A DNA stretch of 64,000 nucleotides from contig OW028577.1 in NCBI GenBank assembly GCA_932294295.1, positions 8,700,001-8,764,000 on the forward strand. The letters run 5' to 3'. The notes under the pieces were generated by a model that saw only the letters and a program-made list of their open reading frames with translations, made no database searches and was not told where the DNA came from. The translations under genes and the position numbers were made by a program. Origin of the DNA: Alitta virens. Taxonomy: Eukaryota > Annelida > Polychaeta > Phyllodocida > Nereididae. Positions 1-64,000 of this stretch are shown here, piece after piece (within the stretch, counting starts at the first letter, position 1; each line of letters begins with the position of its first letter).

Positions 1-1063
1 AACAGCATGTTCTACATACTGTATCACAACCGTGCTTTCTATTTTTGTTATATACTTCAAAACAATGATTGCATATCTTACTGTTGACAAAAAAACCATT
101 GATACCTGTGATACTATGATAGTGATTATCCTTCAGATATAAAAAAATCTTTCTCGGTCTAGTTAATATACCTTTGTATATGACATCGTTGCCTGTATCC
201 CCCGATATAACAACAATCTGGATGTCTAATTCTGACTCAAACTTATGTAGGTCCTTAACTTTAACAGGCGAAGTTGTTGATACACCCGCCTTTCTGTGAA
301 GTCTGATGGCACAGCTACGTTGCGAATCGTGCGCTTTACTCATAGACCTATCTTTTCTTATAAGTTTTGCAAATTTTGCTTTGCTCATATTATCTAGTTT
401 AGCTTTGCATGTTATAATAGCCCTACCTGCACACAAATATTCATTTCTTATCACAGGAATAAACACCATTGAATGTTTTTTTTTGATTGTACAACTAGCT
501 GATAAGGGATCAGTATCTACAATTGCTCTGCTACCACCGCCTCCTTGGCTGTCAGCGCTCATGATGCCCACGTTAATTTCAAAAGTATCATCAATATCTA
601 GTGATTTGTTCGATTGGAGAACGGAGTTTATCCTATAAATAAAATAAAAACTGTAACACTATAATATGTTAAATTATTAATGTTGTAAAAAGATTATAAT
701 TATTATGTCGTCTCATTCTTACCTTTCCATTATAACATCTGCTGTAATGTTGTGTTTTGGTTGACAATGTATAAACACTTCCCTCTCCAATCCTGAGTGA
801 TTAATAGTGATCCTTGCTTTATCATCACCATTAGGATGTTTCTCATTAACCAACTCTATAACATCCGTGAACATGTTATGTAATTCATTCTGAGCGTTAA
901 GTAGTTGTACGCCTTGCAAGTTATTATTAAATTTGGTTTTGTATGTTACTTCTTCTATTCCAAACTTTCTAGATATTTTTTGACTCACAGGTCTAATAAT
1001 ATAAGCCTTTGTATCAGCATTAGCGCCCTCTGTTCTACTCCTTTTGGTCAATATATCATCCAT
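1..1063 (-). CDS. N-terminal part of a family-B DNA polymerase, Polinton/adintovirus type (partial, runs off window)
   Basis: Seen: a minus-strand exon (1063 to 723) starts with ATG at 1063 and ends at a GT donor (722-721). A second exon opens after an AG acceptor at 634-633 and stays open to the window edge. Joined in phase they give a basic, non-membrane protein. Near the edge there is an HYHSITGINGFF-like segment followed by a C-x2-C...H-x-C...C-x2-C metal-binding cluster. Family knowledge: that cluster sits just before the exonuclease and polymerase domains of protein-primed family-B polymerases in Polinton/Maverick elements and adintoviruses. Inference: this is the start of such a replicase gene, with the catalytic domains beyond base 1. 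No integrase, capsid or terminal repeat is visible in the window, so the element type is not proven. The 88-bp intron is unusual for a viral-type gene and could mean host capture. Confidence 0.6.
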
Positions 1064-1361
1064 TATTAACCTTGCTTAACAAACATCTCTCTCTATATAA
1101 TATATATCAAAATGTTTGTACAGTTAATGACGTTTACCCCTATATATACAGCTTTTACAACAACAGTGTATAGCTCATGCCATTATCACATAGGGCTACC
1201 TACAAAGTTTAACTATCAAGCAACTTCCAAAACCCCCTGAGGTTATAGTATTGTCATGCCTGTATCGTTAAATAATTAGTAATTCATCACGCTTTTACGT
1301 GTATAGGACTCTTCCCAAGCCATTATAACATTTACCTTGTGCCCCAAAAATATTACATACA
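1064..1361. other. Intergenic stretch, no gene seen
   Basis: AT-rich DNA between the start of the polymerase gene and the CTCF-like motif array. It would contain the promoter of the minus-strand polymerase gene, but no clear TATA box or other element can be defended. Confidence 0.4.
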
Positions 1362-1508
1362 CAGCGCCACCAAGCGGTCAATCTTAAAAGTCTACAGCTC
1401 CACCTAGTGTCCAAATATTCTACCCGCAGCGCCACCTGGTGTCAAATCTTAATGATCCTCAACGCCACCTGGTGCCAAATCTTAATACTTACAGCGCCGC
1501 CTGGCGAT
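1362..1508. repeat. Five-copy tandem array of a CTCF-like motif (32-33 bp period)
   Basis: Five related words occur at about 1362, 1395, 1427, 1460 and 1492, spaced 32-33 bp apart. Each is a variant of CAGCGCCACCTGGTGTC, and the linkers contain 'caaatcttaa'. Read on the other strand, the word (CACCAGGTGGCGCTG) closely resembles the core CTCF binding consensus. The array lies immediately beyond the 3' end of the L1/Tx1-like ORF2, and related words recur in the spacer between its ORF1 and ORF2. It is therefore probably part of that element's 3' region. CTCF binding is inference only. Confidence 0.6.
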
Positions 1509-1573
1509 ATTCCGGAGGTTTACGATAACCTGGTGATAATTCGCGGCGAAGGGGGTTTATACTGTACCGGTAA

Positions 1574-4159
1574 CTACTTACATTTGGTCTGGAAATCTGG
1601 CAGATTGAAGCCCCCATCGGCCACTGGTCTGACCAGTTGCTTATTTGCATATAAAATAGGCCTAGCACTTATAAGAAAATTATTTATCAGTTTTTCTATT
1701 TTCTTTATGTGAATGGCACTGGCAGGTATAATTCTGTTAACATATGCTGTATTAGATATCACCATGGCATTTATTATTGTAGATTTGCCTAACATAGACA
1801 TATGTCTATGTCGCCATTTGTTTAAGCTGCTTCTAATTTTATTGATAGTACCTTCCCAGTTTATATCTACTCTTTGGGTCTTATTATGATGAAAACATAT
1901 GCCCAATATTTCTATTGGGTCTTGCTTTGTTATCTTTAGCTTCTTTCTATATTGCCCAAAGAGTAGCTTACTGGTTTTTTCTTCATTGCACTTGGCACCT
2001 GAGGCTTTTTCATAGATATTGATTAGCTCACTGCAGATAGCCTCCTCCTTGCTATTGCTTAGAAAAAGGGTAGTGTCATCTGCATAGGCACATATTTTTA
2101 CTGTTTTAGTCTTGTCTAGTCTTATACCTTTTAATCTATTATCATTATTTATTAACCTTAGTATAGGCTCAGAGGATATTATGAATAACATCATGCTGAA
2201 GGGGCACCCCTGTCTAACCGACCTGGTGACCTGTATTTGATCCGTATAACCATATGGGGTTTGAACACATGTTGTGATGTTGGTATACAACAGTTTAACC
2301 CACTTTGTGAAGTTATCACCCATGTCTAGTTTATTTAAGATACTGTATAAGTACTGGTGCTCAACTCTCTCAAAGGCCTTCTCAAGGTCGAGGACCTTGA
2401 TAATTCCTCCTATGTATACTTGGCTATCATCCATCTCTTCATCTCTAGTGATTAAGTCCTCGATCATGCGGAGGTTTTCAAAGATATATCTGTCTTTTAC
2501 AGCACATCCTTGTGTATTAGATATTATTTTATCCAAGACTTTCGACAGCCGATTCGACAGAGCAGAGCTCAGTAGCTTATAGTCTACATTTAGTAGGCTT
2601 ACAGGCCGCCAGTTTTTGAGAAGTCTCCTGTCACCTTTCTTATAAAGAAGCTTTATAATCGCTTCCTTTTGAGTTTTAGACATTTCCCCTTCAAGGAAAT
2701 TATTGTTTATTATCTCAGTGAGGTCCTCTCCAATGAAATCCCAGGTTTTGATGTAGAATTCCATTGGGAGGCCATCACTCCCTGGAGTTTTGTTGCTCTT
2801 CATTTTATCTAGAGCTAATTTCAATTCATCTGTACTGATGAATTTATTTAATGCTCTCTTTTGTTGTTCACTTATGTCCCCTTCACTTATTTGTTCTAAA
2901 AGCTGATTAGTGGATTCTGGATCACATCCCCCTGAAGTGTATAGCCTTGTGTAGAAATTTTGTATCTCCTTCTTAACTTCCTCCTCCTTATATATCCCAA
3001 TGTCGTCTTTTATTAAGGTAGTAATGATTTCCTTTGCGTTGTTTTTTATTTCTAGATTAAAGAAGTTCTTCGAGCCTTTTTCTTCTGAAGGTAGTTGCAG
3101 TTGTATTGATCTTACTTTTGCTCCTTCTATGTTATATTCCATTATGTCATTCAGCTCTGCCTTCATACTGTTTATTTCTCTGATTTGTGGATTCAGTTGC
3201 TTAAGTTGAAACTCTATTTGATTTACTAGTGCGGTTTCCCTACTTCTTAATCTTCTAGCTTTGTTTATTCCCACTTCTATTAGGTATTGTTTTATTTTTT
3301 TTTTCTCCTTATCCCACCATGTCTGGAGTGATTGGAAGTTGGTTTTCATCAACACCCAATCAGTCCATAATACCTTTAAGCTATTTAATACATTTGTGTC
3401 CTCTAGCAGACTGGTGTTGAGTTTCCAGTGAGCTTTATGTTTAATATTATTATGTTGACATTCATTTTCAAAAATGTCTAATGTCACCATTAAATGGTCA
3501 CTAAATGGACATATATATGAATTATAATTCTTTACAAAGCTAACATCAGATGATATGAAGCGGTCTAACATGGCTGAGCTACTCTGTCCTATGTAAGTGG
3601 GTTTGTAAAATTTGAAATATAAAGGTAGGTCTACTAAGTAATTATCTTTAATTAAGTTAATCAAACATTCATCCGCTCGTGCATTCTCTACTATGCTCAT
3701 TCTTTGAGATGGTTCTGTTACGCTATTCAGGTCTCCTCCTATTACTAAATGATTTGTTATTGTTTTAATATAGTTATCTAAAGCTATGAAGTCTTTATGT
3801 TTCTCATTATTTTTAGTATGAATATAGGTGTTTAGTATATTATATTTTTGATTATCCTCTTCTATTATTATTTCTATTATTCTAGTATTATGGAGGTAGC
3901 TATGGCTCACTACTTTATTTACTATATTATCTTTAATTAGAGTAGCTGTCCCTGTGCCAGGCTTCCCTTGAGTGTTAGGGTCTTGTAGTATCTTTACATT
4001 TAGAGCTCTACTAATCTTATCCCAGGCTTTTGCATTAATCTTAGCGGTTTCTTGTAGAAGTGCTATGTGCCAAGGATGCTGTTGTAGGTAGTATATTAAT
4101 TTCTTTAATTTATCTTTATTATTAATACCTGCTCTACAATTCAAAGATATAATTCTCAT
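1574..4159 (-). CDS. L1/Tx1-like LINE ORF2: AP-type endonuclease and reverse transcriptase (C-terminally truncated)
   Basis: 861-residue open frame starting at ATG 4159. The first 220 residues show the exonuclease/endonuclease/phosphatase fold: SLNCRAG near the N-terminus, LLQET, GGDLNS, DRF and SDH. These are the Asn, Glu, Asp/Asn and His active-site positions of apurinic-type LINE endonucleases. The RT domain follows (about residues 440-720), with PGSDGLP, NWRPVSLLN, DLEKAF, RQGCPFS and an intact catalytic YADD. The protein would nick target DNA and prime reverse transcription of its own RNA (target-primed reverse transcription). The frame ends at GGFNLPDFQTKCK. The C-terminal zinc knuckle region is absent, so the enzyme is probably inactive in retrotransposition. 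ORF1 lies upstream on the same strand. Confidence 0.88.
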   Translation of the reverse strand: MRIISLNCRAGINNKDKLKKLIYYLQQHPWHIALLQETAKINAKAWDKISRALNVKILQDPNTQGKPGTGTATLIKDNIVNKVVSHSYLHNTRIIEIIIEEDNQKYNILNTYIHTKNNEKHKDFIALDNYIKTITNHLVIGGDLNSVTEPSQRMSIVENARADECLINLIKDNYLVDLPLYFKFYKPTYIGQSSSAMLDRFISSDVSFVKNYNSYICPFSDHLMVTLDIFENECQHNNIKHKAHWKLNTSLLEDTNVLNSLKVLWTDWVLMKTNFQSLQTWWDKEKKKIKQYLIEVGINKARRLRSRETALVNQIEFQLKQLNPQIREINSMKAELNDIMEYNIEGAKVRSIQLQLPSEEKGSKNFFNLEIKNNAKEIITTLIKDDIGIYKEEEVKKEIQNFYTRLYTSGGCDPESTNQLLEQISEGDISEQQKRALNKFISTDELKLALDKMKSNKTPGSDGLPMEFYIKTWDFIGEDLTEIINNNFLEGEMSKTQKEAIIKLLYKKGDRRLLKNWRPVSLLNVDYKLLSSALSNRLSKVLDKIISNTQGCAVKDRYIFENLRMIEDLITRDEEMDDSQVYIGGIIKVLDLEKAFERVEHQYLYSILNKLDMGDNFTKWVKLLYTNITTCVQTPYGYTDQIQVTRSVRQGCPFSMMLFIISSEPILRLINNDNRLKGIRLDKTKTVKICAYADDTTLFLSNSKEEAICSELINIYEKASGAKCNEEKTSKLLFGQYRKKLKITKQDPIEILGICFHHNKTQRVDINWEGTINKIRSSLNKWRHRHMSMLGKSTIINAMVISNTAYVNRIIPASAIHIKKIEKLINNFLISARPILYANKQLVRPVADGGFNLPDFQTKCK

Positions 4160-4983
4160 CTATTCAATAGCTGTAATGGCTGGTTGTGTTCCTATGTAAA
4201 CAACAGGTGGCAGTAAATTCATTGTTTATCAGTGCCCCCTGGTGGTTTGTATATCCCCAAGGATGTTGTGACTGGCTTTATTGCCTTAGTCATATGATTC
4301 AGTATATTCAATATTTGACTGGTTTTAATACCATAGCCTTTATTGACATTAAAGCTACCTGGCTGTATCTTTGTTTAATCTAAAGCTTCATGATACAACA
4401 GTACTATAGCAGAGCCGATATGTCATTTTGGCCAATAGTGGGTTGGGTGGAAGCGCCCTCCATTGTCAAAATAAATTTCAATGGAAGCATGTATAGGTGG
4501 CAGTAACTGGTTTTATTACCTTAGTTTTTTTACATGCCATGTTGGGTGACAGGAAGTCCCAAAAAGGGGGCTCCGGTTACCAGATCTCCAAGGTAATCAC
4601 AATATAAGGTATTGGTTGAGGCTGTTTATTTATCTTTCATAAATGAGTTTATTCTGGTTTTATCACCAGGTGGCTGTAAAAAACGAAGTCCACCCTGGTG
4701 GTAGTTGTTATATACCACATATTCTGTTGACTGGTTTTAACTGCATGATCCCATAGCTAATAGTATACTTTTTATAGCATAATCGGTATTAACAGTATTC
4801 ATTCTATAAATCATGTTTGTTGGCTGGCTTTATTGCCTTAGTCAATCCGTTTTGGGTGTGCATTTTGCAGAGTTTGTGAGTGGCTGGTTTTAATACCTTA
4901 GCTCACCTATTTTTGACTGGCTTTATTGCCATCTGATCTTATCTATGATATCTCTTTTAATATTGTATGGCATAGCGGCCGGA
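4160..4983 (-). repeat. ORF1-ORF2 spacer of degenerate 'ctggctttattgccttag' repeats with CTCF-like words
   Basis: At least seven dispersed copies of a word like 'gactggctttattgcctta' or 'ggctggttttaatacctta' occur between about 4269 and 4935. Interspersed are words such as CAGTGCCCCCTGGTGG (near 4230), CACCAGGTGGCTG (near 4667) and ACAGGTGGCAG (near 4202). No open reading frame explains the stretch. It separates ORF1 from ORF2 of the LINE and may be a regulatory or re-initiation spacer. Confidence 0.55.
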
Positions 4984-6198
4984 TCATTTCAGGCATTGGA
5001 CAGAGGTTGAGCTATTTTGTCTTTGCCTTGAGGGATCCTTTTCTCCAGTACTTTGACTTCTGGATCTTGGCTTGGTTTCCTTGCTATGAACTGCTCTTAA
5101 GGTTTTGGCTGCGTTACTAAATAATTTTTCCATTTTTTCCCCATGGCTTGCTGGTAAGGGATATGGGGTCATCATGACTGATTTCTTTTTCAATTTGGGT
5201 GACATTTGTAGATCCCTTTCTAGATCTCCTGATGATGATCTGTCTAGCCATTTTCTGCCCTTGTCATTTTCCAGGTCAGGGGTTGATGTTGCTAGGGGTA
5301 TTTCATCTGCTTTTTTATTCATTTCTGTGAGCATACTAAGTTCAAGAAATCTTTTATCTATCATGGCCTCTGCATTCTCATCATCTATTGTGGGGGCTGT
5401 TTTCCTCATGTTCTCCGGTCTGAGGTCCGGTACAGTGTTTTTTTTACCTTCAGGAGCTGTCTCCTGGTTAGCCTTGTTTATTGGCTTGAGGGTGGGTATG
5501 TCTGTGGATGAAAGATCTATAATTACTTGGTTGATTTTTGCAGCCTTATTGGTGTTTTTGGCTCTTTTGCTAGGACAATCTTTATGTCTGTGTCCTTGTT
5601 GTTTACATTCGAAGCATATCGTTGAACCTGGACAGTCTTGTGCTAAGTGGGTTTCTACTTCCCCACATTTGTAGCAGATTGTTCTTCGAACTTTCTGTCC
5701 AGGTTCTCTTATAATTATCCTTCCGGATTTTCCAAGCATTATGCTATCTGGCAGACCCTGAGCTATGTATTGAAATGAAAGTATAATTCTCCCATCCAGG
5801 ATATTTGGCATGTTCTTGTGGGTAGCCCTTTTGATATTCACTATGTTGCCATATTTTTCAAATAGATCCATTACTTGTTTGTCTGTCATCTCGAATGGGG
5901 TGTCATATAGAATCAAAGTTTTCGCCCTTGATGCCTATGTGGCCTCACATGTGTCAAGGCCAACTTTTAATTCTTTCTCATTTATCTCAGTTAGTACATT
6001 TTGGGCTATCTCCTCTGTTCCCACTGACCATCTGAATTTACAGCGGGTAACCTGCTGAATACATTTTGTAATTTGTAAATATTTTCTTCCCTCTAAGGCT
6101 TCAAAGATCTCACTTATGTCTACCCTACCATCTCTCTTTAATTCAAGGTTGATTGTTTTAATTCTATCTATCTCCATGCTGCTTTTTACAGCTTCCAT
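4984..6198 (-). CDS. L1/Tx1-like LINE ORF1: RRM-like fold plus CCHC zinc knuckles, one in-frame stop
   Basis: One continuous reading frame of about 404 codons from ATG 6198 to 4984, broken only by a TAG at 5937-5935 (codon 88). The middle part (LILYDTPFEMTD ... GRIILSF) looks like an RNA-recognition motif. Two CCHC knuckles follow, beginning CYKCGEVETHLAQDC and CFECKQQGHRHKDC. The C-terminal half is polar, rich in Lys, Glu and Ser, and probably disordered. This is the usual 'type I' layout of LINE ORF1 RNA-binding proteins, which package element RNA with ORF2p. The single stop makes this copy defective unless read through. The ORF2 frame begins about 0.8 kb downstream on the same strand. Confidence 0.75.
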
Positions 6199-6767
6199 TT
6201 TGTAATCTAGTGTGGCTTCTTAAGTTTATGGAGGTGTGAATGCACTCTCTCACCTTTTATTTTGCATTACTGGAAATATGTCTTATTTACCATTTTGTTT
6301 GAATTAAAGCATTTGTACAATGAAATATATGGTGTTCCTAGCATTTGTTTATTCATTTTATATCTATCGGTGCATATTTATATAACATCACTTACTTGCT
6401 CTTTCAGTTGTAATTAGTAAAGAAAAAATAATTTTTTTTTTTACAAAGGGGGATTTAATCTTTTCCAAAAAGATATAGCTTTGTAATGCCTGAAGAGTTC
6501 TATCCTAATTTATCGGTTTCAAATCTTGGCTGTAATTGCCATTTTAAACGACGTGGGTACTCTTCTTAATAGCAGAGAAAACTCACTCTATCTCCAGAGA
6601 TATTTGTCTGAGAAGGCAGGTAGTCTGGTGGCGGCAAGGTGCTCTGTGTATGGCCCTGACATGAATGGTGTGATCAATATTTTTGACCATTTTATATACA
6701 TTGTTTGGATGAGCTTTATTGCAATTCATTTCTACTCATTCTGCCAACTGCCATGACTGTTATGTCA
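6199..6767. other. AT-rich stretch, no gene seen
   Basis: Probably includes the 5' untranslated region of the minus-strand LINE, but its 5' limit is not marked by a target duplication. The open frame at 6526-6756 has no recognisable domain and is not supported as a gene. Confidence 0.4.
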
Positions 6768-7048
6768 ATTGCTATTAGCATTTTGAATGATACAAAGAAT
6801 GGGTGTAGAGAATACAGCAAATTCAATACATGTGTCAATTGCCTAATTGCCTAAATTGGGGTTATTTGACCTATCATTTCATGGTTTGTTCAAAGATGAC
6901 ACAGTAATTGCTATTAGCATTTTGAATGATACAAAGAATGGGTGTAGAGAATACAGCAAATGCTCAATACATGTGTCAATTGCCTAATTGCCTAAATTGG
7001 GGTTCTTTGACCTGTCATTTCATGGTTTGTTCAAAGATGACACAGTAA
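6768..7048. repeat. 139-bp tandem duplication
   Basis: The segment beginning 'attgctattagcattttgaa' at 6768 recurs at 6907 with only scattered changes, up to 'gatgacacagtaa'. This gives two head-to-tail copies of a 139-bp unit. No coding capacity. Confidence 0.85.
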
Positions 7049-7530
7049 TATGACATTGTCTTGATTGTCATTCACAATTACAAAAATATGTAATTGCTTT
7101 CATTAATTAAAAGCAATATATTTTATTGTAATTACCAGGCAATGATTATATTTGTATAACTTTCTTATCTTTTTGTGTTCATTTGAATCTTATTGTGATA
7201 TTATGATCAGTATAAATTTGTGTATATTTTTGTAAAATTTAAATCTAATATTGATATTGTAATTAGTATTTGTGATTTGATCTGTGATTTTATTTGCTAT
7301 CTTTAATTTACTTATACTGGTGCTCCCTGAAGCGTCCGCGCCCGGACTGTATTAATGCAGAAAGCTGAGCGCTTCTTTAAAAAGCTTCTGCTCCCTTAAT
7401 ATTAAATAAGATTGTTTTGTAGTATAATTCATAGTGACTCCATAGGTTTTTTCGGATTGAAAATAGACCAAAGATTAAGCGAGATATGCATCTGAGAATG
7501 CAGGTAGGCTGGCGTCGGCCTATCATTCAA
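7049..7530. other. AT-rich stretch, no gene seen
   Basis: Low-complexity AT-rich DNA followed by a short mixed-composition segment. No open frame, RNA gene or element end is supported. Confidence 0.4.
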
Positions 7531-7778
7531 CGGGTGACTCGCCGCTGTCGTAGCTACCTTGCTTAACCCGGCGAGACACTCCTACAACTCGGCGAGTCAC
7601 CCGCCGAGTCACCCGCCGAACCCGCCGAGTAACTCGGCGAGTAACCCGGCGAGTAACTCGGCGAGTAACCCGCCGAGTCACTTTTTCCGCCAGAATTCGT
7701 CGCCAACTCCTCGAATTTTGGCCGTTACGTAATACTACGAGTTGACTACGACAAACTCGGCTATGTGGGAACGGGGCT
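7531..7778. mobile_element. GC-rich 'cgagtaac' tandem repeat and terminus of a Harbinger-type MITE
   Basis: From about 7585 to 7680 the words CCGAGTAACTCGGCGAGTAAC and CGAGTCACCCGC alternate in tandem, standing out as GC-rich in AT-rich DNA. About 80 bp further on, the sequence GGCTATGTGGGAACGGGGCT ends at 7778 and is followed by TAA. Its reverse complement matches the terminal repeat of the PIF/Harbinger element at 26.3-28.7 kb (shared core TCCCACATAGCC / TCTCACATAGCC). The MITE in the Gypsy gag gene also has a terminal repeat plus internal 'ctcg' repeats. I could not find a matching left end, so this is a partial or decayed copy. Confidence 0.55.
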
Positions 7779-8814
7779 TAAACAAGACCGAAAACACAAC
7801 CTATTTAATCACCAAGTATACTGGCATGAAGGAGTCAAAAGCTGTTAGTCAAAACCTGTTAGTTCATATAATAGTAATAAATTTATTGGCTATACATGTA
7901 TAGACGATATTATTATACAAAATGAAATGGATTTTACAGAAATGGAGTTAAGCTTTAAAGAAATTTGTTATTGCATAGCAATAATGAAATGTACTATAAT
8001 TGATTAAACTTTTCATTCATGAATACAGATTACTATAGTACAAATACACATAAGAGTCTCTGATGTGTCGTATCTGTGGGGACTGACATATGGCTATTTG
8101 GTACTTTTCTGGAACGACAGCTTGAATTGTAAATGTACATAAGATGTACTGAGAGTTCAGGATTCAGCTCCAGGTATGTAATCCTTCTGGAGGAAGAGGA
8201 TCTTCTGATGCCTGATTTTATTTCTTCAGGAGAACTTTCAATTTAGTCATATGTTGCATCCAATGACTGAATTTGCTGCAAAACCCAGACCAGTAGGGGA
8301 TCGTTTCGAAATCGCCATATCATTGATCTGGGCAATATACAAGCCATCGTAGCAATCGCGGGATTGCAGTCTGTTGAAAGATTCCTTTTGTTGTTGTCTG
8401 ACATATGATTTGGCATTTCCTAGCCAAGTTCTACGTACACATATTAAGTCATTACACACTGTATACATGTGCAACCTTCAAGGAAGCAATATTGGATCCC
8501 ACTTAAATCTACATTGTTATCATCCTGACAGTAGTTCCTTAGCTGGTGTTCGATGATTTTGTTGAATATAGACACAACTGTAATGCCGTGGTAGTTATAA
8601 ACTTGCATGGCTTAGGGGTATGGGGTAGTTGAAGTTAACGATGCTTTAACCAGCAGTAAGGTCATGAATGTGTGACTATGGTAATTATAGAACAATAAAA
8701 GCATGAGGTTGTACCCATGAATGAGGGAGGTTTCTCCTTAGTTTGGCCTTGGATAGTTTATCCAAGGTTTAGCAAGCTTTGAAGCAACAGATAGCATGTC
8801 ATGTACCCAGGTAG
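7779..8814. other. Gene-poor stretch
   Basis: No supported gene. A minus-strand open frame at 8474-8247 has no recognised domain. An earlier transposon fragment cannot be excluded. Confidence 0.4.
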
Positions 8815-9350
8815 CAAAAATAGTTTGGCCCACTGACGGCCCGCTGACGGCGACCTCGACGGCCCTCATTCGGCTGCCACCGGCGGCCCGTCAGACTCCT
8901 TGATCCATTTGATGCCGGTCCATTGGCGGCAATTATCTAATGGCCCTCCGGCACAAAACCTCTGGCCCACTTGCAGTTTCAGGCGGTGGCATCCATACAT
9001 ATTGAAGGTGGACCACAACCGGCATTCAGTTGGCAGCCCATTGGTGGAACATCAACGGTTCTGTGGCGGCCCACTGGCGGTAATTATTCGCTTAACCTCC
9101 GGCCCACTTGCAGTTTTGGGCGGCAGCATCCATACATATTGGAGGCGGACCATAGCCGGAATTGGTTGGCGGTCCATTGGCGGAAAACCACCGGCGGACC
9201 AATGTACTCTGCCATGAACGGTTCTATGGCGGCCAACTGGCGGTAATTATTTTGCCGGGCGGACAACCTATGGCCCGCTTGCAGTTTCATGCGGCGGCAA
9301 CCATACCTATTAGAGGCGGACCATAACCGGCATTCTGCCGGCAGCCATTC
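8815..9350. repeat. CGG-rich satellite with units of about 137-171 bp
   Basis: The marker word 'ggccc(a/g)cttgcagttt' occurs at about 8964, 9101 and 9272. Each is followed by a GGCGG stretch, 'atccatacatatt' or a variant, then GGCGGACCA and ACTGGCGGTAATTAT. Units are diverged and unequal in length. The apparent open frames here come from the repeat and have no protein homology I recognise. Confidence 0.75.
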
Positions 9351-9443
9351 AAGGCATGACATTGCAAATATAAACATGCCTACAAAGTTTCCTATAAAAT
9401 GCATAGGAACAAATCAAAGCTAGTGATGCCATACATAAAAAGA

Positions 9444-9449
9444 TTTATT
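9444..9449 (-). promoter_or_regulatory. Poly(A) signal downstream of the DUF4806-type exons
   Basis: AATAAA on the minus strand, 30 nt beyond the TGA at 9481-9479. It supports this exon as the 3' end of the gene. Confidence 0.5.
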
Positions 9450-9967
9450 TACAAAGTATCAAAATTTATTCACATTTATCAATCAGCAGTCAAATTATTT
9501 GCTTGTGCAGCTTCAGCTTTTTTTCTCTCCGCTGATAAAAATCGCTGCTTGTGACCATTGTCCCGGTTACTAGCAGATTTGAACCATCTCTTGGTTGTTG
9601 ACTCCATTTCTGAGTCAGAGATGGTCGGAGCCTGTCTTCTAGCAGCTTCTGAAAGATCAATTATTGGTTACTTCTCCTTTCTACAATTACTTCTTTCATA
9701 TATCTATTTCTATTTATGTATTACCCAATTAATAACACAAGCAGTGTAAAATGTAACTGGTTCCGTTTCAGCGGCAGCAACTCCTAGAGACTCTGAAAGG
9801 TGTTTTTTTTTATGCAAATAAATGAAGTCTAAGTCTACTTCAGACTGTAGTTGAATGTGTTATTGTAATAGAATTCAAAAGGACTGTTTGTTTTCCATTA
9901 TTGATCTTGTTAAACATCCAACTGAACTCGTGCACCAGTTAAGTTGGATGCTTACCACTATTACCAA

Positions 9968-10016
9968 ATTCAGGTACTGATTATGCTGATGAGGCGTTAA
10001 ACAAGAACTCACACAC
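9968..10016 (+). mobile_element. 49-bp I-group LINE tail with 14-bp target duplication
   Basis: The insert contains GCTGATGAGGCGTTAAAC plus a CA tail, the last bases of the I-group LINE. It is flanked by identical copies of ACCACTATTACCAA (9954-9967 and 10017-10030). This is an extremely 5'-truncated target-primed insertion inside an intron of the DUF4806-type gene. Confidence 0.8.
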
Positions 10017-10625
10017 ACCACTATTACCAATTGATGTAACGTAGATACTTTTCTCTGAAAACTATTCAGTGTGGTTGTAACATGGTTTTGCTAAATAGAT
10101 TTGTCATGCAGCCCATTTTTCATTTCACAATTAATATCAGCTAAACAATTCACTCTTGTTTTACTGCCATTACATCATTTATATCAATTTTGTGCTGGGA
10201 AAAATATTGGAAAACAGGCAGACAGTCATTTTGAAGTCTATTACAATTACACATTCATGAAAAAATCCTTCATTACGTTAAGTTCATTAGTTTTATTTCA
10301 GATCGATGTTGACAAAATCAAGGCAGATGTTGTTTGATTGAAATTAAATGTTCAACTTACTGAAAATGACATCTTTGATGCGTAGGTTAGTAAACCCTCT
10401 CTTGCATTCTTCCCGATCCGTTTATTTCTTTAGATAGCTTGTTAGAAATGGTCTGTCTCAGTAGTTTTTTCATAAGCTCTTTGTTGGTGGCGCCACCAAG
10501 AATAGTCAGCTGACTGAGCTGAAAAAGAATGTTTGAAAATAACGTTTTTTGCCTGGCTCAGTGGTCCGTATTGACAACTGCAAATATGTCCCATACAAAT
10601 CTTTGCAATTTTATCTTACCAAACA

Positions 10626-10710
10626 GCCCTCGAAGGTCCTGGGCCTCCACGCGGCGAGGGTGGAAACACTTGGGGTGAAGTCCTCTATCCCCAGTGGCTA
10701 AAACAGGACC
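10626..10710 (+). ncRNA. HDV-like self-cleaving ribozyme at the LINE 5' end (copy 1)
   Basis: The first 85 nt fold as a nested double pseudoknot. P1 is GCCCUC(G) 1-6/7 with (C)GAGGGU 30/31-36. P2 is GGUCCUG 10-16 with CAGGACC 79-85. P3 is GCC 18-20 with GGC 28-30, and L3 is UCCACGC. J1.1/4 begins GG, allowing P1.1 with the CC of L3. P4 is CU-GGGG 44-50 with CCCCAG 64-69. J4/2 is UGGCUAAAA, with C73 in the position of the catalytic cytosine. Cleavage 5' of G1 falls exactly at the element/target-duplication border. Family knowledge: HDV-like ribozymes free the 5' ends of R2, RTE and other LINE transcripts. Cleavage itself is not tested here. Confidence 0.85.
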
Positions 10711-10778
10711 GTGCGCATTGCACAAGCTGCTCCAGCTTTACAGGAGGGTGTGTCCCCTACCATACAGGGGAAACAAAA

Positions 10779-12200
10779 ATGAATATGTCCGAATCGACAA
10801 TTTCAGACCGGCTCGCACGTCCCCCGGGTGAACAAGGTGCGCGTCCCTCAGCGGTAAACCAGGCTGAGGTCGAAAAATTGGCTACTGGTTCCAGACAAAG
10901 TAAACGTTTCCGCTCATCTACAGATGATGCCAATCCAAGTACAACTTATGATGTTATATCTACGCCATGGCCTAAGTTTCTTGTTGTTACTGGCAGTGAC
11001 GATGGGTTTTCCCGTCTCTCAGCCATAACAATTTGTCGAACGTTGAAAGAAAGTATTGGTTGCGTTGAAAATACGAGAAGGCTCAGGAGTTCATCCTTGC
11101 TGGTGCAGGTTGCCCACAAGGACCAATCGTTAAAATTGCTGGAGCTGAGGGCCTTTGCGGGTACCCCTGTAAAGGTGGAGCCCCATCGGTTCTTCAACTC
11201 TTGCAAGGGGGTTGTGACATCTCATGAGAGCAGTCTCTGCTCCGATGACGAACTGAGGGACTGGCTGAATGACTACAATGTCATCCACATTCACCGCCAG
11301 CCCCCCAGATATTCACGACAGCTACTGACTCTGACCTTTGATGGCACAGTGTTGCCTGATAGGGTCAGCATAGGGTTCGAGTGGTGTAGGGTACGTCCCT
11401 ACATCCCGAACCCAAAACGATGTTATAATTGCCAGCGATTTGGCCATTTTAGCGGCTCCTGCCGCGCCAAAGCAACCTGCGCCAATTGTGGGTCACGGGA
11501 ACACGTTCATTCCCGTGACTCACCATGTCAGAAACAGTCATATTGTGTTAATTGTGGAGGTGATGGGCCAGCCTATCACCGTGGCTGTCCCAAATGGCAG
11601 CTAGAGAAAGAGATCCTGAAGTTAAAGACCACCAAGGATATCTCCTTTCCCCAAGCACGCCGTATAGCTGAACAGGCTGCTGGGGCAAGCTATGCCTCAG
11701 TCCTGTCTCAGATGGCTGGACCTAGATCTCCTTCACCCAGATCATCGCCCAGGCGAAGGATTGACCTAGATCCTAATTATAATTATTCCAAGGCAGGGCA
11801 AAGCTTGCAGAAACATAAACCTGAATCTAAGACTTCACAGGCAGACGATCACCTCGCAAGAATAAAGCAGCATGCTATAGATGTCGGAAAAGGACATCTT
11901 GTAGCTCCATCGGTTAGTGCGTCACAACTTAGTGTACCCTCACAGGGTGCACCTTCCGGCGTTGAGTCGGAAGAGATACACCAGCCGATGGAAGAGGAGG
12001 CAGGGACTACCACCATCCCTAGGCCTCAACGGGAGGGGGCAATTGATAAAAGATCAATTGTTCCCAAAAGACCCCCCCTCATCAGAAAAACACTAGAAAA
12101 ATCTAGTGCACTGAGCTTCATAACACCACCATCTAAGCATGGTGGGGCCCTCAAAAAGATCTTAACACCAAAAGAGGCAGCGACTTTGAAGAAAAAGTGA
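10779..12200 (+). CDS. I-group LINE ORF1 protein, copy 1
   Basis: 473-residue RNA-binding protein of the LINE ribonucleoprotein. Residues 60-200 resemble an RRM-like domain (FLVVTGSDDG ... DGTVLPDRVSIGFEWC). Three zinc knuckles follow at about residues 214-274: CYNCQRFGHFSGSC, CANCGSREHVHSRDSPC and CVNCGGDGPAYHRGC. The C-terminal 200 residues are Ser/Pro/Lys-rich and probably disordered. The ATG follows a 153-nt leader containing the ribozyme. ORF2 starts 70 nt after the stop. The protein differs from copy 2 at one internal residue (Cys/Phe), and its first ten residues are strikingly different. Confidence 0.9.
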   Translation: MNMSESTISDRLARPPGEQGARPSAVNQAEVEKLATGSRQSKRFRSSTDDANPSTTYDVISTPWPKFLVVTGSDDGFSRLSAITICRTLKESIGCVENTRRLRSSSLLVQVAHKDQSLKLLELRAFAGTPVKVEPHRFFNSCKGVVTSHESSLCSDDELRDWLNDYNVIHIHRQPPRYSRQLLTLTFDGTVLPDRVSIGFEWCRVRPYIPNPKRCYNCQRFGHFSGSCRAKATCANCGSREHVHSRDSPCQKQSYCVNCGGDGPAYHRGCPKWQLEKEILKLKTTKDISFPQARRIAEQAAGASYASVLSQMAGPRSPSPRSSPRRRIDLDPNYNYSKAGQSLQKHKPESKTSQADDHLARIKQHAIDVGKGHLVAPSVSASQLSVPSQGAPSGVESEEIHQPMEEEAGTTTIPRPQREGAIDKRSIVPKRPPLIRKTLEKSSALSFITPPSKHGGALKKILTPKEAATLKKK

Positions 12201-12270
12201 ATATTCATACAAATTCATACCATGCACTACAGATTTTACTATGATAATATTAAACTCTTTTAACTAATTC

Positions 12271-15200
12271 ATGGACAGTATCATTCAGTGGAACTGTCGA
12301 GGTTTCAGAGCCAACTTCGATGAAATAGGTTGCATGGTCCAAGACTTAAACCCTAGTGTTTTCTGTCTACAGGAAACATTTCTGAAACCTCCAAATAGTT
12401 TTAAACTGAGAAACTATCATATGTATAATACATATGGCAATATTGCCCACGATAGAGCCACTGGTGGCTCATCAATTTTAGTTAAAAATGGCATCATTCA
12501 TACCCATATTGCTCTTAACACTAACCTTCAGGCTACAGCAGTTCGTCTGAACCTGAATAAAACATTCACCATATGTTCCATATATATTCCTCCACCCTTT
12601 CACCTTACAGCCAGTGATTTGCATAACCTTTACAATCAACTGCCTGAACCGCGTCTTATCCTAGGAGATTTTAACAGCCATAACCAATTGTGGGGAAGCA
12701 CTTCCCACAACAACAAAGGAAAAACCATTGAAGATTTTCTCAATGACCACACCCTTTGCTTGTTCAATGATGGTTCACCTACATATCTTCACCCAGGTCA
12801 TGGAACATTTTCAGCGATAGACCTTAGTATATGTGATCCAGCGTTATTTCTGGAATTTGAATGGAGAGTATTAGAGGACACTCACGGCAGTGATCACTTT
12901 CCTATTGTCCTACAAAACGTAGAAGGTACAAGAGAAGTGGGTCAACTCCGATGGAAGTTGCATAAAGCGGATTGGACCTCCTTCGAAAAGCACTGCTTAG
13001 AAACAATTACTATGTCTCATTATAGGAATTGTAATAATCTCGTTGAAGATTTTACTGATGATATTACTGATATAGCCAATAAAACAATACCGATGACAAA
13101 AAATAATTCTAAACGTAGTGCAAGACCTTGGTTTGATGACGAAGTAAGAGAAGCTATTAAAAACCGTAAGAAAGCCCTCAGAATTTTTAAATCACAGCCG
13201 ACCATCAACAATCTGAATAATTTTAAGTGCCTGAAAGCCAAAGCGCGTAGAATTGTCAGGCAAAAAAAACGTAGTTGCTGGAGAGACTATGTCTCCAGAC
13301 TCACTGAAAGAACTCCTAGCAATAAAGTCTGGAAAATGATTAAGAAGATTGAAGGAAAGAACCTAGCTTCGCATGTAAGCATTCTAGAAGTGAATGGAGA
13401 ACATCTCTCCTCACCAGAACAAATATCAAACGGGTTAGGAGAACAGTTTGCATACAACTCCTCATCGGAGAACTATACGAGAGAATTTCAATGTTATAAG
13501 GCTCAAGCTGAGAGATTAACCCTAAATATACAGTCTGATAACAGCGAAGATTATAACTCCTACATCACCTTAGAAGAACTTCAGAAGGTCATCTTAAAAG
13601 CGACTGACTCTGCAACAGGCCCTGATAATATACATTCTCAAATCTTAAAACACCTACCTCAATCCTCTTTAAAAACATTACTGTACATCTTTAATCAAAT
13701 TTGGGAGAAGGGATGTCTTCCATCCCTGTGGAAACAAGCCACGGTCATCCCAATTCCCAAGCCGGGGAAGGATCATAGTGATCCTATGAATTATCGACCA
13801 ATAGCCTTAACCAGTTGTCTATGTAAGACAATGGAGCGAATTGTTACCGATAGACTGGTTTGGTTCCTGGAGTCGAACCAGCTTATTACAGAGTTCCAAT
13901 CTGGATTTCGCCGTCACAGGAGCACATTAGATCATTTAGTCAGACTGGAAACTTATGTTAGAGATGCTTTCATTAACAGAGAACACGTAGTAGCCATATT
14001 CTTTGACCTAGAAAAAGCTTATGACACTACATGGAAATATGGAATAATGAAAGATCTCCACGACTTAGGGCTTCGAGGTCGCCTTCCAGTTTTCATCGGA
14101 TCCTTCCTACAGGATCGCTTCTTTAAGGTCCGAGTGGGATCAACGATGTCAAGCCCCTACTCTCAGGAGAATGGAGTCCCTCAGGGTAGTATTCTCTCGC
14201 CCACCCTCTTTAACGTCAAAATCAACAGTATAGTAAATTCCATCTCAGAAAATCTCATGTCGTCCCTATATGTTGACGATTTCCTCATTGCATATCGTTC
14301 CAGATATATGCCAACCATAGAACGACAACTGCAATTAAATTTGAATAGGATTCACAAATGGTCACTCGAAAATGGCTTCAAGTTCTCTAAACAGAAGACA
14401 GTTTGTCTGCCTTTCTATTACTTACGATCAAACCATCCAGATCCATCACTAATAATTGACAACTGTCAAATAAAAGTGGTGAATGAAACAAAATTTTTGG
14501 GTGTACTCTTTGACTCCAAATTGTCTTTCATTCCGCATATCAAAGCACTGAAAGCAAAGTGCCTGAAATCAATGAACCTCCTTAAAGTAGTGAGCAAATA
14601 TAATTGGGGTGGGGACACAACGGTCCTCCTTCGTCTCTATCGAGCAATTACTCGTTCTCGACTTGATTATGGTTCTGTGGTATATAGCTCCGCCAGACCA
14701 TCTTATCTAAAATGCCTGAATTCTGTACATCATCAAGGGTTGCGACTAAGCTTAAGAGCTTTTCGTACATCTCCTGTAGAGAGCTTATATGTACTGGCAG
14801 GGGAACCTCCACTTTCCCTTCGTCGTATCAAGTTATCCATGCAATACATACTAAAGGTAGCTTCAACTCCAACAAATCCAACATATGATGTAATATTTCA
14901 TCCAAAATACATGCATCATTATGAATCTCGTTCAAACGCCATTCGACCACTGGGATTACGCATGAAATTCTATCTTGAGGCTGCAAAAATTGATACTACA
15001 ATCATTGCCGAGACGGAAGTACCACCCATTCCGCCATGGATTCTCCCAGTCCCGAAAGTTATACTGGATTTGGCAGAGCTTAAGAAAAGCGAAACCAATC
15101 CGGTAGACTATCAAAATCTATTTTATAGTATAAGGTTTAAATACGAATCGTACAAATTTCTATACACAGATGGCTCAAAAATGGAAAGACGAGTAGGCTG

Positions 15201-15954
15201 TGCTGTCACTTCTTATAAAACCGTTATAGCTGAATGTCGTCTTCCAGACCACTGCTCAATATACACTGCAGAATTAACAGCTATTTACCTTGCCTTAAAG
15301 AACATCGAGGACTCAGAATCAGATCGTTATGTTATCTGTTCTGATTCCAAATCTGCTCTTCAAGCAATCCAAAATAAACAACTTGATAACCCTGGGATCT
15401 TAGATGTTCTTATTAAGTATTTCTATCTTCACGAATACAAAGACATAGTATTCTGCTGGATTCCTGGACACGCTGGCATTGAAGGGAATGAAAAAGCAGA
15501 CCTGGCAGCAAAAAGGGCTCTTACAAAAGAGATAACTGATTTTACCATTCCATACACTGATTTTAAAATGACTATAAAATCTTTTATCATGTCTTGCTGG
15601 CAAAGACAATGGAATGAATGTAATAACAACAAGTTGCATTCAATCTTACCTTGCATTCAAAATAAAATACCGAGTAGGTTCAATACTCGCAAAGATCAAG
15701 GAATATATCACAGATGCCTCATAGGACATTCAAGACTTACACATTTACACCTTTTAGTCAATGAACCGGCACCGGTATGCCAGAGTTGTCGGCGCTCCCT
15801 AACAATCAAACATATTTTATTAGATTGCATCCACTTACAACGCATTAGAAGACCTCTGTTTCAAGCTACTACCTTACAACATCTCTTTACTAGATATCCA
15901 ACCCAGACAATTATTGATTTTTTATATGCTTCTGGTTTCTACTACCAAATATAG
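12271..15954 (+). CDS. I-group LINE ORF2: endonuclease, reverse transcriptase and RNase H, copy 1
   Basis: 1227 residues, intact. The AP-type endonuclease (about 1-220) has IIQWNCRGF, LQETF, LGDFNSHN, SAIDLSI and GSDHFPI. The RT (about 470-760) has YRPIALTSCLCK, FFDLEKAYDTTW, GVPQGSILSPTLF, the catalytic YVDD near residue 668, and FLGVLFDSKLSF. The RNase H (about 962-1090) has YTDGSK, YTAELTAI, CSDSKSAL and GHAGIEGNEKADLAAK, giving a complete acidic active site. A C-terminal C-x2-C...H-x4-C knuckle (CQSC ... KHILLDC) follows. It performs target-primed reverse transcription. YVDD replaces the more usual YADD and is shared by copy 2, so it is a family trait. Confidence 0.95.
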   Translation: MDSIIQWNCRGFRANFDEIGCMVQDLNPSVFCLQETFLKPPNSFKLRNYHMYNTYGNIAHDRATGGSSILVKNGIIHTHIALNTNLQATAVRLNLNKTFTICSIYIPPPFHLTASDLHNLYNQLPEPRLILGDFNSHNQLWGSTSHNNKGKTIEDFLNDHTLCLFNDGSPTYLHPGHGTFSAIDLSICDPALFLEFEWRVLEDTHGSDHFPIVLQNVEGTREVGQLRWKLHKADWTSFEKHCLETITMSHYRNCNNLVEDFTDDITDIANKTIPMTKNNSKRSARPWFDDEVREAIKNRKKALRIFKSQPTINNLNNFKCLKAKARRIVRQKKRSCWRDYVSRLTERTPSNKVWKMIKKIEGKNLASHVSILEVNGEHLSSPEQISNGLGEQFAYNSSSENYTREFQCYKAQAERLTLNIQSDNSEDYNSYITLEELQKVILKATDSATGPDNIHSQILKHLPQSSLKTLLYIFNQIWEKGCLPSLWKQATVIPIPKPGKDHSDPMNYRPIALTSCLCKTMERIVTDRLVWFLESNQLITEFQSGFRRHRSTLDHLVRLETYVRDAFINREHVVAIFFDLEKAYDTTWKYGIMKDLHDLGLRGRLPVFIGSFLQDRFFKVRVGSTMSSPYSQENGVPQGSILSPTLFNVKINSIVNSISENLMSSLYVDDFLIAYRSRYMPTIERQLQLNLNRIHKWSLENGFKFSKQKTVCLPFYYLRSNHPDPSLIIDNCQIKVVNETKFLGVLFDSKLSFIPHIKALKAKCLKSMNLLKVVSKYNWGGDTTVLLRLYRAITRSRLDYGSVVYSSARPSYLKCLNSVHHQGLRLSLRAFRTSPVESLYVLAGEPPLSLRRIKLSMQYILKVASTPTNPTYDVIFHPKYMHHYESRSNAIRPLGLRMKFYLEAAKIDTTIIAETEVPPIPPWILPVPKVILDLAELKKSETNPVDYQNLFYSIRFKYESYKFLYTDGSKMERRVGCAVTSYKTVIAECRLPDHCSIYTAELTAIYLALKNIEDSESDRYVICSDSKSALQAIQNKQLDNPGILDVLIKYFYLHEYKDIVFCWIPGHAGIEGNEKADLAAKRALTKEITDFTIPYTDFKMTIKSFIMSCWQRQWNECNNNKLHSILPCIQNKIPSRFNTRKDQGIYHRCLIGHSRLTHLHLLVNEPAPVCQSCRRSLTIKHILLDCIHLQRIRRPLFQATTLQHLFTRYPTQTIIDFLYASGFYYQI

Positions 15955-16268
15955 ATAATCAATCTTAACCTAGAGAGCCTCTACATAGCCCACTCAGGTG
16001 CTGATGAGGCGTTAAACAATAACTCACACACACACACACATCTTACCAAACAAGCTTTGATATTTTCTTCTTTTGTGTACTCCTCTAGTCGGTCTATGTC
16101 TTCCCCGGACATAAGAGGGAGGGTGATATCATCTGGCAATTTGCTTTCTGATGGATGCTCTCTGATATCCCCAGTCCTCCTCATATCAGCAAGGTGCTCA
16201 ACATAGCTTTGATTGTGGCATTTTCTTCTTTTAATTCCTCTAGCACAGTTAAGATCCTAATTCTCTTG

Positions 16269-16491
16269 CTGAAATATGATTTTTAGCATAATTGTAAAAC
16301 TTAGCTTGTAATTCCCTTCAAATGTAGGTAATTTATAACTGCCTACAAGAAATGTTTAACCAAAGTAATAAATTTTTGCACAAAGCAAGACGAAGCACTT
16401 TTTACTTGGCAGCCACTAGGTTCTGTTTTTGTTCTTTGGATATATGAGTTTGAAATACTCATGTGGTAACAACCAAATGGGAAAAATAGCA

Positions 16492-16494
<3 letters not shown>
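16269..16494. other. Upstream intron/flank of DUF4806-type exon A
   Basis: AT-rich, no further exon recognised on the minus strand. Confidence 0.35.
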
Positions 16495-16563
<69 letters not shown>

Positions 16564-16732
16564 CTCTCTCTTTCTCTCTCTCTTTCTCTCTTTCTCTCTT
16601 TCTCTCTTTCTCTCTTTCTCCTCTCCTCTCCTCTCCTCTCCTCTCCTCTCCTCTCCTCTCCTCTCCTCTCCTCTCCTCTCCTCTCCTCTCCTCTCCTCTC
16701 CTCTCCTCTCCTCTCCTCTCCTCTCCTCTCCT
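16495..16732. repeat. Compound microsatellite: (TA)n, (TCTCTT)n, (TCTCC)n
   Basis: (TA)n at 16495-16560 is followed by CTCTTT-type repeats to about 16617. About 22 copies of the pentamer TCTCC/CTCCT run to 16731. The pyrimidine strand is uninterrupted for about 170 bp, so triplex formation is possible. The long open frames on the minus strand are artefacts of the repeat. Confidence 0.95.
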
Positions 16733-16797
16733 GTTCAATGATTGCACTCTTGTGTTTCGTGATAGCTACCTGAGCCAGGTAGCTTTCGTCCATTCAT

Positions 16798-16827
16798 ATG
16801 CAAATTATATGCAAATTACATGCAAAT
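16798..16827 (+). promoter_or_regulatory. Three octamer (ATGCAAAT) motifs at 11-bp spacing
   Basis: ATGCAAAT occurs at 16798, 16809 and 16820, each 11 bp apart, about one helical turn. The octamer is the consensus for POU/Oct homeodomain proteins. A perfect 9-bp inverted repeat (AGCTACCTG ... CAGGTAGCT) lies just upstream at about 16764-16784. Function is inference. Confidence 0.45.
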
Positions 16828-16832
16828 TTCAG

Positions 16833-17742
16833 TATCAATACACCAAAGGAACTTTTTTGTTGGATACTATACTTGAGCCGTTTATTTCTAAGTCTTGATA
16901 GTCTTCACAACACCACTCCTCACGAAAGTCATTTTGATTGAAAACAGTGCTCAGCAATAGGCAAAAACAAAGACAAATTTACAATTTAATAGACTTTAAA
17001 AAAAAACACAAAAAAAAAATCAATTTAAAGCAATATACATAAACTAAATAAATATTCTAGCTCACCGTCTTTAAATAACAGCTAGAGTCCTTCTTGGAGG
17101 GCACAGTGATCTGATGTGTTTTCTTAATGCCCTTATGTGATCCTGTGGTCCCAGGGCACATTTCTCAATGCTAATTATGTTTGCACCAGTTGCGGTATTT
17201 TACTCACTGACAAACATATATTATAGCCATTTTTCTGCGACTGCATTATTCAAAGGAAAAAAAAATCGACTTTGAAATATCGCAGTTTTCGTGTTTTATG
17301 TTTGCAAAGCTCTTTGACCTTGAAAAGTAGTTCAAGGTTACTAATACCATGTCTCAAGAAGTCACACACCCGAACTTGGAAAAGAGGGGGGAGGGGGATA
17401 ATGACAAAAACAAAGGTCTTCACCATAGGATTATGAAGCCCAATAATTTAAATGAAAAACCAACGATTGATAAACATTATGATAATACAGGGATTCATAA
17501 AAAAACAAGCCTGCGAAACATTCCGAAGACGTTGCTACACATTTTATTGAGACGGCAAGTTTTCTTAACGCTAAAGCAAGTATAAATTTAATCTTGAGAG
17601 TTAGAGGCAATATACCTATCCACAACTTCTATTCATACAAATATGTATAGGCCTATATATATTTTTTGTATTCTATTTCCAATTTACATTATCAAACATT
17701 TCATCACAATTTGCACAATATTTCAAAGGAAATATTGTTATA
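16833..17742. other. AT-rich stretch, no gene seen
   Basis: Contains homopolymer A tracts and a 78-codon open frame (17349-17585) without recognisable features. Ends at the TA target site of the Tc1 element. Confidence 0.4.
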
Positions 17743-18535
17743 TACACTGCCAAGAAAAAGTTTGGAAAAAAATGTTTTTTCGTTATTTTTTATGGAATTT
17801 CATGGTTTTATTAACAAAAGTAACACTGACTGGGTAAACAAACACAAGAGAAAAGAATGTGATATGTACAAAACCATTAATTAGCAAAAACAAACTTGTT
17901 ACAGTTCAAACTTTTGATTCATCAAAAAAAACACCCTTTGCAGCTAGAGCGCTTTACAAATCTTGGGCATTCTGGCAGTGAGTTTGGTGAGATATTCAGG
18001 TGTGATTTCATTCCAAGCCTGTTGCAAAAGGTTCCACATGTCAGATTGGCTTGTTGGACACTTTTCCCGGACTTTCCGATCAAGCTGCTCCCATAAAAGC
18101 TCTATTGGATTTAGGTCGGGCGATTGTGCTGGCCATTTCATAACTGATAGTATCCCAGCTGCTTCTTTCTTTTCCAAATATGTTGTGCAGAGCTTTGACG
18201 TATGTTTAGGGTCATTATCTTGTTGCATAATGAAGTTGCGCCCAATCACTCGCTGTCCAGATGGGATTGCTTGTCGCTGCAGGATGGAATGATAGCCTCT
18301 CTGGTCCAGTATTCCTTTGATTTGGAACAGGTTGCCAACTCTACCATTCCCAAAACAACCCCATATCATCACATTTCCACCACCGTGTTTGACGAAAGGT
18401 GTTAAACAGGCATCCATCATCTTCTCATTGCTCCTGCGTCTGACAAACGTTTTTCTCTTGGATCCAAACACGTCAAATTTTGATTCATCAGTCCAGAGTG
18501 CCCGATTCCAATCATCAATGCTCCAATTTTTGTGG

Positions 18536-18721
18536 GGCGGGGGCCTAGCTCAGAGGTAGCGCTCTGGGCTTCCAACCGCTGGGTCCCGGGTTCGATTCCC
18601 GGTCGAGCCTAAGTTGGATGGCTGTTTCATCCTTCGTCTCATTGCCATGGTCCCTGCCTGTCCTAATTAGCCCAACTGGTGCAGAAACACAGGACGTAAA
18701 GCCCTAATCCCACCCACCCAC
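18536..18721 (+). mobile_element. tRNA-derived SINE, copy A (inside Tc1 transposase)
   Basis: The head resembles a tRNA gene with box A (TAGCTCAGAGGTAGCG) and box B (GGTTCGATTCC). A unique body, a tail block TAGCCCAACTGGTGCAG...AGGACGTAAAGCCCTAA and a C/A-rich repeat end follow. The 16-bp target duplication GCTCCAATTTTTGTGG flanks it (18520-18535, 18722-18737). Boxes A and B provide an internal RNA polymerase III promoter. Confidence 0.92.
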
Positions 18722-18786
18722 GCTCCAATTTTTGTGGTCTCTGGCCCACTGTAACCTCTTTTTCGATTTGCAGACCTCAGGAGGGG

Positions 18787-18871
18787 GCCCTCGAAGGTCC
18801 TGGGCCTCCACGCGGCGAGGGTGGAAACACTTGGGGTGAAGTCCTCTATCCCCAGTGGCTAAAACAGGACC
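18787..18871 (+). ncRNA. HDV-like self-cleaving ribozyme (copy 2)
   Basis: Identical in all paired regions and in the J4/2 UGGCUAAAA to the copy 1 ribozyme. Predicted cleavage is again exactly at the first base after the target duplication. Confidence 0.85.
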
Positions 18872-18939
18872 GTGCGCATTGCACAAGCTGCTCCAGCTTT
18901 ACAGGAGGGTGTGTCCCCTACCATACAGGGGAAACAAAA

Positions 18940-20361
18940 ATGGAAATGTCTTCAGAGAATAGTCCAAACCGGCTCGCACGTCCCCCGGGTGAACAAGGTG
19001 CGCGTCCCTCAGCGGTAAACCAGGCTGAGGTCGAAAAATTGGCTACTGGTTCCAGACAAAGTAAACGTTTCCGCTCATCTACAGATGATGCCAATCCAAG
19101 TACAACTTATGATGTTATATCTACGCCATGGCCTAAGTTTCTTGTTGTTACTGGCAGTGACGATGGGTTTTCCCGTCTCTCAGCCATAACAATTTGTCGA
19201 ACGTTGAAAGAAAGTATTGGTTTCGTTGAAAATACGAGAAGGCTCAGGAGTTCATCCTTGCTGGTGCAGGTTGCCCACAAGGACCAATCGTTAAAATTGC
19301 TGGAGCTGAGGGCCTTTGCGGGTACCCCTGTAAAGGTGGAGCCCCATCGGTTCTTCAACTCTTGCAAGGGGGTTGTGACATCTCATGAGAGCAGTCTCTG
19401 CTCCGATGACGAACTGAGGGACTGGCTGAATGACTACAATGTCATCCACATTCACCGCCAGCCCCCCAGATATTCACGACAGCTACTGACTCTGACCTTT
19501 GATGGCACAGTGTTGCCTGATAGGGTCAGCATAGGGTTCGAGTGGTGTAGGGTACGTCCCTACATCCCGAACCCAAAACGATGTTATAATTGCCAGCGAT
19601 TTGGCCATTTTAGCGGCTCCTGCCGCGCCAAAGCAACCTGCGCCAATTGTGGGTCACGGGAACACGTTCATTCCCGTGACTCACCATGTCAGAAACAGTC
19701 ATATTGTGTTAATTGTGGAGGTGATGGGCCAGCCTATCACCGTGGCTGTCCCAAATGGCAGCTAGAGAAAGAGATCCTGAAGTTAAAGACCACCAAGGAT
19801 ATCTCCTTTCCCCAAGCACGCCGTATAGCTGAACAGGCTGCTGGGGCAAGTTATGCCTCAGTCCTGTCTCAGATGGCTGGACCTAGATCTCCTTCACCCA
19901 GATCATCGCCCAGGCGAAGGATTGACCTAGATCCTAATTATAATTATTCCAAGGCAGGGCAAAGCTTGCAGAAACATAAACCAGAATCTAAGACTTCACA
20001 GGCAGACGATCACCTCGCAAGAATAAAGCAGCATGCTATAGATGTCGGAAAAGGACATCTTGTAGCTCCATCGGTTAGTGCGTCACAACTTAGTGTACCC
20101 TCACAGGGTGCACCTTCCGGCGTTGAGTCGGAAGAGATACACCAGCCGATGGAAGAGGAGGCAGGGACTACCACCATCCCTCGGCCTCAACGGGAGGGGG
20201 CAATTGATAAAAGATCAATTGTTCCCAAAAGACCCCCCCTCATCAGAAAAACACTAGAAAAATCTAGTGCACTGAGCTTCATAACACCACCATCTAAGCA
20301 TGGTGGGGCCCTCAAAAAGATCTTAACACCAAAAGAGGCAGCGACTTTGAAGAAAAAGTGA
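18940..20361 (+). CDS. I-group LINE ORF1 protein, copy 2
   Basis: 473 residues, same domain order as in copy 1: RRM-like region, three CCHC-type knuckles, basic disordered tail. It begins MEMSSENSPNRLARPPG instead of MNMSESTISDRLARPPG. Twelve of 33 nucleotides differ here, while the flanking 150-bp leader and the rest of the gene are almost identical. The ORF is intact and presumably functional. Confidence 0.9.
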   Translation: MEMSSENSPNRLARPPGEQGARPSAVNQAEVEKLATGSRQSKRFRSSTDDANPSTTYDVISTPWPKFLVVTGSDDGFSRLSAITICRTLKESIGFVENTRRLRSSSLLVQVAHKDQSLKLLELRAFAGTPVKVEPHRFFNSCKGVVTSHESSLCSDDELRDWLNDYNVIHIHRQPPRYSRQLLTLTFDGTVLPDRVSIGFEWCRVRPYIPNPKRCYNCQRFGHFSGSCRAKATCANCGSREHVHSRDSPCQKQSYCVNCGGDGPAYHRGCPKWQLEKEILKLKTTKDISFPQARRIAEQAAGASYASVLSQMAGPRSPSPRSSPRRRIDLDPNYNYSKAGQSLQKHKPESKTSQADDHLARIKQHAIDVGKGHLVAPSVSASQLSVPSQGAPSGVESEEIHQPMEEEAGTTTIPRPQREGAIDKRSIVPKRPPLIRKTLEKSSALSFITPPSKHGGALKKILTPKEAATLKKK

Positions 20362-20431
20362 ATATTCATACAAATTCATACCATGCACTACAGATTTTAC
20401 TATGATAATATTAAACTCTTTTAACTAATTC

Positions 20432-23400
20432 ATGGACAGTATCATTCAGTGGAACTGTCGAGGTTTCAGAGCCAACTTCGATGAAATAGGTTGCATGGTC
20501 CAAGACTTAAACCCTAGTGTTTTCTGTCTACAGGAAACATTTCTGAAACCTCAAAATAGTTTTAAACTGAGAAACTATCATATGTATAATACATATGGCA
20601 ATATTGCCCATGATAGAGCCACTGGTGGCTCATCAATTTTAGTTAAAAATGGCATCATTCATACCCATATTGCTCTTAACACTAACCTTCAGGCTACAGC
20701 AGTTCGTCTGAACCTGAATAAAACATTCACCATATGTTCCTTATATGTTCCTCCACCCTTTCACCTTACAGCCAGTGATTTGCATAACCTTTACAATCAA
20801 CTGCCTGAACCGCGTCTTATCCTAGGAGATTTTAACAGCCATAACCAATTGTGGGGAAGCACTACCCACAACAACAAAGGAAAAACCATTGAAGATTTTC
20901 TCAATGACCACACCCTTTGCTTGTTCAATGATGGTTCACCTACATATCTTCACCCAGGTCATGGAACATTTTCAGCGATAGACCTTAGTATATGTGATCC
21001 AGCGTTATTTCTGGAATTTGAATGGAGAGTATTAGAGGACACTCACGGCAGTGATCACTTTCCTATTGTCCTACAAAACGTAGAAGGTACAAGAGAAGTG
21101 GGTCAACTCCGATGGAAGTTGCATAAAGCGGATTGGACCTCCTTCGAAAAGCACTGCTTAGAAACAATTACTATGTCTCATTATAGGAATTGTAATAATC
21201 TCGTTGAAGATTTTACTGATGATATTACTGATATAGCCAATAAAACAATACCGATGACAAAAAATAATTCTAAACGTAGTGCAAGACCTTGGTTTGATGA
21301 CGAAGTAAGAGAAGCTATTAAAAACCGTAAGAAAGCCCTCAGAATTTTTAAATCACAGCCGACCATCAACAATCTGAATAATTTTAAGTGCCTGAAAGCC
21401 AAAGCGCGTAGAATTGTCAGGCAAAAAAAACGTAGTTGCTGGAGAGACTATGTCTCCAGACTCACTGAAAGAACTCCTAGCAATAAAGTCTGGAAAATGA
21501 TTAAGAAGATTGAAGGAAAGAACCTAGCTTCGCATGTAAGCATTCTAGAAGTGAATGGAGAACATCTCTCCTCACCAGAACAAATATCAAACGGGTTAGG
21601 AGAACAGTTTGCATACAACTCCTCATCGGCGAACTATACGAGAGAATTTCAATGTTATAAGGCTCAAGCTGAGAGATTAACCCTAAATATACAGTCTGAT
21701 AACAGCGAAGATTATAACTCCTACATCACCTTAGAAGAACTTCAGAAGGTCATCTTAAAAGCGACTGACTCTGCAACAGGCCCTGATAATATACATTATC
21801 AAATCTTAAAACACCTACCTCAATCCTCTTTAAAAACATTACTGTATATCTTTAATCAAATTTGGGAGAAGGGATGTCTTCCATCCCTGTGGAAACAAGC
21901 CACGGTCATCCCAATTCCCAAGCCGGGGAAGGATCATAGTGATCCTATGAATTATCGACCAATAGCCTTAACCAGTTGTCTATGTAAGACAATGGAGCGA
22001 ATTGTTACTGATAGACTGGTTTGGTTCCTGGAGTCGAACCAGCTTATTACAGAGTTCCAATCTGGATTTCGCCGTCACAGGAGCACATTAGATCATTTAG
22101 TCAGACTGGAAACTTATGTTAGAGATGCTTTCATTAACAGAGAACACGTAGTAGCCATATTCTTTGACCTAGAAAAAGCTTATGACACTACATGGAAATA
22201 TGGAATAATGAAAGATCTTCACGACTTAGGGCTTCGAGGTCGCCTTCCAGTTTTCATCGGATCCTTCCTACAGGATCGCTTCTTTAAGGTCCGAGTGGGA
22301 TCAACGATGTCAAGCCCCTACTCTCAGGAGAATGGAGTCCCTCAGGGTAGTATTCTCTCGCCCACCCTCTTTAACGTCAAAATCAACAGTATAGTAAATT
22401 CCATCTCAGAAAATCTCATGTCGTCCCTATATGTTGACGATTTCCTCATTGCATATCGTTCCAGATATATGCCAACCATAGAACGACAACTGCAATTAAA
22501 TTTGAATAGGATTCACAAATGGTCACTCGAAAATGGCTTCAAGTTCTCTAAACAGAAGACAGTTTGTCTGCCTTTCTATTACTTACGATCAAACCATCCA
22601 GATCCATCACTAATAATTGACAACTGTCAAATAAAAGTGGTGAATGAAACAAAATTTTTGGGTGTACTCTTTGACTCCAAATTGTCTTTCATTCCGCATA
22701 TCAAAGCACTGAAAGCAAAGTGCCTGAAATCAATGAACCTCCTTAAAGTAGTGAGCAAATATAATTGGGGTGGGGACACAACGGTCCTCCTTCGTCTCTA
22801 TCGAGCAATTACTCGTTCTCGACTTGATTATGGTTCTGTGGTATATGGCTCCGCCAGACCATCTTATCTAAAATGCCTGAATTCTGTACATCATCAAGGG
22901 TTGCGACTAAGCTTAAGAGCTTTTCGTACATCTCCTGTAGAGAGCTTATATGTACTGGCAGGGGAACCTCCACTTTCCCTTCGTCGTATCAAGTTATCCA
23001 TGCAATACATACTAAAAGTAGCTTCAACTCCAACAAATCCAACATATGATGTAATATTTCATCCAAAATACATGCATCATTATGAATTTCGTTCAAACGC
23101 CATTCGACCACTGGGATTACGCATGAAATTCTATCTTGAGGCTGCAAAAATTGATACTACAATCATTGCCGAGACGGAAGTACCACCCATTCCGCCATGG
23201 ATTCTCCCAGTCCCGAAAGTTATACTGGATTTGGCAGAGCTTAAGAAAAGCGAAACCAATCCGGTAGACTATCAAAACCTATTTTATAGTATAAGGTTTA
23301 AATACGAATCGTACAAATTTCTATACACAGATGGCTCAAAAATGGAAAGACGAGTAGGCTGTGCTGTCACTTCTTATAAAACCGTTATAGCTGAATGTCG

Positions 23401-24115
23401 TCTTCCAGACCACTGCTCAATATACACTGCAGAATTAACAGCTATTTACCTTGCCTTAAAGAACATCGAGGACTCAGAATCAGATCGTTATGTTATCTGT
23501 TCTGATTCCAAATCTGCTCTTCAAGCAATCCAAAATAAACAACTTGATAACCCTGGGATCTTAGATGTTCTTATTAAGTATTTCTATCTTCACGAATACA
23601 AAGACATAGTATTCTGCTGGATTCCTGGACACGCTGGCATTGAAGGGAATGAAAAAGCAGACCTGGCAGCAAAAAGGGCTCTTACAAAAGAGATAACTGA
23701 TTTTACCATTCCATACACTGATTTTAAAATGACTATAAAATCTTTTATAATGTCTTGCTGGCAAAGACAATGGAATGAATGTAATAATAACAAGTTGCAT
23801 TCAATCTTACCTTGCATTCAAAATAAAATACCGAGTAGGTTCAATACTCGCAAAGATCAAGGAATATATCACAGATGCCTCATAGGACATTCAAGACTTA
23901 CACATTTACACCTTTTAGTCAATGAACCGGCACCGGTATGCCAGAGTTGTCGGCGCCCCCTAACAATCAAACATATTTTATTAGATTGCATCCACTTACA
24001 ACGCATTAGAAGACCTCTGTTTCAAGCTACTACCTTACAACATCTCTTTACTAGATATCCAACCCAGACAATTATTGATTTTTTATATGCTTCTGGTTTC
24101 TACTACCAAATATAG
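20432..24115 (+). CDS. I-group LINE ORF2: endonuclease, reverse transcriptase and RNase H, copy 2
   Basis: 1227 residues, intact, with all motifs listed for copy 1 (endonuclease, YVDD RT, RNase H, terminal zinc knuckle). Nine amino-acid differences from copy 1 were counted, for example KPP/KPQ near residue 43, SIYIPP/SLYVPP near 108, and CRRS/CRRP near the C-terminus. None touches a catalytic motif. Two intact near-identical copies within 8 kb suggest current activity of this family. Confidence 0.95.
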   Translation: MDSIIQWNCRGFRANFDEIGCMVQDLNPSVFCLQETFLKPQNSFKLRNYHMYNTYGNIAHDRATGGSSILVKNGIIHTHIALNTNLQATAVRLNLNKTFTICSLYVPPPFHLTASDLHNLYNQLPEPRLILGDFNSHNQLWGSTTHNNKGKTIEDFLNDHTLCLFNDGSPTYLHPGHGTFSAIDLSICDPALFLEFEWRVLEDTHGSDHFPIVLQNVEGTREVGQLRWKLHKADWTSFEKHCLETITMSHYRNCNNLVEDFTDDITDIANKTIPMTKNNSKRSARPWFDDEVREAIKNRKKALRIFKSQPTINNLNNFKCLKAKARRIVRQKKRSCWRDYVSRLTERTPSNKVWKMIKKIEGKNLASHVSILEVNGEHLSSPEQISNGLGEQFAYNSSSANYTREFQCYKAQAERLTLNIQSDNSEDYNSYITLEELQKVILKATDSATGPDNIHYQILKHLPQSSLKTLLYIFNQIWEKGCLPSLWKQATVIPIPKPGKDHSDPMNYRPIALTSCLCKTMERIVTDRLVWFLESNQLITEFQSGFRRHRSTLDHLVRLETYVRDAFINREHVVAIFFDLEKAYDTTWKYGIMKDLHDLGLRGRLPVFIGSFLQDRFFKVRVGSTMSSPYSQENGVPQGSILSPTLFNVKINSIVNSISENLMSSLYVDDFLIAYRSRYMPTIERQLQLNLNRIHKWSLENGFKFSKQKTVCLPFYYLRSNHPDPSLIIDNCQIKVVNETKFLGVLFDSKLSFIPHIKALKAKCLKSMNLLKVVSKYNWGGDTTVLLRLYRAITRSRLDYGSVVYGSARPSYLKCLNSVHHQGLRLSLRAFRTSPVESLYVLAGEPPLSLRRIKLSMQYILKVASTPTNPTYDVIFHPKYMHHYEFRSNAIRPLGLRMKFYLEAAKIDTTIIAETEVPPIPPWILPVPKVILDLAELKKSETNPVDYQNLFYSIRFKYESYKFLYTDGSKMERRVGCAVTSYKTVIAECRLPDHCSIYTAELTAIYLALKNIEDSESDRYVICSDSKSALQAIQNKQLDNPGILDVLIKYFYLHEYKDIVFCWIPGHAGIEGNEKADLAAKRALTKEITDFTIPYTDFKMTIKSFIMSCWQRQWNECNNNKLHSILPCIQNKIPSRFNTRKDQGIYHRCLIGHSRLTHLHLLVNEPAPVCQSCRRPLTIKHILLDCIHLQRIRRPLFQATTLQHLFTRYPTQTIIDFLYASGFYYQI

Positions 24116-25001
24116 ATAATCAATCTTAACCTAGAGAGCCTCTACATAGCCCACTCAGGTGCTGATGAGGCGTTAAACAATAACTCACACACACACACAC
24201 ACCTCAGGAGGGGTTTTTTCTCGCGACTCTTCCCATAAGACCCACACTCCTGAGTCGTCTCCTCACAGTATCTGTGCATACTGGTGTCTGGCGAGTGCTG
24301 TTCAGGGAGGCAGCTATTTCAGGAGAAGTTAAACGTCTGTTCATCAGAGAAGACACCCGAATGTATTTATCCTCTTGAGCAGTGATGCATTTTGACCTTC
24401 CACTCCAATGTTTATCCTTAATAGAGCCAGTATCACCATGTCGTGTAAGGGTATAATGGACCCCCTTTAAAGATATACCCAGTTTTTTGGCTATATCTTC
24501 AAGCTTATATCCTTCATTTCTCAAAACTACTATAGACTGTCGAGTTTCTAGTGTCAATTGTTTCTTTTTGGCAATTTGCAGTTGAAATTTCTGGAAAAGG
24601 TTTAAACAAAATTAACTGGAAAAATGACCAGTTAAGAATTAAGGTTTAGACAAAATTAATTAGGCCGTTTGGATACTTAAGAAAAATGTTTAGTCTACAA
24701 GGTGTTTTAAGTGCACAATGGAAGAGATATGGATGACCAGTCACGCATATTCGGACCGAATTTGTGCACTATACTGTGAAAAAACATCTACCTTTGACAG
24801 CTGCAAAAGGTGTTTTTTATTGATGGGTTAAAAGTTTGAACTGTAACAAGTTTGTTTTTGCTAATTAATGGTTTTGTACATATCACATTCTTTTCTCTTG
24901 TGTTTGTTTACCCAGTCAGTGTTACATTTGTTAATAAAACCATGAAATTCCAAAAAAATAACGAAAATTATTTTTTTTCCAAACTTTTTCTTGGCAGTGT
25001 A

Positions 25002-25412
25002 TAATGCAGAAAAAAATATACGTCTAAGAATGTACACAAGAGATGCAAAATATGAATGCCATACACCATCGTGTGCTGGAAAAATTAAACAAGGACACAA
25101 TTCTGGGATTAAGCTATTCATTGAAAATTTATGCAATGCATACTTATGTATATACATAATACGATTTTCTTGCTTTACAAGCTCTGGATATAACATATAT
25201 AATGAGCACAAATTCGATCATCAATCATGAACAATTGAAAACTAATTTGGTGAAAATATAGGACTTCGCATCACTAGGTAAATATATAGAGCGCTGCAGC
25301 AGACCCTCAGTCAGTGAAGTACTTGATGTGTTATTCAGCAAAATTACATTGAAAAGGCTCATGTTGTTCAATGGCCACTTATAAGGTATTGATACATTCT
25401 AAATAATTTGCT
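25002..25412. other. 3' flank of the cyclodipeptide synthase gene
   Basis: AT-rich DNA between the Tc1 end and the stop codon of the minus-strand synthase gene; it should contain that gene's 3' UTR. No canonical AATAAA was found on the minus strand. Confidence 0.4.
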
Positions 25413-26264
25413 TCATTTGAACACTGTAAACTCCAAACAAGACCTAATGACCCCATCATACTTGCCAGCAAAGTATTTTGTGAGAACAGGCCACTGTGTA
25501 TGGTAGATAAAATTGTATTTTTGAAACTCTGAGAAAATTTGAGGAACGGTTGCAAAAAATGTCAACTCTTTTAGGAGATAATAAACCCCTTCTTCAATGT
25601 CAATGTTCTGGGACTCAAACTGCCCTCTGCCGGATAGTAAACTTTCCAGCGCCACCTGGGTTGTCTCCGTGACATCATTATAGAAATCTCGACTGCTATG
25701 ATACAAAGCCATAACTTCATCCAACATATTGTGGTAATGAGGACATGATTCAACTTCAACTTTCCAGTCAATCAGAGAAAACTTCTTCTCATCGATACAG
25801 CCAGATTGGAATATTGTTTTTATTTTATTCCGCAGTCGGTTGGCCTTCACTCGGGCTGATCTTTCTGGGTTGCTTGATCCAACCGCTCTGTAGTTGTGTT
25901 CTGATATGACGTCCGGGATAAATAGTTTTATCTGAAAAAAAAAAAAATTATAATCAAAAAACTTATTTTAGGTCATCTACAGTCTAGGTAGCTAACATGC
26001 CATTTTAAATTGGGCCTACATTGTTTCCATATTGGCTGTTTCAATATAGCTTACCACTTGGGCAGAGTTTTCCGCAAACTGGAATAATTTGATGAGACTT
26101 TCGTCTTTGTAGTAATGAGGATTTCCTGGACTGATTCCTAAGATCATGGGGCAACTGCCTTTCTGAAGATTCTCCATGTTGATTGTCAACTTGAAATTGG
26201 CTGATATGGCATCAAAGTCCTTTAAAATATAAGATAATGTTGATGGTGAAGAATTTACTGTCAT
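25413..26264 (-). CDS. Cyclodipeptide synthase (CDPS), NYH subfamily, two exons
   Basis: Exon 1 is 26264-26055 (ATG at 26264, donor GTAAGC). Exon 2 is 25931-25413 (acceptor T-rich then CAG). They join in phase to 242 residues, the usual CDPS length (about 200-300). CDPSs take two aminoacyl-tRNAs and form a cyclic dipeptide by a ping-pong mechanism on a class-I tRNA-synthetase-like fold. Visible signature: ILGISPGNPHYY, where Ser45 matches the acyl-accepting Ser37 of AlbC and Asn48 matches Asn40. KLFIPDVIS and RVKANRLRNKI form the basic tRNA-facing helix region. YLLKELTFF gives Tyr188 and Glu192 (AlbC Tyr178/Glu182), and FIYHTQWP gives Tyr213-His214 (AlbC Tyr202/His203). Asn, Tyr and His together define the NYH subfamily. 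No signal peptide is seen, so it is cytosolic. A Harbinger transposon ends about 20 bp upstream of the ATG. The intron and animal setting argue against bacterial contamination. The product cannot be predicted. Confidence 0.9.
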
Positions 26265-26284
26265 GAATTTTATGTTATGTCTTA

Positions 26285-28728
26285 AGGGGGATTCTCACAT
26301 AGCCGGTTTTCCCATTGAAGCTGTATTGCTCTCGTAGAATTATGTAATACCCCATTTTCACGACTTCACCACGGTTGTTGGAAGCAAAAAGGGGCGGTGC
26401 TTAAGGCGACGGGTCAGTTGGCGGCAGCAAGGTATGAATCACGGACACCCGGCGGATCACACGTAGGATACGTACCAAACCGGATGGATGATGCCCGGTC
26501 TGAGGGCGGGTGAGCCACGGGTAAATTACGTTTATGATGGGAGACTCCATGGCATCTACATACCACCTGCAGGCTTGTACGTGTTAGGGGCATATCAAGC
26601 ACGTGTCAATCACGACTGTGAAGGATACAAGGGACAACCTGGCGAGTGAACTACATGAACTACGTTTGAAGGCCTGCTGTCATGGTGGAGGGGCCAGATG
26701 TGAATATACAAGTGGCTGCTTGTCTGTAGCCTTCATTCTGCTCCTTGTTACCACAGAGAAAGAACCATGGCACATGCAGTAGACCAACCAACAGCCATTG
26801 TAAAATTGGCTCAGGCCAGCTTGGAATTAAATGTGCAACTAGCAACTATTGCACAGGCTATTATGCATGATGAAGAACAGTCCTAAAGAACTGCAGAAAG
26901 AAGACAAGGAGTCATTAAGAGAAGGAAAAGAAAGATTTTGGGTGAGGCCATGGCTATTGTGAAGACCTCAGATGGGCAAATACGAACGCTATGTGAGAAT
27001 GCAGCCAGCCATGTTCCAAGAGCTGCTTGCCAAAGTTGGGCCTAGAATTACCAAGCAAGACACCTTCTGGAGGAAAGATTTGGAGCCAGGACTCAGGATT
27101 GCCATCATCCTGATGTATGGCTTCAGAGTGGCCCACAACACCAACAGCAACGTCATTCCTGAAGTGTGTGAAGCCATCATACCCGAGTAGGCAGAAAATG
27201 TCCTCTCCTGTCCAACAAACCAGAAGAGTTGAGAGAAGTTGCACAGCAGTTTGAGGCAAGATGGAACTTTCCTCATTGTATTGGTGCCATAAACGGGAAG
27301 CATGTGGCCATTAGGTGTCCTCCCAAAGGAGATTCACTCTGCTATAACTACAGTACAAGGGCTTCCATTCCATTGTACTCATGGCTCTTGTGGATGCAGA
27401 CTACAAGTTCATCTATGTGGATTGTGGAGTAACTGGTTCTGGATCTGATGGAAGAGTTTTTGCTGCTGCAGCCCTGAGAGAAGACCTGTAACATACTTGA
27501 TCGTTGGGGATGATGCCTTACCTTTGAGAACCTGGCTGATAAAACCACTGCCTCTGCGCAACATGACCAAACAGCAGAGGATCTACAATTACAGACTCTC
27601 CAGAGCCAGAAGAATTGTGGAGAATGCGTTTGGTATCCTGGCATCAAGGTTTAGGTAACTGCTAACCACTATGCCCCAGAAAACCAAGACTGTGGAATCT
27701 TTAGTCCTTGCATGCTGCTGCCTCCACAACCTCATGAAAATCCAAGCTGAAATGCCAGCACATAGGATCGGAGGGAACTATGCTACCCAGAGTGTCAAAC
27801 TACGACTGTACTTGCTGGACTATGTCAACTCAGAGGAAGGAACTGTCCCATGGCAAGACAATATGATTTGAGAAGCCTGCAAGATTTCCCAAAACAACCC
27901 GGCCTGCAGGAGCTTCTTCTTCAGTTGCCACGTTCCAGCCTGCAGGTACCTACAAGTCTTCTAGACCTGGGCCTTCATCTTCATTGGGTGTCTTCTCTGC
28001 TGTACCTTCTCCAGTGGTGCCTGGTTCTTCTTCCTTGAACCCTCCTTCAGTGGGATCCTTGCTGTCTGGCAGTGACAACGTTCCTGCCAGTTTGACTGCT
28101 CAACATGAGCTAGCAGATGTCTCGGAAGAAGTAATCACCTTGTCCTGTTCCTGTTCCAGTAGATGTTCCAGTAGAAAAAAACAAGAAAACTCAAAAATAA
28201 AAAAGTATGGGTCATGTGACGAGCCAACCGGCCCTGCAACCGTCCTGCACCCATCGTTAATGTAGCAGCCGGTGAGTTACTCGTGGCACATATGAGTCAC
28301 ACCTAGCGTACGTAGGTATTGACTTTTCTATATGTAGAAACCGGTCACTTATCCGTGGTACACGTGAGTGCACACGTAGAAGCCGAAGGTTTAATCATCG
28401 CACACGTACCTCTCCCGCCGGGTTCTTGACACCCACGTGTGCGATGGTTAACCCGCCGGCTTCTACGAGTGTCTCACATGTGACTTGGCTTATGCCACGA
28501 GTGCCTTTACGGCAACGACGGCTTCACTACGGTTGCTAACTATAAACAACCAACCACGAGTTTTCTACGGATGTTTTGAACATGAGCACATCTGTCAATT
28601 TTGGCGGTTTTCGGGGATCTGGGACGCCTGCGAGGAATCAAGTAAGTGTGTTCACAGTCTTCTACGACAACCTCCCGATAACCACGGTACGGCTTCTCTG
28701 GGAAAACCGGCTATGTGAGAACCCCCCT
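26285..28728 (+). mobile_element. PIF/Harbinger transposon with decayed transposase
   Basis: Terminal inverted repeats of about 29 bp begin AGGGGGATTCTCACATAGCC at 26285 and, on the other strand, AGGGGGGTTCTCACATAGCC at 28728. They are flanked by TTA duplications (26282-26284, 28729-28731), the TWA target preference of PIF/Harbinger elements. Subterminal regions are GC-richer and rich in CACGT/ACGTG words. A HARBI1-like transposase lies on the plus strand. The accessory Myb-like gene expected in complete elements was not recognised. Confidence 0.92.
26767..27871 (+). pseudogene. HARBI1-like Harbinger transposase, broken
   Basis: The frame starts ATG at 26767 (MAHAVDQPTAIVKLAQ), meets TAA near 26883, and continues through frame shifts. 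Recognisable blocks: MQPAMFQELLAKVGPRITKQ with WRKDLEPGLRIA (26980-27110); FPHCIGAINGKHVAIRCPP (27268-27330); [15 protein letters not shown] and SDGRVF (27380-27460); RRIVENAFGILASRF (27600-27655); ACCCLHNLM near the end. These are blocks of the HARBI1/DDE_4 nuclease. The first catalytic Asp is replaced by Asn (GAINGKH where GAIDGKH is usual). About a dozen residues before MYGFRVA are missing. The enzyme is therefore dead. Its terminal repeats match those of the MITE in the Gypsy gag gene. Confidence 0.9.
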
Positions 28729-28731
28729 TTA

Positions 28732-29460
28732 GACATGATTTTCAGTGACTTCTGGCAATTTCAAAATGACTGTAGTGGTGCAACTTTATTAGAATTTTCA
28801 TTACATTTTAAGATTCATAACATGGACTCAAAATTGCGAACTTATGGTTGACAATATGAAACCTATATTAAATTGACTGTATCTTGCAATTTGACTTCTA
28901 ATGTAAAAGAATTAAAAAAATTGCATAAAATATCTTAATAATTCGCCAAATTTCTCACAAAATTCTACCATATTTTCAAGTATTCAATAAAACTACAACA
29001 GTACCTGTTTGGCCTGCAAGTTTATTAAAAACTTATAAGAATAATATACGTGTAGTATTTCATTTTAGTTTACCTCATAGCAATGGAGGGTGAGGATATC
29101 ACAGAAAAATACATTTCGGGGGCTCCTTCAGAGGTTAAACTTGAAAATACTGAGCATTTCCAGGATCCATTAATTGACGACAATGTTCTGCGGACACGTA
29201 TTTACTCAATGTTGCATCTAGGACCATGTATAAACTGTATTTTTTTTCTTTACTGTGTTTGTAAATATTTTGAGATATAAATAGATGTCAGTGTTTTTAA
29301 GCTCGAGAAAAAGAAGGTGGCCTGTGAATTTCCATTTTCATGGCATATATATATATATTACAGTTCTGAAATAGTTTACATGGTCACAGTTTAATGCTGT
29401 TTTCAGTTGTCTGTGACATTGCAGTTGTTGCAGATCACTGATAGCTTTTCTGAAATTTGA
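28732..29460. other. AT-rich flank with a possible short exon (29083-29230)
   Basis: A plus-strand frame MEGEDITEKYISGAPSEV... begins a few bases after a TTTACCTCATAG acceptor-like site and is acidic and protein-like for about 50 residues. No family is recognised and no partner exon was found, so it is left as a weak exon candidate. Confidence 0.25.
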
Positions 29461-30216
29461 GTTAATCCCTCAATTAGTGTACTTCTTGATCTCAAAAAGG
29501 CATTTGATACTATTAATCACAGAATTCTTATTAAAAAGCTTGAACATTATGGTATCAGAGGAATCGCACTTAATTGGTTTATAGATTATTTAAGAAATAT
29601 ATTACGGTATATTGAATCTAACAATATTAAATCTGAATCAATGTCAATTTCATGTGGAATTCCTCAGGGTTTGATTCTCGGCGCGTTGCTGTTCCTTGTT
29701 TATATTAACGATCTTCCAAATGCAATCAATCATGGAAATGCAATCGTATTTTCTGACAAAACTACCGTCATTTACCATCATAAAAATATCCAGTTACTCA
29801 CATTAATCAATATGTTAATAGTTAACGCAGAGCTCTCTACACTACATCTAAGGTTTTCAGCAAATAAGCTATCTCTGAATACGAGCAAAACTAAATATGT
29901 AGTTTTTCATGAAAGGAGTTTCTCAAATTTTCAGGACTTTCCAATAACTATTGATAATGAAGTAATAGTAAGAGTGCCTTATATAAAATTTGTAAGTGTA
30001 ATTCTGGACGAAAACTTAACAATTGGAAAATCACGTGGAATTCAAGGCCAACAAAATTTCTAGTGCATTATATAGCATTTCAAGATTGAAGCAACAACTT
30101 CCTAAATATATTCTAAAGACTTTATACCAAACTCTCATTTCTCCTCATTTTGGTTACGCAATAACCTGATGGGGTGACTCACCAAATTACATTTTGAAAA
30201 GGCTAACTTTTCTGCA
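29461..30216 (+). pseudogene. Non-LTR retrotransposon RT fragment (Jockey/CR1-like), dead
   Basis: Reads VLLDLKKAFDTINHRILI, then CGIPQGLILGALLFLVYINDL, then INHGNAIVFSDKTTVIYH, where FSDK replaces the catalytic FADD/YADD. LSLNTSKTKYVVF follows. After a frame shift it continues KISSALYSISRLKQQLPKYI and LYQTLISPHFGYAIT before a stop. It covers RT blocks 3 to 7 and the thumb start. The endonuclease is absent, so this is a 5'-truncated, mutated copy. Confidence 0.8.
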
Positions 30217-30404
30217 AATTGCTACATATAAGCAGAGAAAAGCGCCTTAGGCAAGTGTAATGAAGAGTGTAAAACATAATTGCCCTTGACATGTGCTTGC
30301 AGAGTACAAACACTAATTGTGCATGCAGTGTAAATGGCTAAGCAATTGCTACATATAAGCAGAGAAAAACTCCTAAGGCAAGTGTAAAAAGGAGTGTAAA
30401 ATTC
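30217..30404. repeat. Two direct copies of a 62-bp segment
   Basis: 'attgctacatataagcagag' occurs at about 30218 and 30344. Each is followed by 'aaaa', '(c)taaggcaagtgtaa' and 'gagtgtaaaa'. About 125 bp separates the starts. Confidence 0.8.
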
Positions 30405-30483
30405 GGGTGAAAAATCACAATAGTAAATGGCTGCACTTTACAATATGTCATATGTATGTCGTATGGCAAAAATAAATTATCCA

Positions 30484-30612
30484 TCACTTATCTATATACA
30501 TATCTACATTTATACATATATATACATACATACATATATACATATATACATATATACATATATACATATATACATATATACATATATACATATATACATA
30601 TACATATATACA
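30484..30612. repeat. (TATACA)n microsatellite
   Basis: About 20 imperfect copies of the hexamer TATACA/CATATA. It produces spurious Tyr/Ile-rich frames on both strands. Confidence 0.95.
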
Positions 30613-32485
30613 GTTGACGTGAAATGTACCCAATAAATTCAATAAGCAGGTAAAATTGATGGTTAGAAGAATATAGAGTGACATGGAAAACAATTACAGT
30701 GAACATAGCAAAATGGTGAACCGTGTTAATATAATCATACATTGAAAATGATGAGCAGGTAGGCTAAAGTGGTTAATAATTTAACAAAGAAGGATTTCAC
30801 CTAAAAACCAAAAAACGGCTGCGCAAATTTGTCAGCGACGTAGATGACATTTTGACAAGGGAACGATTGAGTCATCGATGCAGTCTTGTCCTCAGCAACA
30901 GGGGGATCTCCTTGCGTCAAACCATTACTCGGACTTGTTACTTCATATGCAGTCTAGCCCTTTTTCAGCACCTGCACACAGCACCTGGCACACATCACTA
31001 GTGGTGCAGGCTCATGCTAAAATGCTGAGTGTCGCTTGATTTAATTTTGAACGTAAAAACTGCAGAGCATACTGCATAGGAAGAGCAAATGCTGAGAAGA
31101 AAAACAAGGGAAAAGATGAAGAAGTAGTCGACAGAGTCAGTGGAGGCGAGAGTCTCTGGCAGCGGTGTTAGTCAGATGCCCTCCTTTCGAGTGTCCGGAG
31201 AGGTTTAGACAGTGCCGGCTTCTAGTGCAGGAGGAAGCACAATGAGACCAGAGGCTGTCGGCTTCCATTTGTGTCAACGTTGCACGATTGAAATCTTTCA
31301 TCAGCAACGTTGACTACATCTCAACCAGCAACGGTTTAGTCGCCGATGCAGCCTCAGTCTCTGTCTAATAAGAGTCAGTGGGATCGCCATCCAATTGATA
31401 TTTGAGGCAAAACTGATTCCTTATTGAAAGACAAATTGATACATAATAAGACCAGGACCATATGGTATCTGCTTTTATCAGAGAGTGACAATGTCTACGA
31501 ATGCTATTACTCAATACAAGTCTCTTTCTTATTGAGCTGATGTACTTGACCAGTCACTTAACTGTAAGTTAGATGCTTTGTCACGTTTTTGTACTGTTGT
31601 GGTAATGACATGACTGATAGGCCTAAAGAAGTCTCTTTGTACGATTGGACTGATGACCATGTCCCTTTTACTTAACACTCAGTTGTCAGTTTAGATATAT
31701 TACTTTTTATCTTTATTTGCTTTTTGACTGTCAAAAGTTACTTAGGTGTACAAGTGAAAGGGTGACTGTTGCACGAGCCTGCTTTTGCAGGGCAACCTCA
31801 AATGTTCAGTTTGTGGCACAATAGCAACTCATGCTTCTCAGTATGCATTTGGACACACCTGTAAAGTCTCTCATTGTGAGGTATCCTGCCCCAATGACCG
31901 ATTTTGATGCACAATCCGTGAGAACCCGTCCTGATCCTCAAAAAATTTGTTTACATTTTTTCAGGTACATCTGATTTCAAGTAAATTTGACTGATCGAAG
32001 ACAGGGTTTAGTGGCAGATATATGTCTTCTAGTAGTGGTTATTTCTCTTGCTTTTGATTCCGGAGTAACTTCACTGTGGTTTATGTGACTGTTTATTAAG
32101 GTCTAGAGAGCTATTCCACTGGGTGAGCGGTCATGGCTAGGCTGATGATTTTATCTAAATATGAACTTTCAAGGTCATTCCATTTCTTTAACTTTACTTC
32201 TGCCTTTACTCCACTAACACCTGCTTCAATGCAAGTAGTTGGTCTAAAATCCAAGCAGGTGCCTTAAGGTTTTTGCATACACTTTCTCCACAGCCTTGAC
32301 ATAGTTTGTCAGCCATGATTAACATCCATACAGGATTGAGCTCTGTAATCCTGATTACATTGTGTTCACCTTGTTGGCCAGACAAAATACTCAAACTTTC
32401 ATCGACTCGGTATGAAAAGGAACCCTACATCAGTCAGTAACATTAAGAACCTGCAATTCTACCTCAGAAAAAGAATCTCCTGGTG
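30613..32485. other. Gene-poor stretch
   Basis: No supported gene, RNA or complete element in 1.9 kb. Short open frames (for example the minus-strand frame at 32394-32206 with CQGCGESVC) are not recognisable. A short 'CKLDALSR' reading at about 31571 faintly recalls the end of a Gypsy RNase H but is too short to use. Confidence 0.4.
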
Positions 32486-32629
32486 GAGCTAAATCATCCG
32501 TGACCATATGTGGAGAGGGCAACAACATGTTTAAAACTTTGGTAGACCTTCTACGAGTGAGCATGTATAGCCTATTTTTCTTGTCTGTTGTCATACGTAG
32601 GTCGTATCCGTGACAGTGTGAACGCCCCT
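32486..32629. mobile_element. Remnant of a Harbinger-type MITE (GGGGCGTTCACACTG family)
   Basis: The right end CCGTGACAGTGTGAACGCCCCT at 32608-32629 is followed by TTA and is the same terminal repeat as in the complete MITE at 62539-63313. The inner part matches that MITE in reverse orientation (for example ATCATCCGTGACCATA against its 63.1-kb region). The left terminus is missing. Confidence 0.75.
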
Positions 32630-32632
32630 TTA

Positions 32633-33875
32633 CCTAATGAAGAACCAAAAGATAAACTCATAAACTTGCATAAGAACAAAATGACACCCAGCTTTAAGAA
32701 CTTAAACAAAGTTGTGAACGGCATAACAAGAAAAGTGCCAAGACAGCAAGTTAAAACCTTCATGGTTCATGGAAGAATAAAAAAATTACACAAAAGCCAA
32801 ATATTTCCGCATTAAACACGTGAGAATATGCATGAATAAGTTACAACTAAGGCACCCAACCAACATGCCTACTGTAAAGATAATCTCTACTTCTTTGTCA
32901 CTACACACGCATACAATGTTTCTGGTGATAAATGCGAAGTCCCAACCACAACAGTTGTCAAAAGCCGCTACAAAATAGAGCCCCATCATCCTGAGTATGA
33001 GAAGCTGAACAAAAAGGGCAACAGAAATATCATAGAAACTGCTGTTGACAGACTCAGCCACAACTTACAATTCAACCAAGGGATGTACAATAGAAACGAA
33101 CCAAAATTTGTGAAAGATCACAAAAATAGCATTACTTTCTACTGAGCATACGTGGACGTCTTAATTCCAATAGTGTTGGAAACATGGAACCAACTGAAGG
33201 AAAATCTGCAAATATTTAAGATCGTTCACTCCAAAAAAACAGATCCAACCAGTGTGGGAGAAAATGGATGCTTAAAGCAAAAAAATGAGTGACAGCATTG
33301 AGGTGAAAGAGAGTGACAGCATTGATGTGAAAGTCATACCAGGACAAAATGGGACTGTTTCTTTAACTAACTCTGTACTACAACACAAAAAGGACTGTTC
33401 TTATAAAACGTACAATGTTACCTTCTTATATTTCATAAAGCATGATGGGTTAATTATATTTATATAACATAATGTGCTAAATATTTTGAAATTTACATTT
33501 ATGTATGGTACAACGCATGGTGTACCTATCATATATTTCTTTGTTGTATTGAAAAATAAAGAAACATTAAACAAAATAAATGCATTTTCTTTCACCAAAA
33601 AAGTAGAAATAGAAATGACGGACCCATAATAGAATACAATAAAATATTAACAGGCTCTAGACTAGTAAAAAAGTAAAGTAAGTAAAAACATTTATTTATT
33701 GTCGGATAAAATGTACAAAGTATAAAACATAAGCGCAAGCGCTTTTTGCCGACATAAAACAACAAAAACAAAGATAATAACAAAATATCATGCAAAAATT
33801 AAGTTGATAATATAGGATCATCATTAAAATCACAATGTAACTTAAAATCGTACAATGGAAATATAGAGGTAAGCA
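32633..33875. other. Unidentified degenerate coding-like DNA
   Basis: The plus strand from 32633 reads a Lys-rich peptide (LPNEEPKDKLINLHKNKMTP ...) until a stop near 32813. After that, several short basic frames appear with many stops. This may be an old transposon coding region. The last 400 bp are AT-rich with nothing recognisable. Confidence 0.3.
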
Positions 33876-34433
33876 TTACTTAAAATCACATAAAACACAT
33901 AAACCACATAGACAATTTGGTACCCAATTTCTGACGAAGTCTTTAAAGTCAATAATGTTGTCAAAATCTCTTGTTAAATTTAGGCTGTTAAAATACATAG
34001 CGCCATGATGTTGTAAAGATTTAAAACCATATCTTACTGTATTAAAAGTTTTTGTCTTCAAGTGTATATATCTCATATCATAAGGTGAATTTTGTACTTT
34101 AAAAATGTCTGAGTCTATAGGTGGCATCATATCATTTCTTATCTTGAATACTGCTAGCAATAGCTCCCTTATTTTTGTTAAATACAAAGATGATTTATTA
34201 CATTTTCTTAATAGCATAAGATATGTTGATTCAAAATCTAAATAGACATATCGTAGGGCTCTTTCATAAAGCTTTTCCATTTTTCTGCTATCAGTTACCC
34301 TACAAAAATGATAGAGTGTTGAACAATAACTGAAATTTGATAAGACAAAAGCTTCAAGAATCTTCATTTTACATGGCACACTTAGTTTCTTTGACAATCT
34401 CCCAAGAGCACTTACTTGCCTAGCACATTTCAC
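33876..34433 (-). pseudogene. C-terminal (post-RT) fragment of a non-LTR retrotransposon
   Basis: A 185-codon frame reads KMKILEAFVLSNFSYCSTLY, KMEKLYERALRYVY, REL, FNTVRYGFKSLQHHGAMYFN, DFKDFVRNW and a terminal CLCGLCVLC. This is the conserved RT-thumb/C-terminal region of many CR1/Jockey-type LINEs. No RT core is upstream, so the copy is 5'-truncated. The reading frame is open although the element is incomplete. Confidence 0.75.
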
Positions 34434-35494
34434 AGTTATTTCCTTTATATTATGTTGATTGAAATTTAGTTGATCATCTATATAAACACGTAGTAGTTTG
34501 ACAGTTTTTTGTTTGATATTTCTTTTTCAATAATTAACAGTGTGAAAGTGGTTGTATAACAGATTATGATTATGGATTAGTAATATTTAGTGCTGCATTG
34601 ATATTTCATTTTTAACAATTAACAGTGTGAAAGTGATTGAATGCTTATGGTTAATGCTTTTGTAAACTGGATTGATATTTCATAACTGTCTTTAATCTTA
34701 TTTATGAACCTGAGTTTTTTTGCTTTTTTTTTGTGTTTTTTTCTCATAACATTGACAGGCTAAAGTAATGACAAAGGTTGAGACTAATACAAAGCCAAAA
34801 TTAAACTTCACAACATACTAAGATAGAACAATGCACAGTTTATAATATAGACATACGTAGGTCTATATATTTTTTTAAATTAGACATGTAGGCACGGAAT
34901 CACAGAATATATAAAAGAATAAAATTAACCTTAACTTACCTTAATTTGTGCGATTGTAAATTTTTCTTCAGCTCTTGTGAAGAGAAATGCTATTGGGCTG
35001 GTTTATATAGCGACTGCCGAATGCATGCGATGCCAATCCAACTGCAAAGCCTGCCCCTTTAATATGAATTCTGGGGCGTATTTCCCCTTAGCTTGTGCTG
35101 TCGCATTTAAAAGCATTGCATTACTAATTTTTCTTTTTTAATTTTTAATTAGGTAGCTACTGAAGATATATACAACTTATATATTTCATGTTTTTTTAAG
35201 TTTTTGATATACTTTTTTTTTTATCCTACCCAGGCCTATTTTAAAAGTATGTTTTTATCATTAATTTTGGTTAATTGCAATATCACAAAAATGTTGCGTT
35301 TTATGCACATGTTGTGTTTCCTTTCGTCGCAATGCAACTATATATAGATATACTCTGCTATACATTTTAAGCTAATATGACCGACTTCAAGAGGCAGACG
35401 TAATGAATAACTACATAAGGGTGGAATCTAAATCCCTAGTATTATATTAATGTATATAAATATGTTGCTGATTTATTTGTGGGGTTATATATCA
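34434..35494. other. AT-rich stretch before the Gypsy element
   Basis: A pair of near repeats 'atttctttttcaataattaacagtgtgaaagtg' (about 34515 and 34605) lies in the first 200 bp. No gene seen. Confidence 0.4.
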
Positions 35495-35542
35495 CATATT
35501 GTTAGCAACACTAGTTTTTCGCGCCGTTGTATTGACCTAGTT

Positions 35543-35732
35543 AGGGCGGGGGCCTAGCTCAGAGGTAGCGCTCTGGGCTTCCAACCGCTGGGTCCCGGGT
35601 TTAATTCCCAGTCGAGCCTAAGTTGGATGGCTGTTTCCTCCTTCGTCTCATTGCCATGGTCTCTGCCTGTCCTAATTAGCCCATCAGGTGCAGAACTACA
35701 GGACGTAAAGCCCTAATCACGCACACACACAC
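35543..35732 (+). mobile_element. tRNA-derived SINE, copy B (inside Gypsy 5' LTR)
   Basis: Same SINE family as copy A; box B is mutated (GGTTTAATTCC). The target duplication ATTGACCTAGTT (35531-35542, 35733-35744) is LTR sequence, and the empty site is seen intact in the 3' LTR. Confidence 0.93.
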
Positions 35733-35835
35733 ATTGACCTAGTTGCATACATTAAAATAAAGAGCTGCAAGTTCCCGGATGTCAGACAAAATGTCAAGTC
35801 GTGCGTTTGTTGTATGTTCGTTTACGTAACATAAT

Positions 35836-35853
35836 TGGGGGCTCGTCCGGGAT
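35836..35853 (+). promoter_or_regulatory. Primer binding site, tRNA-Pro type
   Basis: TGGGGGCTCGTCCGGGAT lies 4 nt after the 5' LTR and is complementary to the 3' end of tRNA-Pro. It would prime minus-strand DNA synthesis. The following 1.1 kb to the gag ATG (36989) is an untranslated leader without supported ORFs. Confidence 0.85.
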
Positions 35854-37118
35854 GGACTATTCAACGAGTGTTATGGACGATCCTGGAGGATTCTAGAGAC
35901 GTTTCCGCAATGCTTTGCTGTCCAGTCCCATTTCTGTCCGGCGATTTTCTGGATGAAACAGAGCACGAAGAAGGTGCTGTTTTATCGCTCATCGCACCAT
36001 GTGGAACGCCCAGGCTGTCTGGAGCTCGGAATTTGTGGTATTTCAACAAATTGTGACTAAATATCGTGGATAACTAAATCCTCAAGTTTTCTACATTAAC
36101 CACACGGATTCTTGAAGCGATGGAAGCGCTGATTTGACTCTTGTCGCACGCTTGTCAATCGTCTGTCAACGATTGATTCAACAATTCAACGATCTTGTAC
36201 GATGCAAGTCCATCCTAAATAACGAACGAACTGTCGTCGTGACTTTATCTCGTGAATAACTCACTCAATCAACACGATTTCTACAACACCAACACAGATT
36301 TGTTTGACAAACATTCACCAAATTTATGAAATGTTTCTGTCATTTATGACCATGTGTCAGTTGAGTGATTGTCATGTTTTCATGAATGTTGCATGCCAAT
36401 GAATGTTTACTATGTGTTTTCAATGATGCCACAATTGTTAGCAAATTTTGCTTAATTGTCAGACATACTTCTATTAATGACTGTCAAACTCTGGTATTGG
36501 TTTATAGGCAATATTGTTGTCAGGTACTACCGTACTATATTGATGTCTAATTTGTGAACATACTCCTATGCCCAGCGCTTAATTGCATTAGGATATTTTC
36601 AGTAACCCTTTTCCTTAGTGCCAGGACTTTTGCCCTTCTAATTGATTGGTTACTCCTGTTAGCACTGTTTACATAACTAAAGTGATCATTGCCATTGCTT
36701 TATTAGGGTGAATTTCCAGTATTGTTTACTATCTGTCAGACATTATTACGATAACAGTAACTCTGCTTAGATACCTTTGTAAACGTGCTTATTTGCATTT
36801 AAAATATTCAAGGTTCAAAATGTCCATTGAGTATTCCGGCATACTACAACATAGTGGTATTATATTGTTGATACAGTACTTATATGTGCTTTAGTCTTCC
36901 TTGATGTGTCAAGTGAGATCTTTTACCCTACAAATTCTATTATTATTATTCTCCTTCAATCTCAAGTGCAAACTTTGCCCTTTTCACAATGCCTTTTTCC
37001 GTAGAGGAATTTGTCCCACGGTTGGAGCAATCGAGGTCACACAAAATTTTGAAACCTCTCAAGAAGGAAGACTTAATTGCCCTTTGTACCTATTTTGGCT
37101 TAGACACCAGCAGTCTTA

Positions 37119-37692
37119 AGCCACTATCTCACATAGCTGAGTGACGAAGCAGAGTAATGACGATCGCTGGAAAGCAATCAATCGGCTTCACTCTTGGTCT
37201 TTTGATGACTAGAAAAAGCAAGTCAGCAAGGTCTCGCCGATCGCTCGCAGATCACTTGCCGATCGCTCGCCGATCGTTCGCCAATCACTCGCAGATCGCT
37301 CGCCGATCACTCGCCTTCTTCACACGCCGACCACTTTGGCGAATAAATCACGTCCACACAGCAATCCATCTGATCAAGTGTACACCCAGAGTGACCAAGT
37401 GTACACCCAGAGAGACCAAGTGTACACCCAGAGTGACCAAGTGTACACCCAGAGTGCACGGCGAGGTTAATCCCGTTTAAATCCCGAGCAATTTCGGAGC
37501 AAATTTGCTCGGCGACAATCCTAAAAAGTTTTAAACATGTTTAAAACTTTACGATCGTTCTACGAGTATTGCCGTGTATTTACGAGCCTTTCCAGAGTGG
37601 TCGGGGTGCAGAGCCGTGTATTCCCGACTGCCTTATTTATTAAGCACTCAGCATCACTCGGCATTGTCACTCGGCTATGTGAGATAGGCCCT
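37119..37692. mobile_element. Harbinger-type MITE (574 bp) inside gag
   Basis: The terminal repeats AGCCACTATCTCACATAGCT (37119) and, reversed, AGGGCCTATCTCACATAGCC (37692) are flanked by TTA (37116-37118, 37693-37695). Internally there are tandem 'gatcgctcgcc' repeats (37230-37320) and about four copies of GTGTACACCCAGAGTGACCAA (37377-37460). No transposase. The gag frame is continuous across the empty site. The terminal core TCTCACATAGCC matches the Harbinger transposon at 26.3-28.7 kb. Confidence 0.92.
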
Positions 37693-38260
37693 TTAGGAAA
37701 GATGAGGTCTCAGAGCTTCTGACTCATCACCTTGTCCAACAAAGCAGTATTGAAATGCCAACCCATGCGGGCACAGAAGGTAGGGCAACTGGTGGTGCAG
37801 CGCCAACCCAGTCCTCCGAAGAAGATGCTGAGGGGGATAATGGGGGTCTGTCAAATGATTCAACTAATGGGGGTCAACCAGGCACTTCAGGTGATCCCAC
37901 TACTTCATCTTCTGAGTTAGAGAAACTCAAGCTTCAGTGCGAACTCCAAAAGATGAAATTAAGGGAAAAGGAACTTGAGCTTCAGATTAAGTCTATGGGG
38001 CTAAGTGAGTTTGGAGCTACTGTGAGGCCACAGCCTTCCTTTGATGCCACTCGGTGCATCCGGCTTGTCCCTCCCTTCAATGAGAGGGAAGTAGACAAAT
38101 ACTTTCTTCATTTTGAGAAAGTGGCTACAAGCCTCAACTGGCCAAAAGCATATTAACCAATCTTGTTACAAAGTGTTCTCGTTAATAAGGCCCAGGAAGC
38201 CTACAACACTCTGACAATTGAACAAAGTTCGGACTATGAAGTTGTTAAGTCCACAGTTCT

Positions 38261-38345
38261 GCCCTCTAAGGTCCTGGGCCTCCACGCGGCGAGGGTGGAA
38301 ACACTTGGGGTGAAGTCCTCTATCCCCAGTGGCTAAAACAGGACA
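38261..38345 (+). ncRNA. HDV-like ribozyme of the LINE derivative
   Basis: Same fold as the LINE ribozymes. P1 keeps six pairs (seventh position G to U), P2 keeps six pairs (CAGGACA end), and L3 UCCACGC and J4/2 UGGCUAAAA are unchanged. Predicted cleavage is at the exact insertion boundary. Confidence 0.75.
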
Positions 38346-38510
38346 GTGCGCATTGCACAAGCTGCTCCAGCTATCCAACGCAGACAATTATCGATTTTTT
38401 GCATGCTTCTGGTTTATACTACCAAATATGGATAATCACTCTTACCCTAGAGAGCCTCTACATAGCCCACTCAGGTGCTGATGAGGCGTTAAACAATAAC
38501 ACTAACTAAC
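38261..38510 (+). mobile_element. 250-bp LINE derivative: ribozyme 5' end fused to LINE 3' end
   Basis: The first about 115 bp match the I-group LINE leader (from GCCCTC... to CAAGCTGCTCCAGCT). The remaining about 135 bp match its 3' end (from ATCCAAC... through GATGAGGCGTTAAACAATAAC), with an ACTAACTAAC tail. The 15-bp target duplication TAAGTCCACAGTTCT lies at 38246-38260 and 38511-38525. Several differences from the full LINEs show it is not a simple recent deletion of either copy. It encodes nothing and must borrow LINE proteins. Confidence 0.92.
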
Positions 38511-39040
38511 TAAGTCCACAGTTCTGAAGACTTATGAGTTGGTGCCAGAGGCATACCGCCAAAGATTTAGGAGTATCAAGCCCAACCATAATCAGACTTA
38601 CTTAGAATTCTCAAGGGAGAAAGAATCTCTCTTTAACCGGTGGTTGACTTCTGTTCATTGTGAGTCAGATTATGAGAAACTTAGACAAGCAATTCTCTTA
38701 GAAGAGTTTAAGCGTTGTATGAGTAATGACATTCAAACTTATTTAGAAGAGAACAACGTGCAAACACTCTATGATGCTGCCAGCTTGGCGGACAATTACG
38801 CGCTGACTCATAAGCCCAAGAATTCCTTTTAGAGTTCTGTTAAGTCAAACACTTCTTCTAACAACTCTACCTCTTCAGGCAATAGTTCTTCCAATCAGAC
38901 TAAAACCAACAACCACAACAATTCAGGAAAATCCCCTGATTCTAAGATTGGAAAACCTCCTGATGTTACTTGTGCTTACTGTAAAAAGAAAGGCCATCTT
39001 ATTTCTGAATGCAGAACTCTAAAACGTAAGAATGACAAAT

Positions 39041-40431
39041 CGGCAAACCCAGTGGCTAGTATTTCTAACACCTCATTTTCTCCAGTGGGTTCTTACAAGT
39101 CTTTCTGTTTTAATGGTATTATCTCTGCTGGTGACGAGCAAAAGGCAATCACAATTTTGCGTGATACCGCCGCCGATAGGTCATTGCTACGCCAAGGTGT
39201 GATCGATTTGCCTCAACTTAGTAGTGTTGGTCAGTGTTCGATTCTGGGTGTGGAATGTCGGCCCATATCAGTCCCTTTACACAAGGTGCAGTTGAAGGCT
39301 GAGTCCTTCCAGGGGGAGTTCGTCGTCGGTCTTCGCCAGTCATTGCCTTTCAAGGATGTTGATTTGTTATTAGGGAATGACATTTCTGGAGACACTGTCC
39401 GCTCCACAGTAAATGTTTCTGATGCAGTCTGTGTCGTCACGAGGTCTCAGACCAAAGCCACTGCTGAGGATGATGCAGAGGAGTATATCTTCCCTTTCCA
39501 TGATGTTAGCGATACTAGTGTGGGGAAGCTTGATGTTCTTGCTAATAAGCACACTTTGGCCATCGAACAACAGGCTGATCCTGAGTTGGCATCTCTGTAT
39601 GAATCTGCACTGTCAGAAGACGAGGCGGAAGACGAGGCTCGCGCCTACTTTCGCAAAGGAGAAATTCTAATGCGGAAGTACCGTCCGCCGTCGGTGCCAG
39701 CCAACCAGGAATGGTCGGTGCTCTATCAGATAGTTGTTCCTCAACGATATCGGCAGGAGGTCCTTAAACTTGGCTATGATGTGTCCACAGGTGGTCACCT
39801 TGGGATGAACAAAACGTTTGATAAAATCACTCGTCATTTTTACTGGCCAGGGATACGTAAGACCATTTCTGACTATGTGAGAACTTGCCACACTTGCCAG
39901 ATCACAGGCAAACCTAATCAAACTATCCCTGTTGCCCCACTTAGGCCAATTCCCGCGTTTGGGGAACCCTTCAGTAGAGTCTTAATTGACTGTGTCGGCC
40001 CACTGCCTAAAACCAAAACCGGCAATAGATATCTCCTTACTATTATGTGCACAGCAACTCGTTTCCCAGAAGCTATACCTCTCAGGAATATTAGTGCCAA
40101 GAATGTACTCCGTGCACTGCTGAAGTTTTTCACAACTTTTGGTTTACCTAAGGAGGTACAGAGTGACCAGGGGTCTAATTTCATGTCTCAGGTTTTACAG
40201 CAGGTCTTGTATGAGTTGAATATCACCCAAATCAGGTCTAGTGCATATCACCCTCAGTCACAAGGGGCGATTGAACGATTTCACCAGACGTTAAAGACCA
40301 TGATGCGATGCTACTGTATTGACAATGGGAAAAGTTGGGATGAGGGCATTCCTCTACTTTTGTTTGCTACTATGGAAGCGATCCAAGATTCGCTAGGTTT
40401 TAGTCCCTTTGAGTTGGTTTTTGGCCATTAA
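39041..40431 (+). CDS. Gypsy pol part 1: aspartic protease and integrase
   Basis: The protease active site reads LRDTAADRSLL, near 39155. It has DTA where DTG/DSG is usual, followed by DVDLLLGNDISG as the second protease landmark. The integrase zinc domain has GGHLGMNKTFDKITRHFYW and CHTCQ (HHCC). The catalytic core has LIDCVGPLP, SDQGSNF and GAIERFHQT (DDE triad). The frame stops with TAA at 40429-40431 just after ELVFGH. This stop is a mutation, since the next segment continues the same frame. Confidence 0.9.
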
Positions 40432-42125
40432 GTGCGAGGTCCCTTGAAACTTCTCAAGGAGTCATGGCTCAGTGAACAACCTCCACAGAATCTCCTAGAG
40501 TATGTGATAGCCTTCCGAGAGAGACTTCACTCCTCAAGGGAATTAGCTCGCAAACATCTCACTAAGGCTCAGGAGGCCATGAAGTCCCAGTTTGACAAAA
40601 GGGCTAAACACAGGTCTTATTCTCCCGGGGATACTGTACTAGTATTGTTACCCATACAGGGTCAGCCTCTTTCAGCCAAGTATCATGGCCCGTACGTCAT
40701 TGAATCTAAAGTGAGTGACACTGACTATACTGTTTTGACCCCAGATCGCAGAAAGGCCAGGCAGCTTTGCCACATCAACCTTTTTAAACCTTATTTCCGC
40801 AGGGATCAAGGTTCTGCTGACCAAACAGCCACAGTGGCCGCCAATTCTACCACCGACACTGCTGAAACCAACCTTTCAGTACCTTTAGACTCAGGGCAGT
40901 GTGATCAGTCGGTCCAACTTTGTGTGCCTAAGCTTGAGAATCATGAAGCTATTCAGGGTTTGCCTAAGCAGCTTGAGCACTTGGATGATACCCAAAGGCA
41001 GGACATATTATCACTTGTCGCAGAGTACCCCTCCATATTTTCTGATACACCTGGTAGAACCAATATTCTTGCACATGACATGGATGTGGGGAATGCCAAG
41101 CCTATAAAACAGGGTTCTTATAGGGTTAATCCATTGAAACTGGAATCAATGCGAGCAGAAATTAAATACATGCTTGATAACGATATAATTGAACCAAGCT
41201 CTAGCCCGTGGAGTTCGCCTTCAATCTTGGTTCCTAAGGAGGGGGGTGGGGTGCATTTCTGTACAGACTTTAGAAAGATCAATTCCTGCCTCCTGTCTGA
41301 TTGCTACCCAACTCCAAGAATTGATGATTGCATCGAGGATGTTGGCAGTGCTCTTTATGTCTCTAAGTTTGATCTCAACAAGGGCTATTGGCAAATACCT
41401 CTTACCACCAAAGCTAAAGAAGTGTCAGCCTTCTTGACACCAGATGGGCTGTTCCAGTATAAGGTGATGCCTTTCGGCACCAAAAATGCCAGCGCCACAT
41501 TCCAGCGTCTTATGAACTAGATCACCAAGGATCTGGAGGGTTCTAGGGTTTATATTGATGATGTGGTTATTTTCGCAGACGATTGGGGAACTCATATTGC
41601 AAGACTGCGAGAGTTTTTCCGTCGGTTATCTGAAGCACAGCTCACCTTGAATTCGAAGAAGTGTGAGATTGCGAGAGCAACTATCACCTATTTGGGCCAT
41701 GTAGTAGGTCAAGGTACTGTCAGCCCGAGGGATGTTAAGGTGCAAGCCATTCTACAATACAAGGTTCCCGAGAACAGAAAAGAAATTCAACGTTTTCTTG
41801 GCATGGTTTCTTTTTACAGGAAGTTTTGTCCAAATCTTTCAGTAGTCGTGTATTCTCTTACAGAACTGCTCAAGAAGAAGGTACCATTCATGTGGTCTGA
41901 GACTTGCCAGCAAGCATTCAATCAGATTAAACAACTTCTCAGTAGGGTTCCAATACTGCTAACGCCTGATTTTAGCAAACAATTCCACCTGGCGGTCAAC
42001 GCAAGTGGAGTAGGATCTGGGGCTTCTCTCATGCAGAAGGGCGGGGATGGTCAACTACATCCTGTGGCTTATTTCTCTAAGAAATTTACTCCGGCCCAGC
42101 AAAATTACTCCTGGGTTTGGTATTA
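40432..42125 (+). pseudogene. Gypsy pol part 2: integrase C-terminus, RT and partial RNase H
   Basis: The frame continues as VRGPLKLLKESW. It carries the GPY/F integrase module (AKYHGPYVIESKV, HINLFKPYF). The RT follows (41090-41760): SPSILVPKEGG, FCTDFRKIN, KFDLNKGYWQIPL, FGTKNASATFQRLMN, a TAG stop at 41518-41520, then VYIDDVVIFADD with the catalytic YIDD. The RT connection reads YLGHVVGQG and FLGMVSFYRKF. RNase H begins (FHLAVNASGVGSGASL) but is cut short after a frame shift near 42118, with the 3' LTR following about 60 bp later. Having integrase upstream of RT is the reverse of the normal Gypsy order. Confidence 0.9.
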
Positions 42126-42334
42126 GCTCTTCAGCATTTTGAGGTGTATCTTAGTAAAGGTACAGAACCTCTCTTAAGTAGGGGGGTGTTAGCAACACTC
42201 ATTTCGCGCGCTAGTTTTTCGTGCCGTTGTATTGACCTAGTTGCATACATTAAAATAAAGAGCTGCAAGTTCCCGGATGTCGGGCAAAATGTCAAGTCGT
42301 GCGTTTGTTGTATGTTCGTTTACGTAACACATAT

Positions 42335-42990
42335 GCAAAACTCCGATTTTGTAATTACAAACATATCAATAGTTAACTGATGATCATACTATCCTATTAA
42401 TAGTCGTTTTGTCTTGTCAAATGTTTCCTATTTTTTCTTTTTAACTAGTTCTGGTTGCATGTGCTGTCATCTTCGCCCCTTCCCAGAACAAACTAAGAAA
42501 AGCAATGAACTAGGAAGATTATAACTCCGGATTTTTCCCCATGCTTTGTACATGTATATTGTTTGTCGCACATAAACGTATTAAAAATCGGTTGTAGTTC
42601 ACACGAAAATAAACGGAATTTAGTGCACATATTTAAATATTTGGTTTTTGGAATGGGTGTTATTTCTATTAAACCTAACATAACTCTAGCATATATTTCT
42701 TTGCTTTTGTATTTCTGACAGACATAATTCCTGAAGAAAAAACATAGGCTGCTGCAGCAGCATACACCTAGGCATTTTTAGAAAATCAAATAAGGGATTT
42801 TGGCCCAAGAGTAAATGTTTTTACTATAGACCTTTGGACTTCTCTTAAATGGTATTGGGCTAGTTCCTTTAATTAGGCTAGTTCATTTAATTACCATTAT
42901 ATGATGTGAAATGATTGTGAAGATGCCCCCTTGTTAGCCATGTATAAATATCTTAAAGGGGGCAGCCTTGATTGTTTATGTATGATCTAA
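42335..42990. other. AT-rich flank of the Gypsy element, no gene seen
   Basis: Nothing supported beyond an ATG-poor AT-rich sequence. Confidence 0.4.
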
Positions 42991-43720
42991 ATAAAAGTAT
43001 CTAAATAAAGACAGAAAGAGAAAGAAATAAAGACAGAAAGAGCAAGAAAGACAGAAAGAGAAAGAAAGACAGAAAGAGAAAGAAAGACAGAAAGAGAAAG
43101 AAATAAAGACAGAAAGAGAAAGAAAGACAGAAAGAGAAAGAAAGAGAAAGAAAGAAATAAAGACAGAAAGAGAAAGAAATAAAGACAGAAAGAGAAAGAA
43201 AGACAGAAAGAGAAAGAAATAAAGACAGAAAGAGAAAGACAGAAAGACAGAAAGAGAAAGAAATAAAGACAGAAAGAGAAAGAAAGACAGAAAGAGAAAG
43301 AAAGAAAGACAGAAAGAGAAAGAAATAAAGACAGAAAGAGAAAGAAAGAAAGACAGAAAGAGAAAGAAAGAAAGAAAGACAGAAAGAGAAAGAAAGACAG
43401 AAAGAGAAATAGAAAGAAAGAAAGAAAGACAGAAAGAGAAAGAAAGAAATAAAGACAGAAAGAGAAAGAAATAAAGACAGAAAGAGAAAGAAAGAAAGAC
43501 AGAAAGAGAAAGAAAGAAAGACAGAAAGAATTGCAAAGAAAAGAAAGAAGAAAGAAAGGCAGGAAGAAGGGATAGAAAAAAGGAAGAAATAAAATTAAAA
43601 GAAAGAAATATGACAGAAAGGAAGGAAAGACAGAGAGAATTGCAAAAAAGAAAAAAAAAACAAGAAAGAGACAGAGAGAAAGAAAGGAAGAAAGTAAAGA
43701 AAGAAAGATATAAATGAAAG
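42991..43720. repeat. Polypurine satellite of GAAAGACAGAAAGA units
   Basis: About 700 bp of purine-rich repeats made of GAAA, GACA and ATAAAGACA words, often in the order AAGACAGAAAGAGAAAG. The strand is nearly free of pyrimidines except C in GACA and occasional T. The 278-codon minus-strand frame of Phe/Leu/Ser is an artefact of the repeat. Confidence 0.97.
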
Positions 43721-46165
43721 ATAGGAGAGATATCCGAGAGAACTAAAGAAAACTTAAATAGGTCAAAAGAGAGACAGCAACAGAGAAACATTTTTTGGTA
43801 ATGGATAACCATGGATACATTTCCATCAGTTTCGATGCGTATTTTGCTTCCTGTTTCGAAACTTGTTTACTTGGCTTTCGGGAACAGATCCTTAATTTCG
43901 ACCAATTCCATTTTCAGCTATTTGTTTTGGATCATTCTAGAGGCATTTTTCTGAGAAAGTCGATCCAGGGCTGGAATCAGTGGAATGTCACATGGCACCA
44001 AATCCATTATACTTTGGGGAATTAATGTACTGGGTAGAATAACATCATTGATACAATTTTATATCCCTAGTGCAAATGGTTGCCATGGAAACAGGGTTTA
44101 TCATATTTGCCCCCTTGGAGCTCCAAAAATACCCCAACAAATACTGAGAAAGATTTAACAATTTGTAGGCTATTTTACTTTTACCAGCCATAGTTATGGA
44201 AAATGTAACCTTGGCTATTTTTAACTCTAGTGAGCATCATGAATGCCCTTGTTCAAATATTCATGGGCAACATTGAGCCAGCCACATTCAGCCAGTGCAG
44301 ACAATTTTAGCGATCTGACAAACTAGTACGTTTTATATAATAAATTCCTCAATTTTCATCCGATTGTCAAAATTCAAACTTTTTTTTGAAAGCTAAGGCA
44401 TTAATCGATTAGAAAACTTGTAGACGGAGCGCTATTTTTTGTAAATCGTAATCAATGAAAAATGGAAAAGAACATATTTGATATGACATGATATGACATG
44501 AGATATGTACACCCTCAAATGGTATGCACAACTCTACCTATCGGCCTCGTTGTACATTGACATTTTCGGGTGTACATATCTTCATGTCTCACATGTAACC
44601 ATTGTATAATTGTATAAAGTCGGAGGCAGGAAGCAGACACCATGTGCACAGAATATGATAAAATCATGGTGCTCTAATAAATTACCTTGCAATATATATA
44701 TATATATATATTTATAAGTTGGCAGGGCATTTTAAAATGCTTAATTGATTAATACCACTCTATAATCACGTTGACATCAAATACAATTTCACTGGCTTTT
44801 ATTTGCTGCCATAATTAATATCATGTCTGCTTCAGTTTGAGGCATTGCAGTGCACATATGTCATGTAATTGTTTAAAAATAGGTTCATTGTGTGCGTCAT
44901 GCCTTGCATTGACAATCACTCTCACAGATGTTTTTCTGCAATTTCATGATATACATGCAAAACACATTTTTGACATTTTTTTGTGAAACCATAATTACAT
45001 GTCACCAAATCCATTGACATGTCATTTATTTAAATTAAAAAAGAACTTCACCAAATTACTTTCAAAATTTGCATACAAGACTTGCAGATTACACAATACC
45101 AATTCATAGTCACCATGCGTTTGTAAATAATATACCATTATTGCACAGTGGCGAGTGCAATATTTATCAGTTGTTGAGGTTCTATAAAAACACATATTGC
45201 ACCAGACACTGTGCAGTAATTGTTATATTAAATGGCCTTTCATATCACATGAGAAAAGAGGGCTGGTTTTGTATAAAGCAGTAATCTTTTTTTCATATTT
45301 TTTCATAATTTTACAAAATACATGTTTTTACAAATAAACACACCTATTTCTTCTTTTTGTTTTATTTGAAGAGTTATTGAAAAAATTACGACTGTGACAT
45401 AAAGTATACCACAATAATCAATGATATTAACAGAAAGAGCCTATTTTATTCAATTATTTTATCCATGCATTATTTTCTTTAATATTTAAATCATTAATTT
45501 CACATTTACATAGTTATGCAAGAGGTTATTTACCTATTAGACAAGCAATCCCAATTGCCTGTTACGCAAAATGCGGCAAATGTTATTGTTTGAGTTCAAT
45601 TGCCCTTTATTCACTTAAGTACAAAGGTATAATGATTTGTTTATACTTATGAAATACCTAATTCTCCACCAAAAATGTACCGTGCAATATATAAAAAGAT
45701 TGCACGGTACATTCTTGCAACCTTTTTCTGTGGAAATAAATCTATATTAACCTTTACACATAAAATGTAGTTGATAGATAACTTGCTTGCAAGATGATTT
45801 TTGATTCCAGGGACAAAGGTTTATCAGGCACTGTGATTTATAACTTATTAAATGATATGGCACTACAGAGCTTCAAGATAGTTTTATTTCAACAGAAAAA
45901 AATTATAACAAAATAATAGTAATATGTATATAGGATTTCACATATTAATTTACTGTGGAGGGAGCTCCCCAAAAACAATCAGATGTAGCTAACGGGGTGC
46001 TCCCTGTTTTAGGTCATGTCATTCACGTACACACGCGATCAATCTGTTGTTGTGACATTTTTTAACTTTTCCGTCTCAAAGTCTAATAAGTGTGTTTCGT
46101 TCTGGTGAATTGAGGCGATGGGATAGGAGCGTCACATTTCCCGGAACTGTTACGCAAAAGATTAA
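43721..46165. other. Intergenic region with one perfect hairpin
   Basis: 2.4 kb without a supported gene. A 76-codon frame at 43795-44025 is unrecognised. A (TA)n run lies near 44692-44710. At 45674-45713, AATGTACCGTGCAAT is followed by a 10-bp loop and its exact reverse complement. Confidence 0.45.
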
Positions 46166-46167
46166 AA

Positions 46168-46290
46168 GTGGGCGTGGCCAAGAAAATGGAGCATCCTGAT
46201 TGGCTGACAGCGTTCCATGTTTGTGCATAGTTAATGACAACATGGAATATATAAATGGACGTCTGATTTCTTTCAGACAGATTACTTCAA
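46168..46290 (+). promoter_or_regulatory. Core promoter of the IDO-like gene
   Basis: In order: GC/KLF box GTGGGCGTGGCC (46168-46179), inverted CCAAT box ATTGG (46199-46203) and TATA box TATATAAAT (46248-46256). Pyrimidine-flanked start candidates lie near 46278-46285. The gene's ATG follows at 46367, giving a 5' UTR of about 85 nt. Spacing is textbook for an RNA polymerase II promoter. Confidence 0.75.
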
Positions 46291-46366
46291 CAATCTAAAA
46301 GCTTGTAATTTAATAATTACAAGTTGGTTAAAGTAGTAGCATATTTTGCAACATTATTTCATCAAA

Positions 46367-49300
46367 ATGAAAACAGAATCTGCAGGAGTACATCCATTTG
46401 TGGAAGCCTTGGCCAACATGTACACAGCCTACGGAGGACAATGGCCCCCTAGGGCATCTTTTGAAGACTGGCCAAAGAGTTTCAACGTCTACCAAGAAAT
46501 CGCGGACGAGATGCCCGGGAAAATGGCCGAATTTAACAACGTCCAGAATTTCAGGAAATGGTTGGAGCATCAACTTGATAGCAAGGTAAATCAATTTTCT
46601 AATATATACTGCATTGCATTTTTGTATTCGTGGAAAGAGTCTTAGATATAGTTTATTATCAAAGTAGAGCTCCTAGTTTATACCGAATTTGTAATTCATT
46701 TATAGAAGCATTAATAGCCAGCAACAAGTATTTTCTATTTTGGTAAATACCCCATCAAAATAATTAATTGACAGAAAAACATGGCTTCTTGAAGAAAGTA
46801 TTAAAAATTTAGTACACTAATCGAAGAATGTAATATTTAGTTCTAAAATAGTTTATCAGACCGTGTGGAATGTTTATCACACTATCATCAAGAATAACTT
46901 TTGTTTCCTTTTTAAATCAAAATTTCATGAGATTTGTGAAAATCTGTCAATCACCAACGTTAAATACTGGGTTGCGACAAAATACCTGAAGGACAGTCAT
47001 ATACGGTGGTGCGCGGTACTCATTTACTAACAGGTAGTCATGTTTGTTACCTTGGAGTTATATAATATGGCTACCTTTAAGTACTAGTATTGTACTACCT
47101 TTAGTTAGTCCGACAAACTATCGGCGTGCTTGCAAATGACATGCAGTAATGTTTCGGTCTAACCTTTAGTTATTCTGAAACAATCATTTGTCTATGGATG
47201 ATGTTTCTATTTAAGAGTGTAATAACTTCATTAAATTGAAAAAGAAAGCTTAGTTAACAAATAGGCCATCAAATATAGCCTATAAATAGTTTTTTCACCG
47301 AACAGCCCTGAATTCAGCAAGACATAAGTCTTTCTTCCCCTCTCATTACTCGTTCTGCTTTTCAGACACAGTAGGTAATAACTGATTCCATAAATATAAC
47401 TTTCTCAGAAAAATAACAAAATCAACTAAATTATGAAGTGTCAAATACAATTAAAATGCACTAAACATACTGGTGCTAGGATGCACTTTGCTTCAGCTAA
47501 TCACAGTCAAGGGCGGGAACTTTTTCAGCCAATAGAACTGCAGTATTCTTTTTTAGCCACCTGATGGAAATACAGAGAACCTCCCCGTGAAAATCAGCTG
47601 TTGATTACCCTGTAATTCGATACTCAAACGTAATATGTATAATGAATTACAGGAATTTGGCTCAAATTCTAGCTGCCATAAATTGATATACACCTGTTTA
47701 ATGCTAAATACATGATTTAATTTATCTATGTCTTTGTTTTCAGGTTGACCTTGCCAAGGTCATGGATGACTTGGGGGATCACCTGTGTCATGGTGACGCC
47801 ATCCTGCTGGGATTTGGGGCTCCCTTGTCCTTCTTGGCAAATGCTTATCGATGGGGGACTGTGCCCACCAAAGAAGAGGAAAGAGCTAGGACCCACCTGG
47901 AATTCCCTGAGAAGTTATGGATGCCCTTTGAAAAAGTAAAGCTTAATAGATACATAGATAACAAAGTTAGTTTCATTAAAAACGACCCATCAAATTGAAC
48001 CAAAACAACTTCTGCTATATGATGCTACCTGCCACTTTCATTGGACCTGTCTGGCTATAGCTGGCGGCTCAAAGTAGGGGTCCAGCACCATTTGGTGCAT
48101 AAGTTGCTAGGTACTCATATCATATATCTTGTCGAAAAGATGCATGTCTATTGCACATACATATTAATGATATATTAGACAAATTTCTTACATTTACCAA
48201 GGTTTAACAGAGAGCGCCAATAATTACTTAAGTTATTACCCAGTTACAGCTACAGCCAGGAATATAACTTAAATAGTGCCAATGGTGCAGTTAACATTTT
48301 AGTGCATGCATGATTCGATTTATTATCATAAAATATATTGTGATTTATTTTTAGTTTTGCATTTTATGGCACAATTAGTGTAACATTTGTGTAGTTTAAT
48401 GGGGGTTTGGGAGCGACAGCACCCAAGACAAAAACAATTAAAAAACATAAATATATATATAAAGCAGTAATTTGCTTGTGAGGTCATCAGTTGAATCCAA
48501 GCATATGACGTCAGGGGTTTATATTAGACTTGATCCTAGGTGGCTACATCTGTCTAGAGTCGACCGTATTTTATGAAACTAACTTAATGTAGAGCCGATG
48601 TACGTAGATCTATTCACACTGCATAATTAGTATGTGCCATATATTGTTATGAAATATATTTCGTTTGTTGTAGCCCCTCTTCTTACCACTTCATTTAATT
48701 TTCAGATCAATGACTTTTATGGCCTTGTGCAGAGGGGCACTACTTTTACCCTGAATGTGGGCAATTGTATTTACGAAGATGATGTCCCAGTTGACATGAG
48801 ATTTTGCTTCAATGCTGATCCCCGAATCCTCAAGTCAGAGAAAAACTTCTTTCTGTCATTTCTTCACATGGAGAAGACTTGGAAACCAGCTCTGCAGATG
48901 ATGGCAGATTATCTAACCCTCACTGAGCAGGCGCGGGAGTCACGTGATGATGCCGAGGCGTTGCTTGGGGAACGGGTGCAACTTCTAAAGGACATAAGAA
49001 AAGCCTTGGTGGCAGTTTCCAGAGTTTTTCACTCATTCATGAAAGACAATATGGTGTCAGTTGAACTTTGGGCTGACTACGTCCAGTGTATGCCCGCATG
49101 GAATGTCAATGGGGTTGAAGGTGGCGCCTCTGGTGGGGAGTCTATGACCTTCCACTCTTTAGATGAATTCCTTGGAACCGTGGGAAAAGGGGTAATATAC
49201 CAGGGTGGTATAAAGAAAAGATGGGGAACGCCTTTGTTGTACAGACAATGCATGGAATCTCTGGCAGGTGAGAGTCGGAGTTACAGATTCGACAGTTTTC

Positions 49301-49671
49301 TGGATCTTCCTGAAGACTCCGATCCTCTCAAGAAGGCGAACGATGACTTGATTTCGATGCTGTACACTTGGAGACTTCACCACACCAAGGTGGCGCCACG
49401 GTACTTAGAAAACAGCCGCATGACATCCGGCGGAAGTGTGGATAGAGTCAAGGATACGACAGAGACCTTGGCCCAGCGTGGCGAGAGGGAACTCCGAGAG
49501 AGGGCGCGCGAAACTGCTAACTTCCTATCCCCAGACAGGAAACCCAAATCGATGCGCCCCCAAGCGCTTGTTGAAGTCACCACAAAAGTGAGCTTGCTCG
49601 ATTCAGTCAGCTCCAAATCCATGGAAACAATTAGCCATGTGGTACAAATTCTTTTTTCATGGGTTTGGTAA
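46367..49671 (+). CDS. Indoleamine 2,3-dioxygenase-like heme protein, three exons
   Basis: Exons 46367-46585, 47744-47935 and 48706-49671 all join in phase 0 at GT/AG sites, giving 458 residues. IDO-family enzymes open the indole ring of tryptophan with heme and O2 in the cytosol (kynurenine pathway). Family marks: FGAPLSFLANAYRWG with FPEKLWMPFEK in exon 2, then the helical C-terminal domain in exon 3. There, FFLSFLHMEKTWKPALQMM matches the distal-heme helix and VAVSRVFHSFMKDN the following helix. GGASGGESMTFHSLDEFLG matches the Gly/Ser heme-propionate loop. YTWRLHHTKVAPRYL carries the proximal heme histidine (His363 by alignment). The segment between WADYVQCMPAW and GGASGG is short, and the family's aromatic substrate-contact block is not seen there, so activity on tryptophan is uncertain. 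A 60-residue polar tail follows the domain. A possible poly(A) signal is at 50102. Confidence 0.8.
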
Positions 49672-50059
49672 AATGTGAACGTTTTGCAATATTTATTTAT
49701 TGGAGGCAAATACTACGCCTGAAAATGAACTTTATACTTAGAAGCTGTTTACGTAACATTATAAGATGACTTTTTGCAGTAGTGGCAGAATATTGATTTT
49801 ATGCAATTGAATTTTGCGTTTATTAATTACATTTATGAAGTATTTTAGTATGTGTTAGATGCACTTATCATTAAAATAGTGGTTTACCATATTTTGTCAT
49901 GTTATATATATGATAATGTATTTTATTAATGATTTCTAACCTACTTTAATTTATTCATTGTCGTTGGCATATTGTATAGCATCTGTAATGTATACCCATG
50001 TATGGCTAGTCAGAATTCTACCTTTTAGTGGATTAAACGCTCATATATTTTATTGTTAT

Positions 50060-50098
<39 letters not shown>

Positions 50099-50582
50099 GT
50101 CAATAAATAAATTATAAAAATGTACTTTTTTTGCCTTTAGTGCTTATTGCAAAGTTCAAAACATGACACAACAACAAATGGTTCCCCGAAAGGCTCGAAA
50201 GACCTTTAGGCCACTTGAATAAAAATGCGGTCAAACCTATCTCAGGGCCCACTACACAGGACTATATAATCCGTTCTGATTTTTCAGTCTTCCTTTAAAC
50301 AGGCATGCACTTGTAGGGCCATTCTTAAAAATTCTTTTAATTTGGTTTTGTTTTACCTGATGGGTTTTTCAAGTGTCATGTAACCCGCAACAGAATTTTT
50401 TTTGTAAAGATGGCCTAGTCAATACAAAGGCCTATACAGGCAACAACCACTCATTTTGACCAAATGACCATTATTACCGTTGAATGACTATCATGCCACC
50501 ACACACTTTATTGCGCTAAAAATTTAAGATATTTTATGCATTTTTAACGATGTAAATATTAGCATGTTACCGATGTTACGTC
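49672..50582. other. 3' flank of the IDO-like gene
   Basis: AT-rich. (AT)n lies at 50064-50094 and AATAAA at 50102-50107, which could end the transcript. No further gene. Confidence 0.5.
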
Positions 50583-52055
50583 ATGCATCATGCATCTATA
50601 TGTGGTGAGGTTCTTAATCTTGATGATCCCTGCCAATTTGGGTTTACTCCAGGAGCAAGCACAGCTGACTGTGTCTTTATTCTTGATACTGTAATTAGAT
50701 ACCAAAATCAAAAACGTAAACCTCTCCATCTCTGTTTTGTCGATTTTACAAAGGCACTACATTAACAGAAATGCTCTATACTATAAACTTGTGAATCAAA
50801 AGATAGTCAATAAAATGCTTAATACAATAATGAGCATGTATGACAAAGCTAAAGCTAGAGTTACGCAAAATTGGAGATCCAATTGATAGCAACTATGGTG
50901 TCTTGCAAGGTGGAATTCTCAGTCCCAAGTTGTTTAATGAATTTCTATCTGACCTGCCCAATTATTTAAAGGTATCAAATGGTGAAGCACTTAATGATTT
51001 CATGCTCACACATATTTCATATGCTGATTACATAATTCTACTTGCACATTCTGCAACATCACTCCAAAGCTGCATAAATTCTCTCCATGAAATCTGCAAA
51101 AAGTGGCATCTAATTGTGAATGTAGGAAAAACTAAAATAATGAAATTTGGCAATAACAGACAAATTCAATTTTACTATGATACCCAAGAAATTGAGAATG
51201 TTGAGTCCTTTAAATATCTTGGCCATGTGTTAACAGACAAGCACAAAAGCAGACACTAGGACATATTACTCCTAAACTTGCCCTAAAAATGTTTGGCACA
51301 TATATTTTACCAATCCTTGAGCTTAATTGTGAAATATGGTCCATTAACAAACCTGTAAATGAACTAGAGAAGGTACAATTAGGATACCTAAAAAATATGT
51401 TAGGAGTTAGGAAACAGACCTCGTTACAAGCTGTGTATGGTGAGACTGGCACATCCAATTACATGTACGACAACAGTTAGAATGATCAACTTTTGGATTA
51501 AACTAGAGCCAGCTAATAAGAATTCTTAAAAAATTTTAAATGAGCAAAAATATATGCACACTTCTGGTAATAAGACCATTTAAGACTTGCAAACAATGAG
51601 CTAGAATCCATTGCTAAAACGTTCAAATCTTGTCAGGACACTGTACTAGCTGAAATCAATGACTCTACACTACAGCCGAAACTTAGAACTTATAAACTCA
51701 TCAAGACTGATTATAGGCTAGAACCATACCTTCTACTAAACCTTAGCAGAAAAATGTACAGTAAAATAGCCAGATTTTGTGAATTGAAATAGGCAGACAT
51801 GATAACCCTATATTGCCAGCAGTTGAGAGATAATGCCTAAAATGCAATATGCATGAAATCGAAGATGAAAAACATTGCCTCATAGTATGCCCACATAACA
51901 CACTTAGTTGTGAGGACCTCTTCAAAATAGCTGACTGTCACATAGAAAATTTTGAGCAACTAAACAATGAAGACAATTTTAAGACCATCATGAAATCAAA
52001 AGAGCCTGAGTTGTTAAAATCCCTTGGAATATTTCTTGTAAATATTGATGCCTAA
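50583..52055 (+). pseudogene. Dead non-LTR retrotransposon fragment (RT to C-terminal zinc region)
   Basis: Pieces in order, with stops and frame shifts between: CQFGFTPGASTADCVFILD and HLCFVDFTKAL (50625-50763); GVLQGGILSPKLFNEFLSDL and LTHISYADYIILLAHSA, where YADY replaces YADD (50895-51060); LIVNVGKTKIMKFG and FKYLGHVL (51110-51235); TYILPILELNCEIWSINKP (51295-51360); and a terminal IEDEKHCLIVCPHN zinc-like motif (51855-51900). This is an old RT relic on the same strand as the IDO-like gene and downstream of it. Confidence 0.78.
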
Positions 52056-52905
52056 TGAATATTTGTGTCATCATCCATCATCGAACATTAACCATCACTC
52101 CCAAACCATATATTGTGATCTCTGCGCTTTTACATCCATGTATATAACTGTGGACTATGCCTTGTTGTATATATCCTAATTCAAATGGTGTACTTATATT
52201 AACATTGTGATAATGTACAGTAATGACTGCAGTAATATATGTATCAAGGGTTACTGTACACATGTGATATATGTATATATATATATTTAATCATTAATTA
52301 ATTGTATGTTAACAAAACTGAATGCTCTTATATAACCGTGCTATTGTTGAGCAACTGGGACCATGGATGTGTAGATAATCTATTGATAATGTATACCTTT
52401 AACTTTTATACCAAGATCCGTTGATAAGAGAATATGCACGTTTCTTAATAAACAGGATGGGAATGAAGAAGAGTGAAGATATATATATATATAGCCTTTA
52501 GATGGATATATAGATGGATAGATAGAAAAGAAAATGTTTGAGCCTGCATTACACATGCAAATAAGTATTTTCTTCGGATGGTATATTCCTAACTCCTAAA
52601 TCATCCAAACTCTATTGAAAACCCGGACTACATCTGTACTCTTAAATGAGATTGTTCATAAATTGATAAAATCACACTATATTTGAGACTCACTTTCGGG
52701 CTCAAATAAATGTTTTCTCCTTTTAGGCAAAGTTACCTTTTTTGTGATTTCTGAAGTAAATTTTACTTTTTATCAATTCAACGCATTGCCATGCTTTTTG
52801 ATTAAACAATGCATTTTTCAGTGCACCATAGGTAATAGCATTCTTGCGTAATTATTTTCAAGGTATTTCTTGCACAGAGTATTGTGATAGAAGTTATAAA
52901 CTTAC
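52056..52905. other. AT-rich stretch, short microsatellites
   Basis: (TA)n near 52266-52284 and 52480-52492 and a GATA/GATG run near 52500-52530, possibly the tail of the LINE relic. The next DUF4806 exon might be expected here on the minus strand, but none was recognised. Confidence 0.4.
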
Positions 52906-55900
52906 CGTCAACCATTGTAGAAGAGCTGGGAGTACCAAAGTTTGATGTTGATGGGCCTGAAACAAAATGATTCTTGATGACATATGCATATGGCAATAAC
53001 TTATGAAATGTGATTCTACATCTTATTTCCTTGTCATTAGCATAATGTATCTTGTAAATACATATAGCTCACCTTGTCTACGCGGTGTGGATGATTTTCC
53101 AAACCCTGTATTTAATAAATATAAAGAATTTCAAGTTGAAAAGAAGATAATTTTAAAAAAGCATAACAAAATAAAATTATGTCACATTGAAAGATGGCCT
53201 CACCACTGACTGAAGCTTCACTCACATCCATATGAGGTGTCACCAATGGACCTATAATAAATTACATTTAAATTAAGAAAAAAAACCAAAAAAAAACAGC
53301 TGTGATTCAGAATATGGTTGACACCATAAATTTATTAAAATTATAATTTAAGTAAGTTTAGACAATATTTGTGGCGTTGTTTGTTATACTGATAATCCAG
53401 TTACAAAAAAATGAGTAATTCTTTACATTATGCATCAGAGTAATACACACCTAGATGAATGGCAGAGGGAGCTGGAAGGCACTCTTCCTCTCTGTCATTG
53501 CCTTTGCAGTCAGAGTCACTTATCTCGTTTGACTCGTCATCAGAATCGATGACTGGCAATCTGCAAGAGAACAAAAAAATTGTTATACTTTTGAGATATA
53601 TATAATCATTTAATTTTGTAGCAAATGTATCTAATCGCATATACACTCATAGAAAATAAAGGTTCTTAAAGGTTCAATATGGAACCTAGGGGTTCCATAT
53701 GGAACCTAAAGGTTCTATAGTACATATAAAGGTTCCGAATGGTTCAAAAAGGTTCAAAGTAAGAATCATAATATGGTTCAATCACAGACCAAAGGTTCAA
53801 AACTTGACAAAAGGGTTCAATGCCAAGTACATTAGTTACCAATACTTAAATGGATTGTTAAGGGCAGTCACTTAATTGATTAAAACAACAAATAAAGCCA
53901 GACAGTGGAGCCTCAAAGAGCAATTGAGCATTACATTAGACAGTTAAACTGATAAACAAGTACTTGGATTTCGGTTCCTGGTGAGTAATAAATATTTTTC
54001 TTGTCAAATGCTTAATGGTAATAAATATAATATGTAAATAGTTTTGTTTAATCAAGACATGAAAACATGTTGTTATATTGTTAAGATGTATTGTTTTTGT
54101 AGAGATTTGAGTAGGAAAAAATTCCAAATGACTATGAACAACATTCAGGACATGATGAAGAGGACTGTACCACACTCACTGTAGTATTTAGGAAGCAGAG
54201 ACAATGAACTGCACAAGAAATATCACATGCAGAAAATCCATTGCTTGTCATGGTAAGTATTCATTGCAAAAAAAAAAATATCGCTACATTTAACTATCAT
54301 AAATCTGTAACTGTCATGTTGAACACTACTTTTGCCTATACAGTAGATTGCTAAAGTATCCATGCCTCTATATCAGCTATAAATCTATAGATATTGGACA
54401 AAAGTGGTACATGCAATCAGCACAATTTTTTGGAGGTGATAATTTTACATGTTGTAAATTTTCAAGCCACTTTGCAACTGTTATGTAATGTTTTGTATGA
54501 AATTGCAAATATTTTCATTGTTGCACTAGATTTTCATCTGGGTTTCTCTTAATTTGCTGAGTTTCACCTAGGAAAACATTTCACATAACTTATAATGGAA
54601 TATTGGCTGGCAAGAATGAAAATATGAGGGACTTCAGTATAGTAATAAATTGGTATTTTTTAAAAGCCAATCCTTTGTTCTTCAAAATTTCATTGTTTCA
54701 TTATCAGTCAATGAACAACTGAAAGTGATAGTTTAAAAAACAGACACCAAAATGTTGATATTTCATGAAAAGTGGAAAATATTGCAATTTTCATGGAATT
54801 ACATCACATGCTAAGGCCACGTGAATTTTTAAAAAAGTGCCATTGATATGGGTTATATACTTCATATGACAAACTATGAATAGTTATAGTTGACATTTAG
54901 GAGGATGAATACTTTTGCAACCCACTGTATTCTTGTGACAGATTGTTAACTGGTGAATCTTTAATTTAGAATGTCTGAATGAAAGTTATTCCAATGATAA
55001 TTTTGACTTTTTAATTTTTTCATTTCTTATTATCACACAGAAATATTTATATTGAAATATCAATAAAATTTGTTGTTGCAGACTCTTCATGAAATGAACC
55101 ACAACTGTATTTATCCAAGAAGACTTGAAAATGTGCAAGTCAGCTTGCCAAGGTACATTAAGGAGAAAATGAAAGGTAAAAAAACTTTGCATAGTTTTTT
55201 AAAACTTTTTTCTTGAAATCCAAGATATCACACATTTTTGTTGAAGCATCCATAATGCAAATATAGACTGTAAATGACTCTGTGGTGTTGTGTATTCAAA
55301 TTGATATTTTCAATAAAGAACCACCCCTAGACAGAATGCAAAAATGTAGAACATTCCATGAAAAATTATGAAGTATGAGTGACTCGACATGTACAAAATA
55401 TACATGCGGATTGCCTGTCAACATCGAAGAACTAAACCCACCAAATGGGCAACAAACAACAGTAATAGCACCAACAATATAAAAAACAGTTTTGTTGCTA
55501 CCTAGTTAATACATATACAAAACATATTTGCAGCTTTAATAATATATATAATCAATGTCTACAATGCAACCATCTAATGTTATGATTTTTATAACACTTC
55601 CTATGCTTTATTTTGACAGGAGTCAACACCCACATTTTTGTTCAGATCAAGCACAAGAGAGAGTCAAGTACATGTGGAAAATGTGGAAATATGGCATGAT
55701 GGTCATCCAAGAGAGAGAACCTGATATTTCACTGGCTTTTGATTGTTTAATTGCTGTTTTTTTGGATACCAAAAATACACCATGTGTTATGTCAAATTTT
55801 GCATCATTGGTTGTGGTATGGTTAATTTGGTAAACTTGTACATTGTGTATGAAGTGATTTAATCCTTAAGTTGTGTGTAGCTCAGTCCAACATACCAAAA

Positions 55901-57360
55901 CTATGTTTGTTCATGAAAGAAATAAATGTATAAACCAAAATTTATATTTTTGTGCTGTATATTCATTCATATCTAAAAGAACCTTTATTGAACCAATATA
56001 TGGGTGGCCTCCAAGAAGCGGCAAATTGCCTTGTGGGGGTCTCCCTCCATACTTCATACTTTATCATCCATTTCATTAATGATACACTATAGCAGCAGCA
56101 ACATTAAGTGTATGTATGGAAAATAAAAGAAATTCTGATTCTATGAACCTTTATTGAACCAATATATGAACCTTTAATTGAACCTTGTTAGGTTCCAAAT
56201 AGAACCATAGGGTTCTAAAATGAACCCTAAACAGAAGCATATATGCACCTATAAAAGTTCTTTGAAGAACTGTTGAACAATCCAAGGGTTCTTTACAGAA
56301 CCATTTGATGGGTTTGTTTATGAACCATTGGGTTCCATACAGCACTTTTGTTCAAGAACCATCGGGTTCCATCAAGAACCTTAATATGGAACCTTCAGTG
56401 GTTCTTTTAAAGAACCTTTAGAGAGGTTCTAAAAAGAACTAATAAAGGTTCCATATCTATACCGGGCTTTTGAACCTTTAAAGGTCCATATAGCACTTAT
56501 AGTTTTTAGAGTGTACATTTTTAAAATATTGAAAATTGTTCCATTGTCAAAACAAATTACCGTTTCTTGATTTTTGCTTTCTCTGGGGCCTTTCTAACTT
56601 TTCTGTCACTCTTTCCTATTGGAAATTTGAAAATAATGACATATCCAGAATTAGATACAAGTGTTCCAATCTCTTATGATGTGAATTTACCACACAAGCT
56701 GCTAAACAAATACATTTATATCGTTTCCTCGATCAGACTTTTTCTACCAGGAAGAATGAATAACTACGGAGAGTTTGCCCATAGGCTGAAATGATTAAGT
56801 GGAAGGCCGCCCTAACCGTGCACTTACGTGGAGGCGATCTGTCCACACTGTCCTCTTTGTTGCTACTGTTGATAATAGCTAGTCTTTGGGGTGACCTTAA
56901 AGTAAATTCATGAATTTTGCAGCTATGATTAATCTAATGAAATATCTCTAGTATTACCTTCGTTTTCGTTTCAAATCTTCTTCCCCATCGGTCTGCAGAT
57001 CTGATTCAAATTCAGCTTGCTTGCTTTTCTGGCGAGCCTACTCATAGTTGTCTGAAGTCAAATAAATTATGTTTAATTACATTTTATTTCAATGTTGAAT
57101 AGGGAGTAAAAAAGTATACGAACTTAAATGTTCCTTAGAAATTCATTACCTGTTTCATACATGATTCTTTTCACATTAAACACCTGCCAACCCCCATTTG
57201 GCACTTCCTGTGTTTTAACTGCAGTGGTTATTCTGCCGGTGGACCGATATGGTGGCCATGCTGTCTGTGTCGTCCCTTTCATCCAAATTTTGGGAACAAC
57301 TTCTATCTCGCCTTCCTGCCGGCTGCCGGGGTCTTTCGCGAACTCTACTATCAGAAACAT
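52906..57360 (-). CDS. N-terminal half of a DUF4806-family gene, seven exons, one internal stop
   Basis: Exon 1 (57360-57150) starts with ATG directly after an acceptor. It has the family's N-terminal block: MFLIVEFAKD, VVPKIW, AWPPYRSTGR, VPNGGWQVFNVKRI. Exon 2 (57051-56958) gives DNYE, a TAG stop at 57040-57038, then ARQKSKQAEFESDLQTDGEE and KRKR. Exon 3 (56895-56828) follows in phase with SPQRLAIINSSNKEDSVDRS. Exons 4-7 (53560-53451, 53251-53204, 53105-53073, 52956-52906) chain in phase: LPVIDSDDESNEISDSD, then Ser/Pro/Thr-rich linkers. Each has good AG and GT sites. Exons 3 and 4 do not match in phase, so one small exon is missing between them, where a 2.9-kb repeat element sits. The stop means a pseudogene, a read error or an allele. 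The C-terminal domain is not found nearby. Similar C-terminal exons lie on the same strand at 9.5-16.3 kb. Confidence 0.7.
53647..56515. mobile_element. Unclassified 2.9-kb element with GGTTC/GAACC-rich ends, in DUF4806 intron 3
   Basis: The left end starts TACACTCATAGAAAATAAAG and the right end, read in reverse, TACACTCTAAAAACTATAAG. The outer 180 bp (left) and 370 bp (right) are packed with GGTTCC, GGTTCT and GAACC words in alternating orientation, such as 'ggttccatatggaacc'. The inner 2.3 kb is AT-rich. On the plus strand it has two exon-like pieces with AG/GT borders (about 55081-55176 and 55621-55740). No known transposase motif was found and no clear target duplication. Confidence 0.55.
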
Positions 57361-58681
57361 CTGCCAAAGAGAAAAGAATCTGCCATAATGCACAATTCGG
57401 TTGACTTGGAAAGACCTGGCCAAACTGGAATGTAAAAACAGCCATTGAGATTGGCCTAACATAATTAAAACTAATTTCAGGCTTTTCACTTAAGGAAACC
57501 CAAAGATTTTCCCCCTCCCCCAAACATAAATAAATAAATAAAAGAAGGAATTTTGTTATACTATATTGTTTTATAAATGACGGACTGCATTAGGTTGCCA
57601 TGAACTACCAATATTTTTCTTCTTATTTACAAGCACTAATTTAAAAATGGCATGTAATAATTTATTTTTATTTTACAACCAAGTCCATAAATGTTAAATG
57701 CAAGTTTAATATGTATGGTTATTTTGTACTGGCATTTTCCTTCCTGGAGTGTCAACTGGTATAGCAATAATTGCCTTACTAGTTGTTCAATTCATCATCA
57801 TACAGGTGTCAAGTGTATTGGCCTTTTATTAGATCTTTCCACATCAATTGCTATTTTATTCACAGGAGAGTTAATTTGCATTAATTATAAAGCTTTTACA
57901 TTAAATGCATAACCAATGGTAGTGCCTACTAGTTAATAGTGGATTGTTCTGATACAACCACCAACCACCACCACTGCCCAACAAATTCAAATTTCCTGCT
58001 ATTTTAGCTCCCTTGACTCACAGGCATTTTCCAATATATGTCATTGCTCAGTGATGATAGCACTTATACTTTAACTAATACCAAGGTTACTGACTGCCTT
58101 AATTGGCTTCTCATATCAAGAGGAAGCTATGTCATTTGCAACAGCCAATCAGAATATAGCTGAATACATTAGGAAATGCCCTGAGCTTGATGGCAATTAT
58201 TTTACTAGTTTACCAGTTAAACTTAAATACAAACAAATTTGCCTAATAGCCTATCGGCTGGCTTATGACAATGAATGTCTAACAGTGATATTGCATATCA
58301 ATTAGTTTTGTTTGCATTGATTACAATCAAATCTTAAACAAAGATTGCTCAGTTAGGTCACCTAATTGGCTTGAGGCTGACATGACACAGTGCTTGGGAG
58401 ATATTGGCCAATCAGGAAGCACCATCATGTGTGTAGATGGTGAAATATGCAAATTAGCTGCCATTAGAGATGAGAATTGAAAATTCCCAGGGTACAGGCA
58501 AGGAATTTCCCAAAATTAAGTGATAAATACCCATAAATAAATTAAGTTATCACTTAAAATAAGAAGGAAAATTATTTTTGTGTATAATTTTGCCATTTTT
58601 GAAGTGTTATATGATGTTATTGACTTAAACTGGCCCCATCCTTGAAGGCAAGTCACGCAGGGGGAGTAAAAGCTGTTCTTG
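57361..58681. other. 5' flank of the DUF4806-type N-terminal exons
   Basis: A 5' untranslated exon may lie here, because exon 1 begins with a splice acceptor. No coding exon or promoter was recognised in 1.3 kb. Confidence 0.4.
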
Positions 58682-58695
58682 ACAAAGTCAGTAGC

Positions 58696-58883
58696 GGGGC
58701 GGAGGCCTAGCTCAGAGGTAGCGCTCTGGGCTTCCAACCGCTGGGTCCCGGGTTCGATTCCCGGTCGAGCCTAAGTTGGATGGCTGTTTCATCCTTCGTC
58801 TCATTGCCATGGTCTCTGCCTGTCCTAATTAGCCCAATTGGTGCAGAAATACAGGACGTAAAGCCCTAATCACCCACCCACCC
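58696..58883 (+). mobile_element. tRNA-derived SINE, copy C
   Basis: Full-length with intact box A and box B. The target duplication ACAAAGTCAGTAGC lies at 58682-58695 and 58884-58897. The tail is CCCACCCACC-like. Confidence 0.93.
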
Positions 58884-58897
58884 ACAAAGTCAGTAGC

Positions 58898-60640
58898 CTT
58901 TGTCTTATTTTATGCTAACTTGCTTGTGCTGTCATGATGGCAAACGCCTGTGCTTGACTACATGTTAAATATGCTTCAGTTGTACAAAGACACTTCATGG
59001 CTGTAAATTCAAAAATCAAAACTGAAAGTTTTTAAGTTACATAAAACATTTATGCAATCTGCTCTAATTAACCAAATCCTTTTTTGAAATTTACAGCTAA
59101 AACAGCTCCGCCCACTCCATTTTAGGACCATCTTGTCAACAGGATACACCTTTAAGAGATTTGCACTCACTAATATGTTTAAACTGTCTGCAAACAGGTT
59201 AAATACTGAAGAGATTGGCCATCTCCCCATGGCGATCATAAAGATTTCATATTGTATGCATTTTTTTTGTAGTAATTGTAATTTTTCACACAGTGCCGCA
59301 CACATCTAGTTTTTACTTATTCTTGTCTGAGAAAAACTCTCACATACACAAAATCAACGATATTGGGTCAGTATCTTAGGTTTGTTTTAGACAACCTAAT
59401 TTAGGTTTTTCTGGTGGGTATACAATTAACTGAACATCACATGTACATGCCTGTCTATTTAAAATTCAAATTTCCGGAATGGCCATAAAAAATCTGCTTG
59501 TAGTTAGTTACTATTGATCAGATTTCACTAAATTCACTGTGAATGAAAACTTTAACACTGGAATATAGATGGACAATATATTAGAGCTGCAAAAGTGTTT
59601 GCAAATAAAGTCGATGTAGTGAATTTCTGCGATAATGCAAATTTAGTGCAACTTTAACAATTTTGGTTGTTGAATTCATTAAAAAGCACTTTCTCTCATT
59701 TGGATAGCTTTTTGGTGGTGCAAAAACCGTCTGACAATCCAGATTCAAATACTGCTAATTCTACAAAGGCTAATTTTAGCCTGGAACATTAAACTATTCA
59801 TACATGTTATTGAAATCCATCATTGATATTTAATATATATGTATGAATAGTTTAATGTTCCAAACTAACATGTTATAATGTAGGCCTACAGGGTGCGGCC
59901 TAAAAACCAGGCATCTCCTCTTTCGGGATAGCTCTAGGTTACGGTTTTGCCACATTTAGCTAGGGATATAAGCAATTGGTCATTGTGATATTTTTGATCT
60001 ACTAATGTCAGACAATATCAGTATCTGAATTATTGAAAGGGTTCATGCTACAGGGCTTGTTCTGAGTGACACACATCACAAAAGTCAAATTTCTGTCTGC
60101 TTGCATGGTGTCTCTAGTTGCAGAAAGTTTAAAAATTAGAGATTCCCTAGTTACTACACCTCTGAAGCCACAGAAAATATAATATTTGCACAGAATCCTC
60201 CTTCAATGTTTTTTATATGTACATATATATATATATATCATGGTATTAGATGATAAGAAGGTTGGTTCCAGTTTTGATTCAGCAAGGTCATGAAATTAAA
60301 ATGGATGAATGTAATGGCATTCCGGAGGGACTTTTTGAATCTACAACTAACCAGGATATAATCACATGATTTTCAGGAGGATTGGCCCGTTAATTAGACA
60401 GAAAAAACAGAAAATTGACCAAAATCCAAAATGGCACTTTCTGCCACAAAGGTGTAAATGCTCTACCTTTTTATTAAAAATAAATCTATTTGCCCTATTT
60501 TTGCGGCAAAGGTCAAGAAAGGTGTCTGTAACACATCTGTATGATCAGTGACATAATCTAATGCTTGTATTGCAAAAGCCGAGGTGAAAATCACTGTCAA
60601 TTGAGGCATTAACAAAAGAAGTAGCAGTAGCTGCTGGTGC
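58898..60640. other. Gene-poor stretch with one perfect 23-bp inverted repeat
   Basis: No supported gene. Arms at 59783-59805 and 59839-59861 are exact reverse complements (GGAACATTAAACTATTC... and its partner) around a 33-bp loop. Confidence 0.5.
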
Positions 60641-61085
60641 AAGTTTTTATGCCGCAGCCTGTAAATTTGGTTCTGCTCCCGCTCGTGCCGATTGTATACC
60701 GCCCGTAGCCATCGATGAGCAAGATTAAGTGTGACAGCGGCCAGAGAGTGACCAATGGTAGCAGCGGCTGCCGCTAGTGCCAATATCGTACCGCCTATAG
60801 CCATCGATGAGCAAGATTAAGTGGGACAGCAGCCAGAGAGTGGCCCAATGGCGGTAGCCGCTGCCGCTCATGCCGATATCGTACCGCCAGTAGCCATCGA
60901 TGAGCAAGATTAAGTGTGACAGTGGCCAGAGAGTGGCCCAATGGCGGCAGCCGCTGCCGCTCGTGCCGATTGTATGCTGCCCGTAGCCATCGATGAGCAA
61001 GATTAAGTGTGATAGCGGCCAGAGAGTGGCCCAATGGCGGCAGCCGCTGCCGCTCCTGCCGATTGTATACCACCAGTAGCTGACG
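60641..61085. repeat. 92-93-bp minisatellite, about 4.5 units
   Basis: The word GCCATCGATGAGCAAGATTA occurs at 60708, 60800, 60893 and 60985. Each is followed by AGTGxGACAG, GCCAGAGAGTGGCC, AATGGCGGCAGCCGCTGCCG and TGCCGATTGTATACCGCC. Units are GC-rich in AT-rich surroundings. The length is close to 31 codons, which explains the long minus-strand frames in two registers. No protein evidence. Confidence 0.9.
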
Positions 61086-61495
61086 ACTAACCAAAGCTTT
61101 CGACAGCACTGGTCTGGTGGCGGGCAGACAGCGGCAGCCGCTGCCGCTACTTTGAACGTCAAGCGCTGAGTGAAGCAAATTCAAGCTCTGATGATGAAAC
61201 CTTGAGTGCAGATAAGTACTCAGGAACCGCACATGTGATTATTCATCAGTTTATGATGGAACACTGCTTCGATATTACCCTAAAACTGCTTGCTGATCAT
61301 AACCAGACACATTCATGCAAACTTTTGTCAGCCACACCTAAAATGCCATATGGCACCTGGCCCTAAATAAAAGAATGCTTTACTACTGCCATGAATAGTA
61401 TCTTGCACTATTGATACTTGTCCTACCAAAGTAGCAAGCATCGACGGACCAACAGTGGTATGAGGGTGGCTGGTGGCGGAAGTAGCGGCAGCGGC

Positions 61496-61553
61496 TGCAT
61501 AGCCCACTCAGGTGGTGATGAGGCGTTAAACAATAACACACACACACACACAT
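61496..61553 (+). mobile_element. 5'-truncated I-group LINE tail
   Basis: CATAGCCCACTCAGGTGGTGATGAGGCGTTAAACAATAAC plus a CA tail matches the last about 45 bp of the LINE. Target duplications are not clear. Confidence 0.75.
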
Positions 61554-62030
61554 GTTTATTAAGATGAATTACAGAAATTGTATAGTGCTACTACAAATAA
61601 TGTGTCAATTTTGGCAAATATAACATGAAGGTCCAGCCAACATTGACGCATACGATAAAATTTGTGTCTTTCAAAAGTAAGTCTTTAGGCCATCTATGGA
61701 ATGAGTATAAAGTTTATCTTTAAAACATTGTTCCAAATAACATAATCATTGTTTCTTCTATTTTGATACCTGTGATGAAGAGAAGTTTTAACAAAAATAC
61801 CAGAATTATGCCATTCTCCAACTTGAAACAAAAATTTAAACCATGCAGTGCACAGATGTCATGTATCTTAAGAATATATAAGGATTTGAATAAACCACTA
61901 GTATGAGCATTATATTTAGCACATGAAACCGCCCTAATGCCCTTTTTCAGCAAAAACAAATAATTTTTTACTATGTTTTTGAGCATGATTGGTTGAGCCA
62001 CACTGAGCATAGGTCTCTGATCTTAAACAT
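61554..62030. other. AT-rich stretch, no gene seen
   Basis: Short unsupported frames only. Confidence 0.4.
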
Positions 62031-62120
62031 TTACAGCTCGTATTTCCGTGGCGCTGGTGTTTGGATGTAAGGACAAACCCTACACCACTCAAATCCTACT
62101 TGCAGGGGATAATTCCTTTT
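62031..62120 (-). pseudogene. Fragment of a related LINE ORF1
   Basis: The minus-strand frame VGFEWCRVCPYIQTPAPRKY matches the I-group ORF1 segment IGFEWCRVRPYIPNP in protein and DNA. The frame ends just where the zinc knuckles should begin. The 70 residues upstream in the same open frame (to 62327) do not match the LINE and are unexplained. This is a decayed relative, not a copy of the two full LINEs. Confidence 0.5.
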
Positions 62121-62329
62121 CTTAATGATTCTTGTAAGGTTTTCATTGGCTTCTAAGTGGGCCAAGATTTCAGATGCTCGGCCTTGAACCCTTTTCTCAG
62201 CTGTCTTGTTATTTCTAAGAAGCTTGAATCTACTGGATTTCCTCATTTGACGTGCGTAATACCTTCTGCTGTTGCTAAGAGTCATGTGTTGCTGGGGTAT
62301 CCCGGTCCGCACTGACTCAGCCAACACAG

Positions 62330-62535
62330 TTGGAACTGCACAATCATTGAATACACATTGTCTTGCTATACCTAGCTTCCCTACATCTGGCTTTCCACTT
62401 AGCTATTCCTTCACCTAGCTCTCCCTACACCTAATGCTCCCCATAAGTTCTCCATACACATAGCTCTCCCTACACCTAATGCTCCCTAATCCTTATACCT
62501 AGCTCTCTCTATACATACCGAGCTCTCCCTGTACC
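62330..62535. repeat. Degenerate 'tagctctccctacacctaatgctcc' repeats
   Basis: Five or six imperfect copies of CTAGCTCTCCCTACACCTAA-like words, interrupted on the right by the MITE; related words resume after it (about 63317-63365). Confidence 0.7.
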
Positions 62536-62538
62536 TTA

Positions 62539-63313
62539 AGGGGCGTTCACACTGTCACAGATAACACGCATGTATGACCAAGGATACGAAAACTCAGCTA
62601 TACGTGCTCACTCGTAGCTGTTTTAATCACGTATAAATTCTTCTACGAGCGAACGTGAGACAGTTGAAGTTTGCTCGAAACGCTCGTAGAATGTCCATTG
62701 CCAAGCATCTGTCAGGCATCCATGAGGCACTTGTAGATCGCTCGTAAGGGAGGGGGCCTAGCTCAGAGGTAGCGCTCTGGGCTTCCAACTGCTGGGTCCT
62801 GGGTTTGATTCCCGGTCGAGCCTAAGTTGGATGGCTGTTTCATCCTTCGTCTCATTGCCATGGTCTCTGCCTGTCCAAATTAGCCCAACTGGTGCAGAAA
62901 TACAGGACGTAAAGCCCTAATCACACACACATACACACAGATTGCTCGTAGAGTGAAGACGAGTTGATGGCGAGTATATATGGCTATGTATGGCCACGTA
63001 CGTACATAAAATGTACATAGAACGTATGTAGAATGCTTGCCGAGTGAATCCCGAGCGAGTTATGTAACTAATATATACAATTTACTTGTAGAACGTCCGC
63101 CAAAGTTTTCAACATGTTTGAACATTTTTGCCCTGTCCACGTATGGTCATGGATGATTTAGCGCTCGCTACCAGGACCTTCATACGGATTAACAAGAGTA
63201 TCCTTGAAATGCTCGGCGAGTGAATCATGTATGCCCAAGGATGAGCAAGAGTGAAAAAATATTTCCATACGTGGTCATACGTAGCTCGTATCCGTGACAG
63301 TGTGAACGCCCCT
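62539..63313. mobile_element. Harbinger-type MITE with a nested SINE
   Basis: The terminal repeats AGGGGCGTTCACACTGTCAC (62539) and its reverse complement (ending 63313) are flanked by TTA (62536-62538, 63314-63316). There is no coding capacity; the interior is rich in CTCGTA/TACGAG words. Without the SINE the MITE is about 570 bp. Same family as the remnant at 32486-32629. Confidence 0.92.
62747..62938 (+). mobile_element. tRNA-derived SINE, copy D (inside MITE)
   Basis: The target duplication is AGATCGCTCGTA / AGATTGCTCGTA (62735-62746, 62939-62950). One base of difference suggests this is older than copies A and C. Box B is slightly changed (GGTTTGATTCC). Confidence 0.92.
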
Positions 63314-63316
63314 TTA

Positions 63317-64000
63317 CTCTACCGTATGCCTGTCTTGCTCTGCCTAGTGTTCCCTACCTAAATTCTTCTCTCCTGTGTAGGTAGCACTATTAACGAGAAG
63401 GACAGATGTCACTGAATCAACAGCAATCAACAACAAAGAAAATTAACAGTTAGAATATTTAATCAGTGTAAACAATGAAAATATAATCAATACAAATGTG
63501 CACTCATTCACAGACAGTCCTGTGGAAGAAGAAGGTCTCCATGTGGGCACTGTGATGTTAATGTATGATCCCGTAGTCCTGATTCTCACAGTCCTTTGAA
63601 TGATGTTAAATCACAGTTTAATTGACTCTCCATCATTGTACTCCAATAATGCAGACATGTGACTGACTTCAGTTCTCAGTGCCTCTCGTGTGTCAGGCTT
63701 CCTCAAGAAACATCCAAAAAATTAGGTCATGCCTAATTTTAATTTTTCTAGAAAAGTCCAGAGAAAAATTACAATTGAGGTCAAACGACATAAACTGTCT
63801 GCATTGTGACTACACATAGGCCCTATTGTATTCCATTGTCTGAACAAAAGCAGTTATGTTATATTACATGACTGAGAACAATCAATAATTAACAACAATA
63901 GAACTGAACTACAAAACACAAGTCTAGATCTGGGATTCTGCAACTAAAGATCCAAATAATTTAGCATGTTTTCGTGGTGTGGTTATTTCTCTGGGTATTA
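63317..64000. other. Intergenic stretch, no gene seen
   Basis: No open frame, RNA gene or repeat that can be supported to the window end. Confidence 0.4.

Follow-up and report, generated by a model that had tools for sequence, protein, structure and literature searches.

A predicted NYH-subfamily cyclodipeptide synthase of the king ragworm Alitta virens, one of six in its genome

Results

Gene model and active site

The window, a 64,000-nucleotide stretch of chromosome 5 of Alitta virens (king ragworm, a nereidid annelid; C5:8700001-8764000), carries on its minus strand a split gene that, judged by its sequence, is an animal cyclodipeptide synthase (CDPS) of the NYH subfamily (Table 1). The initial annotation had described a two-exon gene for 242 residues, which we rebuilt by script (ATG at 26264, 242 codons, exon 1 of 210 bp at 26264-26055). 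Its 26055/25931 junction and exon 2 stood as given, while its 5' end had to be revised, with a length of about 213 aa. The protein matched the CDPS family profile PF16715 with 73.9 bits (cut-off 27, E 2.1e-20), in agreement with the family assignment made earlier, and the alignment covered protein residues 40-227 and positions 20-204 of the 220 in the profile.

The AlbC catalytic positions are Ser37, Asn40, Tyr178, Glu182, Tyr202 and His203, as given in that annotation. In the 242-aa numbering, the residues that test for a CDPS (AlbC Ser37, Tyr178 and Glu182) correspond to S45, Y188 and E192, and those of the NYH subfamily (AlbC Asn40, Tyr202 and His203) to N48, Y213 and H214. This equivalence was stable in three MAFFT modes, and all six residues are present in the window copy, upholding the proposal of a complete NYH-type active site. 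The four encoded by exon 2 are residues 159, 163, 184 and 185 of the 213-aa protein.

Table 1 Features in the window, by position in the window
Feature	Position	Strand	Remarks
CDPS exon 1, coding part	26055..26177	-	begins at the probable initiator Met, residue 30 in the 242-aa model; catalytic Ser and Asn; matched at six genome places
Spliceosomal intron	25932..26054	-	123 bp, phase 0, GTAAGC...TTTTCAG, T-rich 3' end; position common to five paralogues and animal relatives
CDPS exon 2	25413..25931	-	519 bp, ends in TGA; carries Tyr188, Glu192, Tyr213, His214
5' extension of the 242-aa model	26178..26264	-	29 codons; probably non-coding; TGA at codon 10 in the chromosome 3 copy
CATATCAG, possible acceptor (3') site closing an upstream intron	26201..26208	-	matching place in four group B copies; seen by eye
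PIF/Harbinger-type DNA transposon	26277..28736	.	inverted ends of 49 nt, 26277-26325 and 28688-28736, 90% complementary
Segmental duplication, core block	25015..26838	.	shared with C3:25657946-25659803, 95.8%
Chromosome 3 duplication, colinear block	16880-17712	.	87.0%
Chromosome 3 duplication, further colinear blocks	32136-32185, 33275-33666, 34598-34781, 34778-35084		
Open frame leaving the window	2-658	-	end rich in CxxC; Pfam search at E <= 0.01 negative
Non-LTR retrotransposons, two	10626-16043 and 18787-24204	+	each with a 1228-aa open frame
Tc1-type transposase, C- and N-terminal parts	17944-18549 and 24204-24611	-	
LTR-type retrotransposon	37683-42126	+	integrase domains precede reverse transcriptase and RNase H
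Low-complexity repeat	42976-43866	-	open in three frames; runs of Phe, Leu, Ser
Divergent indoleamine 2,3-dioxygenase-like exon	48631-49671	+	PF01231 scores 19.7 bits, short of its cut-off (26)

Six copies in the genome

The assembly examined comprised 671,116,069 bases in 23 contigs, fourteen of them 36-80 Mb long. The available text of the genome note for the species gives 671.2 Mb, 14 chromosomes and 24 scaffolds, the mitochondrion measuring 15.83 kb and the first five chromosome lengths being 80.03, 69.45, 68.83, 50.47 and 48.02 Mb (PMC10352625). Contig C23 (15,832 bases) is the mitochondrion; nad4, nad1, nad3, nad2 and cox1 were recognized by eye and cox2, cox3, cob, atp6 and nad5 by Pfam, these genes all lie on one strand, and trnM and trnD precede cox3. 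The gene order is that of annelids, and trnM/trnD before cox3 is as in nereidids.

Searching the genome with PF16715 scored 8 candidates, 6 of them at E <= 0.001, and a search with exon 1 returned the same six loci. The window gene and a copy at C3:25.66 Mb, whose proteins are 98% identical, form group A; the copies at C1:75.44, C1:75.94, C1:73.10 and C5:30.20 Mb form group B and are 77-95% identical among themselves and 44-47% identical to group A. All six have two coding exons and a phase-0 intron at one common position, with an intron size of 120-123 bp in group A and 243-376 bp in group B. In both groups the duplicated stretches reach beyond the gene. The catalytic set SNYEYH is kept in five of the six; the C1:73.10 copy has SNYQYH. 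That copy (L051, C1:73098069-73098587), with Gln for the catalytic Glu and also Cys at a near-invariant Tyr, may be an inactive or altered enzyme.

Start codon and upstream transposon

The 29-codon extension is probably intron, because the near-identical chromosome 3 copy has an in-frame TGA at its codon 10. The four group B copies resemble the window protein only from residue 34-39 onward, and by eye the acceptor-like CATATCAG lies two bases out of frame in group A and group B alike. The most likely coding sequence is 26177-26055 plus 25931-25413, for 213 aa. We infer that an upstream intron ends at CATATCAG; translation would begin either at Met30 (26177) or within an exon still unseen. Just upstream of the CDPS, the Harbinger-type transposon possibly lies inside a first intron; with an upstream intron ending at CATATCAG, it would sit in that intron and be harmless. 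Its DDE_Tnp_4 domain is split over two frames, and the PIF/Harbinger superfamily name was assigned from this domain.

Constraint on the copies

With transposons close on both sides and neither a first exon nor a promoter found for the window CDPS, the gene might be a genuine family member but a dying duplicate that has lost its promoter or first exon amid the transposons. The close pair of group A bears on this in two ways. From Met30, 7 of 642 coding sites differ and there is no indel, compared with 31 of 1023 non-coding sites and 5 indels in a set that includes the transposon end, such that coding change is ~2.8x slower (Fisher p 0.011). Five of the seven changes alter an amino acid, giving a dN/dS of 0.64, which on so few changes also suits a dying copy; since only 2/7 are silent, the case for constraint in group A rests on the low total change. 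Nevertheless, the reading frame is intact in both group A copies at this slower coding rate, the adjacent Harbinger-type transposase is broken while the CDPS is unbroken, and the transposon, which is followed downstream by an acceptor-like site common to group B, may be intronic. We consider decay of the copy unlikely.

Group B has 90 variable coding sites, with 0 stops, compared with 4.1 expected from random changes, and 0 indels. Its pairs have dN/dS values of 0.46-1.52, and in L046-L049 the introns are no more divergent than the coding parts (12/372 versus 20/657). Open frames together with fast residue change would fit either weak constraint or diversifying selection.

Homologues and predicted fold

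A search of ~5.8 billion proteins found 28 relatives at E <= 0.01 among 555 candidates, and an alignment search found 29 at E <= 0.001 among 7998 scored. The species-named matches (5 of the 28 and 8 of the 29) are all Anthozoa, the named relatives being Actinia, Oculina, Xenia, Dendronephthya, Exaiptasia and Desmophyllum; the best two relatives, P0002 and P0003, are fragments with 63% and 58% identity. PF16715 is present in all eight named matches, as in the window protein, to which seven are 45-52% identical and that of Desmophyllum 35%. Most anthozoan CDPSs have the full catalytic set, and fragments near the named ones break at the intron position of the window gene; in contrast to them, the Alitta genome has six copies, and the pocket residues differ at several places. 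Nvec-CDPS2 of Nematostella vectensis belongs with these anthozoan CDPSs, which are compared here through the named relatives listed above.

In structure predictions, a check that the initial annotation had proposed, both window exon 2 and the full-length Actinia homologue matched solved CDPSs first, before synthetases; here the window protein was modelled as exon 2 alone, and the full-length fold is that of the homologue, which covers 83% of the query at 51% identity. The bacterial NYH enzymes AlbC, YvmC and Rv2275 share this predicted fold and the same catalytic set, at about 16-23% identity to the window protein. Introns are not known from bacterial CDPS genes.

A CDPS fold could also have been turned to a different function, for instance one that binds or deacylates charged tRNA and forms no cyclic dipeptide, and the closeness of the predicted fold to tyrosyl-tRNA synthetases is compatible with this. 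Group B shows high amino-acid change, its C1:73.1 Mb copy is without the catalytic Glu, and the catalytic set, scored on its four C-terminal residues, is broken in 4/32 animal-like relatives (and in 5/37 bacterial rows). On the other hand, none of the six catalytic residues is missing from the window copy, and Nvec-CDPS2, the tested animal enzyme, is reported in the available text to make tryptophan-containing cyclic dipeptides (PMC4159871). Another function for the window protein is, in our judgement, improbable, somewhat more so than decay. The four altered relatives are P0008 (His to Gln), P0012 (Tyr to Phe), P0021 (His to Tyr) and P0042 (Glu to Gln); the last repeats the change in L051, suggesting that altered CDPS copies recur in animals.

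Intron age and phylogeny

Among 26 animal relatives, the window gene left out, 15 break at the exon 2 junction and 11 read across it. Eight of the broken ones begin at the junction and seven enter unrelated residues just before it, apparently behaving as unspliced genomic fragments would; over exon 2, the fragment P0022 is 91% identical to the full-length P0007. These breaks indicate that the intron predates the divergence of the animal genes compared.

Two trees with bacterial and animal CDPSs, a comparison proposed in the initial annotation, both set the animal-like clade apart from the bacteria across a 100/100 branch, and in the second tree all six Alitta copies are on the animal side. The non-animal sample was bacterial rather than fungal or ciliate and came from GISPFNS-type patterns and four plasmid matches; 20 of the 37 bacterial rows were in the second tree. 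P0028, P0029 and P0043 (fragments), L006 (a second match on one contig) and L018 (a short frame) were dropped from the trees, and the short matches L041-L044 and the loci L003 and L004 were never entered. The second tree gathered seven named anthozoan rows in one clade of 27 (97/98), with groups A and B outside, whereas the first, without group B, put the window branch beside the sea anemones (67/87); the two trees position the window gene differently with respect to Anthozoa. One clade of the Alitta copies with P0002 and P0003 was not rejected (p-AU 0.43).

Scans with the animal alignment A1 confirmed no relative in 72 matched stretches of genome_contigs or in 11 of viral_contigs. From 104 matched stretches of genome_contigs the bacterial alignment A7 gave 41 loci, and none of its 27 in viral_contigs was confirmed; plasmids held 4 distant CDPS matches.

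The sequences fit one origin in animals or transfer of an intron-bearing gene from animal to animal. Repeated uptake of a CDPS from bacteria, sampled as above, does not fit. Contamination with bacterial DNA, or the recent transfer of a gene from a bacterium, which might come to mind as CDPSs are described as mostly bacterial in the available text of PMC4159871, is already contradicted by the chromosome-scale assembly, by six copies with one intron position, by a segmental duplication that includes flanking DNA, by the 100/100 branch and by the fact that all 5 species-named matches of the 28 are Anthozoa, and we give it almost no weight. The chromosome-scale assembly and the intron position common to six paralogues and to animal relatives likewise bear out the earlier description of a resident gene.

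Substrate pocket

By alignment, pocket P1 reads I-G-F-P-K-F-F-F and P2 T-V-A-S-T-W-P, with P1 position 119 in doubt (Lys127 or, with a one-residue insertion, Trp126); AlbC P1 is LGVVLLFL, compared with IGFPKFFF (or IGFPWFFF) in the window protein. The tryptophan rows (cW1X and cW2X) in the available passage of a published pocket table have Val/Ile at the third and Ala/Pro at the fourth P1 place (AlbC 65 and 67) (PMC5816076). The third residue of the window protein, Phe74, differs from them and the fourth, Pro76, agrees with cW1X, that is one of two marks, both taken from the rows of this one passage rather than from the older cWW or Nvec-CDPS2 motifs. As aligned, the pocket residues neither confirm nor exclude a preference for tryptophan. 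A new specificity through Lys in P1 was considered and set aside, because some bacterial homologues carry a Trp that is one residue closer to the next Tyr; the Trp126 invariant in animals may be the pocket residue.

Neighbourhood of the gene

Pfam searches at E <= 0.01 in six frames found no domain in a 4.9-kb block upstream of one group B copy, nor did a scan of two forward frames of 44001-58999, which was insensitive, since it missed the indoleamine 2,3-dioxygenase-like exon in one of the frames scanned. No cluster of a CDPS with a tailoring enzyme was found in these two blocks. RNA families at the gathering score and tRNAs numbered 0 each. The dioxygenase-like exon, 22 kb from the CDPS, has five relatives, the best 73% identical; any link to tryptophan chemistry is speculative.

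The two non-LTR retrotransposons are 99.4% identical over 5418 bases, which with their open frames points to recent activity, and the second copy apparently splits the Tc1-type element. In the LTR-type retrotransposon, reverse transcriptase and RNase H are spread over three consecutive open stretches in a single frame, and its domain order resembles that of Gmr1-like elements.

Discussion

We put at about 0.82 the probability that the window holds a resident gene of Alitta virens with two coding exons, one of six, for an NYH CDPS that would work as AlbC does. The sequence, predicted fold, catalytic residues, intron position and copy number, and some constraint, are established in this analysis. 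We infer that the gene is transcribed and spliced in Alitta virens and that its product would catalyse cyclic dipeptide formation with its own choice of substrates, perhaps in defence or signalling. AlbC first attaches an aminoacyl group to its serine, then accepts a second one brought by a different tRNA and cyclizes the product, according to the available text of PMC5816076. By analogy, Ser16 of the worm enzyme (Ser45 in the 242-aa model) would receive its aminoacyl group from one charged tRNA, a second charged tRNA would supply the other, and the dipeptide would close into a 2,5-diketopiperazine.

Genes of this kind are already known. A CDPS of Platynereis dumerilii, of the same phylum and the same family (Nereididae), has been in print since 2010, and we liken it to ours by published description rather than by sequence. 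In the available text, Aravind et al. say that it is induced in the antibacterial response (PMC2922099); the word cyclodipeptide is absent from the cDNA paper cited for that induction. In the portions of the literature available, animal CDPSs are known from Nematostella and Platynereis, with four more marine NYH sequences by 2018, and reviews count twelve eukaryotic CDPSs, Annelida among them. The earlier statement that only a few animals have a CDPS fits these partial sources, with Platynereis, from the same family, among the few (PMC2922099). Within these texts, gathered by a search not aimed at Alitta, we found no CDPS of Alitta and no multi-copy animal family. What this analysis adds is a further species, the presence of six copies in it, a revised start and the argument from the intron.

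More tentatively, and with the odds against it as a whole, the six genes may represent a diversified, animal-owned family of tRNA-dependent peptide-forming enzymes, acquired once before the cnidarian/annelid split (or handed from one animal to another, intron included). It would comprise two old ragworm classes, of which group B, with its frames still open, changes its residues fast, and it would let each worm produce several different cyclic dipeptides that act in defence or signalling.

Peptide formation from charged tRNAs without the ribosome is not something expected of an animal. CDPSs of animals have been described since 2010-2011, and in the texts available we found no role in an animal reported. 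Public RNA-seq exists for Alitta virens, as the accessible part of its genome note states (PMC10352625); the poly(A) reads carry the accession ERR10123675. In this large intertidal worm, near-identical, fast-changing and catalytically altered copies stand side by side, and their expression, product and function are directly testable.
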